Below are positions 1-64,000 of a stretch of DNA of 64,000 bases, piece by piece. Under the pieces are notes generated by a model, which made no database searches, was not told the origin of the DNA, and saw only the letters and a program-made list of their open reading frames with translations. The DNA comes from Nothopassalora personata (taxonomy: Eukaryota; Ascomycota; Dothideomycetes; Mycosphaerellales; Mycosphaerellaceae), in the NCBI GenBank assembly GCA_033816765.1, contig CM066294.1, positions 248,001 through 312,000 of the forward strand, in the 5' to 3' direction. How positions within the stretch are numbered: position 1 is the first letter of the stretch; every line of letters begins with the position of its first letter. The position numbers and the translations under genes are program-made.

Positions 1-422
1 AAGACTCGGCGCTAGATCACGAGACGGGTAGTTACCCGTCTTAGATGTTTAGTAGCTCGTTTTAAAGCTCTACTCCTAAAGAATATAATAGTAGTAAAGG
101 CTTAGCCCTAAATCACGTAACTCGGGACGTCTAAAACAAAACGAGAGAATTTTGTCGCTCTTTTAATATATAGGGCCTAGCCCTTAGCCTCTACGGCTAT
201 TTTTCTTAGTATATTTTAGGTTTTACGGTGTAAAGGAGTACGGGAAAACCGCCGGGTCCCGTAAAGTAAGAAGGCCTCTATAATATTACGAGAAAGGAAC
301 TATACTTACTTTTAGAGGTTTTCATTGCCGAAAGGCTTTTCCTCTACTAACTAGAAAATGGTAGGGTACTCTATCCGTATTACGTAGTCTTAGACTTATA
401 TAGTACGTAAATGAATTAAATA
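1..422 (+). mobile_element. E7: RIP-eroded family-E element, second subfamily, 3' part
   Basis: Reads in the sense direction and ends in a tail rich in TTAATTAA next to base 422. The last 60 bases match the 3' end of intact E1/E2 after CpA-to-TpA change (GTCTTAGACTTATATAGTACG against GTCTTTGACTCAAATAGCACG in sense orientation). The body, about 140-400, resembles the reverse complement of E8 (61600-61860) rather than E1, so E7 and E8 form a second subfamily sharing only the 3' end. It starts outside the window. No protein is recognisable. Which bases are element and which are older flank before about 140 is unclear. Confidence 0.55.
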
Positions 423-434
423 ATTAATTAATCT

Positions 435-751
435 CTCTCAATTTTAACTTAGAGTACGTACGACGGGATTATCCGGCGCGGTAAAGGATAAGAAACACGG
501 GCGTAAGAAACACGGGCGCAATTTACTATCTACCTCGGGCGGTAAGATAACGTAACTATAACTGTAAAACACGACTATCGGGGCGCGGCGTACTACCGTA
601 ATAATATATTTAACATATATCTCGTAAATCCCTCCTTTTAAAGAGTTTTTATGTCTAGGTACGTAGGGCTTTTCTCTTTATATTTAAATTTAGTCGTTAG
701 TAACGACCCGTGTTATATAGTCTTAGACTTATAAAGTACGTTAATGAAATC
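435..751 (+). mobile_element. E6: 5'-truncated, RIP-eroded family-E element
   Basis: Matches the 3' part of E4 in sense orientation: the CTCTCTCAATTTTAAC block, a repeated AAGAAACACGGGCG unit, then the common 3' end GTCTTAGACTTATAAAGTACG. It begins abruptly in the middle of the full-length sequence, as a 5'-truncated non-LTR insertion would. ATTAATTAATCT occurs at 423-434 and again at 752-763 and is a candidate 12-bp target duplication, although the tail of this family is itself TTAATTAA-like, so the call is tentative. It appears to have landed in the tail of E7. Confidence 0.6.
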
Positions 752-763
752 ATTAATTAATCT

Positions 764-1814
764 ACCTTAATATTCCTATAATCCTTAGTTAGGCTCTTAA
801 TACTAATATTATTAAGAAATAGCTTTACTCTATAAGAAATATAGTTAAGTAGAATCTTTATTACCTTACGTATAAACTAAGTAACCGAGTTAATAGCTCC
901 TTAAGGTAGGGTCCTATTACGTATAAGACTAAGAGGGATTATAACCGTAGTTAAGTTCCAGTAGGATTAATCTAAAGTAATCTAGTTATATCCTAAGAAT
1001 AGGTTAATAAGTAAAGTAACTTAGTAACCGTTAAAGTCTTCTAAGAAGCTATCTATATTAGGAGGAATATTAGTATCGCGTATAGTAACCTTATTTAGGA
1101 GTGTAGCTAAGTTAATTAATCGTTATAGTACTTTGCTTCTAGAAGTATCTACTTTCTTCGTAACTAGAAACTAGCTATTAGTACATAACCCTTATAAGTA
1201 TTCTAGGATAGTATTCCTAATCCGAGCCCTAATTATGCCTTTAACAATTAATCTAAGGCTTAGGTATAACCGGATAGAGCGTACCTATTAGGGCTTATAA
1301 GGTACTATATTAATCTTCTAAGGGGGTATAATATTGTACCTTATATACCTTATATAACTAAAGTCCTAAGCGAGAATAGCCTCATATAATAGAGTATTCT
1401 ATCGAATAGAGACCTCTCTATTAGTAGTAGCTCGATCCTAACCTTAATTAAGGTAAGTTATTCTAGAGTTATCCGGCTACCTCTCTTAATACTTAAGAAC
1501 TTCTTAGTTAAGTACTTATAATTAAAAGGCCCTTATCTAGTGGGCATTATAGACTCTTAGTATAACGCCTTACGCTTCTACTCTATGTTACCCTTAATTT
1601 ATAATTCTAGGCGTTTATAAATACTTATATCTACCGGCTTCTTCTTATCTACCTTACGCTTGTATATTATAAAGACCTACGGTATTCTAATATTATCTAT
1701 ATATTAACTATACATATTAACCTATTTCTTATTTTCGTGCTTAACTATTATTTATAGCTTATCTTAAGATCTTAGAGGACTGATACCCCTAAGCTAAGTA
1801 AACGTTAGTAATAA
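764..1814 (-). pseudogene. A3 pol fragment (reverse transcriptase region)
   Basis: Collinear with the pol of A2 (about 54818-55830), for example the stretch around GCTCCTTAAGGTAG and the LeuAsnLysVal block of the reverse transcriptase. It is more eroded than A1 or A2, with many more TpA and stop codons, so it is older. The 3' remainder of A3 (rest of RT, RNase H, integrase, ORF3, 3' LTR) is absent to the left, where family-E copies begin. Continuity resumes at 36911 after the B insertion. Confidence 0.8.
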
Positions 1815-2301
1815 GATTACGATTTAACGTCCTAATAGGACGAGAACGCAAATTACGTTACGGGACACTAGGCGGGAGCCCCTTAGTATAAATAACTAAG
1901 GCCGCCTTAGAGGATTACGGGACATATACGGTTAGCGGGCACTTCCGCTAAAAGATACTCTATAATACTCTACTCTTAATAGAATAGAGTACTATAGAGT
2001 ATACTATATTAGGCGCTCTACTACTCTACGATACTGTTTAAATAGAGTAAGAGAGTAGGGTAGAGTACTAGGCAATCTCCTTTATATTTAGGAACGCTAA
2101 GAAACCCTTATAGCTTCGAGGAGTTTAACTTACTATTTAATCTTACTATTTAGAATATAGCCTTACCTAACCGCTACCTTACTACTACTTTATACTACTC
2201 TCCCTCCTACTCCTACTTAACGAGAATAAATCTTAATCGAACGAAGGTCACCTAACTCGTTAGTTAACTTAGTAAGATTATATGTTTAACTAAACCTAAT
2301 A
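1815..2301 (+). repeat. 5' LTR of chromovirus B
   Basis: Near-copy of 36400-36910 in direct orientation, starting near CGATTTAACGTCC and ending CTAAACCTAATA. The 3' copy has about 24 extra bases around 36478-36502. The middle is a run of GAGTA/TACTC microrepeats that can fold back on itself. The flanks read as interrupted A3 sequence (GTTAGTAATA on the left, AATAGATTCC on the right), so AATAG is a candidate target duplication. Exact ends are uncertain by a few bases because RIP has altered both termini. Confidence 0.8.
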
Positions 2302-4585
2302 GCTTTAAACGCCCTCTAGAATAGGAGATTGATAGAGTACTAGGGGAACACCCGCCCCTAGTAAAGTAGATAGAGGTACCTAACTACGGACCGCGAACGA
2401 TACTATTAATGCCTTAGCTACTTCCGTAGGTAACGAATTCCTTAAGGTTAGTAAGCTAGAGTTCTACTATAGCGACTAAGATAAGTTTAATACTTAGGTT
2501 ACTTAGATAGATATATACTTCTTATTTAACTCTATAGCTAAGAACCTTAAATCTATCTTCGCTAATACCTTCTTAAGAGAACGAGTATAGTATTAGGTTA
2601 AATCCTTCCTAAGGTCCTACTTAGATAGTAACGGTACCGATAACGCTAATAGAATCTTTACGTCTTATAACTGCCTTAAGAATACTATAAAGAGCGTCTT
2701 TAGGATCTCTAACGAGATTACTACTACCGTTAGTAATATATAGTACCTAATATAGAAGACATCTACCGCCGAGTATACTACTAAATTCTAGAAATACGCT
2801 TAACTTACTAATTAGGACGACGAGGTCTTATAAGTTATATACTAACGTAGCTTAAAACAGAGCATTAAGGCCGAGTTAATATAAGATAATTAAAGAATTA
2901 ATAACTTAGGTAGCCTTATTAAAGTTATAATTAATCTTAACGATAAGCTCTACGAGAGAGCTATAGAACGACTATACGACTCTAGAGTATCCAAAAAGGC
3001 CGGATTTACCCTAGGTTACGATAATCGTAATAATGGCTACGGTAATAACTTTAATAATAATAAGCCTAGTAATAAACCGTACTACGGACTATAGCTAATA
3101 GAGCTCGACGTTGCTAAGAAAGGTCGTAAGATCGGAAGAAAGAATAAGGGTAGGTTTAAGAATAAGAGTTCAAAAGGAAGCTTTACTTACTATAGTTATA
3201 GTAAAGAAGGTTATATAGTAAGGGACTACTATAGTAAGAAAAATTTAGTACGCCGTAAGCAGTTTTATATAATATAATAAGGAACTAGTAGAATTAAGAG
3301 TAGTATTAGATTACCGGATAATACCAACTATACTTAAGGAGTAGAGGAGAGAATTAGTAACGGAAGTAATATATCTCTCCTAGACCCCTTATAGGGACGA
3401 GGAGGATACTATAGGCGTTAAATAGAAGTTATACTATTTAGGCTATAGAACTAACTATAATGTTTTAATACTATCTAACGTTCGGACCCGATTCTAGTTA
3501 GGATTAACCTAGAACTACTTACCTAGGTACGATAAGAAATCCTAATTAAACTAGAATAGAAGATCTTAGATATTACGGTAGAAGACGCGCTAGAACGCCT
3601 TCTCCTAGTATAAGAATATATTAAGGAAGCTATATAAGGGATTATAAGGTTAAGAAGGATAGCTAACTTTACGGGAATAGATCATTACCTCTATATTACC
3701 CTCGACTAGCTTAATAATCGATACTATAATATAAGCGACTATATAATTATATATATAATAAGATTAAGGACGTTTATAATAATAATACGAGGTTATACTG
3801 ATTCCCTATAAGGACCTATATAGATAATCTTCCTAAATTATCCCGTTATATAAGGCACTTAGGTCGAGCTTACCGTAGTAATTAGTACCGAGTATCTAGG
3901 ACGAGTATAACGGCAATAGGCGTAGCTCGAGATTACTTAGAGAATCCTAGAGGTTACGAGAGGATTTCCTAATATTATAGAGGAGCTCTATAGGACCTAG
4001 AGATAGGAACTCCTAATATTCTACGAGGGAGCCCGATAAGAAGTTATACGACTTAACTAAACTAGAGAATTTGGTATAATAGCTAGAAGAGTTAACTACG
4101 AGATTAATCGCGATACTCGAAATAGTTACGGAGCTCTTTATTAGCGTTTCTATTACTAAGACTCGTATTAAACCTATTACTCCGCTAAGGAAGGCGTAGG
4201 GTATTCTCTATAGTAGCTATAAGGAACCCTAGGAGCGATATATTAGTAGAATACTACGCTCTAAGAAATAGATATCGACGAATCCTACTACGACGATAGA
4301 GACGATAAGGAGAACTAAGACCCGGAGTAGAATAGATCGTAGTTACTAAAACTATAGAAAGAGATTTAGGATACTACCGGGCTTAGTACTATCGAGGAAA
4401 GTAAGGATACCGGAGAAGAGCTAGAAGAAGAGAGCTCCTCCGAGGAAGAAGAGAGCGAGTCTAAGGACGACGATAATATAGTACTTACATTTATAATCGA
4501 CGTACTAAAGGAAGTTTACGATCTACTAGTATATATTATACGATAGAATAAAGAAGTCTTCCTAAAAGTCCTAGGATAACGATAC
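2302..4585 (+). pseudogene. gag: B gag (nucleocapsid polyprotein), RIP-inactivated
   Basis: Ty3/gypsy gag-like frame with numerous TAG/TAA. An N-terminal retrotransposon-gag region can be followed around 2440-2960 (Lys-rich, with Trp positions now TAG). A Gly/Asn-rich linker lies near 3010-3080 and a basic stretch at 3115-3170. At 3188-3229 there is a zinc knuckle with C-x2-C-x4-H-x4-C spacing in which every ligand codon is now TAC or TAT (Tyr), the result expected of TGY or CAY after RIP. An acidic C-terminal stretch (Asp/Glu runs) lies near 4380-4500. The frame is interrupted at 4586 by E1. It cannot make a full protein. Confidence 0.75.
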
Positions 4586-5346
4586 TTGATTGATTATTCC
4601 ATTAACGTGCTATTTGAGTCAAAGACTATGCAACACGGGTCTCGAGAACGAGACCAAAATTTGAGAGAAGGAGAAAAGCCCCGTCGTACCCCGGACGTAA
4701 AAACTCCTTAAAAGATGCGAGCAACGCTCGCTATTCGAACCGTAAATCGAATATATTGCGGCGTAGTACGCGCGTACCCGGTAGTCGTGTCTTGTCGAGA
4801 ATTGCGGTTTGTCGCCTTGCCCCGGGCGAGACAAGTTTTGCGCCCGTGTCTCGTTCTTGTTTTAAAAAGCCAAGCCGGCCGTACCCGTACGCACCGAGCA
4901 AAATCCCAAGAAACACCCGTTGCCTCTGTTTCAATCCAGTCGCGTTCTCCGGTCTCGAGTGTAGCTCCTCGGTCGCAGTGGCCTCGCTGTCGTCCCCCCC
5001 TCGGCCTCTCTTGGTTCCAGCCGTGCAGTATACGTGGTTTGCGCCCCTAAACGCCTCTCTTGGTTCCAGCCGGCAGTTTACGTGGTTTGCCGGGACGACA
5101 GGTAGACAGCGCCTTCGTTGTTCGAGCGACGTGTACGCTATGTACGTCGCTTTCCCTTCTCGCAGTTCCGGAGTTCTTGTTTGTAGATTTTGAGCGTATC
5201 TCGTTCGTTCGGTTCGTCCGACCTGTCTTTTCTTGTTTCGAGTCGAGTAGGCTTGTATTTTTCGAGAGAGAGAGTCTTAGTTTCTCTTCGTCGTAACGAA
5301 GATACTTACGTCGTCCGCCGCGTGAAGGCGCTCTCTATAGGACGAC
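4586..5346 (-). mobile_element. E1: full-length, un-RIPped family-E retroposon
   Basis: A 761-bp unit flanked by GATAACGATACTT (4575-4587 and 5347-5359; two T bases are shared with the tail). Sense is the minus strand: it starts GTCGTCCTATAGAGAG and ends AATAATCAATCAA, a short ATCA-type tail. It carries normal CpA and TpG, unlike its surroundings. It matches E2 except for one A in a run near 4934. It contains a 38/39-bp internal direct repeat (5004-5042, 5053-5090) and hairpins such as GCGAGC-AAC-GCTCGC near 4717 and GGTCTCG-TTCT-CGAGACC (minus-strand sense; about 4639-4656). No convincing coding frame; open frames of 67-145 codons occur on both strands and resemble nothing I know. Long TSD, tail and E3 truncation point to target-primed reverse transcription, so it is SINE-like and presumably mobilised by a partner LINE. 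Confidence 0.8.
5004..5090. repeat. Internal direct repeat of family E
   Basis: Units 5004-5042 and 5053-5090 share GCCTCTCTTGGTTCCAGCC and end ACGTGGTTTGC, separated by ten bases. The same pair is present in E2 (about 44526-44612). A decayed version with CTCTCTTAGTTCTAG and TTTCTTAGTTCC is visible in E4 at about 62880-62945, so the duplication is an old, conserved part of the family. Confidence 0.85.
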
Positions 5347-6593
5347 GATAACGATACTTATATCTAGTAGAATTCGATAAGATACTCGATACTATACGAC
5401 CTATAGTATAGAGGTACCTACGAACTATAGAATTCGAGGATTTCTACTAAATTGTCTAGGAGCAACCGCTAGTAGGTAGCTAAATAATCTATAGAGGATA
5501 TATTATACCGTTAGGACTTATAGTCCTAGATGTACTATAATAAGCCATATAATATATAAAGGATCTCTACTTATAATTATAAAGAATCTAGGAACGTAAC
5601 TAAGAAAATGTATAGAAACTAACCGCTTCGCTATAGGTTTAAGCCGAAGCCTTACAGTACGAAATATAATGTTTTACCTAATAGTGGGGAAAAGGATTAA
5701 CTCCTTAGAATAAGTAACTTAAAGAAGTTATATAATGTACAATAAGCTTAAGTATTAATAGTAGTCTTCTAAACAATAATAATCGTTCATAGTTATAGGA
5801 CTAGAGTTATAATTAACCCTAGAGGAAGCGGGAATTTTACCTCGGAAGTATTTATTAGGACTAAAGGAATCTTAACCTAATATAAGAACGAAGGGTATAA
5901 ATTAATTGTAGTAGACGGATTATCCTTACCTAGCGTAGAACGAGAGACGATACCGTTACTACTAGCTATCTAATGGTACTACGAGGAAATTATCTTAGAT
6001 GTTACTATATAGCTAGTTATAAGATCGTACTAGGTATACCTTATTAAAGTATACTCTAGCTATTAACTAGAGAAGAGGAGTATTTATATTCGAGTAATAC
6101 AATTACGTTATCAATATTAATCCTACGTAGTAGTAGCGTTCGCTAGTAGATAAGGTAAAGGAATAGCTTAACTAAATAGAGCTTACGCTAACTAGAAGGA
6201 TAGATAAACTACCTTCGACCGGTATAGACACTAGCGTAGGACCGCCGGATTACAAAATTACTAGAATCAATAGACCTAACGTACTATCGAAGGATACTTA
6301 CAGCTTAGAGTTAACTATCCCTAAAGAGTACCTTAAGTAGAAGAGGCTCTTTAAAGAGGAGAATAGTAAGGACGCCTTACCTAAGTACTAACTATAGGAT
6401 TATGAGATAAACATTTAGCTAGGGAAAGAGCCTCTATAGGGGCTCCTATACTAAATGCCTAAAAAAGATCTAATAACCCTACGAGAATAGCTAAAGGAGA
6501 AACTTACTAAAGGATAGATACGATAATCTACCTTAAGCGCGAGAACTATATATTTGTTTATTCTTAAATAAAACGGGAAACTACGTATTACGA
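5347..6593 (+). pseudogene. pol: B protease and start of reverse transcriptase, RIP-inactivated
   Basis: Continuation of B after E1. Near 5815-5990 the frame aligns by eye with the retropepsin of C (10826-11035): GlySerGlyAsnPheThrSer, then ValAspGlyLeuSerLeuPro and ValGluArgGluThrIlePro. The catalytic Asp-Ser is no longer readable. From about 6440 an RT N-terminal segment appears (LeuLysGluLysLeuThrLysGly, then IleArg and Ser), stopping at about 6593 where element C was inserted. The continuation is at 27833. Stops are frequent throughout. Confidence 0.7.
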
Positions 6594-6952
6594 ACCTTAT
6601 TTAATAACTACTTCTATAGGAGGTTAGTTACTTTACTCGAATTGGGCTTCTTTAGAGAGTAGGTAGACAATACAGTAAGGTAGGGAATTTACTAAGGAAA
6701 TAGTCGTATTCCAATTAGTAAGGTTATAACATAAGTTAAACGCATTAGAACTATAACGGTTTCTAGCGTTCCTAAATATAAAGGAGATTCGTAGATCTCT
6801 ATAATTAGTCTAAGCATTCCGAGTATAAGTAGTCTAATTAGTCTAAGTATAAGCATTCTAATCGCCTCGAGTCTAAGCGCTTAGGTAGGATCTAGTTACG
6901 TATATGTCCTATTCTATAATCCTAGGGTCTAATAGGAATTATTCCGTAATAC
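6594..6952 (-). repeat. 3' LTR of chromovirus C
   Basis: Direct repeat of 27474-27832, starting ACC(T/G)TATT and ending CCGTAATAC in window order. The body has repeated AGTCTAAG/AAGCATTC motifs. The run CCCCC just inside the element (6956-6960) is the polypurine tract GGGGGATAG in the sense (minus) direction, immediately before the LTR as in Ty3-type elements. TACGA precedes this LTR (6589-6593) and follows the other (27833-27837), a candidate target duplication. The LTR start in sense (TATTACGG) corresponds to TGTTACGG of C' after RIP. Confidence 0.8.
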
Positions 6953-7020
6953 TATCCCCCTTCTAGCCTAGCTTCGTTCTAAAGCTTTATAAGCTATTAT
7001 TATACCTTACTATAATAGCT

Positions 7021-7434
7021 ACTTATATCTTCTTCTTCCTATAAACGCCGTTAATAACTCGCTCTAGATACCGAAGCCCCTAGTCTTAAAATAGCTCCGT
7101 GTACTAACTATTAGGAATTACAATCTTTAGGTACGATAGTAAAATGTATCGTAGATTCTTAATCTAGGAAGTATTTAGCTTATATTTGTAAGGCTATAAA
7201 GATTACGATATACGTCTTTCTCGTGCGGAATAGGAACGCCTTCGCAACTCGCGCAATAAGCTTAAGCTAGAGCTTAAAAAGATTGAAGAGGAGGAGGTAC
7301 GGCTAAAGATACGTAAATTTTGTCTTCGAAAACAGTTACGGCTATCTAAACGTCGTACTAACGACGCCGTAGCTAGAGAGTTAGAGGAGCTCGAGGAGCA
7401 AGAGGCGCGTAAGGAGCTAGCGTCTCTTAAGTAA
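7021..7434 (+). pseudogene. Antisense coiled-coil frame inside C (unrecognised)
   Basis: Lies between the C chromodomain and the C 3' LTR, on the strand opposite to C pol. One frame can be followed from about 7021 to TAA at 7432-7434, with TAG/TAA at probable Trp/Gln. It begins with a Thr-Pro/Ser-Arg-rich part, then Tyr/Phe-rich sequence. From about 7213 there is a highly charged heptad-like region (ArgLeuArgAsn, LeuGluLeuLysLysIleGluGluGlu, LeuArgLysGlnLeuArg, GluLeuGluGluLeuGluGlu), surely a coiled coil. This last part has few stops and keeps CpA/TpG, so it is less eroded than its surroundings. The layout recalls C-terminal tails of fungal pogo-type transposase-like proteins, but I cannot confirm that. 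A related frame sits in the same place in B (28890-29110). Confidence 0.5.
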
Positions 7435-7690
7435 TTGTTAGGAGTAGAGGTATCGCCCCCGCTAGCTTTATTCCTAGATATTTTAGAGATGCCTATAAAC
7501 GACTAGGTAGCGCTTTCTAGGGCGGAGCCCTAGAGCGACTCCCTAGGTATAGAGCTACCTATAGCCTCCTAATCTATTGTCGGAACCTCCTTACTAAGGT
7601 TAAATTTAGTATATTTTCCTTCTAGTCTTACGGTATAGGCTAGTTAGTATTCTTTAGTTATTTAAAGTATCTTTTAATAATCTCGTAATA
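7435..7690. other. C internal sequence without recognisable feature
   Basis: Spacer between the end of the antisense coiled-coil frame and the chromodomain of C. I see no gene, repeat or RNA here. Confidence 0.5.
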
Positions 7691-10640
7691 GGATCCGAGG
7701 TCTTTAATACTCTCCTAAGTAGTATCCTCTTCTAGATAGTCTTTCTATTTAATAAGGTATTTGTTCTCTAATCCCTAATTAATAATGTCTTCTATAACGT
7801 ACTAATCTAGTTCCTTAGGCGTAAAATGAAACGTTTCTTAGTAAGGTGTTCCGGCGTCTACGGGCTCTAGCTTAGATATATAGAACATTAGGTAGATATT
7901 CGCGTCTAGTAGAAGTTAGAGTCAATAGTTAACTAGCCCGATAACTTTATTAATTAAAACTAGTCCGACCTTAACGTAATCTAGTTTGTTAGTCTATCTT
8001 CTTATTCTTAAGTTTTTTATAAGGAGATAGACCTTATCCCCCTCTCTTAGTAGAGGTGCTATTTTTCTCGGGTTTTGCCGTTATTAAGACAGTTTTTATT
8101 ATATATCTTCGATCGCCTTACGTGTTTCTTTATACACTTCCTTAAGAGTATTTGTTATTATAATTGCTCTCTCGCCCTATAGGTAGGATCTAGGTATACT
8201 AAATAGGTTAGGATCTTTACTAAAGTTCGTATAGAATAGTATCGTTAAAGTTGTTTCTAATTTATATTTATTTAGTACGATTTGCGCTATTAGTAGTAAT
8301 TAAACCTAGTTGTCTTATACGTAGTTAATATAGTGTCGTAAATATTGTTCTAGCGTTTAATTTATCCTCTTAGTTTGTCCGTCTATTTCTAGATAATATA
8401 CTATTAATAGCTTATGTTTAATTCCGATCGTTCCTATAAGCGTCTTCTAGTAGTTTAATATAAATCGCTTATCTCTATCCGTTATAAACGCTTAAGGGAA
8501 TCCGTAATATTAGATAAGTCTATCTAGTACGAGGTATCTAAGCTACTCTATATTATATGTTTCTAATGTAGGAATCAAGTATGCGTTTTTTATAAGTCTA
8601 TTAACTATAACTAGTATTATGTCGTATAGTTATTTCGTAACTTAATCCTTTAACGGTAGAAGTTTTGTAATGAAGTCTATTATAAATTCGTCCTAGAGTT
8701 TCGTTAGTAGTGTCCTAAACTATAGGTAAGCGTATTTTACGTATCTTGTAGCCTTGTTTTGTTAATAGTGTACGTACTATTTAATATAGCATAATACCTT
8801 AAGCCTTATCTATAGGAATAAGAAGCTGCGCTATATTAGGTCTACTGTCTTTAAAGTTTTAGAATATCCGTAAGTTAGTCCGTTATATTATTATCGTATA
8901 TATTCTTCTTCTCGATCCTTCGGTACTTAGTATTTTCCTTACGATATAGGGAATTGCTCGTCCTTATTACCTAATATCCGTACAATGTTATTAAATTCTC
9001 TTATATTTATACTAAGACTTCCGTCGGGGTTCGTCTTTAGTATTTTGTGTTATACTAGTCCTTTCCCTTCTATATAGTTGCTTCTTTAGCTTAGCGCGTC
9101 TACGCGGCTATTCTCTTTTCCTAGAGTATATCTAATTTCGAACTTATATTACCCTAGTAGCTCCGACTAGCGGGCTTACCTTCGTGTAAGTTCTTTCGTC
9201 GTCGTGAAGTACGTAAGATTCTTATAGTTAGAAAGAATCGTTAACTTTAGTAGAGCCTCGAGGTATACTCTTTAATATTATCTAGTAGTAATAATAGCTA
9301 GAAGCTCTTTATTATAGATCTCGTAGTTCTATTCCGCTATAGTTATTTTCTAGGAGTAATAGGCTACTAGGTATCTTTTCCCGTCGTGTATCTATATTAG
9401 ATACGCGCCTATTACTATATTAGACGCGTCGCTCTCGATATAGACATCCTTACTACTATTAAATAGTCGAAGCGTAGGAGCTAAAGTGTATTATTCTTTA
9501 AGTTTTTTAAACACTTTAATTTGTTCCTTTCCCTATTTCTAGGTAACGTCTTTTCACGGAAATGTTGTTATTAGTGCTACTATCTTTAAATAGTCCTTAA
9601 TGAATTTCCGGTTATAATTAGCGAGTCTAAGGAATAATTATACGTCCTTAACTGTTTTTAGTTCTCGCTATTCTCTAATTAACTATGTTTTTGTAGGGTC
9701 AATCTTTATCTCTATCGTACTAATAATAAAGCCTAAGAATTTAACTTCTTTCTTATAGAATTCGCATTTCTCGGGTGCTATCTTAAATCCTAATTTCTTA
9801 AGTCGTTCGAAGAGGTCTTAGACTTGTCTTATATCTTCCTATAGGGATCCTTTCGTATAGACTAGTATATCGTCTATATAGGCGATAACGTATATATTAA
9901 GGAGGTCTCTAAGTGTTTCGTTAATAAGGTCCTAGTAGGTGCCGGTATATTAGCTAATTCTATTAGTATAACTAAGTATTTGTAAAGTCCGTATCTTATT
10001 CTAAAAGCGGTTTTCTATTCTTCTCATTCTAGTATACGTGTAGCGTAGAAGGGATCTCGTAGGTTAATCTTCGTATACTAGTCTAATCCGGTTAATCTTC
10101 GTATACTAGTCTAATCCGGTTAATCTATCTTATGCTTCTTTAGTATTAGATAGCGGGTATCGGTTCTTAATCGTAATCTCGTTTAACTTCCTATAGCCTT
10201 ATACGAGTTATAACTTCCGGTTTGTTTTTAGAACGAATATATATAGAGCTCCTATACTTAAGGCAGATCTTCTTATCTATCCTTTAGCTAGCTTCTTCTT
10301 TAGCTATTCTCGTAGGGTCTATAGCTCTTTCTTAGACATTTAATATAGGGGTCCCTATAGAGGCTCTTTCCCTAGCTGAATGTTTATCTTATAATCCTAT
10401 AGTTGGTGCTTAGGTAAGGCATCCTTGCCTCTTTCCTCTTTAAAGAGTCGCGACCACTTACGATACTCCTTAGGAATACTCAACTCTAAGATGTTAGTAT
10501 CCTTCGATAGTACGTTACTTCTATTACTACTAGTAACTTCGTAACCCGGCGGCCCTACGCTAGTATCTATCCCGGTCGAAGGCAGTTCTTCTATCCTTCT
10601 ATTCGGCGTAAGCTGTATCCTATTTAGCTGTCTCTTTACC
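7691..10640 (-). pseudogene. pol: C/C' pol: RT, RNase H, integrase, chromodomain (RIP-inactivated)
   Basis: Minus-strand Ty3/gypsy pol in the order RT - RNase H - integrase - chromodomain. RT: LysIleAspLeu and TyrGlyLeuTyrGlu type motifs near 10000-10100, and the catalytic TyrIleAspAsp with IleLeuValTyr intact at about 9853-9880. Integrase core at about 8250-8720: IleAspPheIleThrLysLeu with the first Asp, then the AspArgAspLys region and AspGlyGln with following Arg-Ile-Asn; several Trp/Gln codons are TAG. Chromodomain at about 7700-7800: TyrLeuIleLysTrp(TAG)Lys, GluGluAspThrThrTrp(TAG)Glu. Chromodomains of this kind target integration to modified histones (family knowledge). A 28-bp tandem duplication at 10062 shifts the frame. 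Whether this belongs to outer C or inner C' cannot be decided. Confidence 0.85.
10062..10127. repeat. 28-bp tandem duplication in the C RT
   Basis: GGTTAATCTTCGTATACTAG begins at 10062 and again at 10090, and a third partial start (GGTTAATCT) is at 10118. The period is 28 bases, not a multiple of three, so it adds a frameshift to the reverse transcriptase frame. It is absent from the matching RT position of B. Confidence 0.85.
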
Positions 10641-11040
10641 TTATCTACTAGCGAACGCTACCGCTACGTAGGCTAAATGTTAATAACGTAGTCGCATTCC
10701 CTAAATGTAAGTACTCCTCTTCTCTAGTCAATTACTAGATTATACTTTCTTAACTAAGGCATACCTAATACGATGTTATAACTAGCTATATTAGTAACAT
10801 CTAAGATAATTTCCTCGTAGTACCGTTAGATAGTAAGTGATAGCGGTATCGTCTCGCGCTCTACCCTAGGTAAGGATAATCCGTCTACCGCGATTAATTT
10901 ATAACCCTCTTTCTTCTTATAGGTAGCGATCCTATATCTTATAATAAATAATTCGGAGGTAAAGTTCCCGCTCGCTCCGGAATCTATTTTAGTATCTGTC
11001 TTATACCCGTTAACGATAATCTTAGTCCGAAACACTATTG
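10641..11040 (-). pseudogene. C' retropepsin (aspartic protease)
   Basis: The 69-codon open stretch at 10826-11035 contains the retropepsin active-site motif IleAspSerGlyAlaSerGlyAsn, preceded by ArgThrLysIleIleValAsnGly, the usual beta strand before the catalytic Asp. Retropepsins mature the gag-pol polyprotein. Of all proteins in the window this is the one whose catalytic site is best preserved. Stops flank it on both sides, so it is a surviving piece of a broken polyprotein. The homologous protease at 25343-25420 (outer C) stops right after AspSer at the C' LTR. Confidence 0.8.
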
Positions 11041-12201
11041 TCGTTAGTAATGCTTAAGCCTTCTCTATATCGTATAACTCCCTTTAGTCGCTTATTCCTA
11101 GGGAGTTAATCCTTTTCCCTATTCGTATGTGGAACGTCGTGCTTCGTGTCTCGAGGCCTCCGCTTAAACCTAGCGCGAGCCTTTCTATGTCCGCATCTAT
11201 ATTCGGTAACGTTCCTAGATCTTCTATGTTTCTAAGTAGAGTACGCGTGCGTGTTACACTACGTTACGTAATTCATTTAATATAAATGTTCCTAACAGTG
11301 TAAGGTATCCGGTACCTGTTATTCGGCTTCCTATCGGTAGTCGTTCTATGACGGCGGTTACTAGATTCTCGGTCGTTTCTATAAGTGGGTATCCTTAACC
11401 TATGTGCCTTAGGGCGTCGAGTGTCTTATTAAACTCAGTAGGGTATAGCATCCGTCGTCCGTTTATCTTAGGTAGGAATTCTTCGTGCCTTCTTTATAGA
11501 TATACGATTAAATCGTATAGTTTCTTCGGTACATCTACCGTAAAGGTAAGTTATTTATTATTGTCGTTAGTGTCGCTCTCTTCTCCTTCGGAGGAATCTT
11601 CTTCGCTTAATTCTTCCGGATCCTAGTCTTCTATAATAATGTCTAGCCCGGTAGTTTCTTAACGTTCTTCCTATAGTTCTAGTAACTACGATTTGTTCTA
11701 TCCGAGGTCCTAGTTTTCTTTATCTTTATTATTAAAGTAGGATTCGTTAATATCTACTTCTTTAAGCTTAGCGTTTTACCTATGTTACGCTCCTAGAGTT
11801 TCTCGCGGTTACTAAGGCTAATACCCTACGCCTAATTTTACGGCGTAGTGAACTTAACACGAGTCTTAGTAATAGAATCTCTAATGAAGGCTTCTATAAC
11901 TATTTCGAGATTCGGATTCGATCTCGTAGTCGACTCTTCGTGTTATTATGTTAAACTGTCGTAGTTAGTTCTTCGTATTAAATAGAATAACTACCATTTA
12001 CTACCTATAGTATCCTCCTCGTCCTTCTAAGGGGTCTAGGAGAGGCGTCGTGCTTCTATTACTAGCTCTCTCCTCTACTCTCTAAGTATAGTCGGTATCG
12101 TCTCGAGATCTAACGCTACTCTTAGATTTACTAGTTCGGGCTTATATTATGTTAAACTGTTCGCGGCGCACTATATTCTTACCGCGACAGTCCCTTACTA
12201 T
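11041..12201 (-). pseudogene. gag: C' gag, C-terminal part up to the zinc knuckle
   Basis: Minus-strand continuation of gag, homologous to 25420-26560 of outer C (for example the CTTCTCCTTCGGAGGAATC region near 11580 against CTTCTCCTTTAGAGGAATC near 25965). It contains an acidic Glu/Ser-rich stretch near 11570-11640. At 12180-12196 it enters a C-x2-C-x4-H-x4-C zinc knuckle (ValArgAspCysArgGlyLysAsn side), where A1 is inserted. The other half of the knuckle is at 23985-24030. TAG/TAA codons interrupt the frame. Confidence 0.75.
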
Positions 12202-12572
12202 TATTAACGACTAATAGGTTGTGTTAACCTTAGATTTGGAGGGGGTCCCTTAGGTCCAACTTGCCCTAATTTCATTTAGGTTTGATTGGACATTTAGGCA
12301 AGCTAGTAGGACCTAGTATAGCTATTAAGATATATACTACGCAGTTGAGCATTGTAAGCGTAGCATTAAGGCAACAATTCAATTTATACCTCTCGAGTAG
12401 AGGGCATAGGGGTTTAGGGTCCGCCAATCCTCTTGTTTTATCTAGCTACTACGCTACTCGTTACGTGACCTAATTTCCCGGTCCCGGGACCGGTAAGTAC
12501 CCCTACTTACGTAAGTACCGCTCCATACCACCACAACTCGGATAGGCCTACATAGAGTAGTTAGTAGACATT
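12202..12572 (+). repeat. 5' LTR of A1
   Basis: Begins TATTAACGACTAATAGG and ends TAGTAGACATT. It matches 23609-23979 with transitions of the RIP type. It contains one copy of the 16-bp palindrome CCGGTCCCGGGACCGG (12478-12493) and an adjacent TACTTACGTAAGTA partial palindrome. The terminal dinucleotides are not the usual TG/CA, which may itself be due to RIP. Confidence 0.9.
12478..12493. repeat. Family-A palindrome, copy 1 (5' LTR of A1)
   Basis: Perfect 16-bp palindrome CCGGTCCCGGGACCGG inside the LTR. On the left the flank is AATTTC, on the right TAAGTA, so the longer ATTTA...TAAAT arms of copies 2 and 3 are imperfect here. Confidence 0.95.
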
Positions 12573-12923
12573 ATTTTAGTAGTTAATAAGGGGGGTCGTT
12601 AAGTGTACACCCGGTAGCGTATTAGCATCTAGTTTATAAGGTTAAAATCACGGTTTAAGCTCTAAGGTTCACGGTTAAGGTTATTACTTAAGGTTAAGGT
12701 TTAAGGTTAAGGTTCACGGTTAAGGTCGACTAAGGTCGAAAACACTTAAGGTCCAAGGTATTTAGCAACAATTACGGTTATAAGGTCCTATTAAGCAACA
12801 ACTAGTATTAGCACATTCTAAAGTAAGCACTACGTAACAATAGATACGGCTACATTACTAGAAAAACTTAGCACCTTTACCGACATAGGCAGAGGCTACG
12901 AATAGCCTATAAACGCCACGAAA
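12573..12923 (+). other. A1 leader with degenerate TTAAGG repeats
   Basis: Untranslated region between LTR and ORF1. From about 12636 to 12765 it holds at least ten tandem or near-tandem copies of (T)TAAGGTT variants, interspersed with CACGG. The same block is in A2 (about 59240-59370) and, eroded, in A3 (about 45290-45420). It resembles telomere-type repeats in composition but is internal to the element. I do not see a clear tRNA primer-binding site directly after the LTR. Confidence 0.7.
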
Positions 12924-15767
12924 ATGGAAGGGGTCTATAGGGATTCTATCCCTTATAAGGGGATAGAGGAATCGGAGGAAGGGGAAACACCTAAATCTAG
13001 TAAAGAAGGGAGAAGCGGAACTAGCGCCGCTAAATTAGGTATAGGTGTAGGAACGAACAGCATAATTGGAATAGATACTATAACTGCCCTCTTTAGACGA
13101 TTAGTAGTAGCAATAGAAAACGCTAGCCCTCGCTTTCTACCTCTAGGAGGTGCTAAGAATCCGTTCTTTAATAGCACTAATGCTACTAAGTTCTAGGAGC
13201 GGTTTAGCGACCTAGTAGACTAGTATCCGCCTCGGGCATCCATTAAGAAGGATGATTTCTAGGGCAGGTTTAAGCGCAATTATGAAACTACTATCCGGCG
13301 CGTAGTTATAAGGCTGCCTAGGTAGCTTACTAACAAGGCACGTTTTAGGAGGGCGTTCTTATTAGAGTTCTTAAGGTTTAACGCCTACTCGATATTAGGG
13401 AGTCGGGAATATCTTAAGGAGATTATTAGGGCGTAGTAAGGCAAGAGGCCTAAAGAACAAGATGTAAAGGAATTTATCCGCCTATTTGTATCCTTAAGTA
13501 ACCTAATTGAACCTAAGGATTTAGATAATAGCTCCCGGAGTCGCCTTCTCCTTTAGGGATTACTAGAGGCAGTCGCGAAAGCGGTCTATAAGGCTTGCGG
13601 GCTTTACCTAAAGTAACCTAAGAAGTTTAGGGACTTTTAGAGGATTCTCGATAAAGCTACTAGCATCGTAGATAGTAAGGAGGGATAGAAAGCTATATAT
13701 ATAGATTTCCCTCTTACTTTACCTTAGCTATACCGCTTAGTCGTGAAGCATATACCGCGCCTTAAGCCTAAGATTAACACGCTTAAGAAGGCTACCTCTA
13801 GGACTGTTATTAATAATAACCTAATCTAGAAGGTAGCTAAAATGAGCATACGTACATACTAGCGCGGTCGCGTCGCGGACGCGGGTACCTTCTACCCGAG
13901 CGAGAATTAACGCTCTATATAACCGGAGAGGCACGACCTAGACACTAAACTATAGGTTTACGTAATGTAGCGTCCCCTATCGTAGAATCGCGAATAGTCT
14001 AAAGCGATAGATGGTTGTTGCTACAACTATAGCAGTTCGAAGCACTAGGCTAGCAATTATAGGGCGATAAGGTCCTTAATATCCCGGGGCTACGTATACC
14101 TCGTCCCGAACAACTAGTAGTATCTAGGGAAAGAAGGCGATCTACGTCCTACTAAGTTTAACTTTCGGAGGGACTATAGTAAACCGAAACTACTCTATAT
14201 GCTCCCTCTACTCGAAGAACATTATAGACCGATCGAGTTTAATAACTAGTATAAGATTCCCGCACTACGTAAGTAATAGATAGGTAGGGACTATACTAGG
14301 GTAACTAAGGTCACGCCTCCTAATTATTTTAAGCCCCCTCCTAACTTTAGGCATTTAATAGAGTATAGCCCTTAGGACGCACGGTCTAGCTAAATAGAGA
14401 AGGCTACTAGGACATATTAGGTCTTATTCGGAGAAAGTGAAGCGGAGTAGGCAATCGACTTAGGCAAGCTTAACGAGGTATCTGCCTATCCTATGCAGTC
14501 TAATAAAGTGAAAGGGAAGGCACCCGTAGGTATTCTAAAGAATCCGCACCCGAGAACCCGGTCCTTAGCCTAGGATCTACGAGCCCGAGCTAAGGCTACT
14601 AAGAAAGTTCGCCTACAATTAGAATAGGAGATCCGGTAAGCTAAGATTAACTAGTAGGAGGTTAAAATAATTAACGAAGTTAATGCTTAAATAAGCGAAA
14701 CTTAATTATTAGCTAAATCCGGGGTAACCCTAGGAAGGGGAAATGATGCCTAAGTAAATAGACTAGGGAACGATACTAATAAAGGACTGCCTAAGGATAT
14801 GCCTATTAGTCCCGTAAACGCCCCCTTCGCATAAAGGAAGCGTATGTAGAATGCTAAGACTATAAGGATTAATAACTACGTCCGACAATATAGTTTAGCT
14901 AGTAATAGCCCGGTTATAAAGGAAGAGGGTATTATCTACTAGATTAATTAGATCCTCTAGACAACGTTTCCTAATGTAAACGCCTAAGATTAGTTTCGAT
15001 ATAGTCGCTAGTTCGAGGCTACCCTCTTTAGTCGCGTTACTAACACCCCCGCTCTTTAGGAGAAGCTCGCTATAGTACGACGTCTTATAGGAAAGGACCC
15101 TAAGGTTTGTACTAAACAAGTAGTTACCTATAAAGATGAACCTAAGTATAATAAGGAGGTCTTCCGCGAAGATAGTTAGGCCTAGTATGTCGGAGTGTAT
15201 TTAACTATGCTTTGCTCTAAGGGTACGGTCCCTACTACTAAGCTATATAAGGATGTTAAGAAAATCGGGCTCTCTAGTGTCCTTAATAACTTTACTATAG
15301 TCCCTAGTCCTTAGGTAGTAGCGGAGTTTAGGATAAACAAGAACTAGATTAGGTGCCTAATTAATAAGGGTTCCGAGGTGAATATTATCGGCTAGAGGAA
15401 CGCTTATAGGTTTAGGTTACTAGTAATGTCGAGTACTTAGCTTACCTTTCGAGGTGCTAGAGGGCGGGCCTAGTTTAAAGGTGTTGTAGGCAATTTAGAT
15501 GTTTAGGTATTTAGGGTTTACTACTAAGTAGACATGTTTATCTCCTCGGATCTAAACTCACTAATAATCCTAGGACGTCCGTAGGCCCGTAAGGTACGGC
15601 TTACTACCCGTAACTGCGATAATGGTTTATAGGAGGGGACTATTACTAGCCGCAAAGGTAAAAGTATTATGTTTACTGCCCTAGTTAGCTCGGACAGGTG
15701 TAAGACCCTTTAAGAACTATTAAAAGCGTCGGGAAATAGAAGGGTAGGTTAAGTTACGGCACTTAAC
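12924..15767 (+). pseudogene. gag: A1 ORF1: gag-protease polyprotein, RIP-inactivated
   Basis: One frame runs from ATG at 12924 to about 15767 with TAG/TAA at probable Trp/Gln. The first 90 codons are open (Ser/Gly/Lys-rich start, then a hydrophobic segment). A long helical gag region follows to about 13920. At about 14010-14060 there is a zinc knuckle of C-x2-C-x4-H-x4-C spacing in which the first Cys and the His remain and the second and fourth positions are Tyr. Near 15350-15400 a retropepsin-like CysLeuIle-Asn-Lys-GlySerGlu motif appears, where Asn is probably the RIPped catalytic Asp. Downstream, LeuIleIleLeuGlyArgPro fits the second conserved protease motif. ORF2 is in a different frame. 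The role is capsid formation and processing. Confidence 0.75.
15448..15461. other. Empty target site of E3 in A1
   Basis: TTCGAGGTGCTAGA, the reverse complement of the 14-bp duplication that flanks E3 in A2 (56413-56426 and 56544-56557). A1 has one copy and no insertion. This proves that E3 is an insertion and defines its ends. Confidence 0.9.
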
Positions 15768-15842
15768 CTACCGACTTGCTAAAGCCGGATTTAATAAAAT
15801 CGGTGAGGTTCTCGCACTATCTCGGAGAAACCTCGGACTTTA

Positions 15843-15868
15843 ATTTACTAGTCCCGGGACCGGTAAAT
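15843..15868. repeat. Family-A palindrome, copy 2 (ORF1/ORF2 boundary)
   Basis: 26-bp palindrome with arms ATTTA(C)...(G)TAAAT around GTCCCGGGAC. The left arm has one RIP-type pair of changes (CTAGT instead of CCGGT). It lies between the last readable part of ORF1 and the first readable part of ORF2, which are in different frames. Confidence 0.95.
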
Positions 15869-18800
15869 AGCTATAGTAAGGAAAACGGGTACGACTACGA
15901 CACGACGCATCTATAGGAACTCGGTAAGGCTCTAACACCTAGTAACCATTTAGCTTACTTATTAGGATTGCTTAGGACTACTAGAGTAAAGGAACGAGTT
16001 ATAGAAATTGGGATAGGCGCGTTTAAAGGAGATTCTATTACTAACGTTTATTTAGTTTAAGGGGATTAGTCCTCCGAGATCCTAAGGCAATCTACATTAA
16101 ATGCTTAGGTACGAAAGCAATAATTAGGCTAACATATAGCTAACATTAGGATGCCGTAGGTCTTTACGATATATAAGCGTAAGGCGGATAAGAAGAAGCT
16201 AGTAGACGCGAGCGTTTACGAGCGCCTAGAATCACGAGTTAAGGGAGATATAGAATAGAAGCGTAGGGCGCTATACCTAGAGTCTAAGATGCCTAAAGGA
16301 TAAGGTCCATTTAACGGGAAGTACTTAACTGAGAAATTCTTAAGTATTAAGCGAGGTAGCCGGATTACTCTAGAACGACTTACCTTAATTAAGGTTAGTA
16401 TTAAGCTATTGCTAATAGAAAGGGCTTTATTCGATAAGATGCTCTACAACCGGGAGGTAGTCCTCGCTTAGGATTTTAGTTACATAAGGCAAATTAGGTA
16501 CGACGTTATACTACCTTAGAAGATTAACACGGTCCCTTATAGGCTATAGTAGGCACGCCCTATCCGGTTGCACCTAAGTCTTAGGGCAATTGTTAAGCGT
16601 ATAATTAGAGCCCGGATTAAGAACAACATCCTAGAATACTTATAAGGGGTATATTCTAATAGCTGGTTCCTAGTCGTAAAGAAGGTTAATGCCTCTAGAA
16701 GAGATGTGCCATATTAGTTAATTAACTTAGCTATGCTCCTAAATAAGGTTACTATGCGCGATGCTAATATTCTACCGGACACGGATAGCTTCTTAGAGGA
16801 TTTTACCGGGTGCCGAGTCGCTTCACTTATAGACCTGTTTTTAGGTTATAATTAGATTACTTTAGATAAGTCCTACCGGGACTTAATAGCCTTCATAACC
16901 CCTCTTAGCCTAGTACGCAACACGACTCTACCTTAAGGAGCTACTAATTTAGTTGCTTAGTTCGTGCGTACGGTAATGAAGATTCTACTTAATTATATCT
17001 CGCATCGAGCGAAGCCGTTTCTCGATAACATCGGTATTAAGGGACTAACTAAGGACTATAGGAATGCCGAAGTAGAGCCTAGGTTAAGGAAATAGGTCGT
17101 TAAGTATATCGTTTCCCTAGATCTAGTTCTTGCTAACCTAGAAAGAGCTAGTACGGTAGTTACTAGAGGTAAATCCTAATAGTTATACGAAAAGCTTAAG
17201 ATTGTTAGGTACATTACTAGCCCGGATAGTCGCTATCCTAACCTAAAGGTTATAGCTAAGATCCTAGATTAGCCTACGCCTACCTATATTAAGGAGGTCC
17301 GCACTTATGTAGGGCTATGTATGTACTTCCGGATATAGATTCCCTAGTTCGTTGTTATCGCTCGACTAATGTATAAACTGCTAAAGAAGGACGCCGAGTT
17401 CACCTAGACAGAAAATGAGCAGTTCTTAAAAGAAGAGGTTACTAGATACCTTATGTAGGCTCTAGCCTTAGTTACCCTCTACTACTTACCTAGTGCTAGG
17501 TCTATCTTTATCTTAGTTAATGCTAGCGGCACTAGATAGGGATGTATCGTTTCTTAAGAATTAATAGACAGTACCCGACGGCGTTACCCGGTACGGTATA
17601 AGAGTAGGATCTAGAACGCGTTAGAATCTAGATATAATACTAGTAAGGGGGAATGCCTTAGGGTCCTTAAGGGGCTTAAGAAGATCTAGAGATATATTAC
17701 TAGCGTTAATTTTGTCCTTAAGGTTAATACTAAGACACTTATATAGTAGCTTAACCGGCCGGCTTCGGACCTGCCGAACTCGGCAATAGCCCGGTAGGTC
17801 GTATAGATTAGGTTATTTACGTTCGAGGTGAAGCACGTTACGGGGACTAGATACACTAGCCTAGATACCCTATCTCGTAGACCCTCTACACCTTAGGAAC
17901 CTAGGGAAGCTAACGAAGATAAAGTTGACTAGATGATTAATAATAAGCTATTCGGGTACCCGGAGCCGGTCGACACCTATCTAGTTGAAATCTAGAAAAC
18001 ACGACATCTCGGGAACTAATATTCTAAGGGCTCTTAGTAGCTTGCTTAGGTTATAGAAACTAGGACCCGGCCTAATAGTATTACCCGTGCTAAGTACCGG
18101 CGGCTAGTAAAGAAGAGCGTCAACTTCTTTATCCGAGACTAATTGCTATTCTTCTAGAAGCGCCGAGGAGTACCGCTATAACTTATAATTAACGATAATA
18201 AGGCTTAGAAGGAAATCGTTATAGAATGCTATAAAAGACACGGTCATCGCAGCGCTAAGGTCGTATATAACCTTATTTCCGATCGGTATTACTAGGACGG
18301 GTGCTTCGCTAATGTCTCTACGTAGGTTCGAAGTTATGCTCCTTATAGGTTTCGCGAAGGTAACTAGCGCGCTAGTAAGCTTCACTTATCGAGCCCTTAG
18401 GTTATTAGTGAGAAATAGTACTCGGACCCCGTCTAGGTGCATAAAAATAGATACCTCCTAGTTACGCGCGAAGCACTTAGCAACTGGATCGAGGCTAGAG
18501 TAGTAAGGGCACCTCCTAGCTCTAAGACGGTTGCTAAGTTTCTATACGAAGATGTCTTCTATAGACACGGCTACTATACTAAAATTGTGCTTAATAACGC
18601 TACGGTTTATGCGGCTAAGGTTAAGCGGTTACTCGTAGGACTTAGTGTTCGAAGGATCCGAATATTACCGTACTATCCGTAGTCTAATGCTCCGGTCGAG
18701 GTTAGGCACCGTCCGATTCTTATAGCGTTAGTAAAGCTTATAAGAAACACATACCGCGGATAGGAGTAATAGGTACCCGCTATATTATAGGCTAATAGGA

Positions 18801-19598
18801 CCACGACCTGTTGTACTACTAGAATGACGCTAGCTTAGGTCCTATATAGCTATCATACGATTCTACTAATTGAGGTTAAGTACCCGACGTAGGCGAATTA
18901 TTAATAGGGATCGGTTAAGACGACTAAGGACCTACTTATAATACGTGCGCGTTAACTCTAGGCTCGAGACCTTAGTTTAGAAGAGCTATATGCTCGAAGG
19001 AAGCGACTAAGAGAACTTAGTAAGGACTACTTTAATTCTTACCGGAATGTTAACTTTATTAGTTTCTAGAAGGGCGACCTTGTTATAAGGTTCGATAAGC
19101 TATATAAGGATGACTTCTTACGTAAGATCGGTTACCGATAGTAAGGTCTATATCGGGTGTCTAGTGTCTCTAGGGAATTTAGTACCTATATTCTTAAGGA
19201 ACTTAATAGCACGCTAATAAAGGGTATTTAGGCACGATAAAACCTTAAGCTAGTTCTAGAGCTTCGCCCGGATAATATAGGAGTACTAAGCTTAGATAAT
19301 AGGATCGATCTCGTAATAGGCGAGGGAGAAGTCGCTAGTAGCGTCGCTAATAGTAAAGACAGTAGTAATTCGAACGAGATCGAGCCTATCGCCGACGAAG
19401 AGGTGCTACCTATAGGAGTTAACGAAAGGGGATCGGATCCTAAACCGGAATCTAAGAAGCTATAGGTTAGGCCTTATAACCTTTCTATAGCCGAAATTTC
19501 ACAGTTTAGTAGGATCGAGCCTAAGAACTAATTAGTTAGTAATAGCGTACGGAGTTTACTTCCCTTAGGTATGTGTTACGTATACTCTTTAGTTTATT
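15866..19598 (+). pseudogene. pol: A1 ORF2: pol (RT, RNase H, integrase), RIP-inactivated
   Basis: Readable in one frame from the palindrome to TAA at 19596-19598. RT around 16580-17060: IleAsnLeuAlaMetLeuLeuAsnLys, SerLeuIleAspLeuPhe, and PheLeuAspAsn at 17018-17029 in place of the catalytic Tyr-x-Asp-Asp (GAT to AAT is RIP-type). RNase H around 17500-17800. Integrase: zinc-binding end near 18230, core from 18437 (LeuValThrArgGluAlaLeu..., an 81-codon clean stretch), ValLeuAsnAsn near 18588 for the second catalytic Asp, and ProValGlu near 18690 for the Glu. A GPY/F-like segment follows (IleArgPheAspLysLeuTyrLys near 19090) and an acidic tail; no chromodomain. Trp codons are TAG throughout. 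Confidence 0.85.
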
Positions 19599-20099
19599 AA
19601 GCCAATTCGGTTATCTAGACTTTACTTTATAGGATGTTCCTACCTTAGTTAGACCTTAGTTAGTAGAGTTACATTTACCGGTCCCGGGACCGGTAAATCG
19701 GATTACGTAATAGTGTAGCATACCTCTATCGAATGCTTACCTAGGTAGTTACTAGTACTGGTTTTCGGTTACATGTAGGGTTATCGGACCTTTAGTGTAA
19801 CCTTAATAGCACTACTCTTACTACTTATAAGACCGGCCTCGGTACTACTACCTTATAACGGTTATAGGGATATACGCTAAGAGGCATACTTAAGCGTAGC
19901 TCTCTACCTACTACTTCCTCTCTTTTTCTTTAAACACTAATACTATCTAACTACTACTATATACATTAGACGGTTCTTTAGCCTCTCTCTTTACGACCTT
20001 AACCTTCTTTAAAGCCCCCTACCCTAACATTAAGCTTTTAAAGCTTACTAATACTCTAGAGTAGTACTACGAGATAGCTAACTCTTACGATCCTACTAC
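19599..20099 (+). other. A1 ORF2-ORF3 spacer
   Basis: Spacer that contains palindrome copy 3 (19673-19698) and a pyrimidine-rich stretch (about 19915-20010, CTCTCTTTTTCTTT). Pyrimidine tracts just upstream of a start are common in fungal promoters and acceptor regions. I see no protein motif; the N-terminal limit of ORF3 may lie in the last part of it. Confidence 0.5.
19673..19698. repeat. Family-A palindrome, copy 3 (ORF2/ORF3 boundary)
   Basis: Perfect 26-bp palindrome: arms ATTTA and TAAAT around the core CCGGTCCCGGGACCGG. It lies about 75 bases after the last stop of ORF2. This is the least damaged copy and probably shows the original form. Confidence 0.97.
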
Positions 20100-23023
20100 T
20101 AGCGAATCCTAGTTATTATATCTTTAGCTAGTCCTTCGTTACACCCGGCTAGTTCGAGCATAGCGCTTACTAGTACTGTTACTAGGCTTACCCGCCTACC
20201 TTAGACCTTGTTCGAGTCCCTTTGTCTACCGGATAACGTTAAGCATGTCCTTACTAACACGAACACGCCGAAGTCCGCCGCTAATGTTATGTTCCGGGAG
20301 CTTAGTCCTTAGAAGCGGGTTAAGGTATTAAAGGACTTCTATAAGGGCTTCGAGAAGGTGTTCGAAGACTACTCCGTCTAGGTTAACCTATTTTTCGAGG
20401 AAGTTAAGAACGGTATAGGTAAGAGCTATAAGGATAAATTCCTTAGTAATAAGAAGCTCGATGTCTTATTTCCTATCGTCGGTAAGATTCGTAAGACCGG
20501 TTTAGAGATTCGTAATCGTAAGAAGACTCTTCGAGCTACGCTTACCCGCTACTAGCTATAGTAGATAGACAATAAGATTCTTAATCGACGTATTATCTCC
20601 GAGCTTTATAGTACTAATAGCGGGCGCCGCTAGTTTACGGCCTTTATTAACAAGTACCTAGACTACAGTAGGACTGTTAGTAGAATTTGGAGGGCATTAA
20701 TCTAGCGTATAAGGATCGGCCGTAAGGGCATAGATCGTAAGCAAATTCTAGAGCCTAGTAATCTTACCCGGTACGATAGGGAGGCTAAAGCACGTAGTAT
20801 TAATCCGTAGTCGGCTAAGAGTAGGGAGATTATTAGAAGACACCGCCTAGCCGTCTATAAGGATAGCCTTCTATACTTTATAGAGGGTACTATTACTAAG
20901 AAGTCCGCGTCCCTAGAGGATAGTATAGATTAACCTAGACTATCTAGCTAGTAATAGCCTTAGCTACTACCGGGTAGTAAAGGTAAAGGACATATAAAGA
21001 GTACTACGCTAACTCTACTACTAGCCTCTACTTAGCCTATAGTCCTATTAAGAGGCGGTCGTAAGTCGAGTCGACTTAAGTAGCTCCGTATAGGCGAGAG
21101 TATAGGTAAGGGTATAACTACGCCTACTCGATCCTCGCCTAACCGAACGCTAGACGGCGCACCTATACGCGAGGGCAGTCCGCTAGGTATATCGGTTAGC
21201 ACTCTATAATCTACTCCGGCCCTAACTAAGAATAGCAATCCGATACTTACTATATTACCTTCGGCTATAATTAGGTATGTATTAGTCTTTAAGAATTAGA
21301 TCCTATAAGAAGACGAGGCCCTCCGGATTAAGCGCGCTAACTGCACCTATAATAAGCGGTACTGTAGCGTTAAGTTTAGAAACTCAATTAACGTAGATAG
21401 CATTAACTAGCTACCTAAGTACCGGATAGCGGGCCTTAAGATGCTCGAACATGCTGTCTCGCGGGTTCTTAAGAGGGATAGTAAGGTTAGCGCTATAATG
21501 TGCGATTAGCATATTCGAGATTTCTACTATAAGGCCCTCTACTTCGTTACGAATCCCGGTATTACCGCTATACCCTATGTAAGCGTACGCTTAAGGTCTA
21601 AGACTAGCTCTTTAAAGGCAAGAGTTTTTTAGCTATTAAGGTGAAGAATGGGTCGTGGTTTCGCCCTAATAAGCGTAGTTAGAAGACTGTTAACCCGCTT
21701 AGCTACCTCCGCGTTCGAGGCAAAATCGGCACTACGAGTAGTATCGTTACGTATACTAACTATAACTAGATCCTTAACAAATTCGGCATTAATAAAGCTA
21801 ACTAAGCCGATCTTAATAGTACCGGTACCTACATTAATAGTAACATACTATACTAGTATAATAACGCTAACCTAGCGCCGCGGGTTAAAACGGTTAGAGA
21901 AATAATAAGTCGAGAATTCGACGTATACCGATAGTACCTACGAGAATTGAATAAGGTTAGTAACGGCGGCGTCTACTAGAATATATAGTATTCTCTAAGC
22001 TAATAGATTATGCGATAAGACCCCGGGCTATTGCTCTTATAAGTGGCGCTACACCCTTAATACTATACTCGGTTTATCTCCTTACCTAGGCCTACGATTT
22101 TTAGCTTTAATAGAGCTTATTAGGGGGGTAGCGCGAACGCTATAGTACAGTATACTAGGGTCGACTTTAACCTCGAAGTTAAAAACTACTAGACTAGTAA
22201 CCGGCTTAATATGCTATACTCTCTTAACTTAGAGGGCACTAGTAGGCCGGAGTTTTTACACGGTTTTTATAAGTAAGGGAATGCTATAGACTTCATCTAG
22301 TAGTACCGGATTAACGACTGTATAGAAGACGGCCGATTTAAGCGTTTCTTCTCGGTTAGGGTTTAGAATTACCTAAGTAAGAACAGCATTAGCTAGTTTA
22401 GAGAGGACCTAAGCGCTAGGCAAATGCGGGTAACTACTATAGGCGTTCTAATAAGGTAGGCCGTACATAAGAAGACGCTACGTTAGATTAACCCTTACTT
22501 TATCGAGATCCGCGACGATAACTATCTTAAACTCTAGAGAAGCTAGAGCATGCACTAGGTAATAGACCTCTATCGTAACTTTAAGACGCTAAGTAAGAGC
22601 GCTGTAGGGTTTAAGTATCGACGCCTAGTACCTAGCTATCCTTTCCCTACGGCCGTACACCTTAGTAGCATTAGCCCTCTATCCGATGCCCTAGCGGGTT
22701 TAAAGTCTTAGAACGATAACAAAGTCATCCTTAATGCTAGAAGGTGGCTTAATGCTACGGTCCGCCTAGACTCGGAGCTCTTCTATAAGAAGATGCATAA
22801 TTAGCGCGTCCGAGCTATAAAATTAATAGATAAGTAGCTTAGCTTAGTCACTACTCTCGAGTAGATGTGCTTTATAAGCGAAGGGCGTAATAAGAGCTTC
22901 TTCCGCAACTACTATAGGAACTTTACTAGCTAGCTACTTAGGGACGCGTCTAGTAAGACTAGTGTTAGCTACGATAACGAGTAGGTCTAGATAAAGGAGT
23001 TGTGTAAGAATAAGTGGAACTGA
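20100..23023 (+). pseudogene. A1 ORF3: large unrecognised protein 3' of pol
   Basis: A long recoverable frame in the env-like position. The first part is followed in one frame from about 20100 to 21600, Lys/Arg-rich and helical (LysAspPheTyrLysGlyPheGlu near 20332; IleArgIleGlyArgLysGly near 20710). The second part, in another frame, runs from about 21605 to a genuine TGA at 23021-23023, with Trp/Gln as TAG/TAA (AspProGlyLeuLeuLeuLeu near 22020; final LysAsnLysTrpAsn). The frame change near 21600 is shared with A2. I recognise no catalytic motif, signal peptide, transmembrane segment or zinc finger. Total about 950-1000 codons. The same stops and shift in A2 show that it was already dead when the two copies became identical. 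Function unknown; not a typical env. Confidence 0.6.
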
Positions 23024-23608
23024 GTAGTTAGTGCGGGTTTATAGGCTCCTAGTTTCTAGTTAATTTCCGGCTATAGCTGTAGCCTATAGGTTCTAATTCT
23101 AGTTATAATTCTAGTTAATGCTTCGGGTACGGGTGCTTCTAGTCCTTAGATCTTACTTGTTTCTTATAGTTACTTATCTTCCCTTAACTTACTTTCTAGC
23201 TACGCGATAGACTCGTCTTTAGATTTATTAGGTTACTAGTACTAACACTTACTTATCTTATAAATGGCGTTCACATTATTCGACTATCTAGCTCGTTCGA
23301 TTGATACTAACATAGCTACCTAATCCCTCGCTAGTTTCGTAGCATACGTTAACGTAGTGCGACGGGCGCGAGTTGCGGATTATTAACGTTACTATTACGG
23401 TCTCTATTAAAGGGATCCTTTCGACCTTTATAAACTGTCGTTAGTAGGCCCTAGGATTGCCTAACATCTTATATATTAAGCTAAATGGTAGGGTGAGCTA
23501 CTATGCTACTATAAGACTACCTTAGCTTATAGCGACTAACTAAGCTACCTGTAGTGCCCGGGCTCACTACTTTAGAACCTAAGGACAGGTTCGTAATGGG
23601 GGAGGATA
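23024..23608 (+). promoter_or_regulatory. A1 3' untranslated region with polypurine tract
   Basis: No coding frame. The purine run ATGGGGGAGGATA at 23596-23608 directly precedes the LTR and is the expected plus-strand primer. About 23492-23550 is a 59-bp block missing from A2 (see findings). Palindromic GTGCCCGGGCTCAC lies near 23554. Confidence 0.75.
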
Positions 23609-23979
23609 TATTAACGACTAATAGGTTGTGTTAACCTTAGATTTAGAGGGGGTCCCTTAGGTCTAACTTGCCCTAATTTCATTTAGGTTTAATTAGACAT
23701 TTAGGTAAGCTAGTAGGACCTAGTATAGCTGTTAAGATATATACTACGCAGTTAAGCATTATAAGCGTAGCATTAAGGTAACAATTCAATTCATACCTCT
23801 CGAGTAGAGGGCATAGGGGTTTAGGGTCCGCTAATCCTCTTGTTTTATCTAGCTACTACGCTGCTCGTTACGTGACCTGATTTCCCGGTCCCGGGACCGG
23901 CAAATACCCCTACTTACGTAAGCACCGCTCTATACCACTACAACTCGGATAGGCCTACATAGGGTAGTTAGTAGACATT
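23609..23979 (+). repeat. 3' LTR of A1
   Basis: Direct repeat of 12202-12572. Differences are transitions such as TCTAACTTG for TCCAACTTG and GCTGCTCG for GCTACTCG, consistent with RIP acting after insertion. It is followed by the ACTAT target duplication. Confidence 0.9.
23885..23900. repeat. Family-A palindrome, copy 4 (3' LTR of A1)
   Basis: Perfect core CCGGTCCCGGGACCGG within the LTR, flanked by GATTTC and CAAATA. Confidence 0.95.
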
Positions 23980-24892
23980 ACTATGTAGCTAGGTTTGCCG
24001 CATCTATAGTAGGTTCGTGTTTCTTTTAAACTCCGGGATGCTCTATTCCCGTTACTGTTCCTAACCTTACGACCTTTCTCGGTAACGTCGAGCTCTATTA
24101 GCTATAGTCCGTAGTATAGTTTGTCCCTAGGCTTATTGTTATAATTGTCGTAGAAGTCTCTATTACGATTGTCGTAGCCCGGTATGTATCTAGCTTTCCC
24201 GGATATCTTAGAGTCGTATCGTCGTTCTATAGCTCTCTCGTAGAGCTTATCGTTAAGATTAATCGTAACTCTAACGAGGTCGCCTAAGCTATCGATCTTC
24301 CGACCGTCCCTTATTAACTCGTCCTTAATATACTCCTTTAGTCCTCTTTAGTATATAACTTAAAGTGCTTCGTCGTCCTAATCGGTAAGTTACGTATATT
24401 CCTAGAATTTAGTAGCATATTCTATAGTAGATGTCTTCTAGGTTAAATGCTAAATAACACGAACGGCAGTAGTAATCTTATTAGAGACACTAAAGACGCT
24501 CTTTATATCATGCTTAAGATAGTTATATAACCTAAAGATTCCGTCGGCATTGTCTTCTCCGTTACTATCTAGGTATTTCCTAAGGAATAGTTTAACTCAA
24601 TGCTATACTCGTTCTCTTAAGAAAGTAGTAGTAAAGATAGGCTTAAGGTTCTTAGGCATAGAGTTAAATAAGAAGTATATATCTATCTAAGAGACCTAAG
24701 TGTCGAACTTGTCTCGGTCGCTATAGTAGTATTCCGGCTTACTAACCTTAAGGGTATCGTTACCTATATAAGTAGCTAAGGCATTAATAGCATCGTTCGC
24801 GGTCTAAGGTCGTCGGGCTCTACTTACTTTACTAGGGGCGGGTGTTCCCCGTTTACTCTATCGGTCTCCTATCGTAGAGGGCGTTTAAAGCT
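23980..24892 (-). pseudogene. gag: C' gag, N-terminal part
   Basis: Continuation, across A1, of the C' gag at 11041-12201. The zinc knuckle half at 23985-24025 reads ArgCysGlyLysPro with neighbouring Tyr for Cys and His. The N-terminal end near 24830-24890 has the GGCGGGTGTTCCCC and GGGCGTTTAAAG blocks (window strand) also found in B (2308-2365, reverse complement) and C (about 27405-27465), so B, C and C' are one family. The frame is broken by stops. Confidence 0.75.
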
Positions 24893-25342
24893 ATTAGGTT
24901 TAGTATAACCTAATGATATTACAAGTTAAGAAGATAAGCTCAATTAGGTTTATTCTCGGGCCGATAGGAAGTCGAGGGAGAGTAATAAAGTAGTAGCTAT
25001 CTTAGTCTATAAGACTTTAAGTAGCAGTAAGGTAGAGGTTAGTTTATAGTGTATTCTAAACAGTAATATTAAACAGTAAGTTAAACGCCTCGAAACTATA
25101 AGGGATTCTTAGCGTTCCTAAATATAAAGGAGATAGAGCGTTTTGCTCTCTATGTTCCCTATGCTCTCTATACTCTCTCGAGATTATAGAGATTAGAGAG
25201 ATTAAGGAGATTACCTTAGTTACTCTCTTAGTTCCTTAGTTTTGTTCCTACGGGCGAGAGAGCATCTCTCGGTCGGAAGCATCCGTTAGCTATGCGGGTC
25301 TAATTAGTTAGCTTCCTTCAGCCCTAGATTAGAACCGTAACA
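24893..25342 (-). repeat. 5' LTR of C'
   Basis: 450 bp. In the sense (minus) direction it starts TGTTACGGTTCTAATC and ends CTAAACCTAATA, the same end as the B LTR. It contains GAGAG/CTCTC microrepeats and the shared GCGTTCCTAAATATAAAGG motif (window strand) of B and C LTRs. It retains more CpA/TpG than the C LTRs, so it is younger. I found no matching second LTR in the window. Confidence 0.75.
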
Positions 25343-27473
25343 CTACTCTAGAATCTATTATAGTATCTATCTTATACCCGTTAACGATAATTTTAGTTCG
25401 AAACACTATTATCGTTAGTAGTAATACGTAAGCCTTCTCTATATTATATAACTCTTTTCGGTCGCTTATTCCTAAGGAGTCAATCCTTTTCCCTATTCGT
25501 ATATAGAACGTCGTACTTCGTGTCTTAAGGCCTCCGCCTAAACCTTACGCGAGCCTTTCTATATCCGCACTTCTATTTAGTAACGTTCCTAGATCTTTTA
25601 CGTTTCTAAGTAGAGTGCGCGTACGTATTATACTATATAACGTAATTCGTTCGATATAAATGTTCCTAACGGTATAAGGTATCCGGTACCTATTACTCTA
25701 CTTTCTATAGGCGGTCGTTTAGTAACTAATATTGCGAGATTCTCTATAACACTTATAATTAGGTATATCTAAGCTATTACTCGTAGTATATTAAGGTTCT
25801 TATTAAACTCGTTTAGGTATAGTATTCGTCGTCCCGATATTTTTAGTAGGAATTCTTCGTACCTTCTTTATAGGTATACGATTATATTATATAGCTTCTT
25901 AGGTACGTCGACCGTAAAGGTCAATTGTTCGTTATTGTTGTTAGTGTCGCTCTCTTCTCCTTTAGAGGAATCTTCTTCGCTTAATTTGTCCGGATCCTAA
26001 TCTTCCTTAATAGTATCTAGCCCGGTAGTTACTTAACTTTATTCCTATAGTTCCGGTAACTACGATCTATTCTATCCTAGGTCCTAGTTTTCCTTATTGC
26101 TTCTATCATTATCGAAGTAGGACTTATCTATATCTACTTCTCGGAGCGTAGTGTCTTACCTATATATTACTTCTAGGGTTACTCGTAGTTACTAAGGCTA
26201 ATACCCTACTCCTAATTTTACGGAGTAGTAAACCTAATACGAGTCTTAGTAATAGAATCGCTAATAAAGGCATCTATAACTATTTCGAGTATCGTCTTTA
26301 ACCTCGTAGTCGACTCTTTATACTATTATATTAAACTGTTATAGTAGGTTGCTCTAACTTTAGTAACCTCCTCTTCCTTCTAAGGGGTCTAGGAGAGGCA
26401 TCGTCCTCTTATTACTAACTCTCTCTCCTACTCTCCGAGTATAGTCGGTATCTCCTCGAGATCTAATGCTACTCTTAGATTTACTAGTTCGTCGTTATAT
26501 TATATTAAACTGTTCGCGGCTTACTATATTTTTACCGCGATAGTTCCTCGCTATATAGCCTAGTTTACCGTATATATAGTAAGTTCGTGTTTCTTCTAAA
26601 CTTATTTAGTTTAGAGGTCTAGTCTTTCTCTATTTCCTTAGTAGCTTCCTTCGTTCGGTGTTGTTAAATGTCCTCTCCTTATCTATTGTATCTAGGTCTC
26701 GGACGTTATTATTAGTTTCACCGTATCTAACTCTATTGTTACTAGGTTAGAAAGATTTTCTTAAGTTCCTCGTATACCGCTTCCCTTAGTTTAGCTTATA
26801 TAACTAATCGTCTAAGAGGATAGCTACCTATATTAAGGCGTTAAGCATACTAGTATCTCCGCCGTAGTGTATTAACTTAGCCTTAACGTTATCTTTAAGC
26901 CCTTCCTTAAACGTGTTTATAAGAGATATGTCGTTCTATCCTATAACAGTCGAATATTCTTTAGATTTAGTAGTATATTTAGCTACTAACCTTTCCTACG
27001 TAATTTCTTAGATTATCCGGATTACTATATTTCGTTCGTTAGAAGTCCCGAAGAGCTTTTAAAGCTTTTTCTTAAAGGTCGGGTAGTTCCTAAACATTCT
27101 AAGTTCGTCCTTTCTTATTCGACTATCGAGGTATTCCCTAAGGTATAGCTTCATCTAATGATAAGCCCTTCCTCTAAGGAATATAGTAGCGAATAAGGTA
27201 ATCTAATGTTTCTCTAGTCCTTAGTTAAATATAATATATATGTCTATTTAGTTAAGCTAGTCGTCGAGTTTGTTTCTATCTCTATAATAGAAGTCTAGCT
27301 TAGCTACCTTGAAGTTAGCTAGCTAGGTGTTGTTATCCTCGTCGTCGGACGTAATTATCTTATCTAGGTTTCTAGGCTTTAGGCGGCTGCCTTCTACCTT
27401 ACTAGGGGCGGGAGTTTTCCTTCCGTTACTTATCTAGGATGTACTTATCCTAAGGGCGTTTAAAGTGTTATAA
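25343..27473 (-). pseudogene. gag: Outer C gag and start of protease
   Basis: Minus strand. At 27400-27465 the gag N-terminus matches B and C'. The zinc-knuckle region lies near 26530-26590 (TTTACCGCGATAG, compare 12180 of C'). The C-terminal half at 25430-26330 runs parallel to 11050-11900. The protease begins at about 25420 and runs to AspSer at about 25352, where the C' LTR interrupts it. Heavily RIPped. Confidence 0.75.
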
Positions 27474-27832
27474 ACCGTATTCGATAACTACTTCTATATA
27501 AGGTTAGTTACGTTACTTAGATCGGGCTTCTTTAGAGAGTAGGTAGATAATAGAGTAAGGTAGGTAATTTACTAAGGAAATAGTCGTATTCTAATTAGTA
27601 AGGTTATAACATAAGTTGAACGTATTAGAACTATAAGGGTTTCTAGCGTTCCTAAATATAAAGGAGATTCGTAGATCTCTATAATTAGTCTAAGCATTCC
27701 GAGCATAAGTAGTCTAATTAGTCTAAGTATAAGCATTCTAATTGCCTCGAGTCTAAGCGCTTAGGTAGGATCTAGTTACGTGTATGTCCTATCCTATAAT
27801 CCTAGGGTCTAATAGGAATTATTCCGTAATAC
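27474..27832 (-). repeat. 5' LTR of chromovirus C
   Basis: Direct repeat of 6594-6952; most differences are C/T or G/A. It is followed by TACGA, the candidate target duplication, and then by B RT sequence continuing from 6593. Confidence 0.8.
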
Positions 27833-28860
27833 TACGACTCGTATAAGACTACTAAAAGTTAGACGAGATTATAATTAAAAACTAATATTAGCTACTAAAC
27901 ATCGAAGAAGTATAAGATAGATTAACTAGATTAGACTAGTATATAAAGATTAATCTACGAGACGCCTTCTACGCTATCCGTATAGTAGAAGGAGAAGAAT
28001 AGAAACCCGTATTTAGGACATAATCCGGACTCTATAAATTCTTAGTTATACCTATAGGACTGCGAAGAAGAGTATATACGGTAATATTACAACGAACTAA
28101 TCTATAGACACCCTAGAATATCTAATATAGTAGAGTTAATATAACAAAGCTTTATATTACTATAGCTACGATAAAGGGTTCTACGATACATTAAATAATA
28201 TAAACACTATTAGAAGAATAAAGCCGCGAGATACGTAAAATACAGCGAAATACAATTCCGGGTACTACTAACTAGTCTATAGAACGAGATTATAATAGAC
28301 TTTATTACTAAGTTACTAACCTCCTAAGATTAAACTATAGGATAACAATACGACATAATATTAGCTGTAGTAGACTAATTTATAAAATACGTATACTTTA
28401 TTCCTACATCTAAGACGTATAATATAGAGTAACTTAGACACCTTATACTAGATAGACTTATACGATACTATAGATCTTCTAAAGTCTTTATTACTAATAG
28501 AGATAAGCTCTTTATATTAAACTACTATAAGACATTAGTATCGATAATTAGATTAAACTATAAGCTGTCTACGGTATACTACCTATAGATACTATTAGAG
28601 TCCGCGGACGCTAAAACACTTTACTAAATAACATTCTACTTTAAACTAGAAGCGGAAAATAAGTTCGAGGTTACGAAGATCCTAGATAGAAAGGGTTAGC
28701 GATACCTTATTAAATAGAAAGGATATAATAACTCCGAAAATACCTAGGAACTAAAATAAAACCTTAGTAATTACCGGTAGCTTCTAATAAAGTTCTACTA
28801 GGAACGGAAGGATCCTAAAGAGATAGAGGACTAAATACTTAGAAATTAGAAGAGAGGTTG
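27833..28860 (+). pseudogene. pol: B pol: RT core, integrase, chromodomain (with internal deletion)
   Basis: Resumes after C. RT: LeuAspGluIle, then LysIleAsnLeuArgAspAlaPheTyr near 27945 and TrpLysProValPheArg. It then jumps directly (near 28060) into the integrase, so the RT C-terminus and RNase H are deleted. Integrase: HisProGlyIleSer near 28105, IleAspPheIleThrLysLeuLeu near 28295, IleThrAsnArgAspLys near 28490 (Asn for Asp), and a damaged third motif near 28600. Chromodomain near 28680-28770: TyrLeuIleLys-TAG-LysGlyTyr, AsnThr-TAG-Glu. All stops fall at Trp or Gln positions. Confidence 0.8.
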
Positions 28861-28889
28861 TGTCCCTAGTTAACTATAAGATCCTAAGT

Positions 28890-29120
28890 TAAGGGTAATA
28901 GGTACAATTCGGAAGTAGCGGTAGTATTATTACCTCGCTCCTCCTCTACTAGGTTTACCTCTTCTATAGTAATAGCCTCGTTAGCGCGACGGTTAATAAG
29001 TTCTATCTATTTCCGTAACCGGTCCTCCCTTATAAACGTAGTATTAAGGGCCTCGCGAGCGGCCTCCTATACTTCCCGGGCTTTCTTAATCTAGCGTAAT
29101 AGCTTTTACTTCTCGCTAAT
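28890..29120 (-). pseudogene. Antisense coiled-coil frame inside B
   Basis: Minus-strand frame between the B chromodomain and the B 3' region (interrupted further on by D1). It is charged and helical: AlaAlaArgGluAlaLeu, ArgGluAspArgLeuArgLys, IleGluLeuIleAsnArgArgAlaAsnGluAla, GluGluValAsnLeuValGluGluGlu. This resembles the C frame at 7213-7430 (LeuArgLysGlnLeuArgLeu, LysArgArgThrAsnAspAla, GluLeuGluGlu). Both are antisense to pol at the same place, so the frame is part of the ancestral B/C element rather than a chance insertion. Function unknown. Confidence 0.45.
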
Positions 29121-29211
29121 TAATTAATTACATTCGGATCGAGATATCTTAATATTGTAACGAATATTATAACGAGTATACTTGTTATAGCGACCTAAAC
29201 GAAAATATACC
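29121..29211 (+). other. B 3' region before D1
   Basis: AT-rich B sequence without features; ATACC at 29207-29211 is the left target duplication of D1. It continues at 36179. Confidence 0.6.
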
Positions 29212-29409
29212 TATAAGGGTAGCCTATAGCTAACCCTTATATATAATGCGGCTATACCCGGCTTATTAAGCCGTACGTAACGCATATACGTACACTAAGA
29301 GACACGTATAGCGTCTATAGAAGAAGGTAAGCTTTAGTTTATCTACGATTAGAAGATCGTAGGCGTACTATATATTACGACATCCCCTTATAGCCTTAAA
29401 GTCCTAATA
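29212..29409 (+). repeat. 5' LTR of D1
   Basis: 198 bp, same length as 35981-36178. It starts TATAAGGG and ends CTAATA; D2 has TATAAGGGG...CTTAACA, so the ancestral ends were probably TG...CA. It carries the imperfect palindrome ATCTACGATTAGAAGATCGTAG. Confidence 0.9.
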
Positions 29410-29424
29410 GTTCTAAAGCTTCCC

Positions 29425-30560
29425 CTCGTTATAATCTATATACGCTATATAACCCGATCGCGACGTACGCGACGGCGAGTCGCCTACGCCCCCCCTAAGC
29501 CCTAGAGTATAGTAGTAGGCGCGTTATATAGCCTTAGTTCTAAGAAGAGAGGCCTTACGGGCTAAGATTAAAGAGTAAGAGATATAGCGGGAGATTAAGC
29601 GGCTAGAGATCTTACGCGCTATAAGCGTACCGCCTCCGGAATAGATAGGAGGGAGAATAGAAGATTACCTCCCTACTATAACCCCTACCTCTATCTCTAT
29701 AGCTACTAATAATAATATTATAGTACGAGGCGCAGCCGTAGCGTATATAACTCGACCGCGTCTAAAAGAGCCGACGCCTTTTAGAGGGGATTCGATAAGG
29801 AAGGTAAGGGTATTCCTTAGGGAGCTCTTACTTATCTTTGCCCTCTTAGGCACTATATATATAACGGATAAATTAAAGGTCCTATATAGGGTTATATACC
29901 TTAGCGGAGAGATAAATAAGTAATAGTATACTAACTATAGCGTCTTTAACCTTATAGGGTATATATACTAGGACTTTAAGGAGTTCTATTAAAACGTATA
30001 CGGTAATCCTATAAATCGCGTACTTAATATTATATTAGAGTACGAGGCTATAAAATAGAAGGATAACTAAATAGTACGATAGTTTACGACTAAGTTAGAT
30101 ATTATAGAGGACTAGTTAGGTAACTACTTAGAAGCGTATAATATATAGTACCTACTAGTAAAGCTTACGCCTCGCTTACGGTCCGCTATCGTTAGCTACT
30201 ATAATATCCCTACGACTAGAGAAGATCTAGTAGTCCTAGCCTCGCGTATCTAAAGTACCGAGCGCTAAGGTAGTAGCGGAGGGTACGACCGCGGATAGTA
30301 TAGGCGTCGTAAGCGTAAAGCTAAGGACGTATATAAGCGGACTAATCGCCTAAAGTAATAGAAGTTAAGTTAAGTACCGGGCGCCTCGGGTATAAGTTAG
30401 TAGCGAGACGCCGATAGCTTATCTACGACTAGCTAGAAGTCGAAGGTAGAATACTACGGCTACGGTAAGAAAGGTTACTAGAAGACGGAGTACCAAAGTA
30501 GATACTTATCGAAGGACCGTAACGCGTAAGCGGTTCGTAGGCTAGAAACTATAGAGGCTT
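29425..30560 (+). pseudogene. gag: D1 gag
   Basis: Gag frame with RIP stops. Zinc knuckle at 30452-30493 with C-x2-C-x4-H-x4-C spacing, in which all four ligands are now Tyr (TAC). In D2 the same knuckle is intact, which proves the change. Arg/Lys-rich flanks on both sides fit nucleic-acid binding. The reading begins in the Glu/Arg-rich region near 29530. It cannot give a functional nucleocapsid. Confidence 0.75.
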
Positions 30561-30639
30561 TAACTAAGAAGGGTAAATAGGGAAAAGGTAGAGGACTAGG
30601 TAAGAGTTGCTCCTACGTCTAAGTTTCTATATAGACTCC

Positions 30640-33600
30640 TTAAGGTAAGTCGATACGAGTCTAGCGTATTACTTACGAGGCGCCGTTAAGACGGGTAAAG
30701 GCTTTTACGAGACTACGTTTCTCCTAGATAACGGTACGGATTTAAGCTTAGTATCGTACGAGTATATACTCTAATAATAGATATAGCCTATTAGTAGTAT
30801 AAAGCTTCTAAATCTAGAGTCGTATAGGTAGGACTAAGGGTATTACTACGGCGCCTATACGGTTTACGTACGACTTGCTAACGATATAGGAGTAGAGCGC
30901 GTAAGCGACGCTATCTACTATATAGCGCCTATAGGTAGGCCGTTAGTTATCTTAGGTAGGCCCTAGCGGTATCGTAATTAGATTATAAAGGCTAATAAGG
31001 ATAACTAGTAGTTGTACGGTACTAAGACGCCTACAATTTAGTAGCATAACGTACGCGAGTCCCTTAAGGATCCCGAGAGCTTAAAGTAGGTATATATAAT
31101 AAGTATTTAGGATATTACTATAGTAGTATCCGAAGGAGAGGGTCCCTTATAGCCTAAAGAATTTATAGACTTCCGAGATATATCTATACCTAATAAGTAG
31201 GTAAAGCGTAAAATGCCCGATAGGGTTAAGTATATAATTAATCTTGTAGAAGGCAAGAAATCCTCTTTTAAGCCGCTATACTACTAGTTCTTAACTAAGC
31301 TAGAGGCCTTAAAGAAATACCTTACGTAAGTAATAGAGAAGGGGTAGATTAGGCGATCCGTAAGCGAGGCGGGTACGCCTATTCTATTTATACTAAAGAA
31401 GAACGGTACTCTTAGGCTCTATATAGATTATAGAGTCCTAAATAAGATTATAGTAAAGAACCGATACCTACTACCCCTAATTAGTAAGATATTAGATAGG
31501 CTATAGGGTACGAGGCTCTTTACTATAATCGACCTATAGGATACCTACTACCGTATTCCTATTAAGTAAGGAGACGAGTAGAAGACTACGTTTCGTACGT
31601 AATACGGTTATAACGAGTACTTAATAATACCTTTTAGGTTAACTAACGTACTAGCTACCTTTTAGGGGTATATTAATAAGGCCCTTACTAGGTTAGTAGA
31701 TAATATCTACGTAGTCTACCTAAATGATATCCTTATCTATAGCGTAACGCGTAAGGAGTACGTACGAGCTATACGCGCGGTACTAGAGAGGCTACGGAAG
31801 TTCGCCCTATTTACGAACCTAAAGAAGTATAGCTTCTTCTAGGAGAGTACCGAGTTTCTAGGGTTTATTGTAAGCATCGTAGGCGTATCGATAGATAGGA
31901 GTATAGTAGCCGTAATCGAGGAATAGCCTACGCCTACGAGTTTTTATAAGGTTTAATCCTTCCTAGGATTCTATAACTTCTATAGGCGCTTTATCGAAGG
32001 GTACTCGAGGATCGCAAAGCTATTAATACACCTACTAAAGGGATATAAGAATAGTAAGAAGTAAGGGCCTCTTATATAGTCCGCTTATAAGGAGTAAGCG
32101 TTCTAATAGCTAAAAGCTAGATTCCTTAGAGTACCTATACTAAGGTACTTCGACCCTTCGTTACGTACGAGGGTAGAAACGGACGCCTTAGAATTTACGA
32201 TTACGGGTATTATCTCTTAGCTATTTAGTACTAAGTAGCACCCTATTACCTTCTATTCTCTTAAGATAGTACCTACTAAGTATAACTATAAGACCTATAA
32301 CTAGGAGCTACTAATAGTAGTAGAGGCATTTAAGTATTAGCGACCGTACCTTAAAGACGTATTGTATATAGTTTAGGTACTAGTTAACTATACGAACCTA
32401 TAGGGTTTTATAATAGTAAAGTAGATAAATAGGACGTAAGCTTAATAGGTAACGTTCCTATAATCTTTTAACTTCGTAGTAGAGTATAAGCTAGGGAAGA
32501 GTAACCTAGCTAATACGCTATCGCGACGTAGTAACTACGTATATATAGCGTAGTAGACGTCGAACTTACTTCCTACGCTATAAAGTAAGCTATCTTTCTA
32601 GAAGGAATCCCTATTAAGAGAGGACGAGCCTATAGTAAGGCGCGTAACTACTACCTACGAGAAGATATAGGATAAGGCGGCAATAACGGTAGTAGGAGCC
32701 TACGAGCCGTAGGGGACCCGATCGCTGCTAGTAAGAGTATACGCTATAATAATATAAGGCGGCCTAGGCGGCCTAGGTAAATTACTTATACTACTAATAA
32801 AAATCGTATAGGGGAGACGATAGGTACGTCGTATACTTATTATAGGCGCCTAGCGAAGGGGACGCTAAGGATTAGTATATAAAAGACGGGTTAGTCTATC
32901 GTAGAAACGCGATTATTATACCCGAGGATTACGTAGTAAGGGTACAGTTACTCTATATATATTATAACGACCTACTAGTAGGGCACTTTAGTAAGGTAAA
33001 GACTAAAGAGCTATTACGACGTTACTACTAGTAGGAATTACTTAATAAGGATATCAGGGAGTATATAGGAAACTATAGAGTATATTAAACCTCGAAGGCA
33101 AGGCGCTATCGACCCTACGGTAAGCTATAGCTACTACCTAGGCTAGACGGTCTATAGTAAGAAATTACTATAGATTTTATTACGGACCTACTACTAAGTA
33201 AGCGAGGAGAATACGTATGTAATACGATCCTAGTAATCGTAAACCGCTACTCTAAAATGAACTTATATATTCTTACGACTAAGATATATATAGCCGTAGA
33301 GCTTACGAGACTCTTACGAGACGAAGTCGTACGGTATTATAGTATCCTAGCGGGTATAGTAAGTAACGGGTTAGTATTTATAAGTAAGTTCTAGAGTAAC
33401 TTCTACTTTAAGGCGTAGGTAAAGCGTAAGCTATCTATAGCTTTTTACCCTTAGACTAACGGTTAGACTAAGAGGGTAAACTAAACCTTAGAATAGTACC
33501 TTCGTTATTACTATAGCGAAACTAGATAGAGTAGGCTAAGTAGCTAGCTATTACTAAATTCGTATATAATAATAGCGTCTACCCTACGCTACGTATAAGC

Positions 33601-34320
33601 CTATTCGAGATAGCGTATAGTTAGAGACCTAAGATTACCCTAAGACCTATAGGATCTCGAGGCGAGATCCGGGAAGGGGAGGTACTAGTAGCGGTAGACT
33701 TAGTTAACCGTATATAAGAAATACGCGCTATACTTACAAAGCGCTAGGAAACCGTAGTAGCCGACTAGGCTCGCTACTATAATAAGACTTATAAGGCTAA
33801 GAGCTATTACCTAGGCGATATAGTCTTATTATCTACGAAGAACCTAAGGTTAGTATTACTAAAGAAGAAGATAGGTCCGAAGTTTATCGGACCGTATTGC
33901 ATTATCGACGCTATCGGTTTTTAGGCGTACCGCCTAGTACTACTAGTAGAATTAAGAATCTATAATATATTTTATATATCCCTCCTTAAGCCGTACGCGG
34001 GTAGTAAGAAGGATAGAGGTACTATACCCCTCGCTAATAAGGACAGGGAATATAAAGTAGAGGTAGTACTAGGAAAGCGTAAGTATAAGGGTAAAGTATA
34101 GTACCTAGTACGATGGAAGGGCTAGCTAGAGGAGTATAATAGCTAGGAGCCGGTATAAGAACTCGCGAATACTACGTATATAGTAGCTAAATATAAGGCG
34201 TTAGTAAAGACGATATAAGGCGTAGAAAGATTTGCGAATGCTACGCGTATAGTAGCCGAATATAAGACGTCTATAAAGGTAATGTAAGGCGTAGGAGAGA
34301 GAGTATAGACCGTATATTTA
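30640..34320 (+). pseudogene. pol: D1 pol: protease, RT, RNase H, integrase, chromodomain
   Basis: Protease: LeuLeuAspAsnGlyThrAsp at 30721-30741. RT: LysLysAsnGlyThrLeuArgLeu near 31395, PheArgLeuThrAsn near 31635, and TyrLeuAsnAspIleLeuIleTyrSer near 31716 (Asn for the first catalytic Asp). Integrase: LeuValGlyHisPheSerLysValLysThr near 32975, ThrIleAspPheIleThrAsp near 33170, IleValSerAsnGly near 33355 (Asn for Asp), and the AsnGly...ArgValAsn motif near 33460. Chromodomain near 34040-34160: TyrLeuValArgTrpLysGly with one Trp still TGG, then GluGluTyrAsnSer-TAG-GluPro. It ends after a 69-bp tandem repeat. Typical full-length Ty3/gypsy chromovirus order. Confidence 0.85.
34165..34302 (+). 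repeat. 69-bp in-frame tandem duplication after the D1 chromodomain
   Basis: Two units, 34165-34233 and 34234-34302, each starting GCGAAT and containing AGTAGC(T/C)(A/G)AATATAAG and TAAGGCGTAG. The period of 69 bases is 23 codons, so the pol frame is kept. The units differ by several RIP-type and other changes, so the duplication predates RIP. Confidence 0.85.
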
Positions 34321-34689
34321 GGCCTAAACCCTTCGGTAGCTATATAAGGACCTTACCCTTTAGATATAACCTCCTCTTTTTATTAATAATACGGGGGGTA
34401 GCCTTATCTAATAGTATCTATATAGAAGATAGGCCTCTACCCCCGATAGTAATATTAGCTATAGGCTATATATAAGACCTACTAAACTCCTAGCATACTC
34501 TACCGTATTAAAAGGCTCGCTTACTTACTTAAGTAAATACCCCCGATAGTGATAACATTAGAGAGGGAGGAGAGGAGAGAGAAGAGTAGAGAGAAGATTA
34601 TTTATTTATAAAAGTAAACTTTTGTAGGCGCGCGACGGCGCTACGTAGATAGAAAATAGGCGCGTAGTAAGCGGCTAGTAGGCGCGGAG
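34321..34689 (+). other. D1 post-pol non-coding region
   Basis: Contains an oligo-purine run (GAGAGGGAGGAGAGGAGAGAGAAGAG near 34562) and repeated CTACCCCCGATAGT motifs at about 34438 and 34536. No frame or RNA is recognisable. Confidence 0.5.
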
Positions 34690-35610
34690 CGCGCAATTAC
34701 TCGTTATCCTTCTCCTCCTTATTATTATCCTTATTATACTTACCGCGTAGAGTAGGGGGTAAGAACGTCCCATCTACGGTAGTAGTATTGATATTTCTAG
34801 CCTATAAGAACTATAACCGCGGTTAGTATAGGGCACGTATATAACGTACATAGTACTTATAGTACGGCCGAGCTTAAAGAGCGTATTAAGGGCCCTATTC
34901 TACTCTTACTATAGTACTACGGACGTAGTAGCGGCGGCGGAGGCGGGGGTAGTAGTAAAGGAGGGGCTAGTAAAGTATACGCGAGTCTCGCCTATATACT
35001 TATTCTTATAGGCATTATACTACCTCTTACCCTAGGAGGAGGTTAGCTAATTTATACGTAGAGCGATAGTACGCCGTACGCGGCGAGCGTATAGAGCGCT
35101 TATGAGGCGTAGTACTTATAACTAAGATCTACTTACCTAGCTAGGTATATAGGCGGTACTACTCGTCTAGAGCGTTCTACTCCCCCTAGGTAGGAGGATC
35201 GCTAAGCTCGCGGATAAGCTTATCGCGCTAGGCGCGAGCGGCGCGTAGGCGAGCTACTAGCTACGCGATAGCGATACTAGTATTACTAACGTACGGGTAC
35301 CTACTTATCCTATATCGTCCGTACTTCTTAAGTAGCTTACCGGTAGTAATACTATTATACGTATCTAGCTCGTCTACTATACGGTTAGTAAGCGTATCGT
35401 AAGCGATAAGCGTAGTAAATACTTATTAGTTACGAAGTATAGGAGATAACGTAAGTATATCTTAATGTCTATATCTAGGCGCTTAGCTAGTAATAACTTA
35501 GGGGTCTACGGGCCTAGTACGCTAAACTTACGCTTCGCTAGCGTATCTAGTACGCCGAGCGTACTAGACATCTATAGTAGTACTAGTAATAGTGTTAGTA
35601 GTACTAAGAT
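34690..35610 (-). pseudogene. Antisense accessory frame of D1 (unrecognised)
   Basis: Minus-strand frame of about 300 codons between chromodomain and 3' LTR, antisense to pol. ATG near 35571 (SerSerThrLeuGlyVal...). After about 60 codons the reading shifts by one near 35410. It then runs with only TAG/TAA at plausible Trp/Gln positions (ValAspGluLeuAspThrTyr, GlyLysLeuLeuLysLysTyrGly, then Trp/Tyr/Arg-rich sequence) to TAG/TGA near 34690. The restored protein would be basic and very rich in Trp and Tyr. No motif known to me. The sequence is GC-richer than its surroundings. Confidence 0.45.
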
Positions 35611-35980
35611 GCCGCCTATGAGGGCCTTCTAGCGTAGTTAATCTTAAATAGCTTCTTCTAAAGCTATAGTAGTACTAGCGGGTCGCTAGATAGTCGCTAG
35701 CGAGAAGCTAGTAGATTGCTAGTAGTACGAGTATAGTGCGATACGAGAACATAGTATAAGAAAAAAGAAGGAAAAGGAGAAAGAGAGTATACTTCTTAAA
35801 TACTTAAGTTAGTTAACCGGGTAACTATAATATTAACTACCTATACCCTAATAACGACACGTACGAGACCCGTAGGCGGGTCGTATAGTAACGGAATCTA
35901 AGAGAAGTAGATAGATTACTTATATAGAAACCTCCTAGAGCCGTAAGCTAAGAGTAGCTTATCCTAGAAGGGGAGGTAGT
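35611..35980 (+). promoter_or_regulatory. D1 3' region and polypurine tract
   Basis: Non-coding. AAGGGGAGGTAG at 35968-35979 is the purine tract just before the 3' LTR. An A/G-rich run (AAAAAAGAAGGAAAAGGAGAAAGAG) lies near 35760. Confidence 0.6.
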
Positions 35981-36178
35981 TATAAGGGTAGCCTATAGCT
36001 AACTCTTATATATAATACGGCTATACCCGGCTTAGTAAGCCGTACGTCACGCGTACACGTACACTAAGAAACGCGTATAGCGTCTATAGAAGAAAGTAAG
36101 CTTTAGTTCATCTACGATTAGAAGATCGTAGGCGTGCTATATATTATAACATTCTCTTATAGCCTTATAGTCCTAATA
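35981..36178 (+). repeat. 3' LTR of D1
   Basis: 198 bp, equal in length to 29212-29409; differences are nearly all transitions. It is followed by ATACC and then B sequence. Confidence 0.9.
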
Positions 36179-36399
36179 ATACCTTATATATATACTTATA
36201 GGCACGGTATTTTAAGTACGACTAAACTATAATTTCTCTAAAGTTGTTAATAGTTTCTATAAGCTTTAAATAACGAACGGTACTAGAGTATTTTAAAGAC
36301 TTTAGCATATTTAGAGAAAGAAGCTAGTAGGTAATAAGAGAAGGACTACGATTCCTATATAACCTTAGCTTAGGACGAGCTAGGCTAAAAGGGGGATAG
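36179..36399 (+). promoter_or_regulatory. B 3' end with polypurine tract
   Basis: B resumes after D1. AAAAGGGGGATAG at 36387-36399 precedes the 3' LTR and matches the GGGGGATAG tract of C in the sense direction. Confidence 0.7.
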
Positions 36400-36910
36400 T
36401 GTTTCGATTTAACGTCCTAATAGGACGAGAACGCAAATTACGTTACGGGACACTAGGTAGGAGCCCCTTAGTATAAGCCGCCTCTCGGGGACTAGGGTAT
36501 ATAACTAAGGCCGCCTTAGAGGATTACGGGACATATACTATTAGCGGGCACTTCCGCTAAAAGATACTCTATAATACTCTACTCTTAATAGAATAGAGTA
36601 CTATAGAGTATACTATATTAGGCGCTCTACTACTCTACGATACTGTTTAAATAGAGTAAGAGAGTAGGGTAGAGTACTAGGAGATCTTCTTTATATTTAG
36701 GAACGCTAAGAAACCCTTATAGCTTCGAGGCGTTTAACTTACTATTTAATCTTACTATTTAGAATATAGCCTTACCTAACCGCTACCTTACTACTACTTT
36801 ATACTACTCTCTCTCCTACTCCTACTTAACGAGAATAAATCTCGATTAAACAAAGGTTACCTAAGTCGTTAGTTAACTTAGTAAGATTATAGGTTTAACT
36901 AAACCTAATA
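36400..36910 (+). repeat. 3' LTR of chromovirus B
   Basis: Begins TGTTTCGATTTAACG and ends CTAAACCTAATA. It matches 1815-2301 apart from transitions and about 24 additional bases (GCCGCCTCTCGGGGACTAGG) in this copy. A3 pol continues immediately after it. Confidence 0.85.
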
Positions 36911-38320
36911 AATAGATTCCTCCTTAAATAAACTTATTCTAGATTCTATAACCTAGATCTTTTCTCTAGTATCCCTAAGTAACCCTAATAACTAAGCTAA
37001 ATAGTAACTAAGGACTAGGGCCTTATTAGGTTCCTATAGACGCGTTGTACCGTAGTTACTCCCGTCTTCCCTACTATAGCTATTTACTAATCCTAGGACC
37101 GATAAAATAAAGTCCGATATTTCTCCGAGAGAGTACGAGGACCTTACTAATTTAGTTAAATTTAGCTTAAGAAAGTTATAGGTAGCCTAAGCGCTATAAA
37201 TTAACCTATTATTCTATTTCCTAACGCCTTTAGTAGCTCTTAAAGGGTCTTATATCTATCTAACCTAACTAATATAGTAAATATAATGCTCTTGCCCTTA
37301 CGGCTAGAAATAGTTACTTTCTATAAGCCGTTACTATAGTTACGAGTAGTAAGTTACACCTTCCGAGCCTATAGATAACCTAGGATCGTTCGTAAGTTTA
37401 GGTCCGAAGATATAAATATATTAATCTAATAGTAGACGCTAAATACCTAGATCTCTAGACTATCTGTAATACTCTTAAATTCCGCTCTTCCTCTAGTACC
37501 TTAAAAGGTAAGTTAGGCGCTAAATTCTACTAGTAATCTAAAATTGAAAGTGTTCTTCTAGCTAATAATATTCACTTTAGACCCCTTATTAATTAGGTAT
37601 CTAATCCAATTTCTATTTATTCTAAACTCCGCGACTACCTAAGGGCTAGGGACTATAGTAACGATATTAAGAATACTAGAGAGGCCGATCTTTTTAATAT
37701 CCTCGTATAGCTTAGTAGTAGGAACGGTACCTTTAGAACATAGTATTATTAAGTATACTATAATATACTTAGACTAGTAATTATCGTAGAAGACTTCCTT
37801 ATTATATTTAGGTTTATCCTTATAAGTAACTACTTACCTAGAGCGTACCTTAGGTTCCTTACCTATAAGGTAACGTATAGTAGTAAGCTTTTTCTAAAGA
37901 GCTAGGGTATTAGTAAGACGACTAAAGAGAGTCGCCTTAAACTAGTAACTATATTAAAACTAGTCTTAGGCATTAATATTTAGGAAAGTAGTCTAGAGGA
38001 TTTAATAAATCTAGTAGATAATGCCCTCTTCCTTTATAATAGGACCGTTACTAGTTAAGCTATATTACTAAACGTAGTTATCGATTCTTATAATTTTAGC
38101 ATTTTCTATACGCTTTCTCTATATAAAGGGGGCGTTTATAGGGCTAACAGGTAAATTCTTAGGTAGTACCTTACTAGTATCGTTTCCTAGTTCCTTTATC
38201 TAAGCGTTATTTCTACTTCCTAGGGTCTCTCTAGATGTAGCTAATCATTAAGTTTCGCTTACTTAAGCGTTAACCTTATTAGTTATTACGACCTCTTACT
38301 AGTTAATCTTAGCCTAGCGG
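36911..38320 (-). pseudogene. A3: pol start, protease and gag C-terminus
   Basis: Collinear with A2 55833-57370 but heavily RIPped. The ORF1/ORF2 palindrome is still visible at 37082-37107 as ATTTACTAATCCTAGGACCG, with CCGG turned into CTAA. The left part of A3 is at 764-1814. It ends at the junction with D2, where about 265 bp of family-A sequence are missing. Confidence 0.8.
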
Positions 38321-38322
38321 AG

Positions 38323-41300
38323 CGAGCCTAGCTTTCTACTATAGCCTTCTATCGCTCCTCGAGTGTAGCGCGTAGTTTTCGTATGCGACTCGTAGCTATT
38401 ACCGCTGCTAGTACTTCCCCCCCTTAGGTCTCGTCTCGAGATCCAGTTAGTATAGGGGCAATCTTAGGTCGCTAACCGTACGCTATCTCGAACGGACTTA
38501 TCCGTAGTGTTAGGTAGATGCTATTGTTAGCTACGAATTTAGCAACTATAAGCCACTTAGCCCACTTAGTTTAATTATCACTATAGTAACAACGAAGGTA
38601 TTATTCGAGGGTTTAGTTTGCCCTCTTAGTTTAGCCGTTAGTCTAAGGGTGAAAGGCCGTAGATAGCTTACGCTTTACACGCGCCTCGAAGTAGAAGTCA
38701 CTCTAAAACTAACTAGTAAAGACCGGACCTCGGTCGCTTACTATACCTAACGGGACACTATAGTGTCGCACGACTTCGTCTCGTAGGAGCCTCGTAAGCT
38801 CCACGGCTATGTAAGTCTTCGTCGTCGGAATGTATAAGCTTATTTTTAAGTAGCGATCGACTATTACTAGGATCGCATTATACACGTAACCGGCTCGCGT
38901 ACTTAGAGGTAGGTCCGTAATAAAATCTATGGTGATTTCCTACTACGGCCGCTCCGGTCTAGGAAGCGGTTATAGCCTACTATAGGGTCGATGGCGTTTA
39001 GCCTTCGAACCCTAGTAGGTTCTATAGGCTTAGACGTATTGCTTCACGTCCGTACTAAGTGAGTCCTACTAATAATTACGTCGTAATAGCTCTTTAGTCT
39101 TAGTCCTTCTAAAGTGACCCGCAAGGACGTCGTCGTAGTACATGCGAATTAGATGCGACCTAATTGCGTAATCCCTTAGTACTACGATCGCGTCTCCGTA
39201 GTACATAAGGTCATCCTTTATATGCTATCCCTTAGCGTCCCTCGCGCTTAGCGCCTACGCTAAGTATACGACATACTAGTCGTCTTACTACTACGCGATC
39301 TTCATTAAGAGTAGGATTAACTTACCCGTCGAGCTATAAGCTTAACCCTGTATTACTGTAGCGTATACTGCTACTAGTAACGACGGCTTGTCTTAATAGG
39401 GAAGGTCACCTCTCCGTACTACTATTACCGCGCCTATGTCGCCCTATATCGCCTCGTAGGTAGTAAGCGCGCGCTTTACCGTCGGCTCGCTTATCCCTTC
39501 TAGAGACTCCTTCTAGAAAGATAGCTTACTTTATAAGGTAGGTAGCAAGTTCGAAGTTTATTACGTTATAGCTACGTAGTTACTACGTCTCGAAGGCGCG
39601 TCGGCTAGGTTAGTCTTACCCGGCCGATACTCCACTATAAAATTAAAAGACTATAGGAACGTAGCCTATCGAGCTTACCGCCTATTTAGCTACTTTACTA
39701 TTATGAAGCCCTATAGGTTAGCGTAGTCGACTAGTACTCGCACCGTATACGTAGCGCCCTCTAAGTATAGCCTCTAATACTTAAAAGCCTTAACTACTAT
39801 AAGTAGCTCCTAATCGTACGTCTCGTAGTTACACTCGGCTAGTATTATCTTACGTAAATAGAACGCGATAGGATGCTACTTAGTACTAAATAATTAGGAT
39901 ATAATACCTACGATTGCGAAACCTAACGCGTCGGTTTCGACTCGCGTGCGTAGCGTAGGATCGAAGTGCCTAAGTATTAGTGTACCTAAGAATCCGGCCT
40001 TAAGCTATCGAAACGCCTACTCTTCGCTTGAGGTCTACGTAAGAGGGCCCTACTTCTTACTATCCTTAGATCCCTCTAGTAGGTCCGTTAGGGGCTTATA
40101 GACCCTTAAGTATCCTTCTATAAAACGCCGGTAGAAGTTACAAAACCTAAGGAAGGACTAGACCTTATAAAAGGTCGTAGGTATAGGCTATTCCTCGATA
40201 GCGGCTACCCTACTCCTATCTATCGACACGCCTACGGCGCTTACGACAAACCTAAGGAACTCTATACTCTCCTAGAAGAAGTGACACTTCTTAGGGTTTA
40301 CGAACAGAGCAAACTTCCGTAGCCTCGTAAGCACTTCGCGCACGGCTCGTACGTATGCCTCACGCGTCTCGCTATAGATAAGGATATTATCTAGGTAGAC
40401 TACGTAAATGTTATTAACTAAGCCGGTTAGCGCCTTGTTAATATATACCCTTAAAAGGTTACTAGTGCGTTAGTTAACCCAAACGGCATTACTAGGTACT
40501 CGTAGTGTCCGTATCGCGTACGAAACGTAGTCTTCTACTTATCGCCTCGCTTAATAGGGATACGATAGTAGGCGTCCTTTAAATCGATTATAGTAAAGAA
40601 CCTAGAACCTAACAGCCTATCTAGCGTCTCGCTAATTAGGGGTAGGGGGTATCGGTTCTTTACTGTAATCTTATTCAAGCCTCTATAGTCTACATAGAGC
40701 CTAAGAGTGCTATTCTTCTTTAGTACGAACAGGATAGGCGCACCCGCCTCGCTTACGGATCGCCTAATCCACCCCTTCTCTATTACTTACGTAAGGTACT
40801 CCTTTAAGGCCTCTAGCTTAGTTAAGGACTAGTAGTATAGCGGCTTAAAAGGGGGTTTCTTCCCTTTAACGAGATTAATCGTATGCTTAACCCTGTCGGG
40901 CATCTTACGCTTCGCCTACTCATTAGGTACGTATATATCTCGGAAGTCTATAAATTCTTTAGGCTACGAGGGGCCCTCTCCTTCGGGTACTGCTATAGTA
41001 ATAGCCCGAACACTTATCGTATAAACCTACTTTAAGCTCTCGAGATCCTTAAGGAACTCGCGTGCGTTACGCTACTAAATCGTAGGCGTCTCTACACCGT
41101 AGTACTACTAGTCCTTATAATCGCTCTTTACGATCCGATTGCGGTGCCTCTAGGGTCTACCTAAAATCACTAATGGCCTACCTATAGGCACCGCGTAGTA
41201 GATAGCGTCACTTACGCGCTCTACTCCCGCGTTATTAGCGAGTCGTAGCCGAACCGTAAAGGCGCCGTAGTAATACCCTAGGTTATGCGTATACGACTCT

Positions 41301-41540
41301 AACTTCGGTAGCCTTACCCTATTAATAGGTTATATTTAGTGTCGGAGTACATACTTATACGATACTAGGCTAAGATCCGTATAGTTATCTAGGAGAAACG
41401 TAGCCTCGCGAAAGCCCTTACGAGTCTCGACTACGCCTCGTAAGTGACGCGCTAGACACACATCCACTCGCCTTAAAGGGTCGACTTTAGGAAAACTCGG
41501 ACTTAGGAGCGACCTACTTCTAGTCCTCTACCTTTTCCCT
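38323..41540 (-). pseudogene. pol: D2 pol: protease, RT, RNase H, partial integrase
   Basis: Minus strand, same order as D1. Protease near 41370-41410 (LeuLeuAsp-x-x-ThrAsp). RT catalytic motif near 40380-40410 reads TyrLeuAspAsnIleLeuIleTyrSer; D1 has AsnAsp at the same place, so the two copies lost different catalytic Asp residues and were mutated independently. RNase H near 39640-39990. Integrase near 38560-39480, truncated at 38323. Stops at Trp/Gln are fewer than in D1. Confidence 0.8.
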
Positions 41541-42698
41541 AGTCGCTACCCTTCTTAGTTAGAGCCTTCGTAGCGTCTACCCTACGAACCGCTTACGCGT
41601 TACGGTCCTTCTATAGGTGCCTATTCGGGCAATCCGTCTTAATGTGACCCTTCTTATAGCATCTATAGCACTCCGCTTTAGTCCTATCGAAGGTTATAGA
41701 CGATCCGCCGGCGTCCCGCTAGTAACTCGTACCCGGGTCGCGCGACGCCTAACTATGCTTCTACTGCTTCGAGCTACGATCGCTTCGCCCTTAGTCGCCC
41801 TTAGTCTCTCGCCTACGGCGACTATACTGCCCGCGGTCGTGCCCTCCGCTACTACGCTCCGTGCTTTTAAGCTAGGATTACTAGTTCCTCTCTAGTTGTT
41901 AGGATGTTATGAAACTTAACGATTGCGGACCGTAGGCTAGGCGTAAGCTTAGCAAGTATGTGTCGTACGCGTTACGCCTCCGTATAGTCCCCTAACTAAT
42001 CCTCTATAACATCTAGCTTGGTCGTAAACTAACGTACTGTCTAGTTGTCCTTCTATTTCACCGCCTTATACTCTAACATTACGTTAAGCACGCGGTTTAT
42101 AGGGTTACCGCATACGTCTCGATAGAACTCCTTAAAGTCCTAGTATGTATACCCTTTAAGGTTAAGGACGCTATAGTTAGCGTGCTATCGCTCACTTGCC
42201 TCTCCGCTTAGGTACATAACCCTATATAGGACCTTTAACTCGTTCGTCGCATACGTACCGCCTAAGAGGGTAAAGATAAGAGAGAGCTCCCTTAGGAATA
42301 CCCGTGCTTTCTTAATCGAGTCCCCTCTAAAAGGCGTAGGTTCTTTAAGACGTAAACGTGTCGCATACGATGCGACCGCGCCTCGAGCTACGATATTATC
42401 GTTAGTTACTATAGATAGAGGAGGGGGAGGGGGAGTAGGGGATAGTTCTCCGCCGGATTCGCCCTAAGGGTCCGCCGGCGGCACGCTTACGTCCCGTAAG
42501 ATCTCCAACTGTTTAATCTCCCTCTATATCTCCTTCTCCTTAACCTCTACCCGAAGGGCATCCCTCCTTACGACTAAGGCTACACGCCTCGCTTATTGCT
42601 AGGCCCTAGGGCTTAGGGGAGCCGTAGGCGTAGCGCTACTATCGTCGCGTTCGGACTCTATAGCGTGTATAGATTGTAACGAAGAGAAGAATTAGAAC
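41541..42698 (-). pseudogene. gag: D2 gag with intact zinc knuckle
   Basis: Minus strand. At 41629-41670 the frame reads Cys-Tyr-Arg-Cys-Tyr-Lys-Lys-Gly-His-Ile-Lys-Thr-Asp-Cys, a perfect C-x2-C-x4-H-x4-C knuckle, where D1 has Tyr at all four ligands. Some RIP stops remain (for example TAG after LeuHisArg-type sequence near 41612). A nucleocapsid-like gag that binds element RNA. The 92-codon forward open frame at 41617 is its shadow. Confidence 0.8.
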
Positions 42699-42894
42699 TG
42701 TTAAGGGATGTCGTAATGTATAGCACGCCCACGACCTACTAGTCGTAGATAAACTAATTCTTGCCTTTTGTTTAAGACGCATCGCGCGTCGCAAGGTGTA
42801 CGTATACGTGTCACGTGCGGCTTAGTAGCCGGTCGCGACCGCATGTTACATATAAGGCCACATGTAAGGGTTAGCTACTAGGCTGCCCCTTATA
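42699..42894 (-). repeat. 5' LTR of D2
   Basis: 196 bp. In sense it reads TATAAGGGGCAGCC...CCCTTAACA, with CA at the 3' end preserved. It is diverged from the D1 LTR beyond simple RIP (TGCGGTCGCGACCGG against a shorter D1 segment), so D1 and D2 are different lineages of one family. Confidence 0.85.
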
Positions 42895-44106
42895 GCTATA
42901 CTCTATTAGGTACGTAAAATTAGGAGGCGGCTTAGAATAACCTAGAAGCGTAACCTTCGTTATATAAGGATAGTCCCTAACTATCTATTACTTACGAAGT
43001 ATAGGAATCTTATACTAGTTATTAAACTTAATCGGCCTATAGTATTCTTTAAGTGAAGGAAGTATATAGATTAGTTTTAACTTACTATAATCCCGTCGAA
43101 AGTTAAACTTAGTAGGATGTAGATCCTCCTCCTTTCCTATATACTACTTGTTATCTAGGGTAAGGTATACGTAGCCTCGGGATATTAAGGACCTTGTCGC
43201 CCTATAGTAACTCCCTTAGTACCTTAAGGTACTATAGTTATAGTAATATCTATCTATTACCCTAGATTACTTGCAATTATAGAATAAAGGCTACTATATA
43301 GTGTAAACTTATAGCTCTACTTCTAGGTTGTACCTCTCTAGCTATATAGAGCGTTAGTTCTTACTCGGATAGAAGACGCTAGTATCTATAACGCGACCTC
43401 GCTAGTATACGCGTATACTTATTTTAGCTACCTTCTAGATTATATGATTATTAACTACTATCTTAGAGGTAGATTTCTTAAGCGTATTAATCTTAGGTCT
43501 AAGGCGCAGTATATGCTCTATAACTAAACGGTAAAGCTAAGGTAAGGTAAGTAGAAAGTCCGTATACATAGCCTTCTATCCTTCTTTACTATCCGCGATA
43601 CTAGTAGCTTTATTAAGAATACTTAAAAAATCCCTAAACTTCTTAGACTACTTAGGGTAAAGTCTATAAGGCTTATAGACTACCTTTACGACTAACTCTA
43701 GTAGTCCCTGAAGAAGGAGGCGACTTTAAGAGCTATTGTCTAAGTCTTTAGATTTAATTAGATTACTCGAGGATATAAATAGACGTATATATTCCTTACT
43801 ATCTTAATCTTTAGGCCTCTTATCTTACTAAGCCCTAACTATTTTCTTAAGATATTTATAACTCCCTAATATTAAGTAAGCGTTTAACGTTAAGAACTCT
43901 AATAAAACAATTTCCTAAAATGCGCCTTATTAATATTCTACCTAATTAGTCTTATAACTATATCTACCTCGCTAGTAGTATAACTATACACCGTATAGTA
44001 GTTTTAAGTTCCCCTTAAATCTGCCCTAGAAGTTATTCTTCTTAATAGATACTAGAGGTAGGTACTAATCTATTAGGTTATTAACCCGCTCCTAGAATGT
44101 AGTAGT
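42895..44106 (-). pseudogene. gag: A3: gag middle part
   Basis: Collinear with A2 57636-58811, including the region before the zinc knuckle (compare 43190-43260 with 57930-58000). It is strongly eroded. It ends in TAGAATGTAGTAGT, the left target duplication of E2. Confidence 0.8.
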
Positions 44107-44868
44107 TTGATTGATTATTCCATTAACGTGCTATTTGAGTCAAAGACTATGCAACACGGGTCTCGAGAACGAGACCAAAATTTGAGAGAAGGAGAAAAGC
44201 CCCGTCGTACCCCGGACGTAAAAACTCCTTAAAAGATGCGAGCAACGCTCGCTATTCGAACCGTAAATCGAATATATTGCGGCGTAGTACGCGCGTACCC
44301 GGTAGTCGTGTCTTGTCGAGAATTGCGGTTTGTCGCCTTGCCCCGGGCGAGACAAGTTTTGCGCCCGTGTCTCGTTCTTGTTTTAAAAAGCCAAGCCGGC
44401 CGTACCCGTACGCACCGAGCAAAATCCCAAGAAACACCCGTTGCCTCTGTTTCAAATCCAGTCGCGTTCTCCGGTCTCGAGTGTAGCTCCTCGGTCGCAG
44501 TGGCCTCGCTGTCGTCCCCCCCTCGGCCTCTCTTGGTTCCAGCCGTGCAGTATACGTGGTTTGCGCCCCTAAACGCCTCTCTTGGTTCCAGCCGGCAGTT
44601 TACGTGGTTTGCCGGGACGACAGGTAGACAGCGCCTTCGTTGTTCGAGCGACGTGTACGCTATGTACGTCGCTTTCCCTTCTCGCAGTTCCGGAGTTCTT
44701 GTTTGTAGATTTTGAGCGTATCTCGTTCGTTCGGTTCGTCCGACCTGTCTTTTCTTGTTTCGAGTCGAGTAGGCTTGTATTTTTCGAGAGAGAGAGTCTT
44801 AGTTTCTCTTCGTCGTAACGAAGATACTTACGTCGTCCGCCGCGTGAAGGCGCTCTCTATAGGACGAC
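44107..44868 (-). mobile_element. E2: full-length, un-RIPped family-E retroposon
   Basis: 762 bp, flanked by TAGAATGTAGTAGT (44093-44106 and 44869-44882), a 14-bp target duplication. Sequence as E1, with AAATCC instead of AATCC near 44455. Sense is the minus strand, ending AATCAATCAA. The uninterrupted equivalent of the site is present in A1 near 13182-13197 (GCTACTAAGTTCTAGG). CpA/TpG are normal, so it arrived after RIP had finished with A3. The minus-strand sense has GGTTCGAATAGC near 44258-44269, close to the pol III B-box consensus; I see no convincing A box. Confidence 0.85.
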
Positions 44869-45457
44869 TAGAATGTAGTAGTATTAGTACGATTAAAGAA
44901 CGGATTTTTAGGTCCTCCTAGAGATAGAAAGTAAGGGCTAGTATTCTCTATAGCTACTACTAAACGACTAAATGAGGTAGCTATAGGATCTATTCTAAAC
45001 TCGCTACTTATATTACCTACGTCCTTACCTAAGTTAGTAGTACCGGCTCTATCTCCCTTCCTTTCCTCTCGACTAGACTTAGGCGTTTCTCCCTTCTCTA
45101 ATTTCTCTATCCGCTCTTAAGGGACTAAGTCCCTATGATTCGTGTCTATTTTCGTAGGGTCTATAGGTTATTTATATCCTCTACCTATATCTATAAAGAT
45201 ACTAAGTTTTCCTAGTAACGTAGATACGTCTATTATTACGTAGTACTTACTTTAAACTATAGTAATACTAGTTACTCCTTACTATAACCTTAAGACCTTA
45301 ATATTTACTAGATACTTTAGACCTTAAGTGTTTTAACTTTAAGTTAAACTTAAACGTTAACCTTAAGTTGTAACCTTAACTATAAACCATAACCTTGAAC
45401 TATAACCTTAACCTTATAATTAGATACTAATACGCTACCGGGTATATACTTAATACC
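44869..45457 (-). pseudogene. gag: A3: gag N-terminus and leader
   Basis: Collinear with A2 58812-59407. The start ATG equivalent is destroyed. The leader repeat block at 45290-45420 has CCTTAA/TTAACC variants. It stops at about 45457, where the F LTR begins; the 5' LTR of A3 is missing from the window. Confidence 0.75.
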
Positions 45458-45458
45458 C

Positions 45459-45620
45459 TATTACGGGTAAATAACGTGTATACTAAAGTTCTATAAGGTA
45501 TGTAATAAGTTTAATATAGAAGAAAGGGGAAGTTAAACGCTATCCGAAGAAAAGGTGTCGGAAAGTAATCCGGACGTATAGGCGTAGCCTATACTAAGAA
45601 ACAGGGGCCCGCCCCTTACA
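45459..45620 (-). repeat. 3' LTR of chromovirus F
   Basis: In sense (minus) it starts TGTAAGGGGCGGGCCCC, directly after a purine tract, and ends near CCCGTAATA. I find no second copy in the window because F is cut by A2, so the call rests on the tract, the TG start and the neighbouring integrase. The left boundary is uncertain by a few bases. Confidence 0.55.
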
Positions 45621-45640
45621 CTACCCCCCCTCCCCCCTTC
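45621..45640 (-). promoter_or_regulatory. Polypurine tract of F
   Basis: CTACCCCCCCTCCCCCCTTC on the plus strand, i.e. GAAGGGGGGAGGGGGGGTAG in the sense of F, directly before TGTAAGG. Plus-strand primer site. Confidence 0.65.
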
Positions 45641-46286
45641 GCCGCCTCTAGCCCTAGTTCCGCCCGATAGGTACCGTCCGTATACGTATTTACACTAGCG
45701 TTCCCTATTATCCTACCCGGAGGCTATTGTCCTAGCTGTTTTTATAGCTTAGCGCTACTTTCTAACATTACTCCGTATTATCCTAACCTATTAATAGCGA
45801 CGCTTATTATTAGGCTCGCAATAGGAAGCGTCTAAGCTATTCTTCCTTATTATCTAGCCCCGCTAACGTCGAGGCGTAGTATTATTACCTAGGTAAGTAT
45901 AAGGTTTACTATTGTCTACTAAGTAATAATAGCTATTGTTATATATAAATAATAGGAACCTAGAATATATCTTTAGGTTCTCGTTCTCTTTTTCTTTCTT
46001 TCTTTTCCTTATTACCTACCGTAAGCGTAAGTAGCCCCTCCTCCCCCAAGCTAAGCGTCCTTAGCCTTAGGGGGTATACGGTTACGTATCTCTTACCTAC
46101 CGCTTAGGGATCCGACGTTTTCCCCACGGGTTCCAATAGATACTAATAGTATACCGTAAGTAGAAACTACTACTACTACTACTATATCTCCTATTAATAC
46201 TATTAAGTAAGTCCGAATAAATTTATATAGAGGCCGATACATTCTAACCGGAACGTAGCATAAAATAGCCTAATACCGTATCTACT
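45641..46286. other. F 3' non-coding region
   Basis: Pyrimidine-rich, with a CTCTTTTTCTTTCTTTC run near 45981 and an ACT trinucleotide run near 46169. I see no frame. Confidence 0.4.
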
Positions 46287-47156
46287 ATGTTTCCTACGCT
46301 ACTACTAGCGTAGACTACGTCTCCTAGTATATAAGTACCGGCCTCCGCTATATTCTTATCGGGATCCGCTAATTATTCCTAGGGCGCTACCGCTCGCGCC
46401 TACTAGGCCTATAATACTAACCGTAAGCATTACGAGGACATATATATACCCTACGGACCCCGAAGGAAAATTATTACTAACTACGCGTTTTAGGCCGGAG
46501 TTTACGTACGCTACCTACGCTAAGTAGACCCGCGTAACTAACTAGAACCGGGCGTAAGTATCCTCCCTAGCGGCCTCCGCGTCTTTTCTACCGGCTTACG
46601 GGCTTTTAGCGACGACGCCCGTCCTAAGCTCCGCGCCGTCCTTAAAGTCTAGAAGGCTTTAAAGCCTCTCTAGCGTACTAGCGTACTCTCCCGGTAAGTT
46701 TCCCTAGTCCCCGCCTCTTTATACGCGCTTACCGATTCTTTTAGTACGGTCGCCGCTAAGGTTATAGGTACTATAGCTAATGCCTAGCTTACCTTTAGGT
46801 AGACGTATATACTACGGACCCCGTTATAAAACTATCGCTAACCGCCTCTTTAGTCCCGGGGACGCCCTACGCGACCTCTAGCTAGGCTAGCGCCGCGTAC
46901 GTTAGGCCTCGGCCTCCGCTAACTTGCCTCCGGGTACCCCCGTCTTTTACGCGGGCCGCGACCGGGCTATTATAGTATATAGCTATCTCGAAAGGGATCG
47001 GGCTCCGCTACTTTTACGGCGGACGCCGCTAAAATAAAACGTCCTTAAACTTACCTATACCTTCTTACTTCTCTCTATCTCCTAGAAAGACTCCCTAACC
47101 TAAAAGAAACGCCTACCCTTTCCCTAACGCCCGTATCTACGCTCAATCCCTAGTAA
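46287..47156 (+). pseudogene. Possible antisense frame of F (uncertain)
   Basis: Plus strand, opposite to F pol, in the zone between its chromodomain and 3' LTR. From ATG 46287 the frame runs about 290 codons with TAG/TAA at potential Trp/Gln positions, ending near TAA at 47154. It reads MetPhePro..., TyrAlaTyrAsnThrAsnArgLys, AlaLysValIleGlyThrIle. The region is GC-rich, so stops are rare in other frames too, and a second plus-strand frame is nearly as open. I therefore list it only because B, C and D carry antisense frames in the same position. Confidence 0.25.
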
Positions 47157-47179
47157 TCCTTACCTTTTTACCGTTTCCC

Positions 47180-47955
47180 CCTTCTTTTTATATCCTATAC
47201 CTCCTTCGGTCCGTTATATATTATTAGGTTACTATATTTCCTCTCGAAGTTATCCGCGGCTACTATGTCCGCGAGGTACCCTAATAGTTCCTATATAGGC
47301 TCGTAGTATCCGGTCTATTTTACTAGGACTTCGCGTACTCGGTCTCTACCTCTAGCCTTAGTTCTAGCGTAAAGGATCTCTTCTACCTACTACTCTTCGT
47401 AAGAATTAATTATAATAGGATCCGGCTGTTAATTATCGATCTCCTATCTAGGTAAGGGGTCTTAGCTCGTAGGTCGTAGTAGGTTAGGCTAAAAGACCGG
47501 GTAGATCCCGTCGGGGATCCTAGATAAGCGTATAGATAACGGCGAGATTACTTTAGCTACTATATACTTAGCGTATTTATAGTCGATACTATTCTTCGGT
47601 TATGTAGTAATATAGTTACGTAGATCTAGCTAAACTTTATCGCCTATACGATAGATTAGTACGGGCTTCCTATCCCGGTTAGCGTAGTTCTCTTATCTTT
47701 AGGCGGCTTCCGCTATACTCGCCTAATATAGGTCCGTAATCTTTTATATCCTTTTAACGAATAGCGTTACCTATTACGCGGCGTCTAGCTAAGACGTCTC
47801 TAGATCCGGTTATAACTAAACGGGTAATAGCGCCTCGTATCCGTATACCGCGAAGAAGGGGCTTATTCCTAGCCTAGCGTAATACCGCGCGTTTAGAGTA
47901 AGTTATACCGTAGGGAGCTAGCGTTTCTAGTCGGACTACTTATAGTTAATATAGT
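47180..47955 (-). pseudogene. pol: F pol C-terminus: integrase end and chromodomain-like module
   Basis: Minus strand. From 47955 leftwards: AlaArgTyrTyrAlaArgLeuGlyIleSerProPhePhe, the typical end of a Ty3/gypsy integrase core (N-A-x-x-x-x-x-G-x-S-P-F). AsnTyrAlaAsnArgAspArgLysPro and IleGlyAspLysVal follow, the GPY/F region (near 47640). Near 47290-47340 GluValLeuValLys-TAG-ThrGlyTyrTyrGluPro fits a chromodomain with Trp lost to RIP. The upstream part is cut off at 47955 by A2. Relative to D the spacing of the domains is similar. Confidence 0.7.
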
Positions 47956-48324
47956 AATGTCTACTAACTACCCTATATAGGCCTGTCCGAGTTGTAGTAG
48001 TATAGAGCGGCGCTTATATAAGTAGGGGTATTTGCCGGTCCCGGGACCGTGAAATCAGGTCACGTGACGAGTAGCGCAGTAGCTAGATAAACAAGAGAAT
48101 TAACGGGCTTAAACCCCTATGCCCTCTACTCGAGAGGTATAAATTGAATTGTTTCCTTAATGCTACGCTTACAATGCTTAACTACGTAGTATGTATCTTA
48201 ATGGCTATACTAGGTCCTACTAGCTTACCTAAATGTCCAATTAAACTAAAATGAAATTAGGACAAGTTAGACCTAAGGGACCCCCTCTAAACCTAAGGTT
48301 AACACAACCCATTAGTCGTTAATA
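47956..48324 (-). repeat. 3' LTR of A2
   Basis: 369 bp, inverse of 23609-23979, with palindrome copy at 48035-48050 (last base changed to T, CCGT). The purine tract in sense, GGGGAGGATA, lies at 48325-48334 on the inner side. Confidence 0.9.
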
Positions 48325-48850
48325 TATCCTCCCCTATTACGAACCTATCCTTAGGTTCTAAAGTAGTAAGCCCGGGCACTACCTATTATTTAGCTTAATA
48401 TATAAGATGTTAGGCAATCCTAGGGCCTACTAACGACAGTTTATAAAGGTCGAAAGGATCCCTTTAATAGAGACCGTAATAGTAACGTTAATAATCCGCA
48501 ACTCGCGCCCGTCGCACTACGTTAACGTATGCTACGAAACTAGCGAGGGATTAGGTAGCTATGTTAGTATCAATCGAACGAGCTAGATAGTCGAATAATG
48601 TGAACGCCATTTATAAGATAAGTAAGTGTTAGTACTAGTAACCTAATAAATCTAAAGACGAGTCTATCGCGTAGCTAGAAAGTAAGTTAAGGGAAGATAA
48701 GTAACTATAAGAAACAAGTAAGATCTAAGGACTAGAAGCACCCGTACCCGAAGCATTAACTAGAATTATAACTAGAATTAGAACCTATAGGCTACAGCTA
48801 TAGCCGGAAATTAACTAGAAACTAGGAGCCTATAAACCCGCACTAACTAC
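48325..48850 (-). other. A2 3' untranslated region
   Basis: Matches A1 23024-23608 but lacks 59 bases (A1 23492-23550). Contains the polypurine tract next to the LTR. Confidence 0.75.
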
Positions 48851-51774
48851 TCAGTTCCACTTATTCTTACACAACTCCTTTATCTAGACCTACTCGTTAT
48901 CGTAGCTAACACTAGTCTTACTAGACGCGTCCCTAAGTAGCTAGCTAGTAAAGTTCCTATAGTAGTTGCGGAAGAAGCTCTTATTACGCCCTTCGCTTAT
49001 AAAGCACATCTACTCGAGAGTAGTGACTAAGCTAAGCTACTTATCTATTAATTTTATAGCTCGGACGCGCTAATTATGCATCTTCTTATAGAAGAGCTCC
49101 GAGTCTAGGCGGACCGTAGCATTAAGCCACCTTCTAGCATTAAGGATGACTTTGTTATCGTTCTAAGACTTTAAACCCGCTAGGGCATCGGATAGAGGGC
49201 TAATGCTACTAAGGTGTACGGCCGTAGGGAAAGGATAGCTAGGTACTAGGCGTCGATACTTAAACCCTACAGCGCTCTTACTTAGCGTCTTAAAGTTACG
49301 ATAGAGGTCTATTACCTAGTGCATGCTCTAGCTTCTCTAGAGTTTAAGATAGTTATCGTCGCGGATCTCGATAAAGTAAGGGTTAATCTAACGTAGCGTC
49401 TTCTTATGTACGGCCTACCTTATTAGAACGCCTATAGTAGTTACCCGCATTTGCCTAGCGCTTAGGTCCTCTCTAAACTAGCTAATGCTGTTCTTACTTA
49501 GGTAATTCTAAACCCTAACCGAGAAGAAACGCTTAAATCGGCCGTCTTCTATACAGTCGTTAATCCGGTACTACTAGATGAAGTCTATAGCATTCCCTTA
49601 CTTATAAAAACCGTGTAAAAACTCCGGCCTACTAGTGCCCTCTAAGTTAAGAGAGTATAGCATATTAAGCCGGTTACTAGTCTAGTAGTTTTTAACTTCG
49701 AGGTTAAAGTCGACCCTAGTATACTGTACTATAGCGTTCGCGCTACCCCCCTAATAAGCTCTATTAAAGCTAAAAATCGTAGGCCTAGGTAAGGAGATAA
49801 ACCGAGTATAGTATTAAGGGTGTAGCGCCACTTATAAGAGCAATAGCCCGGGGTCTTATCGCATAATCTATTAGCTTAGAGAATACTATATATTCTAGTA
49901 GACGCCGCCGTTACTAACCTTATTCAATTCTCGTAGGTACTATCGGTATACGTCGAATTCTCGACTTATTATTTCTCTAACCGTTTTAACCCGCGGCGCT
50001 AGGTTAGCGTTATTATACTAGTATAGTATGTTACTATTAATGTAGGTACCGGTACTATTAAGATCGGCTTAGTTAGCTTTATTAATGCCGAATTTGTTAA
50101 GGATCTAGTTATAGTTAGTATACGTAACGATACTACTCGTAGTGCCGATTTTGCCTCGAACGCGGAGGTAGCTAAGCGGGTTAACAGTCTTCTAACTACG
50201 CTTATTAGGGCGAAACCACGACCCATTCTTCACCTTAATAGCTAAAAAACTCTTGCCTTTAAAGAGCTAGTCTTAGACCTTAAGCGTACGCTTACATAGG
50301 GTATAGCGGTAATACCGGGATTCGTAACGAAGTAGAGGGCCTTATAGTAGAAATCTCGAATATGCTAATCGCACATTATAGCGCTAACCTTACTATCCCT
50401 CTTAAGAACCCGCGAGACAGCATGTTCGAGCATCTTAAGGCCCGCTATCCGGTACTTAGGTAGCTAGTTAATGCTATCTACGTTAATTGAGTTTCTAAAC
50501 TTAACGCTACAGTACCGCTTATTATAGGTGCAGTTAGCGCGCTTAATCCGGAGGGCCTCGTCTTCTTATAGGATCTAATTCTTAAAGACTAATACATACC
50601 TAATTATAGCCGAAGGTAATATAGTAAGTATCGGATTGCTATTCTTAGTTAGGGCCGGAGTAGATTATAGAGTGCTAACCGATATACCTAGCGGACTGCC
50701 CTCGCGTATAGGTGCGCCGTCTAGCGTTCGGTTAGGCGAGGATCGAGTAGGCGTAGTTATACCCTTACCTATACTCTCGCCTATACGGAGCTACTTAAGT
50801 CGACTCGACTTACGACCGCCTCTTAATAGGACTATAGGCTAAGTAGAGGCTAGTAGTAGAGTTAGCGTAGTACTCTTTATATGTCCTTTACCTTTACTAC
50901 CCGGTAGTAGCTAAGGCTATTACTAGCTAGATAGTCTAGGTTAATCTATACTATCCTCTAGGGACGCGGACTTCTTAGTAATAGTACCCTCTATAAAGTA
51001 TAGAAGGCTATCCTTATAGACGGCTAGGCGGTGTCTTCTAATAATCTCCCTACTCTTAGCCGACTACGGATTAATACTACGTGCTTTAGCCTCCCTATCG
51101 TACCGGGTAAGATTACTAGGCTCTAGAATTTGCTTACGATCTATGCCCTTACGGCCGATCCTTATACGCTAGATTAATGCCCTCCAAATTCTACTAACAG
51201 TCCTACTGTAGTCTAGGTACTTGTTAATAAAGGCCGTAAACTAGCGGCGCCCGCTATTAGTACTATAAAGCTCGGAGATAATACGTCGATTAAGAATCTT
51301 ATTGTCTATCTACTATAGCTAGTAGCGGGTAAGCGTAGCTCGAAGAGTCTTCTTACGATTACGAATCTCTAAACCGGTCTTACGAATCTTACCGACGATA
51401 GGAAATAAGACATCGAGCTTCTTATTACTAAGGAATTTATCCTTATAGCTCTTACCTATACCGTTCTTAACTTCCTCGAAAAATAGGTTAACCTAGACGG
51501 AGTAGTCTTCGAACACCTTCTCGAAGCCCTTATAGAAGTCCTTTAATACCTTAACCCGCTTCTAAGGACTAAGCTCCCGGAACATAACATTAGCGGCGGA
51601 CTTCGGCGTGTTCGTGTTAGTAAGGACATGCTTAACGTTATCCGGTAGACAAAGGGACTCGAACAAGGTCTAAGGTAGGCGGGTAAGCCTAGTAACAGTA
51701 CTAGTAAGCGCTATGCTCGAACTAGCCGGGTGTAACGAAGGACTAGCTAAAGATATAATAACTAGGATTCGCTA
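48851..51774 (-). pseudogene. A2 ORF3 (unrecognised)
   Basis: Same frame, same stops and same frame change as A1 ORF3; the genuine TGA is at 48851-48853. No net indel relative to A1. The open pieces 49999-50226 and 50636-50842 have sequence identical to their A1 counterparts. Description of the protein is under the A1 copy. Confidence 0.6.
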
Positions 51775-52175
51775 GTAGTAGGATCGTAAGAGTTAGCTAT
51801 CTCGTAGTACTACTCTAGAGTATTAGTAAGCTTTAAAAGCTTAATGTTAGGGTAGGGGGCTTTAAAGAAGGTTAAGGTCGTAAAGAGAGAGGCTAAAGAA
51901 CCGTCTAATGTATATAGTAGTAGTTAGATAGTATTAGTGTTTAAAGAAAAAGAGAGGAAGTAGTAGGTAGAGAGCTACGCTTAAGTATGCCTCTTAGCGT
52001 ATATCCCTATAACCGTTATAAGGTAGTAGTACCGAGGCCGGTCTTATAAGTAGTAAGAGTAGTGCTATTAAGGTTACACTAAAGGTCCGATAACCCTACA
52101 TGTAACCGAAAACCAGTACTAGTAACTACCTAGGTAAGCATTCGATAGAGGTATGCTACACTATTACGTAATCCG

Positions 52176-52201
52176 ATTTACCGGTCCCGGGACCGGTAAA
52201 T
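52176..52201. repeat. Family-A palindrome in A2 (ORF2/ORF3)
   Basis: Perfect 26-bp palindrome with the core CCGGTCCCGGGACCGG at 52181-52196; counterpart of 19673-19698. Confidence 0.97.
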
Positions 52202-52275
52202 GTAACTCTACTAACTAAGGTCTAACTAAGGTAGGAACATCCTATAAAGTAAAGTCTAGATAACCGAATTGGCTT

Positions 52276-55200
52276 AATAAACTAAAGAGTATACGTAACA
52301 CATACCTAAGGGAAGTAAACTCCGTACGCTATTACTAACTAATTAGTTCTTAGGCTCGATCCTACTAAACTGTGAAATTTCGGCTATAGAAAGGTTATAA
52401 GGCCTAACCTATAGCTTCTTAGATTCCGGTTTAGGATCCGATCCCCTTTCGTTAACTCCTATAGGTAGCACCTCTTCGTCGGCGATAGGCTCGATCTCGT
52501 TCGAATTACTACTGTCTTTACTATTAGCGACGCTACTAGCGACTTCTCCCTCGCCTATTACGAGATCGATCCTATTATCTAAGCTTAGTACTCCTATATT
52601 ATCCGGGCGAAGCTCTAGAACTAGCTTAAGGTTTTATCGTGCCTAAATACCCTTTATTAGCGTGCTATTAAGTTCCTTAAGAATATAGGTACTAAATTCC
52701 CTAGAGACACTAGACACCCGATATAGACCTTACTATCGGTAACCGATCTTACGTAAGAAGTCATCCTTATATAGCTTATCGAACCTTATAACAAGGTCGC
52801 CCTTCTAGAAACTAATAAAGTTAACATTCCGGTAAGAATTAAAGTAGTCCTTACTAAGTTCTCTTAGTCGCTTCCTTCGAGCATATAGCTCTTCTAAACT
52901 AAGGTCTCGAGCCTAGAGTTAACGCGCACGTATTATAAGTAGGTCCTTAGTCGTCTTAACCGATCCCTATTAATAATTCGCCTACGTCGGGTACTTAACC
53001 TCAATTAGTAGAATCGTATGATAGCTATATAGGACCTAAGCTAGCGTCATTCTAGTAGTACAACAGGTCGTGGTCCTATTAGCCTATAATATAGCGGGTA
53101 CCTATTACTCCTATCCGCGGTATGTGTTTCTTATAAGCTTTACTAACGCTATAAGAATCGGACGGTGCCTAACCTCGACCGGAGCATTAGACTACGGATA
53201 GTACGGTAATATTCGGATCCTTCGAACACTAAGTCCTACGAGTAACCGCTTAACCTTAGCCGCATAAACCGTAGCGTTATTAAGCACAATTTTAGTATAG
53301 TAGCCGTGTCTATAGAAGACATCTTCGTATAGAAACTTAGCAACCGTCTTAGAGCTAGGAGGTGCCCTTACTACTCTAGCCTCGATCCAGTTGCTAAGTG
53401 CTTCGCGCGTAACTAGGAGGTATCTATTTTTATGCACCTAGACGGGGTCCGAGTACTATTTCTCACTAATAACCTAAGGGCTCGATAAGTGAAGCTTACT
53501 AGCGCGCTAGTTACCTTCGCGAAACCTATAAGGAGCATAACTTCGAACCTACGTAGAGACATTAGCGAAGCACCCGTCCTAGTAATACCGATCGGAAATA
53601 AGGTTATATACGACCTTAGCGCTGCGATGACCGTGTCTTTTATAGCATTCTATAACGATTTCCTTCTAAGCCTTATTATCGTTAATTATAAGTTATAGCG
53701 GTACTCCTCGGCGCTTCTAGAAGAATAGCAATTAGTCTCGGATAAAGAAGTTGACGCTCTTCTTTACTAGCCGCCGGTACTTAGCACGGGTAATACTATT
53801 AGGCCGGGTCCTAGTTTCTATAACCTAAGCAAGCTACTAAGAGCCCTTAGAATATTAGTTCCCGAGATGTCGTGTTTTCTAGATTTCAACTAGATAGGTG
53901 TCGACCGGCTCCGGGTACCCGAATAGCTTATTATTAATCATCTAGTCAACTTTATCTTCGTTAGCTTCCCTAGGTTCCTAAGGTGTAGAGGGTCTACGAG
54001 ATAGGGTATCTAGGCTAGTGTATCTAGTCCCCGTAACGTGCTTCACCTCGAACGTAAATAACCTAATCTATACGACCTACCGGGCTATTGCCGAGTTCGG
54101 CAGGTCCGAAGCCGGCCGGTTAAGCTACTATATAAGTGTCTTAGTATTAACCTTAAGGACAAAATTAACGCTAGTAATATATCTCTAGATCTTCTTAAGC
54201 CCCTTAAGGACCCTAAGGCATTCCCCCTTACTAGTATTATATCTAGATTCTAACGCGTTCTAGATCCTACTCTTATACCGTACCGGGTAACGCCGTCGGG
54301 TACTGTCTATTAATTCTTAAGAAACGATACATCCCTATCTAGTGCCGCTAGCATTAACTAAGATAAAGATAGACCTAGCACTAGGTAAGTAGTAGAGGGT
54401 AACTAAGGCTAGAGCCTACATAAGGTATCTAGTAACCTCTTCTTTTAAGAACTGCTTATTTTCTGTCTAGGTAAACTCGGCGTCCTTCTTTAGCAGTTTA
54501 TACATTAGTCGAGCGATAATAACGAACTAGGGAATCTATATCCGGAAGTACATACATAGCCCTACATAAGTGCGGACCTCCTTAATATAGGTAGGCGTAG
54601 GCTAATCTAGGATCTTAGCTATAACCTTTAGGTTAGGATAGCGACTATCCGGGCTAGTAATGTACCTAACAATCTTAAGCTTTTCGTATAACTATTAGGA
54701 TTTACCTCTAGTAACTACCGTACTAGCTCTTTCTAGGTTAGCAAGAACTAGATCTAGGGAAACGATATACTTAACGACCTATTTCCTTAACCTAGGCTCT
54801 ACTTCGGCATTCCTATAGTCCTTAGTTAGTCCCTTAATACCGATGTTATCGAGAAACGGCTTCGCTCGATGCGAGATATAATTAAGTAGAATCTTCATTA
54901 CCGTACGCACGAACTAAGCAACTAAATTAGTAGCTCCTTAAGGTAGAGTCGTGTTGCGTACTAGGCTAAGAGGGGTTATGAAGGCTATTAAGTCCCGGTA
55001 GGACTTATCTAAAGTAATCTAATTATAACCTAAAAACAGGTCTATAAGTGAAGCGACTCGGCACCCGGTAAAATCCTCTAAGAAGCTATCCGTGTCCGGT
55101 AGAATATTAGCATCGCGCATAGTAACCTTATTTAGGAGCATAGCTAAGTTAATTAACTAATATGGCACATCTCTTCTAGAGGCATTAACCTTCTTTACGA

Positions 55201-56008
55201 CTAGGAACCAGCTATTAGAATATACCCCTTATAAGTATTCTAGGATGTTGTTCTTAATCCGGGCTCTAATTATACGCTTAACAATTGCCCTAAGACTTAG
55301 GTGCAACCGGATAGGGCGTGCCTACTATAGCCTATAAGGGACCGTGTTAATCTTCTAAGGTAGTATAACGTCGTACCTAATTTGCCTTATGTAACTAAAA
55401 TCCTAAGCGAGGACTACCTCCCGGTTGTAGAGCATCTTATCGAATAAAGCCCTTTCTATTAGCAATAGCTTAATACTAACCTTAATTAAGGTAAGTCGTT
55501 CTAGAGTAATCCGGCTACCTCGCTTAATACTTAAGAATTTCTCAGTTAAGTACTTCCCGTTAAATGGACCTTATCCTTTAGGCATCTTAGACTCTAGGTA
55601 TAGCGCCCTACGCTTCTATTCTATATCTCCCTTAACTCGTGATTCTAGGCGCTCGTAAACGCTCGCGTCTACTAGCTTCTTCTTATCCGCCTTACGCTTA
55701 TATATCGTAAAGACCTACGGCATCCTAATGTTAGCTATATGTTAGCCTAATTATTGCTTTCGTACCTAAGCATTTAATGTAGATTGCCTTAGGATCTCGG
55801 AGGACTAATCCCCTTAAACTAAATAAACGTTAGTAATAGAATCTCCTTTAAACGCGCCTATCCCAATTTCTATAACTCGTTCCTTTACTCTAGTAGTCCT
55901 AAGCAATCCTAATAAGTAAGCTAAATGGTTACTAGGTGTTAGAGCCTTACCGAGTTCCTATAGATGCGTCGTGTCGTAGTCGTACCCGTTTTCCTTACTA
56001 TAGCTATT
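52276..56008 (-). pseudogene. pol: A2 ORF2: pol
   Basis: Counterpart of A1 15866-19598. The integrase core stretch 53192-53437 is identical to that of A1 over 81 codons, and RT near 54845 has the same PheLeuAspAsn in place of Tyr-x-Asp-Asp. Shared stops mean that both copies descend from, or were converted to, one RIPped sequence. Confidence 0.85.
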
Positions 56009-56031
56009 TACCGGTCCCGGGACTAGTAAAT
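56006..56031. repeat. Family-A palindrome in A2 (ORF1/ORF2)
   Basis: Counterpart of 15843-15868 with the same asymmetry (CTAGT arm). In A3 the same site is eroded at 37082-37107. Confidence 0.95.
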
Positions 56032-56106
56032 TAAAGTCCGAGGTTTCTCCGAGATAGTGCGAGAACCTCACCGATTTTATTAAATCCGGCTTTAGCAAGT
56101 CGGTAG

Positions 56107-59081
56107 GTTAAGTGCCGTAACTTAACCTACCCTTCTATTTCCCGACGCTTTTAATAGTTCTTAAAGGGTCTTACACCTGTCCGAGCTAACTAGGGCAGTA
56201 AACATAATACTTTTACCTTTGCGGCTAGTAATAGTCCCCTCCTATAAACCATTATCGCAGTTACGGGTAGTAAGCCGTACCTTACGGGCCTACGGACGTC
56301 CTAGGATTATTAGTGAGTTTAGATCCGAGGAGATAAACATGTCTACTTAGTAGTAAACCCTAAATACCTAAACATCTAAATTGCCTACAACACCTTTAAA
56401 CTAGGCCCGCCCTCTAGCACCTCGAATTTTACGTCCGGGGTACGACGGGGCTTTTCTCCTTCTCTCAAATTTTGGTCTCGTTCTCGAGACCCGTGTTGCA
56501 TAGTCTTTGACTCAAATAGCACGTTAATGGAATAATCAATCAATCTAGCACCTCGAAAGGTAAGCTAAGTACTCGACATTACTAGTAACCTAAACCTATA
56601 AGCGTTCCTCTAGCCGATAATATTCACCTCGGAACCCTTATTAATTAGGCACCTAATCTAGTTCTTGTTTATCCTAAACTCCGCTACTACCTAAGGACTA
56701 GGGACTATAGTAAAGTTATTAAGGACACTAGAGAGCCCGATTTTCTTAACATCCTTATATAGCTTAGTAGTAGGGACCGTACCCTTAGAGCAAAGCATAG
56801 TTAAATACACTCCGACATACTAGGCCTAACTATCTTCGCGGAAGACCTCCTTATTATACTTAGGTTCATCTTTATAGGTAACTACTTGTTTAGTACAAAC
56901 CTTAGGGTCCTTTCCTATAAGACGTCGTACTATAGCGAGCTTCTCCTAAAGAGCGGGGGTGTTAGTAACGCGACTAAAGAGGGTAGCCTCGAACTAGCGA
57001 CTATATCGAAACTAATCTTAGGCGTTTACATTAGGAAACGTTGTCTAGAGGATCTAATTAATCTAGTAGATAATACCCTCTTCCTTTATAACCGGGCTAT
57101 TACTAGCTAAACTATATTGTCGGACGTAGTTATTAATCCTTATAGTCTTAGCATTCTACATACGCTTCCTTTATGCGAAGGGGGCGTTTACGGGACTAAT
57201 AGGCATATCCTTAGGCAGTCCTTTATTAGTATCGTTCCCTAGTCTATTTACTTAGGCATCATTTCCCCTTCCTAGGGTTACCCCGGATTTAGCTAATAAT
57301 TAAGTTTCGCTTATTTAAGCATTAACTTCGTTAATTATTTTAACCTCCTACTAGTTAATCTTAGCTTACCGGATCTCCTATTCTAATTGTAGGCGAACTT
57401 TCTTAGTAGCCTTAGCTCGGGCTCGTAGATCCTAGGCTAAGGACCGGGTTCTCGGGTGCGGATTCTTTAGAATACCTACGGGTGCCTTCCCTTTCACTTT
57501 ATTAGACTGCATAGGATAGGCAGATACCTCGTTAAGCTCGCCTAAGTCGATTGCCTACTCCGCTTCACTTTCTCCGAATAAGACCTAATATGTCCTAGTA
57601 GCCTTCTCTATTTAGCTAGACCGTGCGTCCTAAGGGCTATACTCTATTAAATGCCTAAAGTTAGGAGGGGGCTTAAAATAATTAGGAGGCGTGACCTTAG
57701 TTACCCTAGTATAGTCCCTACCTATCTATTACTTACGTAGTGCGGGAATCTTATACTAGTTATTAAACTCGATCGGTCTATAATGTTCTTCGAGTAGAGG
57801 GAGCATATAGAGTAGTTTCGGTTTACTATAGTCCCTCCGAAAGTTAAACTTAGTAGGACGTAGATCGCCTTCTTTCCCTAGATACTACTAGTTGTTCGGG
57901 ACGAGGTATACGTAGCCCCGGGATATTAAGGACCTTATCGCCCTATAATTGCTAGCCTAGTGCTTCGAACTGCTATAGTTGTAGCAACAACCATCTATCG
58001 CTTTAGACTATTCGCGATTCTACGATAGGGGACGCTACATTACGTAAACCTATAGTTTAGTGTCTAGGTCGTGCCTCTCCGGTTATATAGAGCGTTAATT
58101 CTCGCTCGGGTAGAAGGTACCCGCGTCCGCGACGCGACCGCGCTAGTATGTACGTATGCTCATTTTAGCTACCTTCTAGATTAGGTTATTATTAATAACA
58201 GTCCTAGAGGTAGCCTTCTTAAGCGTGTTAATCTTAGGCTTAAGGCGCGGTATATGCTTCACGACTAAGCGGTATAGCTAAGGTAAAGTAAGAGGGAAAT
58301 CTATATATATAGCTTTCTATCCCTCCTTACTATCTACGATGCTAGTAGCTTTATCGAGAATCCTCTAAAAGTCCCTAAACTTCTTAGGTTACTTTAGGTA
58401 AAGCCCGCAAGCCTTATAGACCGCTTTCGCGACTGCCTCTAGTAATCCCTAAAGGAGAAGGCGACTCCGGGAGCTATTATCTAAATCCTTAGGTTCAATT
58501 AGGTTACTTAAGGATACAAATAGGCGGATAAATTCCTTTACATCTTGTTCTTTAGGCCTCTTGCCTTACTACGCCCTAATAATCTCCTTAAGATATTCCC
58601 GACTCCCTAATATCGAGTAGGCGTTAAACCTTAAGAACTCTAATAAGAACGCCCTCCTAAAACGTGCCTTGTTAGTAAGCTACCTAGGCAGCCTTATAAC
58701 TACGCGCCGGATAGTAGTTTCATAATTGCGCTTAAACCTGCCCTAGAAATCATCCTTCTTAATAGATGCCCGAGGCGGATACTAGTCTATTAGGTCGCTA
58801 AACCGCTCCTAGAACTTAGTAGCATTGGTGCTATTAAAGAACGGATTCTTAGCACCTCCTAGAGGTAGAAAGCGAGGGCTAGCGTTTTCTATTGCTACTA
58901 CTAATCGTCTAAAGAGGGCAGTTATAGTATCTATTCCAATTGTGCTGTTCATTCCTATACCTATACCTAATTTAGCGGCGCTAGTTCCGCTTCTCCCTTC
59001 TTTACTAGATTTAGGTGTTTCCCCTTCCTCCGATTCCTCTATCCCCTTATAAGGGACAGAATCCCTATAGACCCCTTCTAT
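56107..59081 (-). pseudogene. gag: A2 ORF1: gag-protease, interrupted by E3
   Basis: As A1 ORF1, but the start codon is lost: the position of the A1 ATG (12924) is ATA here (59079-59081), an RIP-type change. The gag N-terminal 75 codons (58825-59052 region) differ from A1 by a few transitions, whereas the later part (56886-57110) is identical. E3 with its 14-bp duplication sits in the protease region. Confidence 0.75.
56427..56543 (+). mobile_element. E3: 5'-truncated family-E insertion
   Basis: 117 bp, the last part of the element in sense orientation, from TTTTACGTCCGGGG to AATAATCAATCAA. The flank TCTAGCACCTCGAA is duplicated (56413-56426, 56544-56557). A1 has a single copy of that 14-mer and no insertion. 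Truncation at the 5' side with a complete 3' end and long TSD is the signature of target-primed reverse transcription. Un-RIPped, but also too short to be a RIP target. Confidence 0.93.
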
Positions 59082-59432
59082 TTTCGTGGGGTTTATAGGC
59101 TGTTCGTAGCCTCTACCTATGTCGGTAAAGGTACTAAGTTTTTCTAGTAATGCAGCCGTATCTATTGTTACGTAGTGCTTACTTTAGAATGTACTAACAC
59201 TAGTTATTACTTAATAGGACCTTATGACCGTAATTGTTACTAAATACCTTAGACCTTAAGTGTTTTCGACCTTAGTCGACCTTAACCGTAAACCTTAACC
59301 TTGAACCTTAACCTTAAGTAATGACCTTAACTATGAACCTTAGACCTTAAACCGTGATTTTAACCTTATAAACTAGATACTAATACGCTACCGGGTGTAC
59401 ACTTAACAACCCCCCTTATTAACTACTAAAAT
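59082..59432 (-). other. A2 leader with TTAAGG repeats
   Basis: Reverse of A1 12573-12923. CCTTAA units between about 59240 and 59370 (ACCTTAACCTTGAACCTTAACC). No gene. Confidence 0.7.
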
Positions 59433-59803
59433 AATGTCTACTAACCACCCTATATAGGCCTGTCCGAGTTGTGGTAGTATAGAGCGGTGCTTACGTAAGC
59501 AGGGGTATTTGCCGGTCCCGGGACCGGGAAATCAGGTCACGTAACGAGCAGCGCAGTAGCTAGATAAAAACAAGAGGATTAGTGGACCTAAACCCCTATG
59601 CCCTCTACTCGAGAGGTATGAATTGAATTGTTGCCTTAATGCTACGCTTACAATGCTTAGCTGCGCAGTATATATCTTAATAGCTATACCAGGTCCTGCT
59701 AGCTTGCCTAAATGTCCAATTAAACCTAAATGAAATTGGGGCAAGTTGGACCCAAGGGACCCCCTCTAAACCTAAGGTTAACACAACCCATTAGTCGTTA
59801 ATA
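59433..59803 (-). repeat. 5' LTR of A2
   Basis: 371 bp, reverse of 12202-12572. It retains more CA/TG than the A1 LTRs (for example GCGCAGC where A1 has ACGCAGT). Palindrome core at 59512-59527. Confidence 0.9.
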
Positions 59804-59943
59804 CTACATAGTATATATCTTAGTGTTAATGCTAGGTACCGCTATATTATCTAAATATCTAATAAAGCTAAATGAAATTAAAGTAAGATAGACCTAGGGA
59901 ATCCCTCTAGGCCTAGGGTAACATAGTCTATTAGTCGTTAATA
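59804..59943 (-). repeat. Relic of a family-A LTR (LTR fragment)
   Basis: 140 bp aligning with the last 140 bp of the A2 LTR in window orientation, from (C)TACATAGTATATATC to ATTAGTCGTTAATA, but strongly RIPped (TTAAAGTAAGATAG for TTGGGGCAAGTTGG). It directly adjoins A2. Its other half is missing. An older solo or broken LTR. Confidence 0.8.
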
Positions 59944-61589
59944 CTAGGTAATTACTAAAGCTAAGGTTACTAGTAGAAGAGGATTTATTAGTCTTACTAT
60001 TGTTTTAAGCTTAATTAGTAAGTTTAGCTTCTAATTTAGAAATCACTAGGTATATAATAACTACTTAGGTACCTATATATTGAATTATTATAATAATAAT
60101 TGTTAGAGTCTATTACTTAGCGTCTTACTACCTAATAGATCTAAGCTAGAATAACTACAGTTCTAATAGTAGCGCTAGGGTGCATTTAGATAAAGATATA
60201 GGGATTCTACTTACCTTGTTAGCTATTACTTACTATCCTAGGTTTTATATAAATATTATCTTCTATACGCGTATAGAAGTAGCTAGACTGTAGTAGTATA
60301 GCCGTACTAATAGTATGTAATATAATAACCGTAAACTAATAGATCTATATTACCCTACTAGTATAATTTCTATCTTTAAGTTAGTTACGCTACCTTAATT
60401 ACCTATAGACTACCTATAGCTATTAACTGCTAGTAGATGTATCCTACTAAAGATAACTAAAGAAAACTGTATAGCATACTTTATTACGATAATTATTAAG
60501 GGTAATATTAGTAAGACTATTTAACCTAAATATATAGGTAACTATACGGTTATAGTAGTTATAAAAAGTACTAGGAATATATAAGGTATAGTTATATCTA
60601 GTAAGATCTCTAAATAATGTAAGTTCTTAAACCGCTAATAGTCTTAAATCTCCGGCTATATAAGCGCTAAACGTATAAACTAATTACCGTTTAGGACTAT
60701 AGGAGTAATTCATAATAAAAATAGTCCTTAGGTAACTCTTAATACTTACTATAGTGTATATAAATTAGCTAACGCCCGTAAAGTTACTAATAAGTATTAG
60801 CCTATTAGGTTGATAGTACTCTATAGGTATATAGCTATAGACTTAGCTAAATTTAAGCCCGCCTATTATAATAACTACTAGCTAGTCTACTTCTATAACC
60901 TATATACTATAGGTGTTTCTCTTTTACTACTAAAAAAATAAACTAACAATTAATCCTAGCTTACTTTAATAGCCTATTAAGCTTTCTAAATTTTATTAGA
61001 CGTAAGTTTAGATACCCCTATAGTAATAAGAAGTTAGCTTTTAGTATAGTCTTTTACTTAGTAATAAGTTATAATAACTTGAAACAGTTATCTATAATAG
61101 GTTTTAGTCTATAGTAAAACCTAGTAGAACGAGGTAGTACTCTTCTTATTATAATAGTACGTATAATATTAATCTATACTAATCTACCTGAGAAGCTATA
61201 GCTGGAGTATATAGTAGTAGCCCACTATGTCCTCTATAGATTACTATTTGCCTTTAGATTAGTAATATATCGTATAATAAATACTAGATATATAGTAGTA
61301 TTTAGATATCTAGCTTAGAGATATATATATTTATAGGCTAGATTAACTATAAAATACTAAGAAGCCTTATAGAATAGCTCTTATGAGATATCTAGTTAGA
61401 TACAATACTCCTAATATCTATAGAGTAGAGAACATAGCTAATTATAGGATTATATAGGTAAAGAATGTCCTCTTTAATTAGACTACGTTCTATAGCCTAG
61501 CTATGTTAACTACTAGGTTTACTATACCTATTAAAAAATAGTAATAGCGGAATTAGCTAAAGAGCCTAAGTAATTTCTAAGACCTATGT
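59944..61589 (+). pseudogene. pol: G: RIP-eroded Ty1/copia-like remnant
   Basis: Very AT-rich with stops in every frame. From about 60650 to 61330 plus-strand pieces look like a Ty1/copia integrase: a region near 60660 (SerAlaLysArgIleAsn-TAA-LeuProPhe), TyrIleAlaIleAspLeu near 60830 with the first Asp, TyrTyrAsnAsnTyr-TAG-LeuValTyrPheTyr near 60865, and LeuProGluLysLeuGlnLeuGluTyr then AlaHisTyrValLeuTyrArg near 61185-61240, as in the ...AAYxxNRxP end of copia integrases. LTRs are not seen. The part before 60650 has no recognisable motif. Confidence 0.4.
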
Positions 61590-61890
61590 AATAATAATAA
61601 TATTTCTATTTACGTACTATTTAAGTCTAAGACTATATAAAACGGGTAGGATATCCTACCGATTTTATAGTTAGTAGAGAAAAGCCCTCTAGGTAATAAA
61701 AATCTCTAGAAGATAAAAGAGTTCTTTCTTTATAATATTACTACGGCCTTTTTACCTTACGGAACCCGGCGTGTTTCCCGTACTCCTTTTACGCCGTAAA
61801 AACCTAAATATAAACTAAAAGAAAAAAGCCGTAGAGGCTAAGAGCTAGGCTCTAAAGGTTAAAATATTACGAGTTTTACTTATCTACGAC
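61590..61890 (-). mobile_element. E8: RIP-eroded family-E element, second subfamily
   Basis: Inverse orientation. The common 3' end is seen at about 61608-61640 (TTTACGTACTATTTAAGTCTAAGAC), with an ATT-rich tail (AATAATAATAAT near 61591). The body corresponds to E7 (GGTAGGATATCC... and GCCGTAGAGGCTAAGAGCTAGGC). Limits are approximate; I could not define a target duplication. Confidence 0.55.
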
Positions 61891-62364
61891 CTATATATAG
61901 CTTATTATTATAAGTATAATATAGTATAGGTCGAGGGAGTAAGAGATAAGACTTAGTTAACTAAGATATAGTAGCTAACCTACTACATAGAAGTACCTCG
62001 TTAATACGCTTATTAACTCCTTCTTAGGTAAGAGTCTTACTAGCTTTAATACCGGGCCCTAGTAAACTTTAATAACTAAGACCGACCTAAAGTTAATAGT
62101 ACTTCTAAGTTAGTTAATTAGCCAATAGTAAAGGATACTATAACCCCTATAGCTTTAAGAGACTAGATTAAATCTAGGAAAGTCCTCTAGCTAATAAGAG
62201 CCTAGATAACTCTATTAATAATAACGCGTTAGTCGCGTTAAACTCAATTAATACATCTACTAAGTAGTAGTACATTAACGTATTATAATAGTAGATAATA
62301 GACGTACTAACTAAAGAGGATTATGAAGACCTAATAGATAATAAAGAAGTTAAGCCCTATCTAT
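61891..62364. other. AT-rich, RIPped sequence of unknown origin
   Basis: No LTR, no family match inside the window and no readable frame. It may be part of the element into which E5 and E8 inserted. Confidence 0.3.
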
Positions 62365-62399
62365 TTACCTTTATACCGCCGGAGTACGCGGTACGCTAT
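62365..62399 (+). mobile_element. E5, left piece: older family-E element split by E4
   Basis: ACCGCCGGAGTACGCGGTACGC resembles the interior of E6 (ACTATCGGGGCGCGGCGTACTACC, 570-595). E4 interrupts it; the remainder follows at 63276. Boundary on the left approximate. Confidence 0.5.
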
Positions 62400-63275
62400 T
62401 AATTGATTAATTGATTATTCTATTAACGTACTTTATAGGCCTAAGACTATATAACACGGGTCGTTACTAACGACTAAATTTAAATGTAAAGAGAAAAGCC
62501 CCGTATACCCGGACATAAAAACTCTTTAAAAGGAGGAATTTGCAAGATACATATCGGATATATTATTACGGTAGTACGCCGCGCTCCGGTAGTTGTGTTT
62601 TACAGTTATAGTTACGTTATCTTACCGCCTAAGGTAGACGGTAAATTGCGCCCGTTTTTCTTATACCCGTGTTTCTTACGCCCGTGTTTCTTATCCTTTA
62701 CCGCGCCGGATAATCCCGTCTTACGTACTCCGAGTTAAAATTAAGAGAGAGAGAGAGGCAGTCCTTTAAATAGCCCGTACCTCTATAGAGTCTTCGACTA
62801 TCTCGTACGTACGGGGTACGAGGTTTTAGTTCCTCGTAGGTCCGTAGTACCTAGACCTATAATCGACGTAGTTTATAGCCTCTCTTAGTTCTAGCTATAC
62901 TAAGTAGTAGTTTACGCGGTTTACTACCTTTCTTAGTTCCTATAAGCCTAGGTACTTTGATAGCCGTCGTTATCCGGAGAGAGAGTCCGCTATATTCTCC
63001 CTCCTCTTATGCGGTATCGAGTGTCTTTATTAATAGGTATCCCGGCGTGTCCTCGCTTCTTCTCTCTTCTATTCTCTTCTTTATATCGTAGTAAAGGTAT
63101 TCGTTACGTCGTAGGCTTTAAAATAGGCGTTACTTATTAAGTGTTTCTTCCTTTTTTTAACGAAAAACGTCGCGTTTTAAGAGGGAGTTTTTAAGAGGGA
63201 GAGTCTTAGTTTCTCTTTACCGCAGTAAAGATACTTACGTCGTCTACTACGTAAAGGCGCTCTCTATAGGACAAC
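62400..63275 (-). mobile_element. E4: full-length, RIP-eroded family-E element
   Basis: 876 bp. Aligns with E1/E2 end to end: tail side TTGATTAATTGATTATTC, AAAGCCCCGT near 62495, GTAGTACGCCGCGC, the duplicated TCTTAGTTC block, and the 5' end GCGCTCTCTATAGGAC near 63259. The target duplication is TACGCGGTACGCTAT (62385-62399) and TACGCGGTGCGCTAC (63276-63290); the two differences are G/A and C/T transitions, so they arose by RIP after insertion. It is about 115 bp longer than E1, including two CCCGTGTTTCTTA-type units near 62660-62695. Confidence 0.8.
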
Positions 63276-63466
63276 TACGCGGTGCGCTACCGTAGTAATA
63301 TTCTCGACCTTTGTCTTAAGTACTTAGGTTTCCTTAGGATCTTTTAAAGAGTTTTTACGTTCGGACGTAACGAGACTCTTCTCTTTCTATGTTTAAATTT
63401 AGTCGTAGGCTACAACTCGTACAATATAGTCTTAGACTTATATAGTACGTTAATATAACAACTAAT
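63276..63466 (+). mobile_element. E5, right piece
   Basis: Continues from 62399 after E4: GTAGTAATATTCTCG, GAGTTTTTACGTTCGGACG, TTTAAATTTAGTCG and the common 3' end GTCTTAGACTTATATAGTACG, then a degenerate tail near 63466. The first 15 bases are the E4 target duplication. Confidence 0.6.
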
Positions 63467-64000
63467 TAGTTAATTTATACCCCCGGCGTTAATAAATAAT
63501 ACTTCTCGACTAGTCTTCCCCTTAGATCTATTTAATAACTCCTTAGGTCTACCTAATAACTTAGTAGTTATGGATAATAGTAAGAGGGTTTATATAGCCT
63601 ACTTCTACTATAGTATATATAAGATTATAGTTACTAACGTTATTATTAGTTAGATAATAGGTATCTAGTAGAGACTAAGATCTAATTATAATACTAGCTC
63701 TTTATATAATGTCTATACTACTACGTTAAAGTATCGTAATAACCTTCTCTCTAAATCTATAAACCTACGCACCGCCCTTAAGTATCTATACGCTAAGTAA
63801 TAGCGAGATAATATAGCTAAGAAATTTAATAAAGCTATTACTACTAGTATCTTTAAACAGATTACTAAGTAAAAGATAGAAGATAATACTAAAGATAAGG
63901 ACACTTAGCTACTACTACTACTACTAAAGTAGGTCTTTAAATATAAGCTAACTAAGTACGGTATACTAAGGAGCTATAAAACTTAGTTATACGTAAGATG
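63467..64000 (+). pseudogene. Eroded coding remnant of unknown origin
   Basis: A plus-strand frame from ATG 63570 can be followed to about 63930 with TAG/TAA at possible Gln/Trp. It is Lys/Asn/Leu-rich (LeuLysTyrArgAsnAsnLeuLeu, AlaLysLysPheAsnLysAlaIleThrThr), probably helical, ending in a run of Leu from a CTA/ACT trinucleotide stretch (63911-63935). I do not recognise it. It could be gag of another element. The window ends in it. Confidence 0.25.

Follow-up and report, generated by a model that had tools for sequence, protein, structure and literature searches.

Why should one palindrome recur in the LTRs and near the internal gene junctions of a single retrotransposon? The question is raised by two elements, A1 and its inverted copy A2, in a 64,000-nucleotide stretch of the Nothopassalora personata genome (contig CM066294.1, positions 248,001 to 312,000), all of which was analysed and which we call the window.

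The palindromes mark a single Ty3/gypsy family

Ty3/gypsy elements (Metaviridae) carry their pol domains in the order RT-RNase H-integrase and habitually use -1 frameshifting. A1 has direct LTRs flanked by a target duplication (ACTAT at 12197-12201, again at 23980-23984), and its pol domains follow the same order. Neither copy retains long ORFs (the longest stop-free stretch is 101 codons in A1 and at least 124 in A2); for ten stop-free pieces of the window Pfam gave nothing beyond two weak hits (E 0.21 and 0.26), and Rfam 0 matches within it. The ORF borders were taken from two un-RIPed copies and transferred to A1. RVT_1, RT_RNaseH and Integrase_H2C2 match ORF2 over the cut-off and rve under it (18.8 of 32.6 bits), while three aspartyl-protease models match the end of ORF1, all under the cut-off (best E 0.0013). 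The layout is as follows.

12202..12572, + strand: 5' LTR of A1, 371 bp (self-alignment and sequence)
12840..15752, + strand: ORF1, Gag region with a weak aspartic protease match near its end, RIP-broken in A1, start codon decayed (borders from un-RIPed copies)
15662..19531, + strand: ORF2 open frame (RT, RNase H, integrase), RIP-broken in A1 (borders transferred)
20118..23023, + strand: ORF3 region, RIP-broken, start codon decayed (borders transferred; relatives not found)
23609..23979, + strand: 3' LTR of A1 (self-alignment)
47951..59803, - strand: A2, inverted copy of A1, with palindromes at 48035 (3' LTR), 52181 (J3), 56011 (J2) and 59512 (5' LTR)

Each element carries the palindrome in both LTRs, near the ORF1/ORF2 junction (J2) and between ORF2 and ORF3 (J3).

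12478..12493, + strand: LTR palindrome CCGGTCCCGGGACCGG (sequence match)
15843..15868, + strand: J2 palindrome, within the ORF2 open frame, two bases decayed in A1
19673..19698, + strand: J3 palindrome, perfect over 26 bp, in the ORF2-ORF3 gap
23885..23900, + strand: LTR palindrome, 3' copy, with a RIP-altered E-box at 23868-23875 (sequence match)
37082..37107, - strand: decayed J2 palindrome of an older relative, family B, called A3 in the first-pass annotation (alignment)

All eight sites that the first-pass annotation had listed for A1 and A2 are present. The 16-mer is exact in the window at 12478, 19678 and 23885 (A1) and at 52181 and 59512 (A2); the A2 site at 48035 has one mismatch, which that annotation had missed, and 15848 (A1), whose decayed arm it had recorded, and 56011 (A2) have two each, CCGG reading CTAG. 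The chance expectation for such palindrome matches, from shuffles, is 0.07, and the two 26-bp copies at 19673 and 52176 are the longest perfect palindromes in the window. The further site at 37082 is likewise genuine, and homologous: within a relative of 75.7% identity it lines up with J2 of A1, with six C-to-T/G-to-A changes and one other over 26 bp.

Across the 54.5-Mb genome there are 770 exact 16-mers, against 0 for a reversed-pattern control. Slot-specific flank patterns fit 745 of them (175 LTR, 290 J2, 280 J3), and the flanking A at -5 that is typical of the family is missing in at most 3. Spacing is near-constant: on contigs 1-3, 53 of the 80 listed J2 sites are followed by a J3 within 6 kb, in 45 cases at 3.81-3.88 kb. 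In 20 inspected regions of contig 1, picked from the exact 16-mer hits, 32 of 32 core sites lay within family A and none was seen at a host gene. A genome search had been proposed earlier, in case the word was a common repeat unrelated to ORF borders; whole-genome pattern counts instead confirm its restriction to family A and its fixed positions in the element. The palindromes are real, far above chance, and mark a single RIP-mutated Ty3/gypsy family.

RIP explains most of the apparent conservation

The palindrome core contains neither CpA nor TpG, and largely for this reason it survives RIP (CpA to TpA). Mutated cells make up 78.8% at CpA sites and 3.4-6.8% at other C sites, in a comparison that included loci picked via the exact 16-mer. 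At loci picked instead by similarity over 415-601 bp (11 J2, 28 J3), about 20% of stretches of the same size have changed as little as the core, which is not exceptional against other non-CpA sites. We therefore reject conservation as evidence of function, as it is mostly RIP immunity. RIP also accounts for part of the ATTTA/TAAAT arms, which had been described for both internal copies: they complete a perfect 26 bp at J3, but at J2 the ATTTA is partly RIP-made, the un-RIPed copies reading ATTTG. Two general cautions are that words without CpA or TpG appear conserved in RIP-mutated DNA, and that RIP can itself complete a palindrome. Shielding of the E-box from RIP was also considered and gave no clear effect, CpA being mutated in 17 of 36 cells within the E-box and 552 of 944 elsewhere (18 LTR copies, of which L003 and L036 are one and the same LTR).

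These observations suit a neutral reading, in which LTR, J2 and J3 received duplicates of a short sequence during assembly of the element, and these seem conserved only through the youth of the family and the immunity of the word to RIP. The below-average but unexceptional decay of a core without CpA or TpG is as expected under it, four family A copies are only 30-35 transversions from A1 over ~7 kb, and in relative B the J2 palindrome has decayed at about the rate of its surroundings. LTR, J2 and J3 also share short flank similarity, which makes an old duplication, the "scars of modular assembly" of the first-pass annotation, plausible from the sequence. Their contexts look unrelated past ~20 bp, however, yet the 16-bp core of J2 and J3 is identical, and a 21-bp spacing to an E-box, described below, has been kept although neutral decay would hit core and flanks equally. 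We regard neutral relics as a rather unlikely account.

J2 lies inside the Pol open frame

The palindromes had been said to fall exactly between ORFs in different frames. This holds for J3; J2 lies past the ORF1 stop yet inside the Pol frame. From the start of the ORF1 stop codon to the J2 core is 98 nt in the two un-RIPed copies, and the ORF2 frame is open from 88 nt before that stop and continues across J2, which encodes LPVPGPVN. The overlap holds an in-register slippery heptamer, through which the Pol open frame could be reached.

15731..15737, + strand: GGGAAAT, in-register -1 slippery heptamer in the ORF1/ORF2 overlap

J2 might instead be an internal promoter as well, giving a separate Pol mRNA from the first ORF2 ATG of the un-RIPed copies (A1 position 16151), and palindrome-to-ATG distances are indeed similar (319 nt from LTR to ORF1, 303 nt from J2 to ORF2). 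Transversions at ~15682-16185 show no coding-phase bias (13, 10 and 12 by codon class), and of 230 Pol relatives the 120 listed all align past the J2 peptide at residue 62, the earliest starting at residue 79 and just two in all starting before 123. Against this stand the frame open across J2, the in-register GGGAAAT in the 88-nt overlap, where any canonical heptamer would occur by chance in ~4% of cases on a rough estimate, and the absence at J2 of both E-box and pyrimidine tract. J2 is unsuited to a promoter role, and we consider one there highly improbable. None of the 120 listed relatives contains PVPGP, VPGPV or LPVPG, and P0001, the closest of them, has a linker that does not align with the J2 linker, so J2 is without cross-species support.

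An E-box module is shared by the LTR and J3

J3 sits in a non-coding gap upstream of ORF3 in both un-RIPed copies, with the ORF3 ATG 455 nt downstream. In one young copy read through over 11.66 kb, CACGTG occurs three times, in both LTRs and at J3. The E-box centre lies 21 bp from the palindrome centre at LTR and J3 alike, in inverted orientation at J3.

12461..12468, + strand: LTR-module E-box, RIP-altered TTACGTGA (un-RIPed copy TCACGTGA), centre 21 bp from palindrome centre
19703..19710, - strand: J3 E-box, RIP-altered TTACGTAA (un-RIPed copies TCACGTGA), same spacing, inverted relative to the LTR
19902..19931, + strand: pyrimidine-rich tract upstream of ORF3 (position transferred from L052 5668-5697)

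When J3 is inverted, 19 of 30 flank bases are identical to those of the LTR (null 7.5), a value reached by 0.025% of random positions; uninverted, 11 of 30 are identical, as reached by 10.5%. The composite TCACGTGA-N10-CGGTCC-N2-GGACCG occurs 398 times in the genome and its control 0 times; among the 17 whose sequence was displayed, 15 are LTR sites and 2 are J3. Of 11,560 sense-strand segments of 25 nt, a single one has at least 23 pyrimidines, and it lies between J3 and the ORF3 ATG; weaker tracts (0.80 of 30 nt) are present at the end of ORF3 too. An E-box repeated in reverse beside J3, upstream of ORF3, suggests that ORF3 may have its own switch. The earlier idea of internal promoters keeps in silico backing at J3 (E-box/palindrome module, pyrimidine tract, ORF3 ATG) and loses it at J2, with its open Pol frame and neither signal.

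Several points weigh on the other side, among them, as described above, the misfit of J2 as a promoter, the decay of J2 in relative B and the unexceptional standing of the core. Because the module is inverted at J3, a directional promoter there would face pol, which counts against an ORF3 promoter. The LTR palindrome is also variable: flanks define 327 LTR sites, and a hand tally of 100 listed ones gave 39 exact, 30 with a CCCAGG centre (including the un-RIPed copy analysed here) and 22 with A for the first C. These common variants differ in the two-base spacer or at the opening base, and keep CGGTCC(N2)GGACCG, which fits the earlier proposal of putative Zn2Cys6 CGG/CCG half-sites.

The palindromes could instead act in RNA, as self-complementary sites of the genomic transcript whose dimers or hairpins serve packaging, template switching or processing. 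J2 and J3 fold into 11-bp hairpins of -16 and -17.8 kcal/mol (z -2.9 and -3.1), and, in the text available to us, Ty3 5' RNA dimerisation in vitro requires a short palindrome (PMC11381356) and similar sites are proposed for Ty1 (PMC5454406). The LTR hairpins are weaker, however (z -2.4 in the young copy, -1.0 in the exact form), the PAL sites as described there lie at the RNA 5' end and are not repeated kilobases apart (PMC11381356, PMC5454406), and an 8-bp E-box inverted at equal DNA spacing argues for DNA. We think an RNA-level role improbable.

Our best explanation, held with middling confidence, is that this one family uses the palindrome as a cis-regulatory DNA site, serving promoters in the LTR and, internally, for ORF3. 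CGGTCC-N2-GGACCG is the type of inverted repeat that dimeric regulators would bind. The LTR copy would belong to the promoter that yields the genomic RNA, the template for Gag-protease and, by probable -1 frameshifting, for Pol; the inverted J3 copy would be part of an internal promoter driving ORF3 separately; and J2, a related copy in the protease-RT coding linker, may either add a further binding site or be a leftover. More tentatively, and less likely than not, this would be a two-promoter LTR retrotransposon in which the inverted module, an E-box set at a fixed distance of two turns from a CGGTCC inverted repeat, controls ORF3, whose product could tune its own element through the palindromes. 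ORF3 gave no Pfam match to E 0.1 and no solved chain up to E 1 (two pieces, plus the following open frame for Pfam), and none of 7988 scored candidate proteins reached E ≤0.001 with a 670-residue query, from whose first 500 residues the candidate-selecting words were drawn.

Such an arrangement would bear on the expression, separate from gag-pol, of genes that LTR elements carry downstream of pol. Family A offers hundreds of copies, some RIP-free, together with a proposed module that is short, exact and easily mutated.

Comparison with known systems

A literature search of listed titles and abstract openings found no fungal Ty3/gypsy element with such repeats, and the palindrome letters matched no paper. 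Like other Ty3/gypsy elements, family A has RT, RNase H and integrase in order and a -1 overlap with a slippery heptamer; unlike them, it has a repeated palindrome and a large ORF3 without recognised relatives. Ty3 PAL6 and Ty1 PAL1-3 are likewise palindromes in the genomic RNA of yeast LTR retrotransposons (PMC11381356, PMC5454406), but those of Ty3 are 6 nt long and near the 5' end (PMC11381356), and the available parts of these accounts report neither gene-border repetition nor an E-box (PMC11381356, PMC5454406).

The repeated motifs (RMs) of plant Sireviruses (Ty1/copia) come nearer. As far as the available text goes, they are palindromic, mostly with a CGG-CCG core, for example CGGTCTGACCG and CGGTCGACCG, and lie in the LTRs and, in elements that have the extra 3' gene ENV, upstream of it as well; regulation is proposed, and the internal ENV promoter that the authors back stands as a proposal (PMC2829016). 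Family A similarly holds a dyad-symmetric CGG-CCG motif in its LTR and the J3 copy upstream of an extra 3' gene. Unlike Sirevirus elements, described there with 8-32 clustered copies each (PMC2829016), A1 and A2 have four single copies apiece. Sireviruses place integrase before RT, whereas family A, a fungal-type Ty3/gypsy, has RT before integrase, a 16-26 bp word, an E-box partner and a copy inside the Pol frame. On the available description, the Sirevirus CGG-CCG palindromes appear to be the closest known system, one that family A may resemble in its working without being a member.

The palindrome occupies fixed slots in one family

The first-pass annotation placed a palindrome with a 16-mer core, extending to 26 bp in the internal copies, at 12478, 15848, 19678 and 23885 in A1 and at 59512, 56011, 52181 and 48035 in A2, two mutually inverted copies of Ty3/gypsy family A. 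It is present at all eight positions with 0–2 mismatches (0.07 such matches expected). No perfect palindrome of the window is longer than its two 26-bp copies, and in first-order Markov controls (n=5) the longest palindrome was 18 at most.

Genome-wide, the exact 16-mer occurs 770 times (control, 0) and the 26-mer, allowing up to 3 mismatches, 1,363 times. Three flank patterns account for 745 of the 770: the LTR (175), J2 on the ORF1/ORF2 side (290) and J3 in the ORF2-ORF3 gap (280). The other 25 match none of these, and three matches lack the A at -5. Slots defined by flanks, ignoring the core, number 327 (LTR), 325 (J2) and 314 (J3). Among 100 listed sites per slot, a hand tally found exact cores at 39 LTR, 88 J2 and 87 J3 sites; the non-exact LTR cores carry a CCCAGG centre (30), a first C changed to A (22) or other, mostly decayed, forms (9), and CGGTCC-N2-GGACCG is unbroken in both common variants.

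Spacing was measured from each site to the slot that follows it, sought up to 6 kb downstream, using 78 LTR, 80 J2 and 80 J3 sites hand-transcribed from the listed matches on contigs 1-3; a partner was found for 53 J2, 25 J3 and 27 LTR sites. The J2-J3 distance was 3.81-3.88 kb in 45/53, J3-LTR 4.05-4.28 kb in 24/25 and LTR-J2 3.32-3.53 kb in 21/27; we infer that the numerous sites without a partner in range belong to cut, nested or decayed copies. The pattern counts and near-constant spacing thus show that the 16-mer marks one family at fixed slots, and by the pattern counts its confinement to family A holds genome-wide.

On contig 3 (3976922-3999094), LTR and J3 sites recur every 5,456 bp, with J2 absent between them among the matches listed; these seem to be two tandem shortened elements that kept the ORF3 side and lost most of ORF1-ORF2. 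A J3 site on contig 2 (1909407-1909441) bears TTTCACGG, the arm of one LTR variant, as though copied from an LTR palindrome.

Element structure and other repeats

The RIP signature is strong across the window (CpA 0.22 and TpG 0.25 of expectation; TA/AT 2.04); RIP and the type of element together point to a fungal genome. A1 and A2 are RIP-broken, with longest stop-free stretches of 101 codons in A1 and 124, the longest seen, in A2.

Structural features in the window and at other loci of the genome
12202-23979: A1, with 371-bp LTRs 94.9% identical to each other and ACTAT flanking both sides
Window 12202 and 23979; L003, L037, L038, L042, L054-L056, L060, L064, L066, L071: LTR-end flanks examined

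A2 is an inverted relative of A1, and 8,045 bp of their interiors (15448-23492 and 48382-56426) are 99.94% identical, in contrast to LTR comparisons, mostly at 89.5-95%; other RIPed copies are ~91-96% identical to A1. Candidate causes are gene conversion, a segmental duplication that followed RIP, and an effect of the assembly. Outer LTR ends often adjoin ACTAT, ACTAC, AGTAG or CTAT, GTAG, possibly an insertion-site preference.

A separate ~760-bp repeat (4586-5346 and 44107-44870; also L009, L037, L048 and L050) resembles a SINE or another short element of the non-LTR kind. Its copies are 97-100% identical, with GC 0.52-0.53 and weaker RIP than their surroundings; terminal direct repeats of 11-14 bp occur in 4/6 copies examined, inverted ends were not evident in these copies, and an Rfam search of the window gave no match.

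Gene borders in un-RIPed copies

Family A copies at loci L035 and L052 are un-RIPed ((CA+TG)/(AC+GT) 1.26 vs. 0.32 in A1), which lets the gene borders be read directly, with no sequence repair. Additional LTR pairs of this type, ~11.2 kb apart, occur among the LTR matches listed.

Features of the un-RIPed copy in L052
1527, reverse strand: ORF1 stop codon
1439-5293, reverse strand: ORF2 open frame, first ATG 1928
1625, reverse strand: J2
5443, reverse strand: J3, 150 nt past the end of the ORF2 frame
5898, reverse strand: ORF3 ATG, context ATCATGGC

The internal palindromes had been described as falling precisely between ORFs. This is true of J3, which lies past the ORF2 frame and before the ORF3 ATG, and not strictly true of J2, which lies within the open Pol frame. 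The ORF1/ORF2 overlap contains GGGAAAT in a register that suits a -1 shift. Three aspartyl-protease models match the ORF1 end, every score below cut-off. The closest Pol relative among the matches listed shares 51% identity with the query across 82% of its length; the relatives seen were all proteins. In L052 the ORF3 frame runs for 670 codons, followed by another open frame; relatives of the ORF3 protein (from L055 and L052) were not found in Pfam, among the protein candidates that were scored, or among solved structures.

Transversions between A1 and B, an older, 75%-identical relative, were sorted by codon class into ORF1-frame third positions, remaining positions and ORF2-frame third positions, and summed over windows that individually scatter. 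Respective counts were 63, 29 and 22 from 13183 to about 15681; 13, 10 and 12 from there to about 16185; and 11, 7 and 28 from there to 17065. The even counts around J2 leave that stretch without clear coding bias.

Survival under RIP

Compared with an un-RIPed reference, mutations affect 78.8% of cells at CpA sites and 3.4-6.8% at CC, CT and CG sites; the core contains no CpA or TpG. At loci not selected by the 16-mer, core changes affect 1/154 cells at J2 (4.4% outside) and 6/392 at J3 (5.4% outside). About 20% of equal-sized stretches are as little changed, so core conservation by itself proves nothing, and we rejected it as proof of function; the palindromes may be of neutral ancestry. At J2, RIP turns ATTTG into ATTTA and thereby completes the 26-bp dyad.

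A module shared by the LTR and J3

One young copy has three CACGTG (E-box) sites in 11.66 kb, one in each LTR and one beside J3. Measured on the sequence, E-box and palindrome centres lie 21 bp apart in both contexts, on opposite sides. LTR and inverted J3 agree at 19/30 flank bases, matched by 0.025% of random positions (uninverted, 11/30 and 10.5%). J2, which has no E-box, agrees at 15/30 with the LTR (0.35%), 15/30 with inverted J3 (0.20%) and 14/30 with uninverted J3 (0.48%). Across the genome, the composite E-box-palindrome pattern has 398 matches (control, 0).

In filamentous fungi, pyrimidine tracts commonly precede start sites. The richest here lies downstream of J3, before the ORF3 ATG; of 11,560 windows, it alone reaches 23/25 pyrimidines or more. 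Within 450 nt downstream, the best window reaches 0.92 for J3 and 0.68 for the LTR and J2. Weaker tracts occur elsewhere (e.g. at the end of ORF3, 0.80 over 30 nt).

The best single reading of these motifs takes the palindrome as a regulator site that would act for both the LTR and a predicted internal promoter of ORF3. The earlier idea of internal promoters gains in silico support at J3, with its LTR-like module, pyrimidine tract and downstream ATG, and none at J2, which shows no promoter fit and may be an extra site or a relic. The palindromes may also act in RNA, as parts of the literature on Ty1 and Ty3 describe for palindromes there.

Comparison with Sireviruses

The order of Pol domains and the palindrome copy number differ from those of Sireviruses, so the family A element is not one of them. 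The predicted working is nevertheless similar: in the sections of PMC2829016 that treat them, Sirevirus palindromes, mostly CGG-CCG, sit in the LTRs and upstream of ENV.
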